Source: Gemmatimonadota bacterium (lineage in GTDB: Bacteria; Latescibacterota; UBA2968; UBA8231). From it: a DNA stretch of 50,614 nucleotides. The stretch spans positions 1 to 50,614 of the forward strand of contig PATE01000139.1 in assembly GCA_002712305.1 (NCBI GenBank). Direction: 5' to 3'. A model generated the notes under the pieces. That model was not told the DNA's origin and ran no database searches. It was given only the letters and a program-made list of their open reading frames with translations. A program made the translations under genes and the position numbers. Positions 1 through 50,614 of this stretch are shown here, piece after piece; the stretch's first letter is position 1, and each line of letters begins with the position of its first letter.

Positions 1-501
1 CAGGGCCATCTCCCCCCCGGGCAGTTTGATGTCCCCTCCACGCCGGTGAAAGATCTTGTCATCTGGCAGCTCCAGCGGCCCGCTCATCTCCACCCCGAGG
101 GTATCGCCCCCGATGTACGGCGGCTTCATGTAAGCTCGCCCCACCTGCATCCCCATCCTCAGTCGATGTTCCCCCAGTAGCTGCGCGTGCGCACGGTATA
201 TCCGCTCGTTCTGGCAGATCTGCCACTGCAACGCCCGGGTGGCAGCAAACTCGGGCGTGGGGTCGAAGGTCAAAAAGCCATCATGGTGGTCGGACCGACC
301 GTGGGGCTGCGGGTATTCACGCGGGTACCATGTAGCGGGGTTGTCTGGGTCTTGGCGCAGCTGCCGAAAGATGGCGCCGACTAGCTGCGCGCACTGCTCA
401 GGGGGCACGGCGGCTTCCAGGATTATCCAGCCGCGCTCTCGCCACATCGCGATCTCGTCCTCCGAGAACTCGGCTATTCGTGTTCTTTCGATTTCGCTCA
501 C
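1..501 (-). CDS. PhyH-like Fe(II)/2-oxoglutarate oxygenase, 3' end cut by window edge
   Basis: The 167 visible codons read as the N-terminal part of a phytanoyl-CoA dioxygenase-family protein. The opening stretch (FSEDEIAMWRERGWIILEAA) has the classic PhyH entry, a helix followed by the 'G-W/Y-hydrophobic' strand and a 'VPPEQC' turn. A later HHDGF segment and 'GRAYMKPP' also suit the family, but the HxD...H iron triad cannot be judged because the C-terminal half lies beyond base 1. GTG at 501 is chosen because a GGAG (513-516) sits 11 nt upstream; a GTG at 510 is the alternative. Such enzymes hydroxylate small molecules using 2-oxoglutarate; the substrate is unknown. It follows two minus-strand catabolic genes. 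Confidence 0.6.
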   Translation of the reverse strand, partial: MSEIERTRIAEFSEDEIAMWRERGWIILEAAVPPEQCAQLVGAIFRQLRQDPDNPATWYPREYPQPHGRSDHHDGFLTFDPTPEFAATRALQWQICQNERIYRAHAQLLGEHRLRMGMQVGRAYMKPPYIGGDTLGVEMSGPLELPDDKIFHRRGGDIKLPGGEMAL

Positions 502-671
502 GGAGCACACGTCTCCGAATCAGAGATGAGAAACCTGCCGCCGCGAAGTATGGTAAAAGGTTGGTGCGTCGTCGAGAAATAGGTGCGTTTGCGTTGGGGA
601 TGTAGACGTGCAATATCCAGCCACCCCGCGTCGCCGCTTACCGACGACACCAAGGCATCGGCGGCTAACCG
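502..671. other. intergenic, no feature seen
   Basis: This 170-nt spacer separates the broken M14 peptidase gene from the PhyH-like gene. I see no convincing promoter, RNA or hairpin terminator in it. Confidence 0.5.
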
Positions 672-1746
672 TTACTCTTCGTCGTGCGCGATCATTGCTG
701 CCAGAAAAATGTCCGCGCCCAGTTTCTTGATTTCTTTCGGCAGACGGCCTTGCCAGGGAAGTTCGGTAAAGACGGCTGTGCTGTTGAAGTGCGTATGACA
801 ATAGTGCCTGAGCGTTGCTTCTCCGGACCGGTGAATCGAACCGTCCATGAGACCGAACCCTTTCGTCCTGATCGACGAGCAGATCGAGCATTTTGATGCC
901 CAGCGCATTGTCGAAGACGCCGAGCCATAACGTGTGCATGAGGTAGCAATGATGGCTGATGAAGACGGCCGGCTTGAGGGACATAATCTCGTCGCGGATG
1001 GCCTCTATCGTGGGATCGTTCGATGAGAGTCCTCCGGGCACCAAGTCGTGCTCGTCAATCGGACCGGACTTGGTCAGCTTGAGACCGTTTTCGGTTCCGT
1101 CAGGATTGGCCACCGGCACAAGGTGAAAGGCATACCGCTCGAAGAGGGGTTCGGGGCGCGCGGGCTCAACAGAAGCTCCGCTGCACCGTCAACGGCAAAC
1201 GAGCCTGATGGCTCCGTCGCGTGGAATCGGCCGAATACCGTTACGTTCTCTTTTTTTCGTGCGCCGCCCGGCCGTTCGATCGTCAGACATCTGATATCGC
1301 GGCCCTCCGCGGTAACGCCGATGACCCGTGAACTGCACATGGTGCTCTGGCGGTGAGCCTTCTGTATCATGCGGTCAGCGTCTTCATTGGTGTACCACGG
1401 GAAGGCCCCGAAATACGAATCACCAGCAGGTACCTCGAACTGGTAGGTTGTCGCCACGGTGTCGATCTGCCCGGTGATGGCTCTGAAACTGCCGTTCCGC
1501 TCCACATACCCAACCGTGCGAAGGCCCATCCAACGCGACTCGGCCCAAATCAGACGAATGGTGACTTTTAGCGCTGCGCCCGGATTGTGCACACGTAGCC
1601 AGGTGGGATTCTGGTTGTTGTCGTGTTTCCTCGCCGTAATTTCTTTGTCGCACGGTCCAGGATACCGGCCCCGTACGCCGTATCGTCACAGTCCCGCCGA
1701 TGGAATCAGAGAGTTCGACCTTCCGATCAGATTCTGGTTTGGACAT
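672..1746 (-). pseudogene. M14 zinc carboxypeptidase-like gene with three frame breaks
   Basis: Joining three reading frames gives one protein of about 355 residues of the M14 metallocarboxypeptidase type. Visible hallmarks are the zinc ligand pair H-x-x-E in GRFHATEPSGS, the VPVANPDGT motif, a FISHH segment likely holding the third ligand, and a C-terminal FTELPW block carrying the probable catalytic Glu. Frame breaks are inferred near 1645-1652, at the GGGG run 1146-1149 (one base appears missing) and at 858-863 (one base appears extra, in a CCC or TTT run). ATG 1746 follows the hydrolase stop by 10 nt, so the two look co-transcribed. The gene is either a decaying pseudogene or an intact gene with indel errors; the homopolymer positions allow both. 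Substrate is unknown. Confidence 0.7.
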
Positions 1747-1756
1747 GATCAAGCAA

Positions 1757-2601
1757 TCATTCGGGGTATGTTGCAGGCGATGGTTCTGCCAGCGCTTTTC
1801 TCAGGAAGGCAAGGACCAACTCCTTAGAGTTCGCAGGGCCGACGTGTCCTCCAGATTCGGAAAGCTCGATCTCTGCTTCGGCGCCCGCTTCTCTCAGTGC
1901 TGCATGCATGTCTCGTGACTGCATCCATGGGACGAGCGGATCATCCTTGCTGTGAATCAGGAGGATGGGCGGCACCGTGGACGTAATGTGGTTGATCGCT
2001 GAGGCCCGCAGCCAGCTTTCGTCGGTCGTCGAGAAAGGCGCCCCAATCCACTCGGCATTTGACTTGAGCTTCCGGTCCACCTCGGGCTGAGCCAACACCT
2101 GCTCTTGCGTCTCGAAACGTGCGACGAAGTCGTAGACACCGGCAATCGCCGCTGCCGCCTGTACGCGGCTTGAAGCCCTGGATGACCGCAGTCGCCCTCA
2201 AACTCCCCCATGCCACCGGTAACAGCCAGCAACACGGCCAATCCGCCTGCGGACCGCCCTACCGCCGCAATTCTGTCGGGGTCAATACCGTATTCGCCGC
2301 TGATGCTTCGCACGAAGCGAACCGCAGCTTTTGCGTCCGAAATCGTCTCCCGGCAGGTGTGATGCGGCCGCCCACGATAGGCGATGAGGGCAGCCGCAAA
2401 TCCGTTCACCACAAGGGATACGGCGAAGTGACGGAATCGCTGCCCGTCTTGGGCCAGGAATCCCCCGCCGGCGATGACCATGACGCAAGGAACAGTTCTG
2501 GCGGTTGCCGGCGGGAGGAACAGGTCAAGCTTGAGCAACGGGTCTGCACTGGAATAGCTAAGCCCCTCATGCAGCACACATTGCGAACGTGATTGTGTCA
2601 T
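1757..2601 (-). pseudogene. alpha/beta hydrolase (BD-FAE / Aes-like esterase) with one frame break
   Basis: The product would be a serine esterase of about 280 residues. It shows an oxyanion-hole AGGGF motif, the nucleophile elbow GRSAGG, an acid in SKDDPLVPW and a late GGH histidine, the normal order for this family. The frame changes after EGDCGHPG: restoring one base at the CCC run 2176-2178 reads on into SSRVQAAAAIAGVYDF, exactly the continuation expected for this family. ATG 2601 has AAGGA nine bases upstream. The gene leads directly into the M14-like gene (10-nt gap), suggesting a small ester- or peptide-degrading operon. Whether the single-base loss is real cannot be told from the sequence. 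Confidence 0.75.
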
Positions 2602-2684
2602 GTCTTCACATCCTTCTGTGGCCGAGGCCGTGAGAGCCAGCCAAGGGAAGCAGTGTCACCAGTTATCCCTTCATCATAGACGTT

Positions 2685-3275
2685 TCAGGCGTTGAGTTTT
2701 CCCTTTGCCACGGCTCGGTCGATCAGTTGAGAGGCGAATTCCCACAGGCGTGGCGCGCCTTCCTGAATGTGCTGATTGCGCTTCACGACCTGATCGCGCC
2801 GGATCCCATGTTTCAGCCAGGCTGCCCCGTCTCCGTGGAAATTGAGCATGAGAGGCTGTAGGCGATCCAGGGCCGCCGCGTAGCGGGCGTCATCCGATTC
2901 GCGTGCCTCGAACTCGTCCCACAGTCCGCGCAGCTTGAGCGCCTGATCATCGGGCAGGATTCCGAACAGTTTCGCCGCCGCCGCCTGCTCGCGTTCCTCC
3001 TTGTCCTCGTGCCCCGCCTCGTCATAGGCGAAGGTGTCACCTGCGAGGATCTCAACGATATCGTGGATGATGTGCATCGTCAGCACGCGGAGCAGGTCCA
3101 CGTCGCCCTTTGCGTGTTCCGCCAGCACGATCGCCATCAGGGCCAGGTGCCAGGAGTGTTCGGCATCGTTCTCCTGTCGACCATCGGCCGGCAACGTCGT
3201 TTGACGGGTCACATGTTTCAGGTCTTCGGCGGCCAGAACGAAATCAAGTTGCAACTGGAGACGGTCTTCACTCAC
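2685..3275 (-). CDS. HD-domain phosphohydrolase (YfbR/HDDC2-like)
   Basis: This 196-residue protein is an HD-superfamily metal phosphohydrolase similar to the 5'-deoxynucleotidase YfbR/HDDC2 group. The metal-binding pattern is visible as an early H in NDAEHSWHLA, then MHIIHDIVEILAGDTFAYD (the HD pair followed by E and GD), with a later acidic helix. GTG 3275 is preferred over longer ATG starts (3320, 3344) because a perfect AAGGAG (3285-3290) lies nine bases upstream and because family members start just before the 'DRLQLQLDFVL' helix. Likely role is removal of phosphate from dNMPs or related nucleotides in the cytosol. It is intact, unlike its two downstream neighbours. Confidence 0.85.
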   Translation of the reverse strand: MSEDRLQLQLDFVLAAEDLKHVTRQTTLPADGRQENDAEHSWHLALMAIVLAEHAKGDVDLLRVLTMHIIHDIVEILAGDTFAYDEAGHEDKEEREQAAAAKLFGILPDDQALKLRGLWDEFEARESDDARYAAALDRLQPLMLNFHGDGAAWLKHGIRRDQVVKRNQHIQEGAPRLWEFASQLIDRAVAKGKLNA

Positions 3276-3486
3276 GGAGGGCAGCTCCTTGGTCGGTAAT
3301 GGGTCGTGGAAGTTGGCCATAGGTACCGACCGGGATCGGCTCATGTCAACGAAGTACGATTCGAACCCCTGGCCCACACCCGGACCTGCGTCTTCTCGGC
3401 GCGGTGGGGCCTGTCTATACTGGTGTTGATCAACTGAGGCGATCCACGTAGAAAAATCCATTGGCCATATCGAGGAAGCCCGCGTC
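3276..3486. other. divergent intergenic spacer between HD gene and sulfatase
   Basis: This 211-nt spacer must hold the promoters for both divergent genes. A TATACT at 3415-3420 resembles a -10 element on the plus strand, but the hexamer 17 nt upstream (TTCTCG) is a poor -35 match, so I do not call a promoter. Confidence 0.4.
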
Positions 3487-4989
3487 ATGAAAGCCATCGT
3501 CGTCATGTTCGACTCGTTGAACCGGCATTTCCTGCCGACCTACGGCTGTGACTGGACCCACGCGCCAAACTTCAAGCGACTGGCGCAGCGCACGGTGACC
3601 TTCGACAACTCCTACGTCTGCTCCATGCCATGTATGCCCGCTCGACGCGACTTCCACACGGCGCGACCCAATTTCCTTCACCGTTCCTGGGGCCCTCTGG
3701 AACCTTTCGATGACTCCGTGCCCAAAATGCTGTCACAGTCGGGGATCAGCAGTCACATGATCACCGACCACCAGCACTATTGGGAGGCCGGCGGAGCCAC
3801 ATACCACACCAGCTATGACACATGGCAGTTTCATCGGGGGCAGGAAGGCGACGCCTGGATAGGACAGGTGAACGATCCGCCCGTGAGTGATGCGATCGGT
3901 CGCAATGCCGATGGCGCACGTGCTAGTCGGCAGGATCGCGTGAACCGGCAGTTCATGCAGCGGGAGATCGACCAGCCACAAGCCAAGACCTTCGAGGCTG
4001 GCATCGATTTCATCCGCCGCAACCACGACGCCGACAACTGGTTTCTCCATCTGGAGACCTTCGACCCCCACGAGCCCTTCTTCACCCAGCAGCAGTTCAA
4101 GGAGCTCTATCCGGATCACTACGACGACTACGATGGTCCGCTGCACGATTGGCCCCCCTATGATCGTGTGACGGAAACACCGGAGCAGGTCGAGCACATG
4201 CGCTATGAATACGCGGCCCTGCTGAGCATGTGTGACAAGAAACTCGGGGACGTTCTGGACCTGATGGACGAAAAGAATCTGTGGGAGGACACGATGCTCG
4301 TCGTCTGGACGGATCACGGATTCCTGCTCAGCGAGCACGACGTGTGGGCAAAGTGCTGGGTCCCCTTCTACAACGAGGTCGCCCACACACCCTTCTTTGT
4401 GTGGGATCCGCGCAGTGGCAAGGCCGGTGAGAGACGGCAGTCATTGGTGCAGCCGGCCATCGACCTGGGCCCGACCTTGCTGGGTCTGTTTGATCAGCCC
4501 CCCACAAAGGACATGCTCGGGCGTGACCTGGCAGCCACGATCGAGTCAGATGCGCAGATTCGCGAAGCCGCGATCTTCGGCCAGCACGGGCACCAGGTGA
4601 ATGTGACCGACGGCCGCTACGTCTATATGCGAGGGCCTGCCCGCGAAGACAATCGTCCCCTCTTCGACTACACCCTGATGCCGACTCACATGCGTGCCCC
4701 CTTCGGCGTGGACGAGCTGAAGGGTGTGGCACTGGCAGATCCCTTCTCGTTCACGAAGGACTGCCAGACCCTGCGCATCGGCGGCGACACGGGAGAGGAG
4801 TTCACCTTCCTCAGTCGTGTCTACAAGTATGGCAGCAGTCTCTACGATTTAGAGAACGATCCGCAGCAGTTGTCACCGATCGAGGATGCGGCGATCACCC
4901 AGAAAATGGTCGCCTCCATGACCGAACTGATGGCCGCCTGCGACACGCCCGTCGAGCAATACGAGCGCCTGGACCTCGACGCGCCATGA
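3487..4989 (+). CDS. sulfatase, Cys-type (formylglycine-dependent)
   Basis: This 500-residue protein is an alkaline-phosphatase-superfamily sulfatase that hydrolyses sulfate esters, probably of glycans. The active-site signature C-x-P-x-R is present as C49-M-P-A-R53, so C49 would be oxidised to formylglycine. Metal-site residues appear in the N-terminal MFDSLNR block and in the VVWTDHGFLLSEHD block (about residue 275). There is no signal peptide, so it appears cytoplasmic or exported by an unseen route. ATG 3487 has GAGGA ten bases upstream. A dehydrogenase follows after 48 nt on the same strand. The anaerobic-type maturase able to install formylglycine is encoded at 22813-24147, about 18 kb away. 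The exact substrate cannot be inferred. Confidence 0.92.
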   Translation: MKAIVVMFDSLNRHFLPTYGCDWTHAPNFKRLAQRTVTFDNSYVCSMPCMPARRDFHTARPNFLHRSWGPLEPFDDSVPKMLSQSGISSHMITDHQHYWEAGGATYHTSYDTWQFHRGQEGDAWIGQVNDPPVSDAIGRNADGARASRQDRVNRQFMQREIDQPQAKTFEAGIDFIRRNHDADNWFLHLETFDPHEPFFTQQQFKELYPDHYDDYDGPLHDWPPYDRVTETPEQVEHMRYEYAALLSMCDKKLGDVLDLMDEKNLWEDTMLVVWTDHGFLLSEHDVWAKCWVPFYNEVAHTPFFVWDPRSGKAGERRQSLVQPAIDLGPTLLGLFDQPPTKDMLGRDLAATIESDAQIREAAIFGQHGHQVNVTDGRYVYMRGPAREDNRPLFDYTLMPTHMRAPFGVDELKGVALADPFSFTKDCQTLRIGGDTGEEFTFLSRVYKYGSSLYDLENDPQQLSPIEDAAITQKMVASMTELMAACDTPVEQYERLDLDAP

Positions 4990-5037
4990 TGCCTGCTTCT
5001 GGCCCCTTTGGGACCTGAGCCGTACAATCTGAGACAT

Positions 5038-6063
5038 ATGACACAACATACGGTTGTCCTTATTGCCGGCGACGGCATCGGTCCCGAAGTCACGCAGGCG
5101 GTACAACGCATCCTTGAAGCGGCGAAAGCACCCGTGGTCTGGGAGGAACATCCCGCCGGACTTGCTGCTCTGGAACGTGACCTCGATGTGCTGCCCGAAT
5201 CCACCATCGAAGCGATCCGTCATTACGGAATCGCCCTCAAAGGCCCGTGCACGACACCGGTGGGCAAGGGCTTTTCCTCCGTCAACGTGCAGTTGCGCAA
5301 GCAGCTGGATCTCTACGCCGCCGTGCGTCCCGTGCGCACGCTGCCGGGCGTAGAGACACGATTCGAGGATGTGGATCTCGTCATCATCCGGGAAAACACA
5401 GAAGGGTTGTACTCCGGTGTGGAAAACGAGGTGACGCCGGGTGTCGTGATGAGCATGAAGGTCGCCTCGGATCGCGGCTGCCGACGAATCGCTCACTGGG
5501 CATTCCGTTATGCCACCCAACGACGTCGCGAGAAGATCACCGTCTTCCACAAGGCCAACATCATGAAGCTGACCGATGGTCTCTTCATTCGCATGGCGGC
5601 AGAGGAACATCAGCGCGAGTATCCGAACATCGGATATCAGGAAGCGATCATCGATGCGGGGTGCATGCGGCTCGTGCAGGATCCGTCACAATTCGACGTA
5701 TTGCTGCTGGAAAATCTCTATGGGGATGTGGTCAGCGATCTGTGCGCTGGTCTCGTAGGGGGTCTGGGCGTCGTGCCCGGCGCCAACATCGGCGAAACAC
5801 AGGCTGTGTTCGAAGCCGTGCACGGATCGGCCCCGGACATTGCCGGCAAGGGGGTGGCCAATCCGCTGGCCCTGCTCATGTCGGCGGTGATGATGCTGAA
5901 CTATCTGGCCGACAACCGCAATGACGACGCCTGTCGCTCGTGCGCCGTAAAGATTCGTGATGCCTACGATCAGGCGCTGACCGATGGCTGCAAGACGGGT
6001 GATTTGCGGGGCGAATTGGGGACGAACGAGTTCGCCGATGCGGTGATCGAACGATTGAGCTAA
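5038..6063 (+). CDS. NAD-type isocitrate/3-isopropylmalate dehydrogenase family
   Basis: The 341-residue product belongs to the beta-decarboxylating dehydrogenase family. It opens with VVLIAGDGIGPEV and shows the substrate loop SSVNVQLRKQLDLYAAVRP, the catalytic Tyr in RENTEGLYSG, Lys in HKANIMKLTDGLF, the metal Asp residues in LYGDVVSDL and the NAD-site block HGSAPDIAGKGVANP. The S-x-N-x-x-L-R loop and 'YSGVENEVTPGVV' resemble NAD-dependent isocitrate dehydrogenase more than LeuB, so TCA-cycle isocitrate oxidation is the best guess; homoisocitrate or tartrate dehydrogenases are alternatives. ATG 5038 is chosen over an in-frame ATG at 5008 because MTQHTVVLIAGDG is the normal family start. No leu genes are nearby, which also argues against LeuB. 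Confidence 0.88.
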   Translation: MTQHTVVLIAGDGIGPEVTQAVQRILEAAKAPVVWEEHPAGLAALERDLDVLPESTIEAIRHYGIALKGPCTTPVGKGFSSVNVQLRKQLDLYAAVRPVRTLPGVETRFEDVDLVIIRENTEGLYSGVENEVTPGVVMSMKVASDRGCRRIAHWAFRYATQRRREKITVFHKANIMKLTDGLFIRMAAEEHQREYPNIGYQEAIIDAGCMRLVQDPSQFDVLLLENLYGDVVSDLCAGLVGGLGVVPGANIGETQAVFEAVHGSAPDIAGKGVANPLALLMSAVMMLNYLADNRNDDACRSCAVKIRDAYDQALTDGCKTGDLRGELGTNEFADAVIERLS

Positions 6064-6066
6064 GTG

Positions 6067-6084
6067 GGTGCGCCTCAGCGCACC
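6067..6084. terminator. hairpin between convergent genes, possible terminator
   Basis: GGTGCGC (6067-6073) and GCGCACC (6078-6084) form a perfect 7-bp stem with a CTCA loop, straddling the convergent gene ends at 6063 and 6075. There is no T tract on either side, so intrinsic termination is uncertain. Confidence 0.4.
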
Positions 6085-9000
6085 ATCGTCATCTTGCCCG
6101 TCGCCAGATCGTCTCCCACTCGAACACGATAGAAGTAGACGCCGGTCCCGAGGGAGCGACCCAGTTCATCACGGCCATCCCACACGGCCTCATGGAAGCC
6201 GGGCAGCAATGGTTCATCGAGCAGCTGGCGAATCCTCTGTCCCAGCGCATTGAAGATATTCATCGACACCGCAACAGGCACGAAGTCACCAGTCGCGGGA
6301 ATGTCGAAGTGAATCTGGGTCGTGGGGTTGAAGGGATTCGGATAGTTGCTGCCGAGGCTGAAGGTGCGCGGTGCGGCCAGGCTGCGTGGCTCACCGACCA
6401 TTTCGATGGAGTTCGAGGAGTAGTCGGCTGCCATGAGCCGTCCCCCGGAGATTCTGAGAGAGGATGGAAAGCCGTCCTCATGCAATTCCACCCGCAGGCG
6501 AAGCAGCTCTCCAGAGCCCTCTGCGGCCCAGCCCTTGCCGAGGCGCGCCGCGGCAACACGAAGCTGATCGGTCTGTAGCTGGTGCCGGGAGAACCACCCG
6601 TCTGGATTGGCACGGAAGACCCCCCCGACATCGACATTCTCACCGTCGATGATGGTGACCTCGTAGGGATCGTAATCCACCTGTAGTTCGTAGCCGGCCA
6701 GATCACGTGCGTCCTGCACGGCGACGACGAGATCGATCAGTTCACCGGCTCGCCAGTGTGTTCCTTCACGGCCCGGGGCCTGAATCGTGACACTCGCCTC
6801 AGTCGCGGCGCTTGCAGGACGAAAGACGGGCGGTGCACCAAAGCCCGTGAGATTCGAGATGTTCGACGATGTCACGGTCAGATCCTCGACACCCACTCGG
6901 CCGTCGTTGTTGATATCGGACTCCTGAAAGCGATCCACGGCCGGATTGCTCCCCCATGCCGCATCGATAGCATTCACATCGTCTTCGTCGATTTCATTGT
7001 CTCCTGTTACATCGCCTGCGAGCAGGACCCGTCCGTCTTGATCCAGAAGGAGGGACGGATCACCTCGTAGGTCGGATGCGAACAGGCGAGCACCTGTCAG
7101 TTGGATCGTCTCACCGCCTCGAATCGTCAGTGTGTCCGTTCGCCCGCTGAGATGGCTCGAATCCTTCACGGTCAGCACGTAACGCCCTGGTGGGATCTCT
7201 TCCAGCACGAGTGATCCGGAAGCCGTGGTCTGCACTTCAACCGTATCGGCCGTACCCACGGCATCGTCGTTTGCGGTGCGGAACGATGTATCCACGATGT
7301 CCACGGTGCTGCCGGGCAGTCGCAGATGGACATCCAGAAGCGTGGCGTGATCTCCGGAACCGATGGGCGGCGCTCGACCTTCGAGGAGGACCGTCGACAG
7401 AATCCGCCCTCGCGGAACGGCCTCGATCTGTGCATTGCGTGTCGACATCCCGTTGCTTGCCTTTAGGGGGACACTGCTGCCCGAAAGACTCAGGCTCGCC
7501 TCGTCCGTGTCGTAGCGGAGCGAGTTGAGCCCCGAGAAACCGGACTTCACAACCACCGAGAAGGAGGCAAGGCGCTTGGGCTCTTCTTCAGTGCCGATGA
7601 TCTCACCGCCGAGATCCTGCTTCGTGTAGCGGATCAGTCCACCGATGGTCGTGTCCTCGATCACGGTTCCTGCAGTAAAGACCTCTCCCGCGTCCGTAAA
7701 GGGACTTGTCGGATTCACCACGTCGAACAGGCTTGAACTGATGGGGAGGATGGCACTGACCACCTCTGCCGTCAGCCCACTCGACTGCACGAGCACATCA
7801 AAGGTCAGTGTGTCTCCGACACTCGCGCGCAGGCGATTGGGACTCAGCGCCAGATTCGGTGACGTGCCCTGCGACGAGGTCACGACCAGCTCGTTCACTG
7901 ACGAACTGACCCGACCCGTCGTGTTGTCGGCGAAGGTCGCGTCAGCACTGATGCCCGCATAAAGGGTGTAGGTTCCCTGCGCGAGTGAGAAGGTGGGGGT
8001 GCGCGTGTCCCAGCGGAACGTATTACTGCTGTCCTCTCGAATGTTCTGGATCGTACCCGATGCCGTGCCGTCACTGGAGGTCACCAGCAGCACGTTGTCC
8101 GTGCCACCTGCACCAATCAGATCCGTTTCCAGCGTGTTCAGCGCGGTGTACGTGTCGATGCGGGACGCGTACAATCTGATATAGGCATCATCGTTCCCCG
8201 CGGCATCATCCACCATGTAGTCATCCCACGTGAGACGCACGATATCGCCCTGGCTGATCTGGGGCAGGCTCGACTTCATCAGGATATAGGGACTGTGGTT
8301 GATAACCAGAGAGCCACCGAGACTCACCCGCTCATTGCCATTGCCATCATCAAGCACAGCATACAACCAGACACGGACACCACTTTCTGGCATCTCATTT
8401 GGAGGATTGCGCAGGTCCCATGTATAGAAATCACCAGCCCCCTCGCCGTCTTCACTCAGTCCGTCGATGATGAGGCCCCCATCCCCGTCACCTGTCTTGA
8501 GCAGGTCCGTGCGGTCGGTGCCGCTATAGTTCTTGGTCGCCGGGTCGACGGTGGTAAAGTAGAAAGCGATCGTCGCGTCGTCATCGAGGTCGGCATCTCC
8601 TGGACCCTTCTGCCATTGCAGTGTGTAAATGGGTTGAGACCCGGAGTCGATCTCACGCTGGGTATTGCGCGAGGGTTCATAGAACGTGAACTGGGGCGAG
8701 TGACGCACCACGACACGATTCCTCGATGTCCCGACTGTGACGGAGGTCGAGTCGCTCGCCACGGCGTAGAGATAGTAGGCACCCTGAGGAATCAGCGGAG
8801 ACTTGATGTCCCAGTCGTATTCGCGATCATGGCCAGAGAGCGTGGTCGAAGATGTAATCTGCGTGCCCCGTACGCCTGACAGGCTTTTGCCGAGGACGAA
8901 TGTCTGAATCGGATACGAGCCAGACGCCGAGACAGAACTGATACCGGTGACGGCGGCGTAGAACAGCTGAACGCGGGCCTCTGAATCGTTGTCGACGACG

Positions 9001-11708
9001 GTGAAGTCCAGATCGTAGGGACTCGCCTGAAGACCCGTTCGAACGCCTGTATCAACCGTGTCCGATTGACTCGGATCGATGTGAACCACCACGGGCGAGT
9101 GAACGATCGTCACAGTGCCGGGGCTCACGGCGAAGACGGGGTCGTTGTCCCCGTCCTGGGCGACCAGATAGATGTAGTAGGAACCCGAGCGAACCTTCTC
9201 GATCGAGGCAAACAGCGATCCGGTCTGCAGGGCCGTCGGCGGATCGTCCCACGTGTAAGTCTGGTTGGTGCCCTCCGTTAGATCGTCCGTGCCACTGGCA
9301 TTCCTTGCGATCACATCGTTCTGGTCGGCGATGAGCGTCGCGAAGATCCGGATATCCTGAACGTTGCGTAGACCCGCCGATGGATACGCATAGAAGGCGG
9401 CATTGAGCGAACTCGACAGATCGTCATCGCTATCGGTGAGATCGTATCGGATGGCATAAGACATATTGACGGTGTCGCTCACACCGTCGGGATCGGCAAT
9501 TGATACGACAGGGGCGCTGTTTGCGGCGACGATGTCGATGTCAGCGCCGAGCAGGAAGTAGGCACCAGCCGCCAGAGAGACTGGTGGCGCTGTCCCCACG
9601 TGCACGCTGCGTTCAGCGGCGGAACTGCTTGTGATCAGCTGGAGATTTGTGGAGGAGTCACTGCCGAGAACGTTGAGCTTGACCAACAGTCCAACCTTGT
9701 CTCCCGCATCTCCCCATTCCCGTGAATCCCCCGCACTGTCGTCCATGAGCCCCTCGAAGCGCTTCTGTGTGTCCTGCAGGTACGTTCCAACTCGTTCCCA
9801 ACTTCCAGCCAAGAACCCGTCGCCGACGATCCCCCTTGCTCCCAGACCGGAACCGTCGGTGGGATCTGCGGCATGCACCCAGACAGGTCGATCGGCTCGC
9901 TCGCTGACGGGCGTGAGCGGATTCACCGGCGTATACGAGAGGGTGTATTCGTAGGCACCCACGGGAACCGACTCATCTTCGACGGTGATGTCGCGACCGA
10001 GAATCTTGAAGTAGGGATGGTGGTTCACATCGCTGACCGAGTTGATGCCATACCCCTCACCTGTTCCCCCGATGAAAGCGAGATAGAGGTGGTCGGCGCC
10101 GGGATGATGGGTCAGCGCAGGAGAACCGAGATACGTGTCCGTGTTGGCGATGCCGTCGTCGGTCCCTGCCCCATCACTGTCGTCATCGGCCACAACCTCT
10201 GGCAAGGTCCAGCTTGAGCCATTGTACGTGGCGTAGTAGATATCGTGTTCGTCAGCTGTCTTACCTGAGAATCCGGCACTGAAAGCGATGTGCAGATCAC
10301 CGCGCACGTCCTCTACGACATCATCCACGAAGGCGGCGACTCGCTCCGTGTGAGACCAGTTGAGTTCGGGTCCATACTTTCCGAGTCCGTCAGCGAACAG
10401 CGCGCTACTCCACACCGTGGAGGCAACACCCCAGGTCGCGCCTGCTCCGGTGGATCCGTCGTCGACGTATTGATTAAAATAGATGCCCTCCGTCGGCGTG
10501 TTGTCACCGAACTTGAAAACAGAGAACACACGGTCCGGCACAGGTTGTCGATCGACGACGATTGTGGGGAAGTAATAATTTGCGTTCACGTCGAGAGCGG
10601 CGTTGCCAGAAACCTCGTCGACGAAGGCACCAACCGTGGCGCCATCCACATTCTGATTCCAACCGGTGGCGCCGACGGTAGACCACAAATCATCCGTGGA
10701 GAGCCGCTTGTGTTCGATTCGGTTATCGGCATCGGAGAAATACACGGCGTGTAGCGCGTCGCCATCTCCGAGGGCAAGGTCGACGCCGTTGTGCCGCTTT
10801 GCATCAGCCGTAATGCGAACGCCACCGGCACTGCCCGCCGTTCCGAGGGATCCAAAGGTTTCCATCGTGAACGTCGGCGTACTGCGGTTGACCTTGGCCA
10901 GCATGATGTCCCCAGTACCAGAGGTCCCCCGCTCATAGGCGATGAAGATCTCATCCCGGTCGTCGATGATCATGCGTGGGAAGGCACTCTTGGCGCCCTC
11001 GGTTCCGACGACACTCACATCGTTGACCGCCAGCGGCGTCTTCCAGCTGTCGCCTCCGTCGCTGGAATAGCCGAAGTAGACGTTGCGATTCGCACTGTGA
11101 TCAGCCGTTGTCACAAAGGCATACGCCACACGCGGATTGCCGCCGCTGTCGACTTCCAGGTCGAGGGTTGAAAGGGAGCTGCCCGAGCCAGCTGTGCTCA
11201 GGACGAAATAGCTGCGTCCACCTGAGACACTCACGGGAGTGGTGAAGGTCGCCCCATTGTCCTCACTGCGGGCATAGAGCACTTCGTACACCGGTGTAGA
11301 CCCGCCGGTAAAGACGGTCCCTCTCGTCGCTGTGGACGCTTCTATCCAGGCCATGTGTATGGCGTTGATGGCGCTGAAGGACTGAGTTACGCCTGCCAAG
11401 GGGATGTTGGCCTGCGTGCCGAAGGGGGCGACGTCGACCATGGCGATGTCGACCCAGGACCCATCGGTGTCGGTTGAGCTGATCTGCTCGGCGCGTTCGA
11501 GGCTGTGGAAGTTCCCGATCAGGGGATACTCGTCGGTGACAGCCTGATTCAGATCAACCCGAATCTCGACAGTACTCCCGGTGATGAAATCCTGCTTTGT
11601 CGTGCTATCCTGAGAAACGAAACCGACGGGTGTCTTGTTTTCGAACGTCGGATCCGCGGCCCAACAGGTGCCGGCCAGCAGAAGAAAAAGGAGGATATTG
11701 CGACGCAT
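6075..11708 (-). CDS. giant secreted protein: propeller, Ig-like, cohesin-dockerin-cohesin, sorting domain
   Basis: This 1877-residue protein starts with a clear signal peptide (MRRNILLFLLLAGTCWA). Residues about 70-520 contain Asp-box-like sequences (ARSEDNGATF, YSSDGGDSW) suggesting a beta-propeller. Four beta-sandwich modules follow (about 590-1280), each ending in a 'G-x-Y-x-x-Y/A' strand. Next come a cohesin-like module (about 1285-1400), a regulatory-like beta sandwich (about 1430-1540), a dockerin-like Ca-binding pair (GDVTGDNEIDEDD and SDINNDGRVGVEDL, about 1563-1608), a second cohesin-like module (about 1638-1756) and a FlgD/T9SS-like C-terminal sorting domain starting GSNYPNPFNPTT (about 1781). 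It lies 6 nt after its paralogue's stop, so they form an operon. It is probably surface-exposed or exported. Ligand unknown; module assignments are by eye. Confidence 0.85.
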   Translation of the reverse strand: MRRNILLFLLLAGTCWAADPTFENKTPVGFVSQDSTTKQDFITGSTVEIRVDLNQAVTDEYPLIGNFHSLERAEQISSTDTDGSWVDIAMVDVAPFGTQANIPLAGVTQSFSAINAIHMAWIEASTATRGTVFTGGSTPVYEVLYARSEDNGATFTTPVSVSGGRSYFVLSTAGSGSSLSTLDLEVDSGGNPRVAYAFVTTADHSANRNVYFGYSSDGGDSWKTPLAVNDVSVVGTEGAKSAFPRMIIDDRDEIFIAYERGTSGTGDIMLAKVNRSTPTFTMETFGSLGTAGSAGGVRITADAKRHNGVDLALGDGDALHAVYFSDADNRIEHKRLSTDDLWSTVGATGWNQNVDGATVGAFVDEVSGNAALDVNANYYFPTIVVDRQPVPDRVFSVFKFGDNTPTEGIYFNQYVDDGSTGAGATWGVASTVWSSALFADGLGKYGPELNWSHTERVAAFVDDVVEDVRGDLHIAFSAGFSGKTADEHDIYYATYNGSSWTLPEVVADDDSDGAGTDDGIANTDTYLGSPALTHHPGADHLYLAFIGGTGEGYGINSVSDVNHHPYFKILGRDITVEDESVPVGAYEYTLSYTPVNPLTPVSERADRPVWVHAADPTDGSGLGARGIVGDGFLAGSWERVGTYLQDTQKRFEGLMDDSAGDSREWGDAGDKVGLLVKLNVLGSDSSTNLQLITSSSAAERSVHVGTAPPVSLAAGAYFLLGADIDIVAANSAPVVSIADPDGVSDTVNMSYAIRYDLTDSDDDLSSSLNAAFYAYPSAGLRNVQDIRIFATLIADQNDVIARNASGTDDLTEGTNQTYTWDDPPTALQTGSLFASIEKVRSGSYYIYLVAQDGDNDPVFAVSPGTVTIVHSPVVVHIDPSQSDTVDTGVRTGLQASPYDLDFTVVDNDSEARVQLFYAAVTGISSVSASGSYPIQTFVLGKSLSGVRGTQITSSTTLSGHDREYDWDIKSPLIPQGAYYLYAVASDSTSVTVGTSRNRVVVRHSPQFTFYEPSRNTQREIDSGSQPIYTLQWQKGPGDADLDDDATIAFYFTTVDPATKNYSGTDRTDLLKTGDGDGGLIIDGLSEDGEGAGDFYTWDLRNPPNEMPESGVRVWLYAVLDDGNGNERVSLGGSLVINHSPYILMKSSLPQISQGDIVRLTWDDYMVDDAAGNDDAYIRLYASRIDTYTALNTLETDLIGAGGTDNVLLVTSSDGTASGTIQNIREDSSNTFRWDTRTPTFSLAQGTYTLYAGISADATFADNTTGRVSSSVNELVVTSSQGTSPNLALSPNRLRASVGDTLTFDVLVQSSGLTAEVVSAILPISSSLFDVVNPTSPFTDAGEVFTAGTVIEDTTIGGLIRYTKQDLGGEIIGTEEEPKRLASFSVVVKSGFSGLNSLRYDTDEASLSLSGSSVPLKASNGMSTRNAQIEAVPRGRILSTVLLEGRAPPIGSGDHATLLDVHLRLPGSTVDIVDTSFRTANDDAVGTADTVEVQTTASGSLVLEEIPPGRYVLTVKDSSHLSGRTDTLTIRGGETIQLTGARLFASDLRGDPSLLLDQDGRVLLAGDVTGDNEIDEDDVNAIDAAWGSNPAVDRFQESDINNDGRVGVEDLTVTSSNISNLTGFGAPPVFRPASAATEASVTIQAPGREGTHWRAGELIDLVVAVQDARDLAGYELQVDYDPYEVTIIDGENVDVGGVFRANPDGWFSRHQLQTDQLRVAAARLGKGWAAEGSGELLRLRVELHEDGFPSSLRISGGRLMAADYSSNSIEMVGEPRSLAAPRTFSLGSNYPNPFNPTTQIHFDIPATGDFVPVAVSMNIFNALGQRIRQLLDEPLLPGFHEAVWDGRDELGRSLGTGVYFYRVRVGDDLATGKMTMVR

Positions 11709-11714
11709 GGCGAC

Positions 11715-14700
11715 CTACTTCAACAGACTCATCTTGCGCGTCTGTCGCATGGTCTCGGTCTCGAGCAGCGAGAAGTAGAGGCCTGCCGCGGCGTAATGCC
11801 CACCGTCATCTCGACCATTCCACACCAGCGTGTGAAAACCTGCGTCCATCGGTCCGGAGATCAGCGTTCGGACTCGCTGACCGAGGACATTGTAGATCTC
11901 GAGTCTCACCATCTGGTGACGGTCGAGAGCGAAGGGCAGTGTCGTGGTAGGGTTAAATGGATTCGGATAGTTGGGTCGCAGCATCGTTTGCTGCGGCAAC
12001 AGCAACTGTGAGAGCGCACTCTTCCAGGAGACCTCCTCTGGACGGTATCCTGGGTCGAGCAACAGACCGCTGCCCAGTTCAAGACCATCTGCAAGTTGAG
12101 GGCTATCCTGCTGCACCTCGAACCAGAGGCGTGCCAGGTGGCCATCCCCGCTGGCGGCCCAATCCTTGCCAACTCGGGAACCCATGACGCGCAGTCGTTC
12201 CCCGTCCAACCGGGTCTGAAGCACACTGCCGTGCGGGTTGGGGGCAAAGATGTCGCCTCGTTGTGTCCGGTCAGCCAGAGGTCTCAGGCGGGTGTCGTCA
12301 TACGCGAGATCGAACTCGAAGCCCGCCAACTGTCCCAGATCGAGGGCATGTACTTCAACCCCAAGCAGATCCCCTGTACGATAGGCTCCGTTCGGTGGGC
12401 CACCGACGACTCGTATGTCGAGTTGCGCCCGCTCGTTGCTGGGGCTTGCCAGCGTTTTGTACACGGGCGGCGCACCAAAACCCTCGCTGTTGCCGAAATT
12501 CGAGGTGGTCACCGTCAGGTCGGACGCACCGACGATGTCGTCGTTGTTGATATCCGCCTGATGGAAGCTCGGCAGCGCCTTATTCGTACCCCAGGCTGCG
12601 ATGATGAGATTCACATCATCTTCGTTGATCTCATTGTCTTCGCTCACGTCTCCGGCGATCATCTGCGATCCGGTAGAAGGCAGGATCGAGGTTGGATCGC
12701 CACGCAGATCAGACCCGAAGAAACCGAGCACTTCCAGGGCAGCGGAAATGGAGTTGACCACATCGATGGTCTCGCCGTTGCGGATGACGATCGTATCGGT
12801 GCGGCCACTGATGTGACTCGTGTCCTTCACCGTCAACACGTAGCGCCCGGCTGGTACGCTGACCAGCGTCAGTTCCCCCGCCGCATTGGTGGCCACCTCG
12901 ACCGTATCGGTCGTGCTCAGGTTCGCATCGTTGGCGGCGATGAAAATTGCGTCGTCGATGTCGATCGTGCTGCCTGGGGCGCGTAGATGAATATCCAGAA
13001 GCGTCGAGTGGTTCCCTGACCCGAGGGGGGCAGTATGGCCTTCCAGTTTGACAGTGGCCGTGATCGAACCACGAGGCTGCCTCTTCAGATCAGCGTCTGT
13101 AAGACTGAGTCCATCGTTGAAATCCAAGGGCTGGCTTTGACCCACCAGACCAAACACAGTGCCTGCGTCGCTCCTCGAGAATGCGACGGCAGGTGATCCG
13201 GTCAGCGTCGTGCGAGCGATGAGTTGCACCCGTGCCAGAGCCGTCGGCTCGGTCGTAGACCCTACGAGTTGCCCCGTGAACGACGATTTCGTGAATCGCA
13301 GTTGGTTGCCCACGACCTGATTCTCGATGGGTGTCGCTCCCGTGAAGACGTTGTCGAGATCGACGAAGGGCACCACACCTGGATTGCCTTGATCAATGAC
13401 GGTGAAGTCACTGCTGTTCAGGTCGATGACGATCTGCACAAGATTCAGATTGCTCGGATGCTGAATCATGACATCGAGGGTCAGCGTATCACCGATGGCG
13501 ACGGTCGCGTCTGTCGGACTCAGACCCACATTCGGCGTCGTCGCCGTACCGCCGATGGTCAGTGCTGATGACGAACCATCGAAGGTGGTCGCCGCGTTAT
13601 TGCTGAAAGTGCTGTCGGGGCTGATCGCCGCATAGATCAGATATGTACCCGCGGGCCCAAACAAACGAGTGTTCCAGTCAAAGAAATTGTTGTCCGATTC
13701 TCGCACCTCCACATGGCCCGCAAGGGTTCCGTTCGTGCTGTTCACGAGGAAGGTCTGTGCGTTGGCGACATCGTTTTCCAGGGCGCCCACGGTGGCGTGG
13801 AAGCCAGCGGCCCGTGTCGTGGCATAGAGACGCACATAGGCATCATCAGTGCTGGATCCGTCGTCGACGAGATAGTCATCCCAACGAATGCGCAGCACGT
13901 CGTTCTTCTGGAAATCCGAGTTCAGATCATTGAGATCTGAGGTCAGGAGCGTGACACTCGGGTCGTGCGTAACGGTGATCGAGCCACCGAGTATGGCATT
14001 CTCGTTTCCTCGATCATCGCTGATGATCGCGTAGATCCAGACCTGACGATCGCTCCGTGGCACGTCGTTCGGTGGCGTGCGGAAGTCCCACACATACATA
14101 TCACCTGCGCCGGTGTCGTCATCCTCTTTGATACCGGAGTCGATGAGTCGCGTATCGGCGTCTGCACGCAGGGAGTCGGGATATCCTTCGTAGTTGACGG
14201 AGACGGGGCTGTCGGTGGTGAAGTAGAAATCGATCGTGGCATTGTCATCGAAGTCCTGGTCACCGGGGCCCTTTTGCCACTGCAGGGTGTAGACCGGTTG
14301 TGACCTGGAGTTCAGAGACCGATGCGTGTCTTTGGGTGGCTCGTAGAACGTCAGTGTCGGGGAGTGTTTGACGACGAGTTGACCGTCCCCCTGACCGATG
14401 GTGACAAAACCGCCATCGCTTGCCACAGCATAGAGATAGAACTGGCCCTCGGGGACGATACTGGAGTCGGGATCGACAAAGATCGAGTCGGTTACATCCC
14501 AGGAGAACTCGACGTCCGCGCTGGTGAGCGTATCTGACTTCTCAATAAATGTTGCCCGCGTACCCCTGAGACTCTTGCCCACCACGAAGGACTGGTTCGG
14601 ATAGGTCCCGCTTGCCGAGACCGACGTCAGTCCGCTGATGGCGGAATAGAAGAGCGCGACCTGGTTGCTGCCTTGATTGTCGAAGTCACGGACGAAGAAG

Positions 14701-17438
14701 TCGAGGTCGTATGGATTCGCCTTTGCCCCTGTGCGCACGCCTGTGTCGACGGTATCGATACCAATAGGATCGACGAACTCGACGATCGGTTTGTGTCGAA
14801 TCGTCAGCGCGCCGGGGCTGACAGCAAAGGCGGGCGGGTTCTTTCCGTCGTCGGCGACCAGATAGATGAAGTAATTGCCATCGGGGACCTGCTTCATCGA
14901 TGCGAAGAGTAGATTCTTCAGCGCATTCGGTGGGTCATCCCACGTGTAGGACCCCGTTTTGCCTTCGAGAAAGTCACCGGTACCCGACGCATTGAAAGCA
15001 GGGTCATCGTTCTCGTTGGCAATGAGCGTGCCGAAGATGCGGATATCCTGCACCGTGTTCAGCCCGCCACTGTCGGCGAAGTAGAGGGCCGCCGCCAGTC
15101 CTGCTGAGAAATCGTCGTCTACATCTGTGAGTTCATAGCGGATCGTGTACGACGTGTTGGCAGAGTCGAGACTGCCATCGGGCTGAGAGATGGATACCGT
15201 AGGTACGCGATTGGCATCGATGATGTCGATCTTTGCGCCAAGCAGAAAGAAATCTCCGATGGCCAGTGACACAGGCGGAGCCGTAGCGACGCGGACCGTG
15301 CGTGCCCCATGCCCGGTACCTGCATCTGAAGCTGTTGACGCCGTGATCAGCTGAAGATTCGTCGACGAATCGGAACCAAGCACATTGAGCTTGACGAGCA
15401 GGCCGATCTTGTCGTTGTCGTCTCCCCACTCGTGATCGGAGGTGGCATCTTCGTTCACAAGGCCCTCGAAGAACTTGTCGTTGTCCCGCAGGCTCGTTCC
15501 GACTCTTTCCCAGTCACCGGCGAGAAAACCATCTCTCTGCCGGCCTTTAGCGCCGAGCCCGGAGCCATCAGAGTTATCCGCGACGTGGACGTAGACGGCA
15601 TTGTCCTCGATGTCCGTCGTGGCGTCGTGAGCAAGAATGGGCGTGTACGTCAGATCGTATTGGTAAGCGCCTACAGGAACGGACTGATCCTCTGAGGTGA
15701 CGCTGCGTCCGAGAACCTTGAAATAGGGATGCTGGTTGGCGTCGAAACTGTGGTCGACGCCGTAGCTCTCGGCGGCTCCCGCCACGAAGGCCATGTAGAC
15801 GTTGTCGTCTCCCGTGCGCTTGGCGAGAATGGGCGACTGAAGGAAGACGTCCGTTGCGGCGATTCCATCGATGGTACCCGCATCGTCGTCTGCGACGCGT
15901 TCGGGCAAGGTCCATGTATTGCCGTTGAAGTATCCATAGTAGATGTCCTGCTCACCGGCGGCGGCGGCGGCCGTGTTCGAGTAGCCGGCGCTGAAGGCGA
16001 TGTGCACTTCTCCCAGGTCGGTACGCCGGTCGTCGAGAACGGCCGAAACCCGATCTACAAGTTCCCAGTCGAGCTCGATGTTTGTCTGCAGATTTCCACT
16101 CTGAAACAGTGGTGTTGCCGCCGTGCTCCAGACCGGGGTTGCCTGCGCAAGAATCCAGCCACCACTGCCGCCCTTGGCATGATCGTAGTCGTAGGAGTTG
16201 TAGGCCACCGTCTCGAAATGGGCGTCGCCGTACTTGCAGAAGGCGTAAATCCGATCCGGCGTGGAGATGGTGTCCACGAGTGCCGTAGGAAACAGGTAGG
16301 TCGCATTCACATTGAGTGATGCGTTCGCAGCAGCCGACGGGTTGAACAGACCTACTGCGGCACCAGCGACATTCTGGTCCCAGCCAAAAGCGGATACGTC
16401 GTTCCAATCGTCAGCCAGCAGCGTCTTGTGCTGAATCTGACTTGAAGCGGGTACGACATTGTCGTCGAAGTACAGAACGTGGAGCACATCCCCCGTCCCG
16501 ACGGCCAGGTCGGGGCCGGTTTGCCGTCCCGTATCGGTCGTCAGACGGACACCGCCGGTTGATCCGGCCGTTCCGAGGCTGCCGATGGACTCCATCGTGA
16601 ATGGACTCGTACCGCGATCGACCCGGGCGAGCATGATGTCGTCGCGGGGAGTAGCGACGCCGCGGACGTAGCTGATATAGATATTGTCGCGCTCGTCGAT
16701 CGCCATCTGTGGAAATGCCACAGACCGTCCCTCTGTATTCCCCACCGTCAGGGTGTCATTTACGAGGAGGGCCTGATCGGAGGGCAGCCAGCTGGCGCCA
16801 CCATTCTGTGAGTAGTTGAGGTAGACGTTGTCGGGCCGTTTGTTGAACTCCACCGTCCGACCGTCGGGCGATGAATCAAAGGCATATACGACTCGCGGGT
16901 TGCCGCGACTATCGATCTCAAGGTCCAGGGTCGAGAACGAGGTACTCCCCCCGCCGGCTGTGATCAGATCGAATCGGAGGGATCCACTAATGCTGACGGG
17001 AGTACTGAAACTGAGGCCATTGTCATTGCTGCGAGCATAGTTGACGAAGTAGACGGGGGTGGAAACGGTTCCCTCAACGACGGAATGGATCCACGCCATG
17101 TGCACGATTCCGCCATCACCGACGGCCATATCGGCCCGCAGGCCATCGATGTCCTCGGTGCTGACCGCTGTGGCTCGCTCGAGATTGTGGAAGTGTCCAA
17201 TGACGGGATAGGTCGGCGTTGCGGCCTGATTGAGATCGACGCGAACGGTGACCTCAGTGCCCTCGACAAAATCTGTGTTCGATGTGGAATCGGTGGCCGA
17301 GAATCCCGTAGGCGTCCGATTCTCGAAGATGGGCTGCGCAGCTTCGGCCAGGCCGAGACCCGTCAGAGAGACGCACACACTGAGCCAGGCCGCACCGCGT
17401 CTGACGCGGCGGCGTAGCCGTCGTTCGGTTCCTGTCAT
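11715..17438 (-). CDS. giant secreted paralogue with cohesin-dockerin-cohesin core
   Basis: The 1907-residue product matches its downstream neighbour along its whole length, for example FENRTPTGF, GLLVKLNVLGSDSSTNLQL and YTLQWQKGPGD. The order is signal peptide with arginine-rich n-region, beta-propeller with Asp-box-like repeats, Ig-like modules, cohesin-like module, beta-sandwich, dockerin-like pair (AGDVSEDNEINEDD, ADINNDDIVGASDL), second cohesin-like module and an NYPNPFNPTT sorting domain ending in KMSLLK. ATG 17438 matches the paralogue's start. An in-frame ATG at 17507 has a much better GGGAGG site 11 bases upstream and would add 23 residues before the signal peptide. A 10-bp palindrome (17443-17463) lies just upstream of ATG 17438. 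It is divergent from the gene at 17972. Likely a cell-surface or exported scaffold; function unproven. Confidence 0.85.
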   Translation of the reverse strand: MTGTERRLRRRVRRGAAWLSVCVSLTGLGLAEAAQPIFENRTPTGFSATDSTSNTDFVEGTEVTVRVDLNQAATPTYPVIGHFHNLERATAVSTEDIDGLRADMAVGDGGIVHMAWIHSVVEGTVSTPVYFVNYARSNDNGLSFSTPVSISGSLRFDLITAGGGSTSFSTLDLEIDSRGNPRVVYAFDSSPDGRTVEFNKRPDNVYLNYSQNGGASWLPSDQALLVNDTLTVGNTEGRSVAFPQMAIDERDNIYISYVRGVATPRDDIMLARVDRGTSPFTMESIGSLGTAGSTGGVRLTTDTGRQTGPDLAVGTGDVLHVLYFDDNVVPASSQIQHKTLLADDWNDVSAFGWDQNVAGAAVGLFNPSAAANASLNVNATYLFPTALVDTISTPDRIYAFCKYGDAHFETVAYNSYDYDHAKGGSGGWILAQATPVWSTAATPLFQSGNLQTNIELDWELVDRVSAVLDDRRTDLGEVHIAFSAGYSNTAAAAAGEQDIYYGYFNGNTWTLPERVADDDAGTIDGIAATDVFLQSPILAKRTGDDNVYMAFVAGAAESYGVDHSFDANQHPYFKVLGRSVTSEDQSVPVGAYQYDLTYTPILAHDATTDIEDNAVYVHVADNSDGSGLGAKGRQRDGFLAGDWERVGTSLRDNDKFFEGLVNEDATSDHEWGDDNDKIGLLVKLNVLGSDSSTNLQLITASTASDAGTGHGARTVRVATAPPVSLAIGDFFLLGAKIDIIDANRVPTVSISQPDGSLDSANTSYTIRYELTDVDDDFSAGLAAALYFADSGGLNTVQDIRIFGTLIANENDDPAFNASGTGDFLEGKTGSYTWDDPPNALKNLLFASMKQVPDGNYFIYLVADDGKNPPAFAVSPGALTIRHKPIVEFVDPIGIDTVDTGVRTGAKANPYDLDFFVRDFDNQGSNQVALFYSAISGLTSVSASGTYPNQSFVVGKSLRGTRATFIEKSDTLTSADVEFSWDVTDSIFVDPDSSIVPEGQFYLYAVASDGGFVTIGQGDGQLVVKHSPTLTFYEPPKDTHRSLNSRSQPVYTLQWQKGPGDQDFDDNATIDFYFTTDSPVSVNYEGYPDSLRADADTRLIDSGIKEDDDTGAGDMYVWDFRTPPNDVPRSDRQVWIYAIISDDRGNENAILGGSITVTHDPSVTLLTSDLNDLNSDFQKNDVLRIRWDDYLVDDGSSTDDAYVRLYATTRAAGFHATVGALENDVANAQTFLVNSTNGTLAGHVEVRESDNNFFDWNTRLFGPAGTYLIYAAISPDSTFSNNAATTFDGSSSALTIGGTATTPNVGLSPTDATVAIGDTLTLDVMIQHPSNLNLVQIVIDLNSSDFTVIDQGNPGVVPFVDLDNVFTGATPIENQVVGNQLRFTKSSFTGQLVGSTTEPTALARVQLIARTTLTGSPAVAFSRSDAGTVFGLVGQSQPLDFNDGLSLTDADLKRQPRGSITATVKLEGHTAPLGSGNHSTLLDIHLRAPGSTIDIDDAIFIAANDANLSTTDTVEVATNAAGELTLVSVPAGRYVLTVKDTSHISGRTDTIVIRNGETIDVVNSISAALEVLGFFGSDLRGDPTSILPSTGSQMIAGDVSEDNEINEDDVNLIIAAWGTNKALPSFHQADINNDDIVGASDLTVTTSNFGNSEGFGAPPVYKTLASPSNERAQLDIRVVGGPPNGAYRTGDLLGVEVHALDLGQLAGFEFDLAYDDTRLRPLADRTQRGDIFAPNPHGSVLQTRLDGERLRVMGSRVGKDWAASGDGHLARLWFEVQQDSPQLADGLELGSGLLLDPGYRPEEVSWKSALSQLLLPQQTMLRPNYPNPFNPTTTLPFALDRHQMVRLEIYNVLGQRVRTLISGPMDAGFHTLVWNGRDDGGHYAAAGLYFSLLETETMRQTRKMSLLK

Positions 17439-17971
17439 CACGGCCGACACGAGTCGTGTCGGCTGGCTGCAATCGCTCTGAGGGTTCACTGTCGCCCTCC
17501 ACTCCATCGGAAGGTGAACCTCCCTTTCGGGAGGTCGCCGTCTGTTCGAGGACGAAAGGCCTTCGATCCAGCGGCGGTGCCCCGCATCCCGCGGGGCGGC
17601 TCTGAGTGCGACGGGCGCTAACGCCCGTTCGGGAGAGGTCCCGCCTGGAACCCGGTTTCCCGCACCGCCTTCAGCAAGGCCAATGCCAGACCCGATTCTC
17701 TCTGAGAATACTCGCGTTCTGGACGCTCTGGCCCCGTGGAGGGGAAAGGATTTCCCCCTGAGTGAGAGATTTTCCTTCCCAGCGGGTGGATGGAGGTTCC
17801 TGCCAACGAGTGCTCCCACGACATGGTTGGGTGGCACGTCCTTTGCCCCGCCTCGGGTGGGAAGCCCCCAAGACAGGGATGCTTCTCTTCGCGGGAACCA
17901 GAGCGGACCCTCCAGGAAGGAAGGTCCAGGACCGGGGAGCATTCCCCGGCTCGAACCGGAGTCAATGGACT
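17439..17971. promoter_or_regulatory. 533-nt divergent spacer packed with GC-rich hairpins
   Basis: This spacer holds both promoters of the divergent surface-protein genes and an unusual density of stems. Toward the minus gene: palindrome 17443-17463 (10-bp arms, 1-nt centre), CCTCCC/GGGAGG with a GAAA tetraloop (17519-17534), GCCCCGC/GCGGGGC (17579-17597), and ACGGGCG/CGCCCGT (17611-17628). Toward the plus gene: GGGGAAA/TTTCCCC (17741-17757), GTGC...GCAC (17810-17837) and CCGGGGA/TCCCCGG (17931-17948). The GGGAGG arm is also the candidate ribosome site for ATG 17507, so the hairpin could hide it. I recognise no known riboswitch consensus. Both strands stay open here, probably only because of base composition. 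Confidence 0.5.
17443..17463. repeat. 10-bp perfect palindrome beside a start codon
   Basis: GCCGACACGA and TCGTGTCGGC flank a single G. The element lies 4 nt upstream of the candidate start codon ATG 17438 and could be an operator or an mRNA hairpin affecting initiation. If the gene starts at 17507 it falls inside the coding region instead. Confidence 0.6.
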
Positions 17972-20900
17972 ATGGCACGATACTCTATGCGGCCAGCAGG
18001 TCTGGCTGCCTTGCTGATCTTTCTCGGCCTCCTCACTGAGCCCTTAATGGCGGCGCAGCTACAACTGCGACACGCCTCGGCAGGTGTCAGTCAAACCACG
18101 ATTCTCGTTGGCGACATGATCGACGTGGAGGTGTGGGTCGACTCTGAGGGGGATGAGATCTCCGGCGCTGCCATCTTCCTCACCTTCGACGAAGATGTCT
18201 TCGAGATCGTCGATGAGGACAAGGAGCCGGCCGTCGCGGGGTTTCAGCCCTTTGCCCAAGGCGGGTTCCTGGCCAATGGCGAAGTCTTCCGAAATGTGCG
18301 ACTCGAGGCCGATGATCCCGCCGCCTCTCCCCTGGGAGAGCAGATGGACTACAGTGTCGTTCGTGCATCGGACTCGGGTACGGGGCGTGTCGCCTCGTTT
18401 TCCCTTCGGGCAAAAGCACCTTCCGCGACAACCAACATCCAGATCGACGAGACCGGACTCCGAGAGACACGGGTATTCCTACCCGATGGCTCGAGTGATG
18501 CCTTTCGCTTTATCACCCCCTTGAGCGTCGTGGTTCGCGGCATCGGAATCGAAGGCCTGCCCCAGGAATTGGTGTTGGCCCGTGGCCAGATCGATACGAC
18601 GACGTTCCGGCTCGCCGATGCCCTCTTTGATCCTCTGTACGGCCCTTCCGAGATCAGCTGGGAGGTCTCCGACAGCCGCAGTCTCGGCCTAGAGATCGAT
18701 CCACTGACCTCACTTCTTACCGTGCGTGCCCCCGACGACACCTCCCCATGGGAGCGGGTCACCATTACGGCAGTCAATCCCGATGGCCAGACGTCCTCTT
18801 TTGAGGTCGACATCTTCGTGAATGCCGCACCCGATCTGACACCACCCGAGCCGTTAATCACGGTCGAGGACGTTACATATGAGCTGGATCTGACGGCATA
18901 TCTAATAGATCCGGACACCCCGGCATCTCGGCTCTCGTGGGAAATCGACGCGCCGTCCACGGTCGATGTGGAGATCACAGGACCTCCCTGGCGGGCAACG
19001 ATGACGCCCCTTCAGGATTGGCACGGCACGGCCCTGATCGGCCTGACCGTCTTTGACCAGTATCAGTTCAGTGATGACGCCGAAGTGGAGTTGTCCGTCA
19101 CGTCCATCAACGACGCCCCTACGGCGCTTTTGTCACCCAACCTTCAACTGACCCGGGGCAAGCAGGACTCGACCCTTCAGATCGCCAGCATCTTCAGCGA
19201 TGCTGAACAGGATGCGGAGTTTCTGTCTCTGACCTGGCAGGGCGCCGAGCGAATCCAACTCGAGCAGCGTGGGGATCTGCTGATCGTGACAGCCCCGAAT
19301 TCGCCCTGGTTGGGCAGTGAACAGATTCAGCTTCAGGTGCGGGACGCCGATGGTGAAGCGGCGACCAGTCTCCTCACGGTGACGGTCGTCGCTTCCCTGG
19401 CGCCCGAGTTCCTGAATCCACCGGCCCGCCTCGGTTTGGCTGCCGGCCAGCAGACTGTGATAGACCTTGCCGATTTCTCATCCGATCCGGACGATCCTCT
19501 CGAAACGCTGAGCTGGAGCGTGCAGACGGAGACGGGCAGCGAGTTGCTCGTGCAGATGAGCCTTTCCGGCGCTGCACTGATCACCGCACCCGATGACTTC
19601 GAGGGGATCCAGACCGTCCGCTTCCTGGTGACGGACCCCAGTGGGGAGCAGTCGAGTTTCGATCTGCTCGTGTTCGGTGCACCTGCCGGGGGCGATCCCC
19701 TGTTGGTCCCCTTCCCAGCGATTGAGATTCCTGCGGGCGGTGTGGATGCTTCCGTCGACCTCGATCAGTTTGTGCTGGATCTCGATCACACCCCGGAGCA
19801 GATGAGCTGGCGTGCCACGGGTGCGCCCGGGATCGACGTACGCGTCGATGCGACCTCTCATGTCTTGTCCATCAGTGCATCGGAAACTATCTCCGGTGAG
19901 TTCCAGATTGGTCTCGAGGTCACCGATCCGTCGGGTCTGTCGACGACGGGAGTTCTGGAGCTGACCGTGTTGGGCGCACCGGGGACCGACGAACCGGACA
20001 CACCCGATCCACCCGTGGATCCCGTAGATCCCACGATTCAGCTCGCGTCTTTGCCCACGCTGACCGTCACCTCAGGTGCCTTTGATCAGAGTCTCGAACT
20101 GGCAGACTACCTTCAAGGGGCGGCTGTGGATGACCTGACCTGGGAGTTCACAGGCGGCCAGCACACGCAGGCCTATGTCGATGCGGCCACCGGTCGTGTG
20201 GTTGTGCTGGCCGATGCGGACGCGACAGGCGCTGAGATTCTCTCGATCCGCGGACTGGACGCCTTCGGCAACGTGCTGGTCGAGGGATTGATCGGCGTGC
20301 AGATCATGGTCGCGCTGCCCAGCCTGGAGCTGGTGGAACTGACCGAAACCATCGCCCTCGTCGGCGACAGTCTTGTGTCGTTGTCTTCTTCCGAGCTTCT
20401 CTCGTCGACGACCTTCGACCCTTCTTCCCTGCAGTGGACAGCCAGTGCTGCCATCGGGGTGGAACTGACCGTCGAAGCCGGTGAGCTGTTCGTCGGAGGC
20501 GATCTGCTCGACGTGACGGGAACGCATCTGATCACCTTACAGGCGAGCGCCCTTGATGGAAGCGTCGCCGAGACGCGCCTTCTGGTGCAGGTCTTGCCCG
20601 ATGACGGCAGTGCAGGTGTTGAGAAGGAGGGATTTCACCTGGCCATCGTGCCGAACCCCATCCAGCCTGACTATCTGCATCTCTATTTGATCGACAGTCT
20701 TGCCGCGTTCACTGCTCCACGAATGCGCACCAAGATCGACGACTGGGCGGATATCGCCATCAACGACCTTGGCAACGGAATCTGGCTCGGGTCTCAGGTC
20801 CTGTCCCCCGGCGTCGAGGGCACCATCGAATACCTCGCCCTCGCCGTGGAGGATCGTACTCTCTACAAGGACAGTCGCAGCATCCACGTGGGCACGGCTC

Positions 20901-21748
20901 AGGAAAGCTCGGGACGGGTCGTGGCCGGTGGTGGCGCGCAGCTCCATCTGGTGGCCGGCAGCTTCGATACGGAAACCGTCGTCGTGATCATGCCTGAGGC
21001 CGTGACGGCAACGACAGAATTGACACCCGTCAGTGCGGCGTTTGAACTGCACGCCACTGGCCCACTGCGCAAGAGCGCCGTACTGGAACTGACATCATCA
21101 GGACTTCGTGGCGATCTCTATCGGTGGGATACGGGTGCCGATACGTGGCGATTCATGGGTGGCCAGCGCCATTCGGACTCCGTCACCGAGCGGATCGAGC
21201 AACTCGGACGTTTCGCCCTGTTTGCCGACCGCGTCTCTCCTTCCATCGAGACGGAGCAGGACGTACGGCGCCTGCGGCTGACCGATGGTGGAAGCGGCAT
21301 CGATCGGATTGCCCTGTCGAGTGGCGGTGCCCCCATTGCAACCCCCATCGACTATGATGGTCAGTGGTTGACCCTATCGCAGGATCTGGCGGGATCGGTG
21401 ACGCTTCGTGTGACCGATCAAGCCGGCAATGTCGCCGAGCGGACCGTCCAATTGGGCGGGCAGCTTCCGGGTGACTTCGTCCTGGATCAGAACTATCCCA
21501 ACCCCTTCAATCCGGAAACATCGATTCCCTTGTCGCTCTCGCGCGCAGGACATGTGCGCGTGGAGATCATCGATGCCCTGGGTCAGCAGATTCAGGTGTT
21601 GATGGAAGGCGAGTTGTCCGCGGGCCGGCACGTGTTACAGTGGCATGGCCGCGACGCGGTGGGACACCGTGTGGCGTCGGGAATCTATCTGTATCGTGCG
21701 ATCACGGATGAGGGCATCAAGACACGACGCATGACCCTTCTGCGCTGA
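17972..21748 (+). CDS. secreted multi-domain adhesin-like protein with N-terminal cohesin-like and C-terminal sorting domain
   Basis: This 1258-residue protein begins with a signal peptide (hydrophobic core AGLAALLIFLGLL, cleavage near MAA-Q). An N-terminal cohesin-like module (about residues 30-180; VGDMIDVEVWVDSEGDEISG, then FDEDVFEIVDED) is followed by about six cadherin/Ig-like repeats that recur as 'D-x-D...LSW' followed by a 'F/L-x-V-x-D-x-x-G' strand. A short acidic proline linker (DEPDTPDPPVDPVDP) lies near residue 675. The C-terminus is a FlgD/T9SS-like sorting domain with NYPNPFNPET and SGIYLYRAI. ATG 17972 gives the best signal peptide; GGAG lies 12 nt upstream. It has no dockerin, unlike the two divergent neighbours, so it could offer a cohesin partner to them. 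A strong terminator follows. Confidence 0.85.
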   Translation: MARYSMRPAGLAALLIFLGLLTEPLMAAQLQLRHASAGVSQTTILVGDMIDVEVWVDSEGDEISGAAIFLTFDEDVFEIVDEDKEPAVAGFQPFAQGGFLANGEVFRNVRLEADDPAASPLGEQMDYSVVRASDSGTGRVASFSLRAKAPSATTNIQIDETGLRETRVFLPDGSSDAFRFITPLSVVVRGIGIEGLPQELVLARGQIDTTTFRLADALFDPLYGPSEISWEVSDSRSLGLEIDPLTSLLTVRAPDDTSPWERVTITAVNPDGQTSSFEVDIFVNAAPDLTPPEPLITVEDVTYELDLTAYLIDPDTPASRLSWEIDAPSTVDVEITGPPWRATMTPLQDWHGTALIGLTVFDQYQFSDDAEVELSVTSINDAPTALLSPNLQLTRGKQDSTLQIASIFSDAEQDAEFLSLTWQGAERIQLEQRGDLLIVTAPNSPWLGSEQIQLQVRDADGEAATSLLTVTVVASLAPEFLNPPARLGLAAGQQTVIDLADFSSDPDDPLETLSWSVQTETGSELLVQMSLSGAALITAPDDFEGIQTVRFLVTDPSGEQSSFDLLVFGAPAGGDPLLVPFPAIEIPAGGVDASVDLDQFVLDLDHTPEQMSWRATGAPGIDVRVDATSHVLSISASETISGEFQIGLEVTDPSGLSTTGVLELTVLGAPGTDEPDTPDPPVDPVDPTIQLASLPTLTVTSGAFDQSLELADYLQGAAVDDLTWEFTGGQHTQAYVDAATGRVVVLADADATGAEILSIRGLDAFGNVLVEGLIGVQIMVALPSLELVELTETIALVGDSLVSLSSSELLSSTTFDPSSLQWTASAAIGVELTVEAGELFVGGDLLDVTGTHLITLQASALDGSVAETRLLVQVLPDDGSAGVEKEGFHLAIVPNPIQPDYLHLYLIDSLAAFTAPRMRTKIDDWADIAINDLGNGIWLGSQVLSPGVEGTIEYLALAVEDRTLYKDSRSIHVGTAQESSGRVVAGGGAQLHLVAGSFDTETVVVIMPEAVTATTELTPVSAAFELHATGPLRKSAVLELTSSGLRGDLYRWDTGADTWRFMGGQRHSDSVTERIEQLGRFALFADRVSPSIETEQDVRRLRLTDGGSGIDRIALSSGGAPIATPIDYDGQWLTLSQDLAGSVTLRVTDQAGNVAERTVQLGGQLPGDFVLDQNYPNPFNPETSIPLSLSRAGHVRVEIIDALGQQIQVLMEGELSAGRHVLQWHGRDAVGHRVASGIYLYRAITDEGIKTRRMTLLR

Positions 21749-21778
21749 GGTTTGCACCCGTCGCCTGCCCTAACGACG

Positions 21779-21813
21779 AAGGGCCGCCACCCAATCGGGT
21801 AGCGGCCCTTTTC
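21779..21813 (+). terminator. intrinsic terminator
   Basis: GGGCCGC (21781-21787) pairs with GCGGCCC (21802-21808), flanked by AA and a TTTT run. It follows the 21748 stop by about 30 nt and may also serve the convergent minus gene ending at 21834. Confidence 0.85.
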
Positions 21814-21833
21814 TGTTCACTCGCTGTGCTGGA

Positions 21834-22751
21834 TCAGTCGCTGGTCTGCTGATAGGCATCGATGAGGGCTCGAATTCGCGGATCGGCGTCGACACCGCGA
21901 CCGGGATGAATGATCAAGCGGAACTGACTCACGGCGATGTCACCCGCCTTGATCGTCCAACTGCCGTCGACGCTCTCATCCTTCTTGAAATCGTGGAGAC
22001 CGAAGGGATTGGCCGTAAACAGACCATAACCGCGCACGTGCCAGTGCGTGGGATGCCACGGATTGTCCTTGTGGTCCACCACCGTATGCCCCCACTCGGT
22101 GCCATCTGGAAGGGGACCCGAATAATCGACCCACGCCGCCGGCACACCCCAGGTCGTCTCCTCGCCTTCCCCATTCTCGAACACAGCACCCTCGGAGTTT
22201 TCGATCCGTCCCTTGTCCTTGGCATCCATCGAGGTCGGCACTCGGATCGCGAACATGCCGCCCTCCTTGGTATCGCCAAAGGTCACGTCGCCGTGAACGG
22301 CATGGAGCTCACTGCGCTGGTCAAGAATGCGGAGATCGCCATCGGCGATCACGTGAAAGCTGCGTCGCTCCTCGAGAATCGGCTGACCAGACGGACCATA
22401 CCAGTCGACGATGCCATCGATCTGTGCCGTTTCGCCCGCCATCCCGACCACCGGCTCACCACGCTGCAGCATAGAGCCGTGACCGAGGCCTTTCACATTC
22501 TCGTCCCACAGATTGAAGCCATTCACCTCACCATGCGCCGTATAGATGCTGCGGTGGTGATAGTGGTCCTGGTTCTCTCCGTCGATTTCGGCGAAGGGAT
22601 AGTGCCGCGTCAGGCCCGTGCCTGACGGTGTCTGCACCGGATAAAAGCAAGGGCGGCAGACGTAGTGGCCATAGCGATACTCCGTGAACAACTTGCCATC
22701 GACGGTGATCACCGCCTTGTGCTGGTCACGATGCAGCTGGATATCAATCAA
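21834..22751 (-). CDS. PmoA-like / DUF6807 family protein
   Basis: The 305-residue product resembles the family labelled 'methane oxygenase PmoA' (now DUF6807), found widely in Planctomycetes and related glycan degraders and not a true methane monooxygenase subunit. Visible family traits are the VCRPCFYPVQTPSGTGLTRHYP segment near residue 35, GENQDHYHHRSIY and later TEWGHTVVDHKDNPWHPTHWHVRGYG, a histidine-rich beta-sandwich fold. TTG 22751 is chosen because AGGAGG lies six to seven bases upstream, inside what would otherwise be coding if ATG 22772 were used. No signal peptide. It likely binds or acts on a sugar-derived compound; activity is unknown. The upstream maturase gene is co-directional with a 61-nt gap. 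Confidence 0.75.
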   Translation of the reverse strand: MIDIQLHRDQHKAVITVDGKLFTEYRYGHYVCRPCFYPVQTPSGTGLTRHYPFAEIDGENQDHYHHRSIYTAHGEVNGFNLWDENVKGLGHGSMLQRGEPVVGMAGETAQIDGIVDWYGPSGQPILEERRSFHVIADGDLRILDQRSELHAVHGDVTFGDTKEGGMFAIRVPTSMDAKDKGRIENSEGAVFENGEGEETTWGVPAAWVDYSGPLPDGTEWGHTVVDHKDNPWHPTHWHVRGYGLFTANPFGLHDFKKDESVDGSWTIKAGDIAVSQFRLIIHPGRGVDADPRIRALIDAYQQTSD

Positions 22752-22812
22752 GGTGTTCCTCCTCTTCCGCATTCCCCACTCACGGGTCTGAGATTGGTCA
22801 TGTGTGTCTTCC

Positions 22813-24147
22813 TCAACTCGCCGCCGCAGCCGGGCTGCTCGCCTTGGTGCCGCAGCATCGCTTGTATTTCCGCCCGCTTCCGCAGGGACACATATCGTTG
22901 CGTCCAGGGAGCTTGGCAGGTGCTCGGGCTTCGTCTCGTCGACGGGTCCATTCCATCACGCTCGCCGCCGGACGTTGCTGACGCAGTTCGTTCGCCATGA
23001 ACTGCATGTAGGGTGCGATGTGGGCGAAATAGATCTTATACCCCTTGCACAGATAGTTGAGCCCACCCTCGCCATCGGGCGTGCGCTCGAAGCGCTGCTT
23101 CGGGCAACCACCGTTGCATGCAAACTTGAACTCACACTCGCGGCAATATGTTGGAAGTGTATCTGCCTTGTCGTCACCGAACTTCGTCTGTGCGTCACCG
23201 GCGACCATGTCACGAATCGACTGATCCGCCACATTGCCAAGATTGTATTCAGGGTAGACGAAATGATCGCATGAATACAGATCGCCATTGTGCTCGATGA
23301 TCAATGCCTTGCCGCATTTCTCGGCGAAGATGCACAGACTGGCATCCTGACCGAGAAAACTGCCCAGGCTGACATCGAAGATCTGCACGAAGGTTTCGCC
23401 CACATCGTGCCGCACCCACTCGTCGAAGACACCGCACAGAAAGCGCCCATACTGCGTAGGCCCCACCGACCAGCGCGCCACCTTGGCGCCCCCCTCGTGC
23501 GTGGGATCGACCAGTTCAAGGCCATCGGGCCCTGGGTCGTCGGCGACCCGTTCCACGATGGGGATGAACTGCATGAAACCGGAGCCGATCTCCTTGAGGA
23601 ATCGGTAGATCTCGACCGGATGTTCGGCATTGTGATTCTGCAGAACCGTGAGGGTGTTGAACTCGACCTCATGCTTCTTCAGCATGTCGAGGCCTGCCAT
23701 CACCCGATCGAAGGTCGGCTTCTGCCCCTTGTCGACACGATAGCGGTCATGAAACTCGCGCGGTCCATCAATCGACAGGCCAACGAGGAAGTCATTCTCG
23801 GCGAGGAATGCACCCCACTCGTCGTCGAGCAGGATGCCATTCGTCTGGAACGCATTGGTAATCGTCTTGTCCCCCGCATACTTCTGCTGCAGTTCGACGG
23901 CACGCCGAAAGAAATCGACACCGAGAAGGGTCGGTTCCCCCCCCTGCCACGCGAAGTTGGCAGCAGGCACGTCCTGGGCCTCGATATACTGCTTCACGTA
24001 CAACTCGAGGACCTCGTCGCTCATGCGCCAGGTGCGCGCCGCGTCGGGATAGAGTTTCTCTTTCTCGAGGTAGAAGCAGTACTTGCAGTCGATATTGCAG
24101 ACGGACCCCGATGGTTTAGCCATCACGTGGCAGGCAGAAGGCGTCAT
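22813..24147 (-). CDS. anaerobic sulfatase-maturating radical SAM enzyme with SEC-C tail
   Basis: This 444-residue protein is an anSME/AslB-type radical SAM enzyme that converts the active-site Cys or Ser of sulfatases to formylglycine. The CxxxCxxC cluster motif is C17-C21-C24 (CNIDCKYC). A FAWQGGEPTL block, QTNGILLDDEW, and SIDGPREFHDRYRV are typical. A Cys-rich C-terminal part (CGKALIIEHNGDLYSCDHF, later CRECEFKFACNGGCP) carries the two auxiliary Fe-S clusters. A SEC-C zinc motif (PGRNDMCPCGSGRKYKRCCG) is appended at about 415-440, which many bacterial maturases also have. Its obvious client in this window is the C49 sulfatase at 3487-4989. Divergent from the phosphatase gene by 154 nt. 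Confidence 0.93.
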   Translation of the reverse strand: MTPSACHVMAKPSGSVCNIDCKYCFYLEKEKLYPDAARTWRMSDEVLELYVKQYIEAQDVPAANFAWQGGEPTLLGVDFFRRAVELQQKYAGDKTITNAFQTNGILLDDEWGAFLAENDFLVGLSIDGPREFHDRYRVDKGQKPTFDRVMAGLDMLKKHEVEFNTLTVLQNHNAEHPVEIYRFLKEIGSGFMQFIPIVERVADDPGPDGLELVDPTHEGGAKVARWSVGPTQYGRFLCGVFDEWVRHDVGETFVQIFDVSLGSFLGQDASLCIFAEKCGKALIIEHNGDLYSCDHFVYPEYNLGNVADQSIRDMVAGDAQTKFGDDKADTLPTYCRECEFKFACNGGCPKQRFERTPDGEGGLNYLCKGYKIYFAHIAPYMQFMANELRQQRPAASVMEWTRRRDEARAPAKLPGRNDMCPCGSGRKYKRCCGTKASSPAAAAS

Positions 24148-24301
24148 GGTCGGGGCCTATCTCATGGATGCACGTGGGAGTGGGGAATCGAGACGAATCG
24201 TGTGGGCCCTTGAGGGTGAAACAGACCTTTCATGGACCCGATCATCGGTGACGATTATGATACGCGCTCGTCATCGGGGGATCAACGCTGGAGAGAGGAA
24301 C

Positions 24302-24988
24302 GTGCGTACGATATTCGTTGGAGATCTTCACGGATGCGCTGCCGAGTTTGAGGCGCTTCTGGAAACAGTCTCGTTCGATCGTAGCACCTGCCGTTTGCTG
24401 CTGACGGGAGACGCCTTCAGTCGAGGCCCAGAGCCGCACCGGGTGTGGGAACTGATTCTTGACACAGGTGCCGAGATGGTGCTGGGCAATCACGATGCCC
24501 GTCTGTTGCAGCAGTTCGAGGCCAACGATGAAGGTGAGAGTCCGACGTTCAAGAAACCAGATCAGCGGATCTGTTTCGATGCCCTGTTGCCGAGTGTCGA
24601 TGCGCTGTTGCCGTGGTTGAAAGCGATCCCGCTGAAGATCGATGAGCCCTCCTTTCTGCTGGTCCATGCAGGAGTCCATCCCGTCGATAGTGTGGAGGGC
24701 ACGTCTCGCGACGAGTTTCTCACGATCCGCACGTGGCCTCCGACGGGCGGAATCGAGGGGCCGCGTTGGCATGACGTCATCGATCCGCTCGCCGACCATC
24801 CCATCATCTTCGGTCACGATGCGCCTGGCGGACTGGTGGTGAAACGCCCATCGCAGGAGCAGCCCCCTTGGGCAGTGGGCCTGGATTCAGGCTGTATCTA
24901 CGGAGGCGCCCTCTCAGCCTATCTGCTGGACGAAGCACGCGTTGTGCAGGTGCCCAGCCAGCAGGGCGGCGCCCGTCGATGGTTCTGA
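24302..24988 (+). CDS. calcineurin-like metallophosphatase
   Basis: The 228-residue product is a PPP/Ap4A-hydrolase-type metallophosphatase. The metal and catalytic motifs occur in order: GDLHG (about residue 7), GDAFSRGP, GNHDARLL, and later histidines in LLVHAGVHP and IIFGHDAPGG. GTG 24302 is chosen because GGAG lies eight bases upstream and because family proteins start just before the GDxHG motif; longer in-frame ATGs give an unlikely extension across the maturase gene. It could hydrolyse diadenosine polyphosphates or phosphoproteins; the sequence alone cannot decide. It stands alone on the plus strand and ends 27 bases before the convergent M81 gene. Confidence 0.88.
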   Translation: MRTIFVGDLHGCAAEFEALLETVSFDRSTCRLLLTGDAFSRGPEPHRVWELILDTGAEMVLGNHDARLLQQFEANDEGESPTFKKPDQRICFDALLPSVDALLPWLKAIPLKIDEPSFLLVHAGVHPVDSVEGTSRDEFLTIRTWPPTGGIEGPRWHDVIDPLADHPIIFGHDAPGGLVVKRPSQEQPPWAVGLDSGCIYGGALSAYLLDEARVVQVPSQQGGARRWF

Positions 24989-25015
24989 AGCAAGTCGCTT
25001 CAGAAGGAGCCTGGA

Positions 25016-26503
25016 CTACGCCGGAAAGTGTTGCACGACGGGTTCGAAGACGACGTCGTCATCGAGTGGATACATGGGTCGTTGGCAGATCGTGTGTCCG
25101 AGGCTTTTGAGATTCGCGCTCGTCGAACCGGGCGCATCGACATTGAAGTTTTCCGCCGCCCACTCGACGAAAAAACGCTCCTGGCAGTGCGGGGATTTGA
25201 CGACGACGAGATCGAACTGTCGTGGGTCGCGACCATGGGCCAGGAACAGCGAACGATCAAACAGGTAGACCGGTCGCGTGGTGACCACGATCGTGAACGA
25301 GCCCGCCTGCAGCACGGCCGTGTCGCCCGCATCCTGCACATTCCCCCAGGATTCAAAGAAGTAAGGACCCGTCGCCAACATGGCGACCTTCGCCTCGAGT
25401 TCTATCGGTGAGAAACGGGGATCGAGGGCCCCGCCCAGCGAGAAGGTGGCACACCGCCCCAAGCCCACCTCGATGGCGCATTGCACGGCGGGTGGATCGA
25501 CGAGGGGCAACAGAACCTTCCCTTCGTATTGAGCCTCCATCAGGGCGGCAAGCAGTGAATTACTGTCGCCGGAGGCCCCTGAACTGGTCGCATCGGCAGC
25601 ATCGGCGAAGATCGCCGTGCCCCTCAGCTCCTTCGCTGCCGAGATCGCCTCGTCGATGGCGATCAGAGGCGCCTGCATCCGGGCTCGTTTCCCCCAGAAA
25701 TCCTCGGCCATCTCCAAAGCTACCTCTTCAGCTGCCTCGGCGTCATCGTTGGTCACCACAATGGCCTGAGAACACAACTCGGGCACATCAGTGAAGGGAT
25801 TGCCGATGATCATTCCTGCCGACAGCGCACTTCCACTTTGCTCAAGCTGCTGCGCACGACGGATCGACTCCCCATAGACTCCGGTCTCGGTCTTGAGCTC
25901 GTCACCTCGTACGAGAACCGGAACGACGACGCGAGCGATCGTCGGCTTGAGGTCTTCGTCGAGCATTCGCAGCAGCAGACGAGCTGCCCGCTCTCCCGTT
26001 GAGGCAAGGTCCACGTGCGGATAGGTGTGATAGATCGTGAGCGCATCGCAGTTGTCTAGCATGCGCTGGGTGAGGATTCCGTGCAGATCGAGGGAGATCA
26101 TGATGGGGATCTGCGGCCCGAGGATCCTGCGCGCCACCTGCAGCAGGAACCCCTCTGGATCGAGCTCCTCCGTGCACCCCATCGCACCGTGCATCGAGAA
26201 GTAGAACGCATCGGCGCCGGCTTTGGCGGCGATCAGACTCTGCTCAAACTCCGTCACCAGGCGATCGAAGCCGGCTTGGGCCAGGGAACCCGACGAGTTG
26301 GCTCGCGCCCCCCAGAGCGGTAAGAGTTCGAGGTCGTCTCGCTCCGAGAAGACCTCGATGGCTCCCCCGATCTCCGATTCGATGCCCCGATGGGCAGAGA
26401 ACAGCTCCTCTCCCCGGTTGATGGAGAAATCTTCGTATTGCGTCTCCACCGGATTGAAAGTGGAGATCTCCTGTTTGCACTCCGCCACGAGGATCTTGTA
26501 CAT
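25016..26503 (-). CDS. M81 family metallopeptidase (MlrC/microcystinase C-like)
   Basis: This 495-residue protein matches the M81 (DUF1485/MlrC) family, zinc enzymes first known from microcystin breakdown but widespread with unknown substrates. Typical sequences are the N-terminal ILVAECKQEISTFNPV, the metal-site blocks YFSMHGAMG and MISLDLHGILT, YHTYPHVDLASTGERAA, a FADAADATSSGASGDS loop and the MlrC C-terminal domain (about 300-495). ATG 26503 has CGGAG eight bases upstream; that ribosome site lies inside one copy of an imperfect direct repeat. It is the last gene of a five-gene operon, separated from the upstream gene by a 129-nt palindrome-rich spacer. Probable small peptide or amide hydrolase; substrate unknown. 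Confidence 0.9.
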   Translation of the reverse strand: MYKILVAECKQEISTFNPVETQYEDFSINRGEELFSAHRGIESEIGGAIEVFSERDDLELLPLWGARANSSGSLAQAGFDRLVTEFEQSLIAAKAGADAFYFSMHGAMGCTEELDPEGFLLQVARRILGPQIPIMISLDLHGILTQRMLDNCDALTIYHTYPHVDLASTGERAARLLLRMLDEDLKPTIARVVVPVLVRGDELKTETGVYGESIRRAQQLEQSGSALSAGMIIGNPFTDVPELCSQAIVVTNDDAEAAEEVALEMAEDFWGKRARMQAPLIAIDEAISAAKELRGTAIFADAADATSSGASGDSNSLLAALMEAQYEGKVLLPLVDPPAVQCAIEVGLGRCATFSLGGALDPRFSPIELEAKVAMLATGPYFFESWGNVQDAGDTAVLQAGSFTIVVTTRPVYLFDRSLFLAHGRDPRQFDLVVVKSPHCQERFFVEWAAENFNVDAPGSTSANLKSLGHTICQRPMYPLDDDVVFEPVVQHFPA

Positions 26504-26510
26504 GGATCAA

Positions 26511-26643
26511 GCTCCGAAATGATTTGGATAGGGCTCGACGAATGGCGCCACATCCGGAGTTTTGAGCAGCGCGGCAGTCGGCGCTGCTCAAAAGCTCCGA
26601 AGTGATTGGTTAGGGCTCGACAGAGTCGAGCCCTAACCAATCA
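26511..26643. repeat. compact repeat element with two long inverted repeats and a direct repeat
   Basis: Three structures overlap. First, a 19-bp perfect inverted repeat, 26603-26621 against 26625-26643 with an AGA loop, covers the stop codon of the upstream gene. Second, TTTTGAGCAGCGC (26560-26572) pairs perfectly with 26581-26593; the stem continues through CGGAG (26555-26559) and CTCCG (26595-26599) with a bulged G. Third, 26511-26540 and 26594-26622 are imperfect direct copies (GCTCCGAA...AGGGCTCGAC). One copy supplies the ribosome site of the M81 gene. The element looks like a mobile palindromic or REP-like sequence, or a processing/attenuation site inside the operon. Confidence 0.75.
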
Positions 26644-28444
26644 CCCGCATGGGCATCAGTTTACGGGCCGGATCAAGCTCGAAGTCGACGTCCACCACGG
26701 CAGAGCCATGGGCGAAACGCATCCGCCCCGTCCCCACCTCGGCCTGCGTACCCCCGGACGCCTCATACAGCGGCCACTGGTCGTAGTCGACCACCTGACC
26801 ATCGATGAGATGCTCGCCGTCATAGTCGATCTCCATGTGGGTGCCCGCCAGGGTCTGCATCCGTACGCGATTCGCATCGGGCCAGTCCTGTAGATCGACC
26901 TTTAGTGCCTGGCGCTGCTGCCGGAACGCCTCGAATGACTCCACGTCCGTCGCCTCAACCGCCTCGAGAGCAAGACCCGCATTGGGATCGTCGATGCGCA
27001 GCAACCAGCCATCGATCAGATCGCCACTGGTCACCATCGTGCCATCGTTGCGTGCTTCACGGATCCGCTCCCAATGGTAGTTGCCGATGGGGCGCAGGCC
27101 GACGTAGAAATCCGTCTGATCTCCGAAAAGCCACCCATCCTGTTCGGTCCACTGCGTGCCGGGTGGCAGATACAGATTCACGAACGGAGCCTCGTCGTCT
27201 TCTGGAATGCGATACAGGACGAGGATCGCACCGTCGTGTTGGAGCATACGCTCGAACGGAGACGCACCAAACAGCCGATCCACGGACTGCAGATACGGCT
27301 TGTCACAGCCAATGGCGCGACGGGCGTTCTGTGGATAGGGCCCAAGAAAGGCGCTGAAGCGCTCCGGTCCCTGAAAGGGGTGGTTGCAGCAGATCTTGCC
27401 TTCGTGTTTCGGTGCTGACCAGGTCAGATCCCAGGAGACCAGATCGATGGGGCCCGCCGCGGTGCCTGGCAGATTGATCTGCGCGGATCCGAGTGCGAAA
27501 GAACGGCTCATGTAGGTCGTCTTGTACACGGGATCGGCGGCCGCGGGACTGTGCCGGATGATATTGCGCGGCGCCTTCGTCTTGCGCACCCGCTGGGGGG
27601 TGGACCGGTCCCATGCCATCTCGGCGAACATGGGTGGCGGCCGGTAGCCGGAGACGGCCGCTGGGATCGCGTAGTGATGAACGTGGTGATCGGCATCGAA
27701 GGGCTCGCCACCGAGATACAGATACTGCAGCGTCTGGATCGGTCCGACTCGAGTCCACGTGTTCTCGCGATACCCCTCCCGCGAATGGCTGCCAGCCCAC
27801 GATCCGTTGAAATACTCCAGAGCCATATCGGCCATCTTCAGGGTCAGCACACGCTCGACCTGCTTGCGCAGGTGCTCATCACGCGTGTGTTCGAACAGCC
27901 CGATCAGAGGCGCCATGTGCTCTACATGATAACCGGGAGAATCGTATTCGTGGTGGCCAAGGCGAGCCGTGCGTTCGATCGTTCCGAGGATCCACCGAGT
28001 CGCCTCACGTCGCATCGCTTCTGGAGAACAGCCATTCCACATGTTCGACGCGTCGGACCAACGCTCGGCGGCCAGTAGATTCCCCGTGTAGTACATCAGC
28101 CAGTGGTTCTAGGTGTTGCCCCGAGCCTGCACCCCCTCGAGAAAGAACGAGCGGATCGACTCGATCGCAGCAGAATCCATCACCGCTTCCCAGCGACAGA
28201 GAAGGAGCATGGCCGGCAGAATATGGAAGGGCCCACCGAGTTTGGCGTCGTCACCGCCGGCAACGATTTCGTACAGGGTTCGATCGACGGCCTCAATCAC
28301 CTGATCTGCCAAATCAGCCGCCTCGGCCTGCGTGTGCAGTTGGGCGTGAACCGACCACATGGAGTTCCGCCCGCTCTGCCTGACAGCTGCCAGAATCTGC
28401 TCGGCCCGTGCATCCACGTGCCGGTCATAGTCCATCTGCGTCAC
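26633..28444 (-). pseudogene. unknown large cytosolic protein interrupted by an in-frame TAG
   Basis: One continuous frame of 604 codons is broken only by TAG at 28109-28111. Around it the protein reads RGNT-stop-NHWLMYYTGNLL; 'NTENHWL' is a plausible original, so a single G-to-T change of GAG would explain it. The N-terminal ~110 residues and the following ~490 residues clearly belong together. The sequence is rich in Trp, His and Glu helices early (ENHWL, HHEYDSPGYH, SREGYRENTW), suggesting an alpha/alpha-toroid like those of polysaccharide lyases or GH-type enzymes, then a beta-rich C-terminal half. I do not recognise a named family. GTG 28444 overlaps the preceding stop as GTGA; ATG 28435 is an alternative. 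No signal peptide. Fourth gene of the operon. Confidence 0.7.
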
Positions 28445-29349
28445 GTCAGTCTTTCCTGGGCTGATACGCTTGAGCCAGATACTTGAGCCGGATAGATGGC
28501 GTGGACACTCACGAAGCTGCCCGTCTGCTGCCAACTGACACCTTCGTCGCTCGAACACCACAGACCACCGGGGTCTGCTCCGGCCAGCCAGACATCCTCG
28601 CGTGCGGCCAGACAGCGGATCAGTGCTCGTGGACCTGCCCGACGCCAACCCTCTTCGGACTGCACGTGAATCCCGTCGTAGCCACCCAGAATCAGTCGAC
28701 CCGAAGATTCAGCGATGGAGAAGACGCTGCGGGTCGGGGTTTCGATAGCGGTCCATTGATGGCCGTCCTCACTGCGCCACAGTCCCTGGGTATCCGTACC
28801 TGCCAGCCAGTGATCTTCACGGTGCAGCAGGGATCGCACGGCGCTGGCACTCAGGTCGCTCAGACGCCAATGGAGACCGCCGTCATCACTGACCAGGACG
28901 CCCGCCTCGGTACCGGCGAGCCAGGGACCCGTCTCGTCGATCAGCAGGCAGTTGGTGAAGCGCTCATCGGGCACGTGATCTTCGGTCTGACTGCACCAGC
29001 GTGGCATGCCGATGTCATCGGTCGTCGCCCGTGCCACGCCGTAGGTGCCCGCCGCGATCACATCTGCTGTGGGCGACTGATATACGGCCGTGACCTCGGT
29101 CAAAGTCTCGTCATGGAGCTGACGCCACCGGACATCTGGATCGCCGCTGGCGAGCCACAGTCCGTGGCCCGCGGCAACGTAGATGTTGGCCGCTCGATCG
29201 GGCCGCGCCCAGTCGATGGCCAGATCGTTGGTGACATACGTGTAGGGACCCAGACGCCGCCACCCATCGGTTGGCGTACCCATCCACACACCGAGGGCAC
29301 CGATCACCCAGTCGTCCGGCCGCATGGGCGCCGTATTGGTGCGATTCAT
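28441..29349 (-). CDS. Asp-box (BNR) beta-propeller protein
   Basis: The 302-residue product consists of about seven WD/YVTN-sized repeats with recurring 'W-L-A-G-T/A-D-x-x-G-L/V' strands and three Asp-box motifs (VSDDGGLHW, RSEDGHQW, SSDEGVSW). It looks like a complete beta-propeller of the sialidase/photosystem-stability-factor type. No signal peptide, lipobox or catalytic tyrosine/arginine triad is obvious, so it is more likely a binding or scaffold propeller than a sialidase. It starts 11 nt after the amidotransferase-hydrolase stop and its own stop overlaps the GTG of the next gene, so translation is probably coupled. Function unknown. Confidence 0.75.
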   Translation of the reverse strand: MNRTNTAPMRPDDWVIGALGVWMGTPTDGWRRLGPYTYVTNDLAIDWARPDRAANIYVAAGHGLWLASGDPDVRWRQLHDETLTEVTAVYQSPTADVIAAGTYGVARATTDDIGMPRWCSQTEDHVPDERFTNCLLIDETGPWLAGTEAGVLVSDDGGLHWRLSDLSASAVRSLLHREDHWLAGTDTQGLWRSEDGHQWTAIETPTRSVFSIAESSGRLILGGYDGIHVQSEEGWRRAGPRALIRCLAAREDVWLAGADPGGLWCSSDEGVSWQQTGSFVSVHAIYPAQVSGSSVSAQERLT

Positions 29350-29360
29350 GGATGCGTCCG

Positions 29361-30059
29361 TTAATCGCCCTCGGCACGTTCGACGAGCTGCCGAAACAGA
29401 CCGGCTCCATCGGCACCCATCCGCTCCGGATGGAACTGGACGCCCACGATCCTTCCATCCTCAGATTCAAGAGCTTCGACGATCTGGTCATCGCTTCGAG
29501 CGGTGATCCGGAGACGGGCAGCGACGTCGACGACGGATTGGATATGGTAGCTGTTGACACGACGACGTCCCTCCCCCACTGCTGCGGCCAACTGCGAATC
29601 GGGGGTCACCTCGATGTCGTGAAACACGTCTTCACCATCATTTCGCAGCGGCGAATGGGGATTCGCTGAAAAGTGGGCTTGGAGATCCGCGTTGATCGTA
29701 CCACCGAATCGCGCATTGATAAACTGCATCCCGTAGCAGATCCCGAGAATCGGCAGGTGCCTCTCCCGCGCCCGTTCAAAGCTGGCCACATCGGCTTCGT
29801 GACGTCGCGAGGGTGTCGGGCTGATGTCATCCGGCAGAGAGCCGACGAGTCCCTCACTGATCGCGGGGCCACCGACGATGACGAGCCCCTGCAGAAGGTC
29901 GAGCACGGGCCTTAGCGTATCGAGATCGATTGTCATCGCCAGAGGTACGGGGCAACCTCCGGCGGCTTCGACGGCGTCGGTGTAGAAGCAGTCAAGGAAC
30001 TGTCGAGGTCGATCACCTGCAGCGAGGCTTGTGGTGATGCCTATGAGAGGTCGCCCCAT
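29361..30059 (-). CDS. class-I glutamine amidotransferase-like hydrolase (peptidase C26, PuuD-like)
   Basis: This 232-residue enzyme shows the C26 triad: nucleophile C108 in LGICYGMQ and H210/E212 in GVQFHPE, with a VNSYHIQ block typical of gamma-glutamyl-gamma-aminobutyrate hydrolases (PuuD). The N-terminus PLIGITTS is also the usual PuuD start. It probably cleaves a gamma-glutamyl amide of a small amine, in the cytosol. It starts three bases after the stop of the DUF5069 gene and 11 nt before the propeller gene. No puu or glutamyl-ligase genes are present in the window, so the pathway partner is unknown. Confidence 0.88.
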   Translation of the reverse strand: MGRPLIGITTSLAAGDRPRQFLDCFYTDAVEAAGGCPVPLAMTIDLDTLRPVLDLLQGLVIVGGPAISEGLVGSLPDDISPTPSRRHEADVASFERARERHLPILGICYGMQFINARFGGTINADLQAHFSANPHSPLRNDGEDVFHDIEVTPDSQLAAAVGEGRRRVNSYHIQSVVDVAARLRITARSDDQIVEALESEDGRIVGVQFHPERMGADGAGLFRQLVERAEGD

Positions 30060-30062
30060 CGC

Positions 30063-31367
30063 TCAGACGTGAGAGTGCAGCCGGGCGAAGGTGACCACAT
30101 CGTCCAGTTCGGAGAAAGCCATGAACGTGTCCAGATCGGTTCGAGCTGGATCGAGTTTCCGCACGGCCCCTCGCAGGAAGTCTCGCACATTGTCGGGTGA
30201 GAGACTCTGTAGGGTTTCGTTGAGATCATCGACCTTGCCCGCTACCGCCTCCAACTGCGGCTGCAGCCATCCGAGCACCGCGTCGTCCGTTGCGTGCTCG
30301 GATAGGCCTTTCTCGAACTGTTCCTGCGTGATCCCAAGATGTTCGAGGATGCGACGGTCAAAGCCGGAGTCTTCACCGAAGTAGTAGACACTCAGCCGCT
30401 GGGCAAGATGAGCCCGTCCTTTGTCGATCATTCGACCAAAGGAGAGGATACCCGCCACACTGGCGTCATAGGGGCTTCTCGGTGGACGTCTCTCCAGATC
30501 GACGATTTCGAAGTGGTCCTGATCATCGATATCCATCAACTCGAAGTAGGTGGTGATGTCGTTGCGTCCTTCGCCGCAGACTTCATCCCGCCGTTTGGCG
30601 AACCTCTCTTCGTAGCCCGGCGTGGCAATGCCGTGCAGGCTCATTCGCGCGTTAAAGGCAGACACCGTCCCCGTCGACAGCGGTTTGATCCGTTCGAGCA
30701 GCCACTCACCCAACTCTACGTCATTCGGGTTCAACCAGGCGCCCTCAGCGAAGGTCGCAGCGTCGATCCCCAGCAGTTCGAGGATTTGCCGATCGAGATA
30801 GGAATCGTCGCCGTAAAGGTAGTATCCGCCAAGTTTGTCGATCCGAGAGGCCCGAGCCTTGTCCGCCATCCGCGCTGCGGCCACGATACCGAGCACGGTC
30901 TTGATATAGGCCGTCCGCGGCGGTGCGGCGGTCAGATCCGTGTCACGAAAGGCTCCCCAGTCGTCCAGCTCGATCGATTTGAGCACGGTTTTGATGTCGG
31001 TGCGTTCCGGGGCGTACGCTTCGATGCGTTCCTTCAACAGACGTCGATGCAGATCGTCCTCAGGCTCGCGGTCCAATTGCTGAGTATTGAATTCGTCGAT
31101 CTCGGCCGTCGAACGCCCGCTGGACGCCACAACCTGCTCGGCGAGTTCGTCATCGGGTGTGGCGATGGCCAGGTCGAGGAAGGCTTCCTCCGTCGTGTTG
31201 AGGAAGGCGAGCAGATCGGCATCGTTTCCGGATATCTGTCCGTATTTGAACTCGCCAATGAGTTCGGCATAGTGACCACGCGCCTTGTCGGTCATGCGGG
31301 CGAGTCCGACGACCCCGCCCATTCCTGTATTCGAGGGGCGGCGCGGTGGTTGACGATTCAGATCCAT
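30063..31367 (-). CDS. protein with three tandem DUF5069 domains
   Basis: The 434-residue product is built from three copies of the DUF5069 fold, normally a single-domain protein of about 140 residues. Each copy has the 'P-P-R...G-hydrophobic-x-x-x-x-R-M-x-D-K-x-R' entry (GLARMTDKARGHY, AAARMADKARASR, SFGRMIDKGRAHL), then a 'Y-x-Y/F-G...D-x-x-I/L-L-x-x-L-G/N' segment and a final R-x-D-I/L-x-T block. Copies span roughly residues 1-140, 141-285 and 286-434. ATG 31367 is chosen over a longer start at 31442 because the domain begins directly after MDLNRQPPR. It heads the five-gene minus operon. Biochemical function of the family is unknown. Confidence 0.82.
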   Translation of the reverse strand: MDLNRQPPRRPSNTGMGGVVGLARMTDKARGHYAELIGEFKYGQISGNDADLLAFLNTTEEAFLDLAIATPDDELAEQVVASSGRSTAEIDEFNTQQLDREPEDDLHRRLLKERIEAYAPERTDIKTVLKSIELDDWGAFRDTDLTAAPPRTAYIKTVLGIVAAARMADKARASRIDKLGGYYLYGDDSYLDRQILELLGIDAATFAEGAWLNPNDVELGEWLLERIKPLSTGTVSAFNARMSLHGIATPGYEERFAKRRDEVCGEGRNDITTYFELMDIDDQDHFEIVDLERRPPRSPYDASVAGILSFGRMIDKGRAHLAQRLSVYYFGEDSGFDRRILEHLGITQEQFEKGLSEHATDDAVLGWLQPQLEAVAGKVDDLNETLQSLSPDNVRDFLRGAVRKLDPARTDLDTFMAFSELDDVVTFARLHSHV

Positions 31368-31569
31368 GGTGTGTGACTCATTTTGGTTGGATGGCGGGTG
31401 ATGGTTGAAGGCGAATGTAACCGCCCCCGACAAGGCTCTCAAGGTTGTCGGCCGGCAGTGGTTCCTCCTCGAGCACGTGCTTGCCGTTCGGACAGGTCAC
31501 TCCTACACTTGCCACGACATGGAAGGTCGTCGGCGTCGACGGCCAGAGACCTCGATCCGCCTGAGGAAT

Positions 31570-32263
31570 ATGGGTTTCCGCGACAGTTATCCTCCCGGCA
31601 CATTCTGCTGGATTCAGCACATGACGCATGATCGTCAGGCCACCCGTGACTGTTACGGTGCCCTGTTCGATTGGGCCTTCGACGAGACGGGCCGTGCGGC
31701 GCTTCAGGAGCGGGCCGTTGCCGGCATTGGCGCACCGGACGATGCCTCCACGACGGCGCCCCCCCACTGGCTGAGCTTTGTCTCTGTAGAGACGCGGATA
31801 CAATGGTGCAGAAGGCGGAAGGTCTCGGCGCCCAGATCCTGGCCAGTCCCGTCGATGTGGGCACGTCCGGAAGGATGGCCATGGTGCCCAGCTGGTCAAT
31901 CAGCATGGTTCGCTGTGCTGGAATGAGCTGCTGACGCATGATGCCGACGCGGCTGGCTCGTTCTACACAACCCTCTTTGACTGGACCATCGAGCCCTACG
32001 GCGACATCTATACGGTCTTCATGAACGGAGACCGGCCTGGCGGCGGTTTGCTGACTCTTGATGAAGCGGATGGCGGACCGTCGAACTGGCTCGTCTACTT
32101 CATGGTGGACGACTGCGACGCTGTCCACGACAGATCCAATTCACTCGGCGGGCGTGTGCAGATGCCACCCGACGATTGGCCGAAGGTCGGTCGCGGTGCC
32201 GTGCTCATCGACCCGCAGGGCGCAGCCTTTGGTGCCATGCACCTGCTGGACCCACCCGACTGA
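31570..32263 (+). pseudogene. two-domain VOC (glyoxalase-like) gene, frameshifted and internally deleted
   Basis: The expected protein has two vicinal-oxygen-chelate domains of the CFP30/hydroxylase type. Domain 1 starts MGFRDSYPPGTFCWIQHMTH and runs to FVSVE, then needs one added base near 31789-31792 to continue as DADTMVQKAEGLGAQILASP. After GRMAMV (about 31880) the usual 'DPxGAVFxLW' end of domain 1 is missing (about 15 codons) and reading resumes in the third frame with HGAQLVNQHGSLCWNELLTH, then a complete domain 2 ending in LLDPPD. A true deletion plus a frameshift argues for a pseudogene. ATG 31570 fits the family start. VOC proteins of this type are often metal-dependent isomerases or resistance proteins. 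Confidence 0.72.
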
Positions 32264-32288
32264 AATCACATTCCCTTCTCGGTCACTC

Positions 32289-32323
32289 GAGCCCGCATCA
32301 GCAATGGTGACGGGCTCTGTTTT
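32289..32323 (+). terminator. intrinsic terminator after the VOC gene
   Basis: GAGCCCG (32289-32295) pairs with CGGGCTC (32311-32317), followed by TGTTTT. An outer GGTCAC/GTGACC pair (from 32281 to about 32329) extends the structure. It lies 26 nt after the VOC stop and just before mutM. Confidence 0.75.
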
Positions 32324-32352
32324 GTGACCCGTCCCGATACCTGAACTGCCAC

Positions 32353-33162
32353 ATGCCTGAACTTCCAGAAGTCGAAACCGTTCGTCGCGCCATGGAAGCA
32401 CACGTGGTGGGTCGGCGAATCGAAGACGTGTGGTGCAGCAATCTGCGACTGCGCGAACCGCTGTCGAAACGCCGATTGAGAACGCTGAAAGGTCGGCAGA
32501 TCCTGTCGTGCGAACGCAGGGCGAAGTACTTGCTGCTACACCTGGAGGGTGCCCGGACCTTGCTGGTTCATCTCGGGATGTCGGGGAATCTGTTGGTCAC
32601 GGACGAACGACAGAAGCACGATCACGTCATCTTCCATCTCGACGACGGGGCGCCACTCGTCTACCACGATCCGCGTCGATTCGGCATCGTTCTTGCCCTG
32701 ACGGCGACCCAGTTGAAGAACTGTGTTTGGTTGCAGGGGCTGGGCGTCGAACCTCTGTCGGCAGATTTCGACGTGGATCTGCTCGCTGCCGCCTGCAAGG
32801 GCCGGCAGCGGCCGATCAAGACCCTTCTTCTAGACGGGCACGTCGTGGTCGGCGTGGGAAACATCTATGCCAGCGAGGCACTCTTCGCAGCTGCGATTCG
32901 TCCAACCACCGCTGCGCGTCGCATCTCGCGACCCCGTCTCGAGCGGCTGGTGGACGCGATTCGAACGACACTACAGCAGGCCATCGACCACGGTGGAACG
33001 ACGATCCGCGATTACGCCGGTTCAGGAACAGGTGGATACTTCCAGCGACAACTCGCCGTCTATGGACGGGAAGCCGAGCCCTGCCGAACATGTGGGGCGA
33101 AGATCAAGTCGATCGTTCAATCCGGTCGCAGCACATTCTACTGCACTCAGTGCCAGCGATAG
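32353..33162 (+). CDS. mutM: formamidopyrimidine-DNA glycosylase
   Basis: This 269-residue Fpg removes oxidised purines such as 8-oxoguanine and nicks the abasic site. The N-terminal P2-E3 (catalytic after Met removal), K58 in the beta-hairpin, the H2TH segment with GVGNIYASEALF (about 166-177) and R259 in QSGRST are all present. The C-terminal zinc finger has C244-x2-C247 and C264-x2-C267. Length and motifs are standard, and the start MPELPEVETVRR is fixed by the family. It is flanked by terminators on both sides and appears to be a single-gene unit, convergent with clpP. Confidence 0.98.
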   Translation: MPELPEVETVRRAMEAHVVGRRIEDVWCSNLRLREPLSKRRLRTLKGRQILSCERRAKYLLLHLEGARTLLVHLGMSGNLLVTDERQKHDHVIFHLDDGAPLVYHDPRRFGIVLALTATQLKNCVWLQGLGVEPLSADFDVDLLAAACKGRQRPIKTLLLDGHVVVGVGNIYASEALFAAAIRPTTAARRISRPRLERLVDAIRTTLQQAIDHGGTTIRDYAGSGTGGYFQRQLAVYGREAEPCRTCGAKIKSIVQSGRSTFYCTQCQR

Positions 33163-33180
33163 AAACGCCGCAGGGCATAC

Positions 33181-33213
33181 AAAAAGAGCCGCCCCTTTGG
33201 AGGACGGCTCTTC
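33181..33213. terminator. bidirectional intrinsic terminator between mutM and clpP
   Basis: AAGAGCCG and CGGCTCTT flank a 13-nt loop, with A-rich sequence on the left and TTCGTT on the right. It lies 20 nt after the mutM stop and 35 nt from the clpP end, serving both convergent genes. Confidence 0.75.
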
Positions 33214-33247
33214 GTTCAGATTACGACGACCCAGATTCGGTGGCTGA

Positions 33248-33856
33248 CTACTTGCCGTTGGCTTTGGGATGGGTGGTCGTCTCGACGATGTCGTCGATCA
33301 GGCCATATTCCTTGGCCTCCTTCGGCGACATGTAGAAATCGCGATCCGTGTCCTTCGCCAACTTCTCAATATCCTGCCCTGTATGAGACGCCAACAGACG
33401 ATTGATCTCTTCGCGAGTTTTCAGCATCTCTCGAGCATGGATGTCGAGATCGGTGGCACGTCCGGTGATCGTTCCCATGATCAGGGGCTGATGAATCATG
33501 ATTCGAGCATGAGGCCACGTAAACCGTCGACCCTTTGCCCCACCTGCCAACAGGACCGCTCCCATACTCGCCGCCAGACCCGTACAGACCGTCGACACAG
33601 GACAAGCGATGGCCTGCATCGCGTCATAGATCGCCAGACCATCCGAAACCGAACCGCCAGGACTGTTGATGTACAGCTGGATCTCTGTTTCGGAGTCTTC
33701 GGCGTCGAGAGACAACAGGCGTGTCACGATGGCACGCGCCGAATCGTCGTTCACGGGCGACCACAGGAAGATCTTCCTGGATTTGAGGAGGGAGTGCTCG
33801 ATGTTGCGCTCCGTCACCTCCTTAAGAAGACCCTCTTCTTTTTCCTTCTCTGCCAT
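33248..33856 (-). CDS. clpP: ATP-dependent Clp protease proteolytic subunit
   Basis: The 202-residue protein has the complete catalytic triad at the classical spacing: S97 in [12 protein letters not shown]122 in RIMIHQP and D171 in [10 protein letters not shown]. The [18 protein letters not shown] segment and [12 protein letters not shown] are typical. It forms the barrel protease that degrades proteins delivered by ClpX or ClpA. Unusually for many bacteria, neither tig nor clpX is adjacent here; it is monocistronic. The N-terminus has a lysine/glutamate-rich lead ([14 protein letters not shown]) in place of a typical propeptide. The start is 26 bp from the divergent glycosyltransferase's first ATG. 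Confidence 0.97.
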
Positions 33857-33882
33857 CTCTTCGTGTTCCTCTCGTAGCTCTT

Positions 33883-35484
33883 ATGCTTGGGTTTGAGAAT
33901 ATAACGGGGCCCCCAGAGAGGGTCAATCAACCCCAGAGGGCGAAGCGGTCCCAGAGTGGCGACAGGATTTTTGTGCCCGTTCCGCGGGCCCTCGCCTGGG
34001 GTACGGCCCTTCTTGTTGCGGCCAAGTGCCTGCTGTTGATGGGTGTAGAGCTCGGCAAGGATGAAGCCGCCTATTGGTATTGGGCCCGCTACCACCTCGA
34101 TGCCAGTTATGCCTTCGTGATGTTGGCCGTGATTCGTCTTGCCGATGTCCTGTGGGCGGGCAACGACATGGCTCTGCGACTGCCCTTCATCGTTGCAGGT
34201 GCCGGGTCGGCGTGGCTGATGAACGCGGCCTGCGAAAAAACCGACTTGACCACAACGGATCGACTCGCGGCAGTGCTCGCCTTCGTCACCTGCCATTGGG
34301 CGTGGCACACGGGGTCCTTCCTTCATCCCGATGGCGTTCTTGTGCCGCTGTGGCTTGCAACCCTCGCCGCTGCCGACCGGGCGTGGCGGAGCCAGCAGGA
34401 TCACCACTGGCTGCTGACGGGAATCCTGGGGGGGCTCGTTGCATTGAGCAAATACACGGGTTGTGTTCTGATGGCCGGCCTGCTGCTGGCACTCACCTTG
34501 CGAGGGCGGCAGGGATTTCGCGGCCTGCTGTGGACAGGAATCCCCTGTGCCATCGTCGCCTCACCTCTGATATGGGCCCTATGGGGCCTCGACTTTCATC
34601 TGCCCTTCACGCTCGGCTCCCTCTCTCAGGTGGCCGCCTCTGACCCTGTGTGGTGGCGAGCAGGCCTCTTCTTGTTGGCCCCGCTGCTCTACCTCTCACC
34701 GCCCCTGTTGTGGCTGTTGTACTCGGGTCTCTATCGAGGCTGGCAGGAACGTCGCGAGCAAGGGGTCGATCTGGTCCTGATTCCGGCGCTGGTCCTGCTG
34801 GCGACGTTCGGGGTTTTTGCTCTCGTGAATGGACAGGTCAAAGGCAACTGGGTCCTTCCCGGCCTTCTGGGGATCTGGCCCTTGGCCTTTCACGGATTGC
34901 ACCAACGTAGATTCCACCGAATCTGGTGGGCCGGCCTGCTCGTTTTGGGCATCGGGATGACCGCAGTTCCGGCCCTCACGTTGCGCTGGCCTACCCTTGC
35001 TCAGCAGTTGGTCGACAGCGCTCCTGCCGCAGTGAATGCCACCTATCCAGCGATCGTTTCGCCCACCGATCTTCCGCGGGAACCCACCTTCTCGTGGACA
35101 GAGCGTGTGTGCGAATACCACGGCTGGGCGGATTTCGGCCAGGATCTCTCGCAACGGCTGCAGCACGATATGGGCCGTGCCGATCGGGTTCACAGCGCCG
35201 AATATGGATTGGGATATGGCCTGGGTCGGTATCTTCCGGACGCGCCTCGTGTAACCATTACGAACGACGCTCGATTCGCCCACATCGCCGACGCCAGTCT
35301 CGGCGACGCTTCGATCTATGTGACACGCTCAGGGGGGGCCATCCCCTCCGCGGCTCTGGCACGACAACCACGGCAGATCGACACGATGGTCCGCCAGGCC
35401 CCAGGGTGCGGACCCGTGGGATACGACGTCTATCTGCTATCCGGTCACGCGGCATCGGCAGACAACACGACAGAATCCAGATAG
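33883..35484 (+). CDS. GT39/ArnT-like membrane glycosyltransferase
   Basis: This 533-residue protein has about ten hydrophobic segments and the GT-C signature near the N-terminus, a acidic pair in ELGKDEAAYWYWARYHLD (about residue 60), as in PMT/ArnT-family enzymes that transfer sugars from lipid-phosphate donors on the outer face of the inner membrane. A soluble C-terminal domain (about 400-533) follows the membrane part. The 'HPP' that often follows the acidic motif is replaced by ASYAFV. ATG 33883 is the longest start; GTG 33973 with an upstream AGGA is possible and would leave more room for the divergent clpP promoter. Its 3' end overlaps the convergent DUF6772-like gene by 40 bp. Acceptor unknown (lipid A, protein or glycan). 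Confidence 0.8.
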   Translation: MLGFENITGPPERVNQPQRAKRSQSGDRIFVPVPRALAWGTALLVAAKCLLLMGVELGKDEAAYWYWARYHLDASYAFVMLAVIRLADVLWAGNDMALRLPFIVAGAGSAWLMNAACEKTDLTTTDRLAAVLAFVTCHWAWHTGSFLHPDGVLVPLWLATLAAADRAWRSQQDHHWLLTGILGGLVALSKYTGCVLMAGLLLALTLRGRQGFRGLLWTGIPCAIVASPLIWALWGLDFHLPFTLGSLSQVAASDPVWWRAGLFLLAPLLYLSPPLLWLLYSGLYRGWQERREQGVDLVLIPALVLLATFGVFALVNGQVKGNWVLPGLLGIWPLAFHGLHQRRFHRIWWAGLLVLGIGMTAVPALTLRWPTLAQQLVDSAPAAVNATYPAIVSPTDLPREPTFSWTERVCEYHGWADFGQDLSQRLQHDMGRADRVHSAEYGLGYGLGRYLPDAPRVTITNDARFAHIADASLGDASIYVTRSGGAIPSAALARQPRQIDTMVRQAPGCGPVGYDVYLLSGHAASADNTTESR

Positions 35485-36302
35485 AGAAAGGCGCGCCTGT
35501 CCGTGTCGGCTTCGCACCAGAACGCCACATTCAACATGCACCAGATGGCCATGGCGGGCATCTCGATGCAGGTCAGCTGCTCGGGGCCATAGATCTGATC
35601 GTTGCACTGGAAACCCGTAAAGGCGCGTTCGCGCAGATCCAGGCCAACTCGCAGGTATGCCAGTTCATCTTCGTTGCGATCTCGTTGTAGCAGAGCAACT
35701 GGGGCTCGGCGGGCACATCCACCCACGACTCGGGGCCGAGGTGGTAGTGCGACACGGTCTTGCCACTGTTACCGATCTCGGCGAAAGCACGCGTCTCCGG
35801 TTTCGTCTGCCATCGCGCGATACGCTCGCCCTCCAGGGCATTCAGATAGCGCAGGTGGGGCATCCAACGTTTGGCGTCGTCTCCTCCGCCATCCTGGATA
35901 TCGAAGAGTACCCCTGCGGCTCTCACGTCCATTTCGCCCAGCTGTAGGTTCGACGCTTCGGGCTTAAAGGTGAAATAGCACTCCAGTTGGATCGCGCTCA
36001 GCTCCCTGAACGTGTGTCTCTTGATGCCTACGGCGAGGCTGCCGGGTTCGGGTCGCGTCGCCAGCTTCAGGGCATAGTTCCCCTCCATCGAGCCAGTGGT
36101 GCCTATCCCACATGGTCAGATTGGACAGCATGGGTGGCCGAAGATCGCGGTATTCGGGCAGGATCGTGTCCAGGCTGTTTTCGTAGTTGCCGATCAGCGG
36201 GCACCAGCCATTGAGCCCCTCATCGAAATCGTCGTAGCAGAGAATTCGAGACAACGGCGAGAATCGGCTCAACCGGGGGGCGGTCGTCATCGTTGCACTC
36301 AC
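35445..36302 (-). pseudogene. DUF6772-like protein gene with two frame breaks
   Basis: Three frames join into one product of about 285 residues: MTTAPRLSRF...CYDDFDEGLNGWCPLIGNY, then NYALKLATRPEPGSLAVGIKR, then ELAYLRVGLDLRERAFTGFQ to LDSVVLSADAA. It resembles DUF6772, a predicted beta-sandwich from Latescibacteria and Planctomycetes; I am only moderately sure of that name. The first break sits at CCCC 36080-36083 (one extra base: without it the text reads WLDGGNYALK). The second, near 35668-35671, needs one added base (giving TKDELAYL). GTG 36302 overlaps the GDPD stop as GTGA with GGGAG six bases upstream, so translation is coupled. Either decayed or carrying indel errors. Confidence 0.62.
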
Positions 36303-37015
36303 GTGGAACTCCCATTCGCTGAAGATCGGACCTGCTGCAGCAGCCGAGAATCGTTCGTCAGGATGCCGTCGACGCCACATTCGATCAATCGCCGCATCTC
36401 GTCAGGATCGTCTGCATAGAAGGGATGAACTTCGATCCCGCTCTTGTGGGCCTCGGCGACCAGTTCGGGGGTTGTGATCTGGTTCGAGGGCTGCAGGATG
36501 CGGCAATCGATCTCGTCGCATCGGGCAACAGGCAGGTTGCTGCAGATCGCAATCTGCGGCGCCACACGTCGTGCCTCCAGCAGAATGGCCTCGGCACCGG
36601 TGATGAAAGCACGATCGTGCAGCCGTCGATCAGACAGCCGTTCGATCACCGCTTCGACGAGGTGCGTGCGGTCGGCGTCCGTCGCCTTCAGATGAACATT
36701 CAGGCGCATGGACGCAGGCATGAGATCGAGGGTTTGCTCGAGAGTCAGGAATCGCTCCCCGCCGAACTGAGGACCGAACCAGCTGCCCGCATCCAGCGAC
36801 CGGACCTGAGCCGTCGTCATGTCTCCGATCACACCACTGCCGTCGGAGATGCGATCGACACGATCGTCGTGGATGATGACAAGTCCCCGGTCTTTCGTGC
36901 AGCGTACATCGAACTCGATACACTCAACGCCCAGATCGATGGCGGCCTCGAAGGCTGCGCGCGTGTTCTCGGGATAGTGGGTACTGGCACCACGATGTGC
37001 CGTCACGGCGATCAT
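36299..37015 (-). CDS. glycerophosphodiester phosphodiesterase
   Basis: The 238-residue protein is a GDPD with the HRGAS motif at residues 8-12, the paired PENTRAAFEAAIDLG block, EFDVRCTKDRGLVIIHDD (metal Glu and Asp, second catalytic His) and a C-terminal 'GVDGILTND' strand. It hydrolyses glycerophosphodiesters to glycerol-3-phosphate and alcohol, or may use another phosphodiester. No signal peptide, so it is cytosolic. It lies 84 nt after the sialidase-like gene and shares four bases with the next gene, suggesting a three-gene operon of sialidase-like, GDPD and DUF6772-like proteins. Confidence 0.93.
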   Translation of the reverse strand: MIAVTAHRGASTHYPENTRAAFEAAIDLGVECIEFDVRCTKDRGLVIIHDDRVDRISDGSGVIGDMTTAQVRSLDAGSWFGPQFGGERFLTLEQTLDLMPASMRLNVHLKATDADRTHLVEAVIERLSDRRLHDRAFITGAEAILLEARRVAPQIAICSNLPVARCDEIDCRILQPSNQITTPELVAEAHKSGIEVHPFYADDPDEMRRLIECGVDGILTNDSRLLQQVRSSANGSST

Positions 37016-37099
37016 CGACGCGCCATCCTCGGACCGTCCGGCTTCAGACCATCCCTCTTGACGCTCGCAAGAGGATCCCCCCCGGACGATCCGACGCGT

Positions 37100-38374
37100 C
37101 TACAGGGTCTCATCGGTACGATCCCCGGCGTGAAGTTGGGTCCCCCACACGGGATGGAGATCCCCTTCGATGGGCAGGATCTCGATGCCTTCGCCCTCTG
37201 CCTCGTCGAGGATTCGAAATCGTGTGGCCAACACCTCAGCCCCGAAGGGTCCGTGACGATTGGCGAAGCCCTGATGGTCACCGACCATGAAAATGCTGTT
37301 GTCGGGCAGGGCGCAGGCGGAGGGATAGTAGGCGAAACGATCTGCCTGGAATCCGCGGTCCGTCGCGGCCGTCTTCCACGTCTCGCCCGAATCACGACTG
37401 TAGAGGACCTGCCCGTTGCCTCCCGGACCCCCACAGGTGAGCAGGACGGCGGTACCATTCCCGAGTACCAGGGCATCCCCCTTTTTGAAGGCATTTGGAT
37501 TCGCCTTCCCGTCGGGTACCTCAAACTCCAGCAGCGATCGTGGTTCAGACCAGGTGAGCCCCTCGTCGTCACTGGTCATCCAGAGCCCCCATGGTCTCGA
37601 CGCGGTCCCCAACCGGTCATCGGGCAGTCGCACAATATGCCCTTCTTCCACGTCGCGATTCTCGTCACCGAAGATCGACCGCGTCTGCCAGGACACCCCT
37701 CGATCTGTCGACTGCAGAAGCGCGTTGATCCACTGTGGCCTGGCCACGGGTGCTGCGTGTCCGTCGATGAGCATCAGCAGCGATCCGTCAACCCCCTCGG
37801 TGATCGAACAGGGATGCTCGAGTCGAGACAGGAATGGACCGGATGTACGACTCACCTCCTGCCAGCTCTCACCCAGATCGTCGGAGCGCAGAACGGCAAC
37901 CTGCTCCGGGAAGTTGGCATCCATGCAGCGCAGGAATTCCACCGGATCGGTGGGCAGGTTTGCCGCCCAGAAATGTCCACTCTGGATCAGAGCGGCCGCA
38001 TAGAGAGTCCCATCGCTGTGCTGCGTGATGGCGCCCAATGCATAGGCGTGGGAAATCAGCGCCAGGTCTCGAGGAGCCGTCCAGGTAGCGCCGTCATCGC
38101 AACTGCGTGTCCACATGATGTGACCACCCGTCGGCGCATCCCATGTGGCGCCCCCTTCCATGTGCTCCTCCATGTACTGGGCATACGCAGGCGGAAGATC
38201 GGGGCGTGGATTCACAAAGGAGGCGTGCCAGTATCCGGCCCCGAAAGCGACATACAGATCACCATTGTGCAGACGGCAGATCCGTGGCCATCCACAGAAT
38301 CCACCGAAGCCCCGAAAAGGCTCAGGGCAGTTGATCTCGGGCGAAACGATGATCTTACGCAGATCGTCGCGCAT
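37100..38374 (-). CDS. sialidase-like Asp-box protein
   Basis: This 424-residue protein is a six-bladed sialidase-type propeller. Five Asp-box motifs are readable: RSCDDGATW, RSDDLGESW, QSTDRGVSW, TSDDEGLTW and YSRDSGETW. An early FCGWPRICRLHNGDLYVAF segment suits the arginine-bearing first blade. Without the full catalytic set (Arg triad, Tyr-Glu pair) assigned, it could be an exo-sialidase or another sugar hydrolase of the same fold. ATG 38374 is chosen because GGAG lies seven to eight bases upstream; longer starts add an unrelated arginine-rich tail. No signal peptide, so a cytosolic enzyme acting on imported sugars is likely. First gene of its operon. Confidence 0.82.
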   Translation of the reverse strand: MRDDLRKIIVSPEINCPEPFRGFGGFCGWPRICRLHNGDLYVAFGAGYWHASFVNPRPDLPPAYAQYMEEHMEGGATWDAPTGGHIMWTRSCDDGATWTAPRDLALISHAYALGAITQHSDGTLYAAALIQSGHFWAANLPTDPVEFLRCMDANFPEQVAVLRSDDLGESWQEVSRTSGPFLSRLEHPCSITEGVDGSLLMLIDGHAAPVARPQWINALLQSTDRGVSWQTRSIFGDENRDVEEGHIVRLPDDRLGTASRPWGLWMTSDDEGLTWSEPRSLLEFEVPDGKANPNAFKKGDALVLGNGTAVLLTCGGPGGNGQVLYSRDSGETWKTAATDRGFQADRFAYYPSACALPDNSIFMVGDHQGFANRHGPFGAEVLATRFRILDEAEGEGIEILPIEGDLHPVWGTQLHAGDRTDETL

Positions 38375-38546
38375 GAAGGCTCTCCGTGTCGTGATCGATA
38401 GCCGGGACGGGCGGCAGAACGTGGGGATCTCATCGAGGAGTGTCCAGTGGGGCCGGAACCACGATCCGATTCGCCGGTCCAATCGGTGGAAGGTCGTGGC
38501 GCACAGGCGTGGATCGTCCATGTCCGGCGCGAGACCGAGAATCTTG

Positions 38547-38569
38547 ACGTGACCCCCTGGGGATCACGT
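38547..38569. promoter_or_regulatory. imperfect palindrome upstream of lipoprotein gene
   Basis: ACGTGA-CCCC and GGGGATCACGT form an imperfect inverted repeat that ends 11 nt before ATG 38581, just upstream of the GGGAG ribosome site. It sits in the 206-nt divergent spacer and could be an operator or an mRNA hairpin. Confidence 0.45.
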
Positions 38570-38580
38570 GGGAGAAACAG

Positions 38581-38997
38581 ATGAACAAGAAGGCAATCGT
38601 CGTCGTAGCTGTGATGGTCGCGGCCCTGAGTGGTTGTGCCCAGATGGGAATGTTCGCCGCCGCCAATGTGACGTCTGTGGAATTGTCGGCCCCAAACTAC
38701 GAGGTCGTCGCCATCGGAGTGTCAGGAGAGGCAAAGGCCTCTTATCTGTTGGGCGTCACCTATTCCAATGGACCCCAGACCGGCTCTGTGGCATTGGCGC
38801 GCATCGGCGGCACGGGCAAACTTTACAAGGAGGCGATGGAGAATCTGTGGGCCGACTTTGAGGAACAACACGGCCCGATCGAGGGACGGCGTCTCGCACT
38901 GACGAATGTTCGCTGCGACGCAGACAGTCACAATCTGCTGCTGTATTCGGACATGACCCTCGCCATCAGGGCAGATGTCATCGAATTCACTGAATAA
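38581..38997 (+). CDS. lipoprotein, DUF6567-like
   Basis: This 138-residue protein has a lipoprotein signal (MNKKAIVVVAVMVAALSGC, modified Cys at 19). The mature part (SVELSAPNYEVVAIGVSGEA, then SYLLGVTYSN and the terminal VIEFTE) resembles DUF6567 proteins of Bacteroidetes, in which a 'N-Y-x-V-V...V-S-G-E-A' strand is conserved. GGGAG lies six bases upstream of ATG 38581. It probably sits in the outer membrane or periplasm. It is convergent with the RND pump operon. Function unknown. Confidence 0.78.
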   Translation: MNKKAIVVVAVMVAALSGCAQMGMFAAANVTSVELSAPNYEVVAIGVSGEAKASYLLGVTYSNGPQTGSVALARIGGTGKLYKEAMENLWADFEEQHGPIEGRRLALTNVRCDADSHNLLLYSDMTLAIRADVIEFTE

Positions 38998-39034
38998 ATT
39001 TCACTGAGTAGAATTGACTGAGTCGTCATGAACC

Positions 39035-39062
39035 GTGCGGGCGTCCTTTGTGTCGCCCGCAC
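39035..39062. terminator. 9-bp hairpin between convergent genes
   Basis: GTGCGGGCG (39035-39043) and CGCCCGCAC (39054-39062) form a perfect stem, 38 nt after the lipoprotein stop and 5 nt after the RND stop. It lacks a T tract, so a termination role is likely by position but not proven. Confidence 0.5.
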
Positions 39063-39066
39063 ACGC

Positions 39067-42000
39067 TTATACCGGGGTTTGTGCCCCATCGTCTTCGGAC
39101 GACGTCTCGTCGGCGCCTCCCGAGACAGGATGGGAACGATGCACCGACGACCCCATCACCCGCTGCGCGAGTGTTCGCAGGTCGTCGAAGTAGGTGTAGC
39201 AGAGAGGGACGATTACCAGGGTCAGAACCGTCGAGGCGAGCAACCCTCCCATCATCGTCCGGCCGAGGGGTGCATAGGGCATGCCGATCATTCTTGCATT
39301 GCCCACGGCCATCGGAATCAGACCCGCAATGGTCGTAAACGTCGTCATCAGAATAGGGCGGAATCGGTGTCGTCCTGCCTCGACCAAAGCGCTGAATCGA
39401 TCGTGCCCATCGGCGCGCAGTCGGTTGGTTAGGTCGATGAGGACGATCGCGTTGTTGACGACGACCCCCACCAGAATCACTGTTCCGATCCCCGACAAAA
39501 AGTCGAAGGGAGTGCCTGTCAGGAAGAGGGTCCAGTAGACGCCGAGGAAGGAGAACGGGATGGCGACGATCACCGATAGAGGTAACACAAAGGACTCGAA
39601 GAGCACCCCCATGAGCAGGAATACGAACGTCACCGACAGAATGAGACCGAACTGTTGGGCTTCGTCCGAGTCCCTGATTCGCTCGTATCGCGTGCCCTTG
39701 TCCCACCGGTACCCCCGTGGCATCTCGAAGCCCGCCATGGCCTGATCGACCAGCCCGAACAGTTTCTCAGCATCTGCCTTGCTCGCCGTTGCCGTCACCG
39801 TCAGTACGGTCTGTCGATTCTCTCGCCGGATGCCACCGATGGTACGCTCCACGTGCAGATTCGCCACCGATTCGAGGGGCACTTCAAGGCCTGCCGCGGT
39901 CTTGAACGTCATGTTGCGCAATTGCCGGATACTCTGGCGGTCCACTTCCTCCAGTTGGAAGAACACGGAGATCTCGCGTCCGTCGTCGGTGCGGAAGCGG
40001 GTCAGTTCCCGGCCACGCAGGGCATAACCGATATTGCCGGAGATCGCTCGCGGATCGACGCCATACCGACGCACCTGCTCACGATTCAGCCGCACCTGTA
40101 GTTCGGTGCCCCCCCGGTCCATATCCGTCTGCACCGACAAAAGATCCGGAATCGTCCCCAGTCGTCGCTCGACCTCCTTGGATAGATCGACGAGGATACT
40201 CGTGTCCTCCCCATAGAGATTCAGGGTCACCGCTGCGTCATCACCCCCGCCACTGCGCCAGTTAACCCTCATGCGCACACCCGGTGGCATGTGCAGACGC
40301 TCTTTGATGTCGTCCACGATCTCTTGATAGGCCAGATGTGTTGTCTCTCGCCAACCGGCCCACTTGGAGATCCCGTCCCAGGCCACGGCATACCACGCAG
40401 TGACCTCTTCCTCGTTGAAGATCACGTGAATCCGACCCCATGAGTTCCGTGAATAGGTCTCCAGGACGCGGATGTTGTATTCCTCTCGATGGTTGGAGAG
40501 GGTGTCTTCAACGGCACCGATGAACTTGTCCGCCGCTTCGAGGGTCTGGCCTGCGGGCATCTCGAAGGCGAGCCAGATGTCCTTGCGGTTGCCTTCCCCC
40601 TCGTCCGTCTTGGACATCCCTTCCATGGGAATCTGAATACTCGCCATGGCGATGATGACGAAGATCGTCGTGTCCAGCCGGTGGTTCAGCACCCAACGCA
40701 GCACTCGTTCGTAGCCGCCTCGCGCCTTGCGGATGACCCACGGTTCGGTGCCCTTCTTTGGTGTGCTTAGGTGAAGGGCAGCCAGCGGAATGATGGCGAG
40801 GGCGATAAACAGACTCGCCAGCAAGCCGACGATGACGGGCATGCCGATGCGCAGCATGTAGAAGGAGAATTCCTGTTCGTCGCTCATCAGCATGAGCGGC
40901 AGAAAGACCACCACCGTCGTGAGGGTGGCCATGGTGACGGCCAGACCGACCTCCCCCGCCCCCTTGATCGATGCCTCACGTGGCGCCACACCTTCTTCGC
41001 GCTTGCGATAGATGTTTTCCACGATGACGATGGCATTGTCCACGACCAGCCCCAAACTCAGCATCAGTCCCATCATGGTGATGAGATTGAGGGTCCAACC
41101 GAAGAAATAGATCGTCGTGATCGTGATCAGGATCGACAGTGGAATCGCCAGAGTGATGATGGCCGTCATCCGCACCGCGCGCAGGAAGAAGAACAGAATC
41201 ATGGCGGCGAACAGACCACCCCACATGGCCGTCTGCTGCGTGTTCTCCACCGACTCGGTGACATGCTCGCCCTGATCCCAGAGAATCTCGAAATCGATCC
41301 CCTCCAGGTGGGGTCGGGTGCGCAATTCGTCGAGCTTGGCCCGGACGGCCTTTGAGATTCCGACGATGTTTCCGCTGGCCGCACGTTTGACTTCGATGCC
41401 GAAGGTCTCGCGCTGGTCGATGCGATTGAACCAGTCCTTCTTGGGCGACTTCAGAGATACATCGGCGATATCGCCGAGTCGCAGGCCGTGTTCCGGATCG
41501 ATCATGAGATCTCGAATCTCTTCCAGTGATTCGAAACGACCCATGGAACGGACATAGATCTTGCGCCCCCCTTCGACGACGTAGCCACCAGGCATGGTGA
41601 AGTTCTGCTGCGCCAGGCGGCCACCGATCGTAAAGGGCTCGATGCTGTGACTGCGGAGAAGTTCCTGATCCAGTTCGATGCGGACCTGTTTGCCCGCCTC
41701 ACCCCAGACCTCCACCGTGCCCACGCCCTCGATTCTCTGCAATTCGGGCCGAACGTGAAGGTCGAGGACCTGGAACGGATCGGCGTAGTCCCCACGCAGA
41801 TAAGCGCCCATGTGGAGGATGGGCCAATCGTCCTGATCCCATTTTCGCACCTGAATGCGATCGATTTCGTCGGGCAGTTCGGGCATGGCCCGATCCATGC
41901 GGTCGCGCAAATTGGCGTAGGCCTCGTGCATGTCGGTGCCCGGCAAGAAAGTCACCGAGGTCCAGCAGCCACCACGACTCGCGCTCACGTAGATCCGCTC

Positions 42001-42291
42001 GACTCGAGGAACGGTGGCCACCGCCTCCTCGATGGGTCGCATCACCTTCTGTTCGACCTCTTCCGGAGACGCACTGGGATAGTCGACACGGATGTGGAGT
42101 CGGTCACCCTCATGGCCCTCAGGAATCAGTCCGAGCGGAATCCGGGTGTAGGCGATGGCGCCGACCACGAGCATGGCCACCAGGACCATGATCACGGAAA
42201 CAGGACGATCGACACTCAGCCGCGGCAGCAGGTGACCAGAGATATCGTCACGCGACTCGTCGCGGCTGTCGTCTGGTTTTTCTGTGACCAT
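39067..42291 (-). CDS. RND efflux pump, HAE1/AcrB family
   Basis: The 1074-residue protein is an inner-membrane RND transporter driven by proton motive force. It has the N-terminal helix (SVIMVLVAMLVVGAIAYTRIPL), two large periplasmic loops, and the TM4 block LGLVVDNAIVIVENIYRKREEG, in which the first proton-relay acidic residue is present and the second position is Asn. TM10-12 blocks (GVYWTLFLTGTPFDFLSGIG, VVVNNAIVLIDLTNRLR) are intact. A short acidic/Ser-rich C-terminal tail (SSVHRSHPVSGGADETSSEDD) is cytoplasmic. It starts one base after the stop of the other pump gene. Together with it and the adaptor it probably forms a hetero-oligomeric pump like MdtBC; no outer-membrane channel is encoded here. 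Substrate unknown. Confidence 0.93.
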   Translation of the reverse strand: MVTEKPDDSRDESRDDISGHLLPRLSVDRPVSVIMVLVAMLVVGAIAYTRIPLGLIPEGHEGDRLHIRVDYPSASPEEVEQKVMRPIEEAVATVPRVERIYVSASRGGCWTSVTFLPGTDMHEAYANLRDRMDRAMPELPDEIDRIQVRKWDQDDWPILHMGAYLRGDYADPFQVLDLHVRPELQRIEGVGTVEVWGEAGKQVRIELDQELLRSHSIEPFTIGGRLAQQNFTMPGGYVVEGGRKIYVRSMGRFESLEEIRDLMIDPEHGLRLGDIADVSLKSPKKDWFNRIDQRETFGIEVKRAASGNIVGISKAVRAKLDELRTRPHLEGIDFEILWDQGEHVTESVENTQQTAMWGGLFAAMILFFFLRAVRMTAIITLAIPLSILITITTIYFFGWTLNLITMMGLMLSLGLVVDNAIVIVENIYRKREEGVAPREASIKGAGEVGLAVTMATLTTVVVFLPLMLMSDEQEFSFYMLRIGMPVIVGLLASLFIALAIIPLAALHLSTPKKGTEPWVIRKARGGYERVLRWVLNHRLDTTIFVIIAMASIQIPMEGMSKTDEGEGNRKDIWLAFEMPAGQTLEAADKFIGAVEDTLSNHREEYNIRVLETYSRNSWGRIHVIFNEEEVTAWYAVAWDGISKWAGWRETTHLAYQEIVDDIKERLHMPPGVRMRVNWRSGGGDDAAVTLNLYGEDTSILVDLSKEVERRLGTIPDLLSVQTDMDRGGTELQVRLNREQVRRYGVDPRAISGNIGYALRGRELTRFRTDDGREISVFFQLEEVDRQSIRQLRNMTFKTAAGLEVPLESVANLHVERTIGGIRRENRQTVLTVTATASKADAEKLFGLVDQAMAGFEMPRGYRWDKGTRYERIRDSDEAQQFGLILSVTFVFLLMGVLFESFVLPLSVIVAIPFSFLGVYWTLFLTGTPFDFLSGIGTVILVGVVVNNAIVLIDLTNRLRADGHDRFSALVEAGRHRFRPILMTTFTTIAGLIPMAVGNARMIGMPYAPLGRTMMGGLLASTVLTLVIVPLCYTYFDDLRTLAQRVMGSSVHRSHPVSGGADETSSEDDGAQTPV

Positions 42292-42292
42292 A

Positions 42293-45200
42293 TCACCGAC
42301 CTCGATCGACGAGGGAATACACCGTGGGAATCACCACGAGGGTAAGGAATGTGGAACTGAGCAGGCCTGCGATCACCGTCAGCGCCATCGGTGTGCGAAT
42401 TTCTGCGCCATCGCCCAACCCCAGGGCCATCGGCAGCAGCCCCAGGACCGTGGTCAGCGTTGTCATCAGAATCGGGCGCAGACGAACCGAACCGGCGCGT
42501 ACGATCGCTTCGGTTCGATCCATCCCCCCTCGTCGCAGGGTGTTGATGTAGTCCACCAGCACGATGGCATTGTTCACGACGATGCCCGCAAGCATGATGA
42601 AGCCGATGAAGACGACGATCGACAACGAGACGTCCTTCAGATACAGCGCGCCGATCGCGCCGATCGCTGCCAGGGGGACGGTGAACATGATCACGAGGGG
42701 ATGGATCAGAGACTCGAACTGGCTCGCCATGACGATGTAGACGAGAAACATGGCCAGCAGCAGTGCAAACACCAGGCTGTCGAGGGAACGCTCCATCTCT
42801 TCGCGTTGACCGCTGATCAGGAAGGAGAATCCCGGTGGATAGTCGGCTTCCTGGAGGGTCGCCATGATCTGATTTGCCGCGGTGCCGAGGTCGATGTCGG
42901 CGATATTGGCCGTGACCAGTGCGGCACGCTGCTGATCGATTCGACGAATCTCACTGGGTCCCTCGGAGATAAGGATCTGAGCCACCGAAGAGAGACGAAT
43001 CGGCCGTCTTCCTTCCGGATTGACGATCAGGCGTTCCAGTTCATCGACACCGAGTCGATCGGTCTGCTGAAGACGCACCAGGACATCCACATTGCGCTCG
43101 TCGCGCCGAAAGTCGGTCGCCACCCGCCCCTGGACCTTGTTGCGCACCAGCTCGGCCACCTGACGCAGATCAAGCCCCAGCTCGGCAAGGCGATCTCGAT
43201 TGTAGATGATCTGCAGCTCGGGATGACCGACCTGCAGACTCGAACGGACGTCAGCCAGACCCGGCAATTCCGAGATCCGCCCCACGGCATCGACACTCAA
43301 CTGTCGCAGTGTGCGCAGATTCTCACCCCGAATCTCAACCTCGATCGGGGTCTTGAAGCTGAACAGGGCCGGATACGAGACCTCCGTCTCCACCTCGGGC
43401 AGATTGTGTAACCCACGTCGCAGTTGCTCGATGATGGCACTCTCACCACCAGGGGTGACTCCTGCGACCAGCCGGAGGGTCACGCGCGCCGTGTGTTCAC
43501 CCTCATCGGCCGTCGAAGTCGCAGAGTTGTCACTGCCCACGGTCGTGGCCACGCGGTCCACTCCATCGATCTCTCGCGCGATGCCTTCGACCCATTCAGC
43601 GACCTGAGCGGTTCGGACCAGAGGAGTGCCGACAGGCATCGAGAGTTCGAGATTGAACTCGCCTTGATGCACCTGGGGGATCAACTCCGTCCCCAGGCTG
43701 GGGACCAGTTGCGTGAAGCAGACCCAGAAGCTGATCGCGGCACCGGCGATAACGATGAGACGCTGTTTCAGGGCGGCTCGCAGCAGAACCGGGTAGCCAT
43801 TTTGAACCCCTGTGAGTCCAAGCTGAAACAGGCCCAGAATAGGTGCCGCCACGGGCACGATCAGCAGGGAGATCAGACCCGATGCGAGAACGATGAGCAG
43901 GGCGATGAGCAGGGCGGCAGTCACCAGAGCAGCACGGACTAAGCTCAGCGCGATGTGCAGGACAAATCGCACGAGCAGATACGCCAGAACGCCAGGAAAC
44001 AGCAGCAGCCGCAGTCCGCCGACGATCCAGCGCCACCATGTTGTTGGGCGGCGCCAGATCCAGCGCACGAAACGACCCATATCGGTAGCAAGCAGGTCGA
44101 GGGTGGTCACATCGAGCAGTCCGTGCCAGACAGCATCGCGCAGGCCCCTAAGGGGCGGAGTTTCTGCCATCCATCGATTGAACCGGCCATGGGCGAGTCC
44201 GGCCTCTGACCGTTTCCAGATCTCGACGAGTCGGACCAGCGGCCAGACCACCTGAAAAACGACGGCAACCAGCACCTTGCCGATGACGACGACGAGACTC
44301 GCCAGGGCGAGCCCAACCCGGACGGCCAGATCCAGCAGGGTTTGGGGAATGACCAGCGCCCCTTCGCGCAGCCGTTGGGTCGGAGACTGGTCCGTCTCTT
44401 TGCCGAAGGCCCGTCGCAGGCGAACACGAGCCTTAGGCTGCAGGAATGTGGTCTGCCGAAGTTGATCGACGAGGGCGTGGGTCTGGGCGGGCCGGCGAGA
44501 GGCCAACATGGGGATGAAGAACAGGGCTACAGCGAGAGAAGCGAGCAGAGAAAACACAACGGTCAAGGCCATATCGCCAAAGACCTGGCCCGCGACGCCT
44601 TCGACGAAGACGATTGGAAAAAACACAGCGATCGTCGTCAGGGTCGATGCAAAGACCGCCCCGCCGACTTCCCCCGTCCCCCGCACCGTGGCCGTCAGCA
44701 GGTCATCGCCTTCTTCGCGACAGCGAAAGATGCTCTCGAGCACAACGATCGAGTTGTCGACGAGCATCCCGATGCCGAGGGCCAACCCACCCAAGGACAT
44801 GATGTTGAGGGAAACATCGAAGAAAAACATGGGGGCGAAGGTGGCGATCACCGACACGGGGATGGTCACCGCAATCACGAGCGTATGCAGCACGTTCCGC
44901 AGAAAGATGAGCAGCACGACAACGGCCATGGCGCTTCCGATGAGGGCGCTGCGTTGTACTTCTTCGATCGAGTTGACGATGAACACAGACTGGTCGGACA
45001 GGATCTCGAGATGGACCGTCTCGGAGAGTTGGAACGAGAGGAAGTCCGTCATCTGCAAATGAAGGATCGCCTTGCGTGCCGCTTCCCGTTTCTGCGCCTT
45101 CAGATCCGGTTCCCCCGCGTCATCGGCCTCCTCGTCCGGAGTTTCCTCCCCCACCGCCTCATCGGAGTCGGTGACGCCAGTATCTGCGCCGGTTGAATCG

Positions 45201-46183
45201 AGACCGACGACGTAGGCCTTCTGTGCAGGACTTCCGTGGATTCGTTGTTTCACCGCCGTCGCCACGGCGACGATATTGGCATCCGCTTCTTTGTAGATCT
45301 CGAGTTCAACACTCTCACGACCATTCACACGAGTGATGATCTCGCGATCCTTGTGTCCCCGAGAGACGTCGGCGATGTCGCGCAGGCGAATATCGGCCCC
45401 CGCATTGCGGGTGACGATGAGTTCGCTGATCTCCTGGAGCGAGGCAAACTCATTGAGTGTGCGAACCAGATACTCCGTCTGCCCCTCACGCAATTGGCCG
45501 CCTGGTAGATTCACATTCGCCTGATCGAGGCGCTGGTTGATGGCCGAGATGTCCAGCCCTAACAGAGAAATTCGTCGCTCGCTCAGAGAGACGTGAATCT
45601 CCTCCTCGAGGCCTCCCTTCACCTTCACCGCCGCGACGCCGGGGATCGATTCCAACTCGCGCCGGATCTCCTCTTCGGCCAGCTCCCGGAGTTGAAAGAG
45701 GGTGTTCCCTTCGTCGGCGTAGAGGCCGATTCGCAAGATCGGATCGAGGGATGGATCGTAGCGCAGCAGGAGTGGTTTTTCCGCGTCGTCGGGTAGGCGG
45801 GTTCGATCCACCTTCTCACGGATATCCTGAGAGGCCTCGTTCATGTCCGTGTCCCACTCGAATTCGAGGACCACGTCGGACTGCCCCGCTCGGCTGATCG
45901 AACTGATGCTGACCAGATGTGGAACGATGCCCAACTCGCGCTCCAGCGGCCGTGAAATCAGCGTCTCCACTTCTTCAGGTGCCGTCCCAGGGAATTCGGT
46001 GCGAACGGTCAGCGTCGGGTAGGCGATGTCGGGCATCAGGTCGAGGGCCAGACGCTGATACGACACCCAGCCGAACACACACACGGCCATAACCACCATG
46101 AGAATGGCCACGGGACGCTGCGTAGTAATGCGGAAGGTGGACCGCGAAAACTCCTCGGCAGTCCGGTCGGGGGATGGCTCCAT
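42293..46183 (-). CDS. RND efflux pump with large extra membrane insert
   Basis: At 1296 residues this pump is about 240 longer than usual. The RND core is intact: N-terminal helix VAILMVVMAVCVFGWVSYQRLAL, first porter domain, TM4 GIGMLVDNSIVVLESIFRCREEG, and the final VVNNAIVLVDYINTLR. Two insertions stand out. An acidic linker (about residues 318-371, with repeated Glu/Asp and DEEADDAGEPD) lies in the first periplasmic region. Between TM6 and TM7 (about 564-814) are about 250 residues that include several hydrophobic stretches (VRVGLALASLVVVIGKVLV; RLLLFPGVLAYLLVRFVLHI; AALLIALLIVLASGLISLLI) and a basic Trp/Arg helix. Middle gene of the efflux operon, 16 nt after the adaptor and 1 nt before the second pump. 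Confidence 0.92.
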   Translation of the reverse strand: MEPSPDRTAEEFSRSTFRITTQRPVAILMVVMAVCVFGWVSYQRLALDLMPDIAYPTLTVRTEFPGTAPEEVETLISRPLERELGIVPHLVSISSISRAGQSDVVLEFEWDTDMNEASQDIREKVDRTRLPDDAEKPLLLRYDPSLDPILRIGLYADEGNTLFQLRELAEEEIRRELESIPGVAAVKVKGGLEEEIHVSLSERRISLLGLDISAINQRLDQANVNLPGGQLREGQTEYLVRTLNEFASLQEISELIVTRNAGADIRLRDIADVSRGHKDREIITRVNGRESVELEIYKEADANIVAVATAVKQRIHGSPAQKAYVVGLDSTGADTGVTDSDEAVGEETPDEEADDAGEPDLKAQKREAARKAILHLQMTDFLSFQLSETVHLEILSDQSVFIVNSIEEVQRSALIGSAMAVVVLLIFLRNVLHTLVIAVTIPVSVIATFAPMFFFDVSLNIMSLGGLALGIGMLVDNSIVVLESIFRCREEGDDLLTATVRGTGEVGGAVFASTLTTIAVFFPIVFVEGVAGQVFGDMALTVVFSLLASLAVALFFIPMLASRRPAQTHALVDQLRQTTFLQPKARVRLRRAFGKETDQSPTQRLREGALVIPQTLLDLAVRVGLALASLVVVIGKVLVAVVFQVVWPLVRLVEIWKRSEAGLAHGRFNRWMAETPPLRGLRDAVWHGLLDVTTLDLLATDMGRFVRWIWRRPTTWWRWIVGGLRLLLFPGVLAYLLVRFVLHIALSLVRAALVTAALLIALLIVLASGLISLLIVPVAAPILGLFQLGLTGVQNGYPVLLRAALKQRLIVIAGAAISFWVCFTQLVPSLGTELIPQVHQGEFNLELSMPVGTPLVRTAQVAEWVEGIAREIDGVDRVATTVGSDNSATSTADEGEHTARVTLRLVAGVTPGGESAIIEQLRRGLHNLPEVETEVSYPALFSFKTPIEVEIRGENLRTLRQLSVDAVGRISELPGLADVRSSLQVGHPELQIIYNRDRLAELGLDLRQVAELVRNKVQGRVATDFRRDERNVDVLVRLQQTDRLGVDELERLIVNPEGRRPIRLSSVAQILISEGPSEIRRIDQQRAALVTANIADIDLGTAANQIMATLQEADYPPGFSFLISGQREEMERSLDSLVFALLLAMFLVYIVMASQFESLIHPLVIMFTVPLAAIGAIGALYLKDVSLSIVVFIGFIMLAGIVVNNAIVLVDYINTLRRGGMDRTEAIVRAGSVRLRPILMTTLTTVLGLLPMALGLGDGAEIRTPMALTVIAGLLSSTFLTLVVIPTVYSLVDRGR

Positions 46184-46199
46184 GGATTCTAGTCGCGGC

Positions 46200-47390
46200 T
46201 TATCCGGCGACGACGTCGCTCGACGTTGCCACGACGCGGATCCTGGCCTGATCCTTCAGTCCGTTTTGCCCGACGACGATCACCTGCGTCGTGTCGGCAA
46301 TCTCCGATCGAGCTTCGACGAATCGACTGTTCTCAAATCCTGCATCGAGTTTCACACGATGCGCCGTACTGTCGCGCACGACAAAGACAAATCGATCCGA
46401 TCCGTCATACACGATGGCCTCCTTGGGAACCAGGATCGCCCCTGCATGTGTATCGGTGACGATGCGGGCCGTGACGAAGATCCCCGGTCTGAGGTGTTCC
46501 CACTGATCGTGGATACCGAGAGTGACCTTGAAGGTTCCGCTCTGGGGGTCGACGACGGGACTGATCCTCTTGACGTAGCCCTCAAAGACCATGTCCTGTA
46601 GAAAGTCTGACTCGATTTGCGCAGCCTGCCGGACCTGAACCTCTCGCAGGTATTGTCCCGGCACGTGCACTCGTGCGATGAGGTCTTCGCGTTTGACCAG
46701 GTCGAACAGTTTGCCACCCGGCCCCACGCGGGCGCCCACCTGCACACTTCGAGTGGTGAGAACGCCTGAAAACGGAGCCCGAATGTGCGTGTGTTCGAGG
46801 GCCAGTTGTGCCTTTTCACACCGTAGACGTGCTTGCTCCAGCTGATACAGCTTGTCCTCATACTCCTGCGTACTGATCAGCCGTCGTCTGAACATCTCTT
46901 CGGTGCGCTTGTAGCCACCTTCGAGGTGATTGAGTTCGACCTCACTCTCACGCTCTTCGATCAGGACCTGCTCATCATCGAGCTTCACCAGGATCTGTCC
47001 GGCTTCGACGTGATCCCCTTCTTCGACCAGCACCGCTTCGACACGACCGCTGGTTTCTGGATGAATCTCAACGGCCGCTTCTGTGGCGATCGTGGACGAG
47101 AACATCAGATAGGAGGAGATATCCCCTCGCTGAGCACTGGCGATCTCCACGGGGACCGAGTCGGGCAGGTCAACATCCGTCGAATCAGTGGCCATCGTGT
47201 CGGTGAGGGCACTGTCCGCATGAGCAGTATTACTGTCTGCGTTGGACGGGGAGGTCTCGTCGCCATCGGCGACGGAATCACAGCCAGTCCAGGCCGCGGA
47301 GGCGACGGCCATGCAGATCATCAGAACGCTGCGTTTGAGTCTGATATGCAAGTTGGTCAAATCTTGTCTATGCCCTTGGAAACAATACAT
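46200..47390 (-). CDS. RND-type membrane fusion protein (periplasmic adaptor lipoprotein)
   Basis: The product (up to 396 residues) links an RND pump to an outer-membrane channel. A lipobox (AAWTGC) follows a basic-hydrophobic signal; the mature N-terminus is an acidic Ser/Thr-rich linker (DETSPSNADSNTAHADSALT). Then come the two halves of the lipoyl/barrel-sandwich domain (IHPETSGRVEAVLVEEGDHVEAG and HIRAPFSGVLTTRSVQVGARV), a coiled coil of about 60 residues between them, a beta-barrel and a C-terminal membrane-proximal domain. ATG 47390 is the longest start, but in-frame TTG codons at 47360 and 47351 would give a tidier signal peptide. It heads the operon and is divergent from the rhodanese-fusion gene with only 44 bp between them. 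Confidence 0.9.
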   Translation of the reverse strand: MYCFQGHRQDLTNLHIRLKRSVLMICMAVASAAWTGCDSVADGDETSPSNADSNTAHADSALTDTMATDSTDVDLPDSVPVEIASAQRGDISSYLMFSSTIATEAAVEIHPETSGRVEAVLVEEGDHVEAGQILVKLDDEQVLIEERESEVELNHLEGGYKRTEEMFRRRLISTQEYEDKLYQLEQARLRCEKAQLALEHTHIRAPFSGVLTTRSVQVGARVGPGGKLFDLVKREDLIARVHVPGQYLREVQVRQAAQIESDFLQDMVFEGYVKRISPVVDPQSGTFKVTLGIHDQWEHLRPGIFVTARIVTDTHAGAILVPKEAIVYDGSDRFVFVVRDSTAHRVKLDAGFENSRFVEARSEIADTTQVIVVGQNGLKDQARIRVVATSSDVVAG

Positions 47391-47434
47391 TACTGGCCAT
47401 TCAAGCCGAAATCCTGGACACTGTCAAGACAGCG

Positions 47435-48373
47435 ATGACAGCGCTACAGATCGCCCTGCTCACCCTGCTCACAGCAGGGCTCACACGCTGGTTTCGTCGA
47501 GGCGAATCGACCCGATCTGCTCGGGATTGGCTCGCGTCACAGTCGCCTGTACTGGCCAAGCTGGTCAGTTGTCCACACTGCCTCTCTTTCTGGATCTCCC
47601 TGTCCGGCACGGCCATACTCTGGGCCTTCAGTGGTCTTTCGGCCCTCGAGTTTGCCCTCTTTCTCTTGATTGGATGGCGGGGAGCCTACTTTATCAATCG
47701 AGCAGTCGACCGCCGCGAGGCCGCAGCTGAGGCGCCCGTCATAGACTGCATCCAGTGTGGGAAGTCTCCGCAACCATCTTCCGATCAAAGCTTTATCGAA
47801 CGCGGTTCCCTCACCTTTTGCTCTACCAATTGCTGGTTCACCTACCTACGCCAACGACCGATCCCCCGCGACCAGCTCCTTGGAGCCGGTGGCGAGATTC
47901 AGCGCCAGGAGATTTATCCGATGAGCTACAAGGATGTGACACCCGCCGAAGCCCAGCAGCTGCTGGAATCCGACGGGGAACACCGCTATGTAGATGTGCG
48001 GTCGATTCCAGAGTTCCAGAACGGCCACCCTCAAGGTTCTTTCAATGTGCCCGTCATGCACCGCGAGGCGGCCGGGATGGTTCCGAATCCCGATTTTCTG
48101 ACCGTGATGCAGGTACACTTCGAGCAGGACACGCCTCTGTTGATAGGCTGTCAATCCGGCGTACGATCGGTCCGCGCCGCCGAAGCGCTGGTCGCCTCGG
48201 GATATACGCAGGTCATGAATGTGACCGGCGGTTTTGGTGGCGTACGTGACCAGTCCGGTGCCGTCGTCGAGAAGGGTTGGTTCGAGTTGGCCCTTCCCGT
48301 CGACTACGGCGATCCGGATGAACGCAGCTACGAGGCGCTGCACGGCCAGCGTCAGACGGGAGGCGGAGCGTGA
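47435..48373 (+). CDS. DUF1360-like membrane domain, zinc ribbon and rhodanese fusion
   Basis: Three parts are visible in this 312-residue protein. Residues 1-90 hold two or three membrane segments around a LVSCPHCLSFWISL motif (C46, C49) characteristic of DUF1360. Residues 105-133 hold a four-Cys zinc-ribbon-like motif (C105/C108, C129/C133). Residues about 162-300 are a rhodanese domain with DVRS (about 187), the active-site C239 in IGCQSGVRS and the following helix, so sulfur transfer is likely. The rhodanese would face the cytosol. The stop overlaps the moaB GTG as GTGA. Fusing these domains next to molybdopterin and siroheme genes hints at membrane-linked sulfur handling for cofactor synthesis; that is an inference. 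Confidence 0.8.
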   Translation: MTALQIALLTLLTAGLTRWFRRGESTRSARDWLASQSPVLAKLVSCPHCLSFWISLSGTAILWAFSGLSALEFALFLLIGWRGAYFINRAVDRREAAAEAPVIDCIQCGKSPQPSSDQSFIERGSLTFCSTNCWFTYLRQRPIPRDQLLGAGGEIQRQEIYPMSYKDVTPAEAQQLLESDGEHRYVDVRSIPEFQNGHPQGSFNVPVMHREAAGMVPNPDFLTVMQVHFEQDTPLLIGCQSGVRSVRAAEALVASGYTQVMNVTGGFGGVRDQSGAVVEKGWFELALPVDYGDPDERSYEALHGQRQTGGGA

Positions 48374-48876
48374 CACATGCCCATCACAAGTCCGACGCAC
48401 CCACCAGCGTGGGTGTCGCCGTGATCACCATGAGCGACTCGCGCAACAAGGACAGCGACAAGAGTGGTCAGCTGATCAAGGAAAAGCTCATCGAGGCGGG
48501 ACACGAGGTCGTTCACTACGCCGTCGTCAAGGACACGGCGCGCCAGATCAAGGGTGAGTTGGCGATCGTCTGTGAGAAAGCGGCATGCAAGGCCGTCATC
48601 ATGAATGGCGGGACGGGGATCTCACCACGTGACAATACCTTTGAGGTCGTCAACGGCATGCTGGACAAACGACTGCCTGGCTTCGGCGAAATCTTCCGGT
48701 ATCTCTCCTACAAGGAGATCGGATCTGCCGCGATGATGTCACGGACCACGGCTGGTACCTACCGGGGGCGGATCCTCATGTCCCTTCCCGGATCGACGCC
48801 GGCTGTCCGGCTCGCCATGGATGAGCTGATCCTGCCCGAGTTGGGTCATCTGGTCGCCACGATCCAGCCCCGCTGA
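48370..48876 (+). CDS. moaB: molybdenum cofactor biosynthesis protein MoaB/MogA family
   Basis: The 168-residue protein is of the MoaB/MogA fold that adenylylates molybdopterin or scaffolds that step. The opening VAVITMSDSRNKDSDKSG matches the family start, followed by the GGTG motif (80-83 in MNGGTGISPRDNT) and the TAGTYRGRILMSLPGSTPAVRLAM block. The start is GTG 48370, overlapping the preceding stop by four bases. Its own stop overlaps the ATG of the siroheme gene (ATGA-type overlap, sharing one base), so the three genes are likely translated as a unit. MoaB versus MogA cannot be told apart with certainty. Confidence 0.93.
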   Translation: MTHAHHKSDAPTSVGVAVITMSDSRNKDSDKSGQLIKEKLIEAGHEVVHYAVVKDTARQIKGELAIVCEKAACKAVIMNGGTGISPRDNTFEVVNGMLDKRLPGFGEIFRYLSYKEIGSAAMMSRTTAGTYRGRILMSLPGSTPAVRLAMDELILPELGHLVATIQPR

Positions 48877-49532
48877 TGGCGTCGCCACCGAACAACCCCT
48901 TCTTCCAGGTCGGCCTCGATGTGCACGGCCGTCGTTGTGTGGTGCTGGGGGGCGAAGATGAGGCGGCGGACAAGAGCGCCCGTCTCGTGGCTGCGGGGGC
49001 GAAAGTCACCGTCATCTGTCCCGTTGTCGGTGCGGCCATTTCACAGGCCGCCGATCATGGCGAGCTACACTGGGAGGCGCGCGAGCCGGATCTGGAACAG
49101 GATCTTGAAGACACCTTCCTGGTGATGAACACATGCCACGGCAATGCAGATCTGGTTGAGCGTGTCCGCTCTGCCTGTGTCCGGCAGCGAATTCTGCTCA
49201 ATACCTACGACGACCCCGAGCGATCCGATTTCGGGATGGCGGCGCTCGTCAACAAGGGTCACTTGCGCATCAGTATCAGCACGAGCAACGCGAGTCCAAC
49301 CCTTGCGGGCAGACTGAGACATCAACTGGACGAACTATTTGACGAAGAATTCGTAGAATTTCTGGATCTACTGGGGACGATTCGCCGGACGCTGCGAGAA
49401 CGGATCTCCGATGGAGCCGAACGTCGTAGGCGATTGAGATCGCTTGTGGAAGGATTTCAGCTCAGAGCGGAGGTGGACCTGCCGACCGAATGGCGACAGC
49501 AACTGACCCAGGAATTGGAGGCCGCCAAGTAG
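48876..49532 (+). CDS. precorrin-2 dehydrogenase / siroheme synthase (Met8/CysG N-terminal type)
   Basis: This 218-residue protein is a Met8p-like bifunctional enzyme that oxidises precorrin-2 and may chelate iron into sirohydrochlorin. The nucleotide-binding start reads VVLGGEDEAADKSARLVAAGAKVTVICP, with the third Gly of the usual GGG replaced by Glu. The active-site region is NTYDDPERSDFGMAAL followed by ISISTSNASPTLAGRLR, which matches the family's NxxDDxxxxDF and SPxxA blocks. The C-terminal helix bundle is normal length. No uroporphyrinogen methyltransferase (CysG C-terminal) domain is fused, so cobA must be elsewhere. Probably serves sulfite or nitrite reductase, or early corrinoid synthesis. 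Confidence 0.9.
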   Translation: MASPPNNPFFQVGLDVHGRRCVVLGGEDEAADKSARLVAAGAKVTVICPVVGAAISQAADHGELHWEAREPDLEQDLEDTFLVMNTCHGNADLVERVRSACVRQRILLNTYDDPERSDFGMAALVNKGHLRISISTSNASPTLAGRLRHQLDELFDEEFVEFLDLLGTIRRTLRERISDGAERRRRLRSLVEGFQLRAEVDLPTEWRQQLTQELEAAK

Positions 49533-49592
49533 AGGGCCTCGAAAATGGGCCCAAAACTCCGTGTCCCAAACTCCGGGTGTCTGAATCTGTGG

Positions 49593-49979
49593 TTAGGAGT
49601 CGTCTTCGTCTGGGAACATCGTCGGCGAATCGTCATCGAGGCCGTCCGAAACCTCGACATCCTCTTCCGCCGTGGTGGCCACACCTTCACGCGTCTGGTG
49701 AAGAGCCTCCTTGAGCAGTCGACCGGGCTTGAAATGGGTCTTCCGCCGTGCGGGCACGTAGATGATCTCGCCCGTACGGGGATTCCGCGCAGCAGGCTTG
49801 GGACGGGTGTCCTTTACCTGGAACACGCCAAAGCCGCGAATTTCGATCCGATTCCCCTCGATCAGGCTGTCGCGCATGGCGACGAAGAGGCTATCCACCA
49901 TTTTGGCGGCGAGATTCTTCTTGCAGCCCGTGCTCTGGCTTACGAGGAGTGCCAGATCCTTTTTTGTAATGGTCGACAA
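49593..49979 (-). CDS. HU/IHF-family DNA-binding protein with acidic tail
   Basis: The 128-residue protein has the HU/IHF fold: TITKKDLALLVSQSTGCKKNLAAKMVDSLFVAMRDSL helices and the arm GFGVFQVKDTRPKPAARNPRTGEII with the conserved R-N-P-x-T-G and a following KTHFKPGRLLKEAL. TTG 49979 is preferred because GGAGG lies nine bases upstream and the family begins at this point; an ATG at 50033 would add 18 residues without a ribosome site. After the core come about 30 residues dominated by Glu and Asp (EEDVEVSDGLDDDSP...DEDDS), unusual for HU. It could tune DNA affinity. The promoter at 50072-50100 is a reasonable driver. Confidence 0.92.
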   Translation of the reverse strand: MSTITKKDLALLVSQSTGCKKNLAAKMVDSLFVAMRDSLIEGNRIEIRGFGVFQVKDTRPKPAARNPRTGEIIYVPARRKTHFKPGRLLKEALHQTREGVATTAEEDVEVSDGLDDDSPTMFPDEDDS

Positions 49980-50280
49980 GGGGCTCGACCTCCGATTCGG
50001 GACGTCGTAGGGGCGGTCGTCCGAGAGGGGCAAAAAAGTGTCATTAGTTGTTTCTAAACAAAGCTTTGGGGAAAGTAATCTGGTGCATCGGCCGTGTCAA
50101 GCGAATTCAAAGTGAAGCACTTATTTTTTTAGGAGTTAGGTCAAACAGTGGTGTCTACGATAGAGGGTTCCGCTGGGAAGCTCCTACCAACTTGGTGTTT
50201 TTGACCTTCGATACATGCATCTATAGTAATAACAGACACTTGACCGGAATCTGCACAAACGGACTGAAAATGGGCGCCTT
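49980..50280. other. AT-rich divergent intergenic region
   Basis: About 300 nt between the HU-type gene and the UbiA gene is clearly more AT-rich than its surroundings. A candidate promoter for the minus gene lies at 50072-50100. For the plus gene, TTGACC at 50201-50206 and TATAGT at 50222-50227 have a sub-optimal 15-bp spacing. No RNA gene is evident. Confidence 0.5.
50072..50100 (-). promoter_or_regulatory. candidate sigma70-type promoter for the HU gene
   Basis: Reading the minus strand, TTGACA (50095-50100) is followed after 17 bp by TACTTT (50072-50077). The -35 is perfect and the spacing ideal; the -10 matches only three of six. It lies about 95 bp upstream of TTG 49979. Confidence 0.55.
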
Positions 50281-50614
50281 TTGGACAAAATAGGCAAGTC
50301 GATTCGTGGCATCGTTGTGCTTGCCCGCCCGATCAACTGCCTGCTCACCGCGGGATCGGTGGTCGTGGGTGCGGTGGCGGGTGGTTTGGGGGGTGCTCCC
50401 GTCGATATCGCCATGGCCGCGTTGGCAGCGGCCCTGATCACCGGTGCGGGCAACGCTCTCAACGATGTTCAGGATATCGAGGAAGACCGGATCAACCAGC
50501 CCCAGCGACCGCTGCCCGCGGGGCTCGTCAGTCCCCTCGCCGCGATCGTGATGGTGGGGCTTCTGGTGGTCTCCGGTGTGCTGGTCACGGCGCCAGGCGT
50601 GGCCGCGCAGTGCG
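50281..50614 (+). CDS. UbiA-family prenyltransferase, 3' end cut by window edge
   Basis: The visible 111 codons read LDKIGKSIRGIVVLARPIN, two hydrophobic helices and then the first metal/diphosphate motif NALNDVQDIEEDRINQPQRPLP, an N-D-x-x-D-x-x-x-D site typical of UbiA enzymes. The short 'RPxNCLLT' start and QPQRPLPAG tail resemble the digeranylgeranylglyceryl-phosphate synthase-like and chlorophyll-synthase-like branch more than MenA or UbiA proper. TTG 50281 is the likely start, since family members begin about 15 residues before 'RPxN'. It lies after an AT-rich promoter region. The product would prenylate a lipid or quinone head group in the membrane; the second motif lies outside the window. 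Confidence 0.82.
   Translation, partial: MDKIGKSIRGIVVLARPINCLLTAGSVVVGAVAGGLGGAPVDIAMAALAAALITGAGNALNDVQDIEEDRINQPQRPLPAGLVSPLAAIVMVGLLVVSGVLVTAPGVAAQC

Follow-up and report, generated by a model that had tools for sequence, protein, structure and literature searches.

A divergent trio of giant T9SS-tailed proteins with cohesin, X-module, and dockerin modules in Latescibacterota points to a possible calcium-dependent surface assembly

Results

A window of 50,614 nucleotides, the whole stretch of DNA analyzed here, encodes two tandem giant proteins, A and B, each of which carries a cohesin (Coh1), an X-module, a dockerin (Doc), and a second cohesin (Coh2) in a single chain, and a divergently transcribed neighbor, C, with a cohesin at its N terminus. 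Our tentative proposal, which we hold with slightly less than even confidence, is that the trio forms a T9SS-exported, calcium-dependent surface assembly in which the X-Doc of a giant binds a locus-specific cohesin, that of C and/or the Coh2 of the neighboring giant. The ORFs lie where a preliminary description had placed two tandem paralogues of about 1.9 k residues and a divergent neighbor, and they encode 1,877 (A), about 1,907 (B), and 1,258 (C) residues.

We mapped the domain order of the three proteins with profiles built in this analysis. Giant A (positions 6075 to 11708, minus strand) consists, from the N to the C terminus, of a signal peptide, a BNR-like propeller, Ig-like repeats, Coh1, X-module, Doc, Coh2, and a T9SS C-terminal domain (CTD). 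The BNR/Asp-box propeller-like region covers residues 20 to 580 (9969 to 11651) and gave a weak Pfam BNR_4 match to a fragment (E 4e-7), and the Ig-like repeats cover residues 700 to 1282 (7863 to 9611); a search of PDB sequences returned no solved relative for either region. Next come Coh1 (residues 1283 to 1430; 7419 to 7862), the CarboxypepD_reg-like X-module (residues 1432 to 1548; 7065 to 7415), the dockerin (residues 1550 to 1625; 6834 to 7061) with its calcium loops DVTGDNEIDEDD and DINNDGRVGVED, Coh2 (residues 1635 to 1775; 6384 to 6806), and the type A sorting domain (FlgD_ig, PF13860; residues 1785 to 1877; 6078 to 6356).

The ORF of giant B spans 11715 to 17942 on the minus strand (2,075 residues), and its true start is likely the ATG at 17438, which gives a protein of about 1,907 residues (11715 to 17438) with the architecture of A. 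The same profiles place its propeller region at 15681 to 17333, the Ig-like repeats at 13539 to 15302, and the X-module at 12702 to 13076. Coh1 (13080 to 13538), Coh2 (12009 to 12437), and the dockerin (12471 to 12698; loops DVSEDNEINEDD and DINNDDIVGASD) were assigned from the PDB matches of the module profiles together with the domain profiles, as well as from the alignment for the dockerin, and the sorting domain occupies 11718 to 11981. The ORF of C spans 17762 to 21748 on the plus strand; its signal peptide begins at the ATG at 17972, yielding a protein of 1,258 residues (17972 to 21748) that comprises the N-terminal cohesin (residues 28 to 190 from this ATG; 18053 to 18541), Ig/cadherin-like repeats, and a T9SS CTD (21482 to 21745). 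In agreement with the preliminary description, neither the domain profiles nor Pfam detected a dockerin anywhere in C.

All three CTDs score above the TIGR04183 cut-off of 23 bits (A, 24.2; B, 25.0; C, 30.4). The genome also encodes T9SS machinery, SprA (SprA_N, E 1.5e-38) and two full PorU proteins above cut-off, and we infer that A, B, and C are located at the cell surface.

To identify the modules, HMM profiles were run against PDB sequences, and AlphaFold2 (AF2) models were compared with solved structures by Foldseek and VIA. The Coh2 profile matched type II cohesins (E 2.3e-7). Those of Coh1 and of the C module matched a Ruminococcus flavefaciens cohesin (5m2o, E 0.005) and cohesin 5g5d_A (E 0.028), respectively, both weak taken alone. 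The models nevertheless adopt the cohesin fold for all three modules, with VIA Z scores against solved cohesins of 15.4 for Coh1 (to 4uyq_A), about 12 for Coh2, and 15.2 for C, far above background. The C model has a pLDDT of 92, its top Foldseek match is 2xdh (E 3.2e-7), its top VIA match is 2vo8 (rmsd 2.1 over 127 residues), and all 50 VIA matches listed for it are cohesins. Thus, the fold check by AlphaFold upheld the earlier cohesin calls. With Pfam at E ≤0.1, a cohesin was recognized in 14 of 29 Coh-X-Doc-Coh members (best 2.7e-13) and in 5 of 17 C members (best 3.2e-6). The window's own modules fell short of the PF00963 gathering score of 24.1 bits (A Coh2, 23.2; C, 16.3). Other aligned family members score well beyond this cut-off.

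The Doc profile matched the type II X-Doc of CipA (2b59_B, E 8e-9). As whole proteins, A and B miss the PF00404 gathering score (16.6 and 14.1 versus 22.9 bits); a paralogue at a second locus of the same genome (locus 2) reaches 39.3 bits. An alignment of 27 sequences revealed two duplicated F-hand calcium loops, in which both loops have an invariant Asp at positions 1 and 12, as does loop 2 at position 5; position 5 of loop 1 is Asp in 26 of the 27. Positions 10 and 11, likely the recognition positions, read ED/VE in A, ED/AA in B, and IA/SL in locus 2; such paralogue-specific residues are what insulated pairs would show. Directly before the dockerin lies the X-module, recognized as CarboxypepD_reg (PF13620) in 27 of 29 members, with E 4.8e-5 for the isolated region of A; the fold of X-modules has been likened to domain II of avian carboxypeptidase D (PMC5141474). 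Profiles, calcium loops, and TIGR04183 scores therefore bear out the order cohesin-dockerin-cohesin followed by a sorting domain that had been read from A and B, and add the X-module between Coh1 and Doc, which had been missed. The best whole-model fold match is the Coh-X-Doc segment of CipA (3kcp_A, Foldseek E 3e-14), with an rmsd of 7.4 over 277 aligned residues, so that the likeness is one of module order and not of domain arrangement.

The co-occurrence of the trio in related genomes, another earlier expectation, was borne out: the trio is kept in eight other genomes of the family, and additional genomes have partial copies of it. Within the family, 13 genomes have both giant and C, none has the giant only, 1 has C only, and 11 have neither (Fisher p 3e-6). 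Among 64 genomes of the phylum, the corresponding numbers for giant and C-type cohesin are 20, 0, 3, and 41, and a C-type cohesin is present wherever a genome has the full Coh1-X-Doc block. The gene for the C-type cohesin is on the same contig for 49 of 63 giants, usually as a neighbor, and at non-inverted loci it usually starts within 1.4 kb downstream of the giant. Families f1, f2, f3, and f6 all contain the pair. Across three paralogous loci, the tree of the giant C terminus agrees with that of the C cohesin (r 0.97), and of 576 within-genome swaps the actual giant-C pairing comes out first; tree congruence and co-occurrence are, however, also expected from physical linkage alone, and this mirror-tree result is thus not proof of binding. 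A contig scan with a single pattern retrieved the family's own records (titled Gemmatimonadetes, Ca. Latescibacterota, or Ca. Handelsmanbacteria) and, outside the phylum, only short dockerin matches. Our literature search found no paper on cohesin or dockerin proteins of this phylum, in which the system appears to be undescribed.

Discussion

In the proposed assembly, giants A and B would be stalked outer-surface proteins with the propeller at the free end and the Coh1-X-Doc-Coh2 block near the membrane-proximal end, and C would be a stalk presenting its cohesin at its free N terminus. On calcium binding, the X-Doc of a giant would dock intermolecularly onto a cognate cohesin, most likely that at the tip of C; the Coh2 of the neighboring giant might serve as an additional partner or as a substitute. 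The giants would thereby be cross-linked into a coat or lattice displaying propellers, and the remaining cohesins (Coh1, Coh2) may take further dockerins. We infer binding, partner choice, and calcium dependence from the domain identities, the presence of SprA and PorU, the gene pairing and co-occurrence, the congruent trees, and the paralogue-specific loop residues. Self-polymerization or decoration of the neighbor, as suggested from the sequence at the outset, would be consistent with this anatomy and with the strong gene linkage. The proposal is weakened by the explanation of congruence by linkage, the many genomes with Doc-Coh2 giants and no C, and the C proteins of 966 to 1,144 residues without a T9SS tail at the loci of six genomes (G004, G007, G008, G011, G013, and G017). 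The last implies that a role for C as a T9SS-anchored receptor cannot hold in every genome. It is possible, though we consider it doubtful, that the system amounts to a self-assembling, calcium-clamped lattice or fiber of T9SS giants bearing both halves, each locus supplying its own cohesin-tipped stalk, and jointly that this lattice represents a non-enzymatic, surface-building use of cohesin and dockerin that is phylum-wide and triplicated with locus-specific pairing.

The giants might also assemble without C, the dockerin of one binding the Coh2 of another (A to B or A to A) in head-to-tail chains or a lattice, with C serving as an auxiliary cap or anchor. In almost every giant examined, the dockerin is followed by Coh2; some giants have Doc-Coh2 twice. 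The Doc-Coh2 block, matched at 1e-10 in 43 of the 64 genomes, is more widespread than C (23 of 64), which implies that C is not obligatory for every dockerin of the family. Giants in tandem pairs are also seen in families f3 and f4, in cases where no C-type cohesin was detected. The resemblance of Coh2, more than of the other modules, to type II cohesins and of the dockerin to a type II X-Doc favors the same arrangement. In cellulosomes, however, the cohesins and the dockerin of one scaffoldin normally differ in specificity, as in CipA (PMC5141474), and the constant presence of a C-type cohesin alongside full Coh1-X-Doc blocks also speaks against this reading; we regard assembly without C as rather unlikely. 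Adjacent and co-conserved as they are, Doc and Coh2 could instead form an intrachain clasp near the sorting domain, stabilizing or calcium triggered, with no intermolecular assembly. The linker between them is of very low confidence in the AF2 model (pLDDT about 35 at 339 to 352) and without sign of packing, and a clasp leaves the co-inherited C cohesin unexplained, which makes it improbable.

A true cellulosome-like complex, in which the cohesins recruit dockerin-bearing hydrolases, would account for the presence of both module types and for the sulfatase and anSME-like radical-SAM genes that flank the trio, and a T9SS-tailed scaffoldin accompanied by dockerin-bearing enzymes is known from Cloacimonadota (PMC8542988). 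Yet dockerin searches of this genome, which is about 91% complete, found dockerins only in giants of this kind and none in an enzyme, on which ground we rejected this explanation as very improbable. Nor is a multi-cohesin scaffoldin with a cellulose-binding module matched, since each giant has two cohesins and Pfam detected no carbohydrate-binding module (CBM) in any of the three proteins. Least probable of all is that generic Ig-like and EF-hand modules with no binding role were over-read as cohesins and dockerins: the single-sequence Pfam scores of the window, just under the gathering cut-offs, would fit, but the significant family-profile matches to PDB cohesins and dockerins, the cohesin folds, and the near-invariant calcium positions led us to reject it.

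Few known protein-protein bonds are as strong as those of cohesin-dockerin pairs, and to our knowledge nearly all that has been learned about these pairs comes from enzyme complexes. Here, the genes for giant and C are co-inherited across a phylum of which little is known, the giants are of T9SS type, no dockerin enzymes were detected, and several paralogous loci differ in their candidate recognition residues. If the pairs bind, they would be natural orthogonal cohesin-dockerin couples that build a Gram-negative cell surface; small recombinant modules would suffice for testing them, and they would be useful in protein engineering.

Non-cellulosomal cohesins occur in other secreted proteins. 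Those of NagJ and of the GH33 sialidase of Clostridium perfringens (2vo8, 2jh2), which include the top VIA match of the C cohesin, belong to Gram-positive enzymes. Sialidase activity is not indicated for A or B; the comparison with the GH33 catalytic propeller brought out weak BNR_4/BNR_2 matches and two Asp-box motifs, with no solved relative by sequence. In Archaeoglobus fulgidus, adjacent genes encode a chain that combines cohesin and dockerin and another that has just a cohesin; these proteins are small and archaeal, and we know of neither a T9SS nor giant stalks in that system. They too are non-cellulosomal, and 2xdh, from this system, is the top Foldseek match of the C cohesin (Bayer 1999 and Voronov-Goldman 2011, through citing papers). 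The T9SS-tailed scaffoldin of Ca. Stygibacter (Cloacimonadota) is likewise a surface protein that combines cohesins and a conserved CTD, but it is a multi-cohesin scaffoldin with CBMs whose partners are dockerin hydrolases and peptidases, whereas the partners here would be giants and a one-cohesin stalk (PMC8542988).

Another close likeness is to the C terminus of Clostridium thermocellum CipA/ScaA (CohI9-X-DocII; PDB 3kcp, 4fl4, 2b59), which shares the Coh-X-Doc order and provides both the nearest sequence match for the giant dockerin and the nearest whole-model fold match. Unlike CipA, the giants have a cohesin after the dockerin, an N-terminal propeller with Ig repeats and, at the other end, a T9SS tail; searches of this genome detected no dockerin enzymes. 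The preliminary description had contrasted a chain bearing both partners with cellulosomes. This was mistaken, since CipA carries nine type I cohesins and a type II X-dockerin on one chain (PMC5141474), and some proteins of ANME archaea combine a single dockerin with as many as five cohesins (PMC9012536). The passage describing these archaeal proteins reports no X-module, T9SS, or paired stalk gene; the proteins nonetheless resemble the giants in combining both partners per chain in a non-cellulolytic organism, with a proposed role at the cell surface.

Architecture and fold of the modules

The giant proteins A (6075-11708, minus strand) and B (11715 to about 17438, minus strand) are encoded in tandem and share about 47-51% identity; the gene for C (17972-21748, plus strand) is divergent from both. 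Using profiles made from orthologues of A and B, we found in both, from the N to the C terminus, a signal peptide, a BNR-like propeller region, Ig-like repeats, a first cohesin (Coh1), an X-module, a dockerin (Doc), a second cohesin (Coh2) and a T9SS sorting domain. C comprises a signal peptide, a cohesin, Ig/cadherin-like repeats and a T9SS sorting domain, and a profile search of this protein found no dockerin. The domain order thus bears out the cohesin-dockerin-cohesin giants and dockerin-less C of the preliminary description, which had listed the cohesins, dockerin and sorting domain correctly but overlooked the X-module.

We compared the module profiles with the sequences of every solved structure. 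The Doc profile matched the CipA X-dockerin (E 8e-9) and that of Coh2 type II cohesins (E 2.3e-7); the matches of Coh1 to R. flavefaciens cohesins (E 0.005) and of the C module to a type II cohesin (E 0.028) were weak by themselves. For an AlphaFold2 model of residues 1283-1780 of A (29 aligned sequences, pLDDT 82), the top Foldseek match was 3kcp_A, CipA Coh-X-Doc (E 3.4e-14). In VIA-align, Coh1 scored Z 15.4 (134 residues at 2.4 Å) and Coh2 about 12 (138 residues at 2.7 Å), and the model of the C module (pLDDT 92) matched cohesins alone among the 50 entries listed (Z up to 15.2). Structure prediction, proposed earlier as a check, thus returned cohesin folds for all three modules, and the predicted folds settle Coh1 and the C module as cohesins despite their weak sequence matches. 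Both Doc loops carry aspartate at positions 1 and 12, without exception in 27 sequences. The module ahead of Doc matches CarboxypepD_reg, to whose fold that of the X-module of type II X-dockerins has been likened (PMC5141474).

The sorting domains of A, B and C (3/3) score above the TIGR04183 cut-off. This, together with genes in the same genome for SprA and for two PorU sortases that score above cut-off, makes it probable that the three proteins are exported and surface-located. A sulfatase gene (3487-4989, plus strand) lies on one flank of the trio; on the other are genes for a DUF6807 protein beside C (21834-22772, minus strand) and an anSME-like radical-SAM/SPASM/SEC-C protein (22813-24147, minus strand). 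The DUF6807 gene beside C is conserved in the related loci L033 and L039, and the radical-SAM gene in L039.

Distribution and inheritance

Among 64 genomes of the phylum, 20 encode both the giant block (full Coh1-X-Doc) and a C-type cohesin, three a C-type cohesin only and 41 neither; in this check of co-occurrence, suggested earlier, the giant block lacked a C-type cohesin in 0/64. The corresponding numbers in the closest family are 13 with both, 0 with the giant only, 1 with the cohesin only and 11 with neither (Fisher p 3e-6). The genomes are non-independent, but presence and absence of the pair alternate inside two genera (g5 and g7). The C-type cohesin gene is on the same contig, mostly nearby, for 49 of the 63 giant blocks, and many of the remaining blocks are on short contigs or close to contig ends.

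The window trio (locus 1) has two giants and an inverted C; a paralogous locus of the same genome (locus 2) has a single giant with C immediately downstream, and a third, also in this genome, is on contig C143. The giant-then-C order is also found in families f3 and f6. Trees of the giant C terminus and the C cohesin are congruent across loci (r 0.97), and the true giant-C pairing ranks 1 of 576 within-genome swaps. Giant and C have therefore been duplicated together and passed on as one unit, although linkage alone could produce such congruence.

Variants in relatives

In six genomes of two genera (L034-L038, L042), the C orthologues are shortened ORFs of 966-1144 aa without the T9SS tail, several of which stop where residue 965-971 of the window C aligns. 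In L036, the shortened C is directly followed by a 188-aa ORF (16390-16953, plus strand) that encodes an orphan tail, resembling an intermediate. Frame breaks within a C-type cohesin gene (L045:8080-8604/8442-10001) and a B gene (L039:5443-9159/9027-11207) are assembly errors or true breaks.

Stand-alone C-type cohesins of 205-225 aa with a signal peptide (L117:3676-4350, L117:12319-12933 and L118:3992-4624, all minus strand) end in a TWGxxK / SWAxxK-like tail, the T9SS domain being missing, and no giant was found in the surrounding stretches. They resemble autonomous cohesins and may have another anchoring signal. Families f3 and f4 include giants in which a single chain has two Doc-Coh units in succession (L107, L109, L116); those of L107 and L109 form tandem pairs. 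Elsewhere in these families (L104, L105, L106, L111), the gene after the tandem Doc-Coh2 giants encodes a T9SS-tailed protein of 505-722 aa, in which no cohesin was found; this may be the partner gene there.

Proposed coupling

The dockerin recognition positions, which we take by analogy with clostridial dockerins to be 10 and 11 of each loop, read (loop 1/loop 2) ED/VE in A, ED/AA in B and IA/SL in locus 2. Because they differ by paralogue and each locus has one C, we tentatively favor insulated couples, in which the X-Doc of each giant would bind the C of its own locus. Not far behind in weight, if itself rather doubtful, is binding of Doc to Coh2 of a neighboring giant, because Doc-Coh2 is the more widespread unit and giants in tandem are found repeatedly where C is missing; the two arrangements are compatible. 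An intra-chain clasp is unlikely, and a cellulosome recruiting enzymes is very improbable, since dockerin searches of the genome found no dockerin-bearing enzyme. Insulated couples, like every other model, have to explain the shortened C without a T9SS tail in several genomes.

Comparison with known systems

The presence of both partners on a single chain is normal in scaffoldins such as CipA (PMC5141474), which A and B resemble in joining cohesin and dockerin. They are similarly like proteins of ANME archaea, which have been described with both partners in one chain (PMC9012536). With its cohesins on T9SS-tailed proteins, the trio also resembles a T9SS-tailed cohesin scaffoldin reported in Cloacimonadota (PMC8542988). 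New here are the Coh-X-Doc-Coh giants, the dedicated cohesin-tipped partner and their phylum-wide co-inheritance, with no dockerin enzymes found in the genome. We class the trio, as a variant, with the non-cellulosomal cohesin-dockerin systems.
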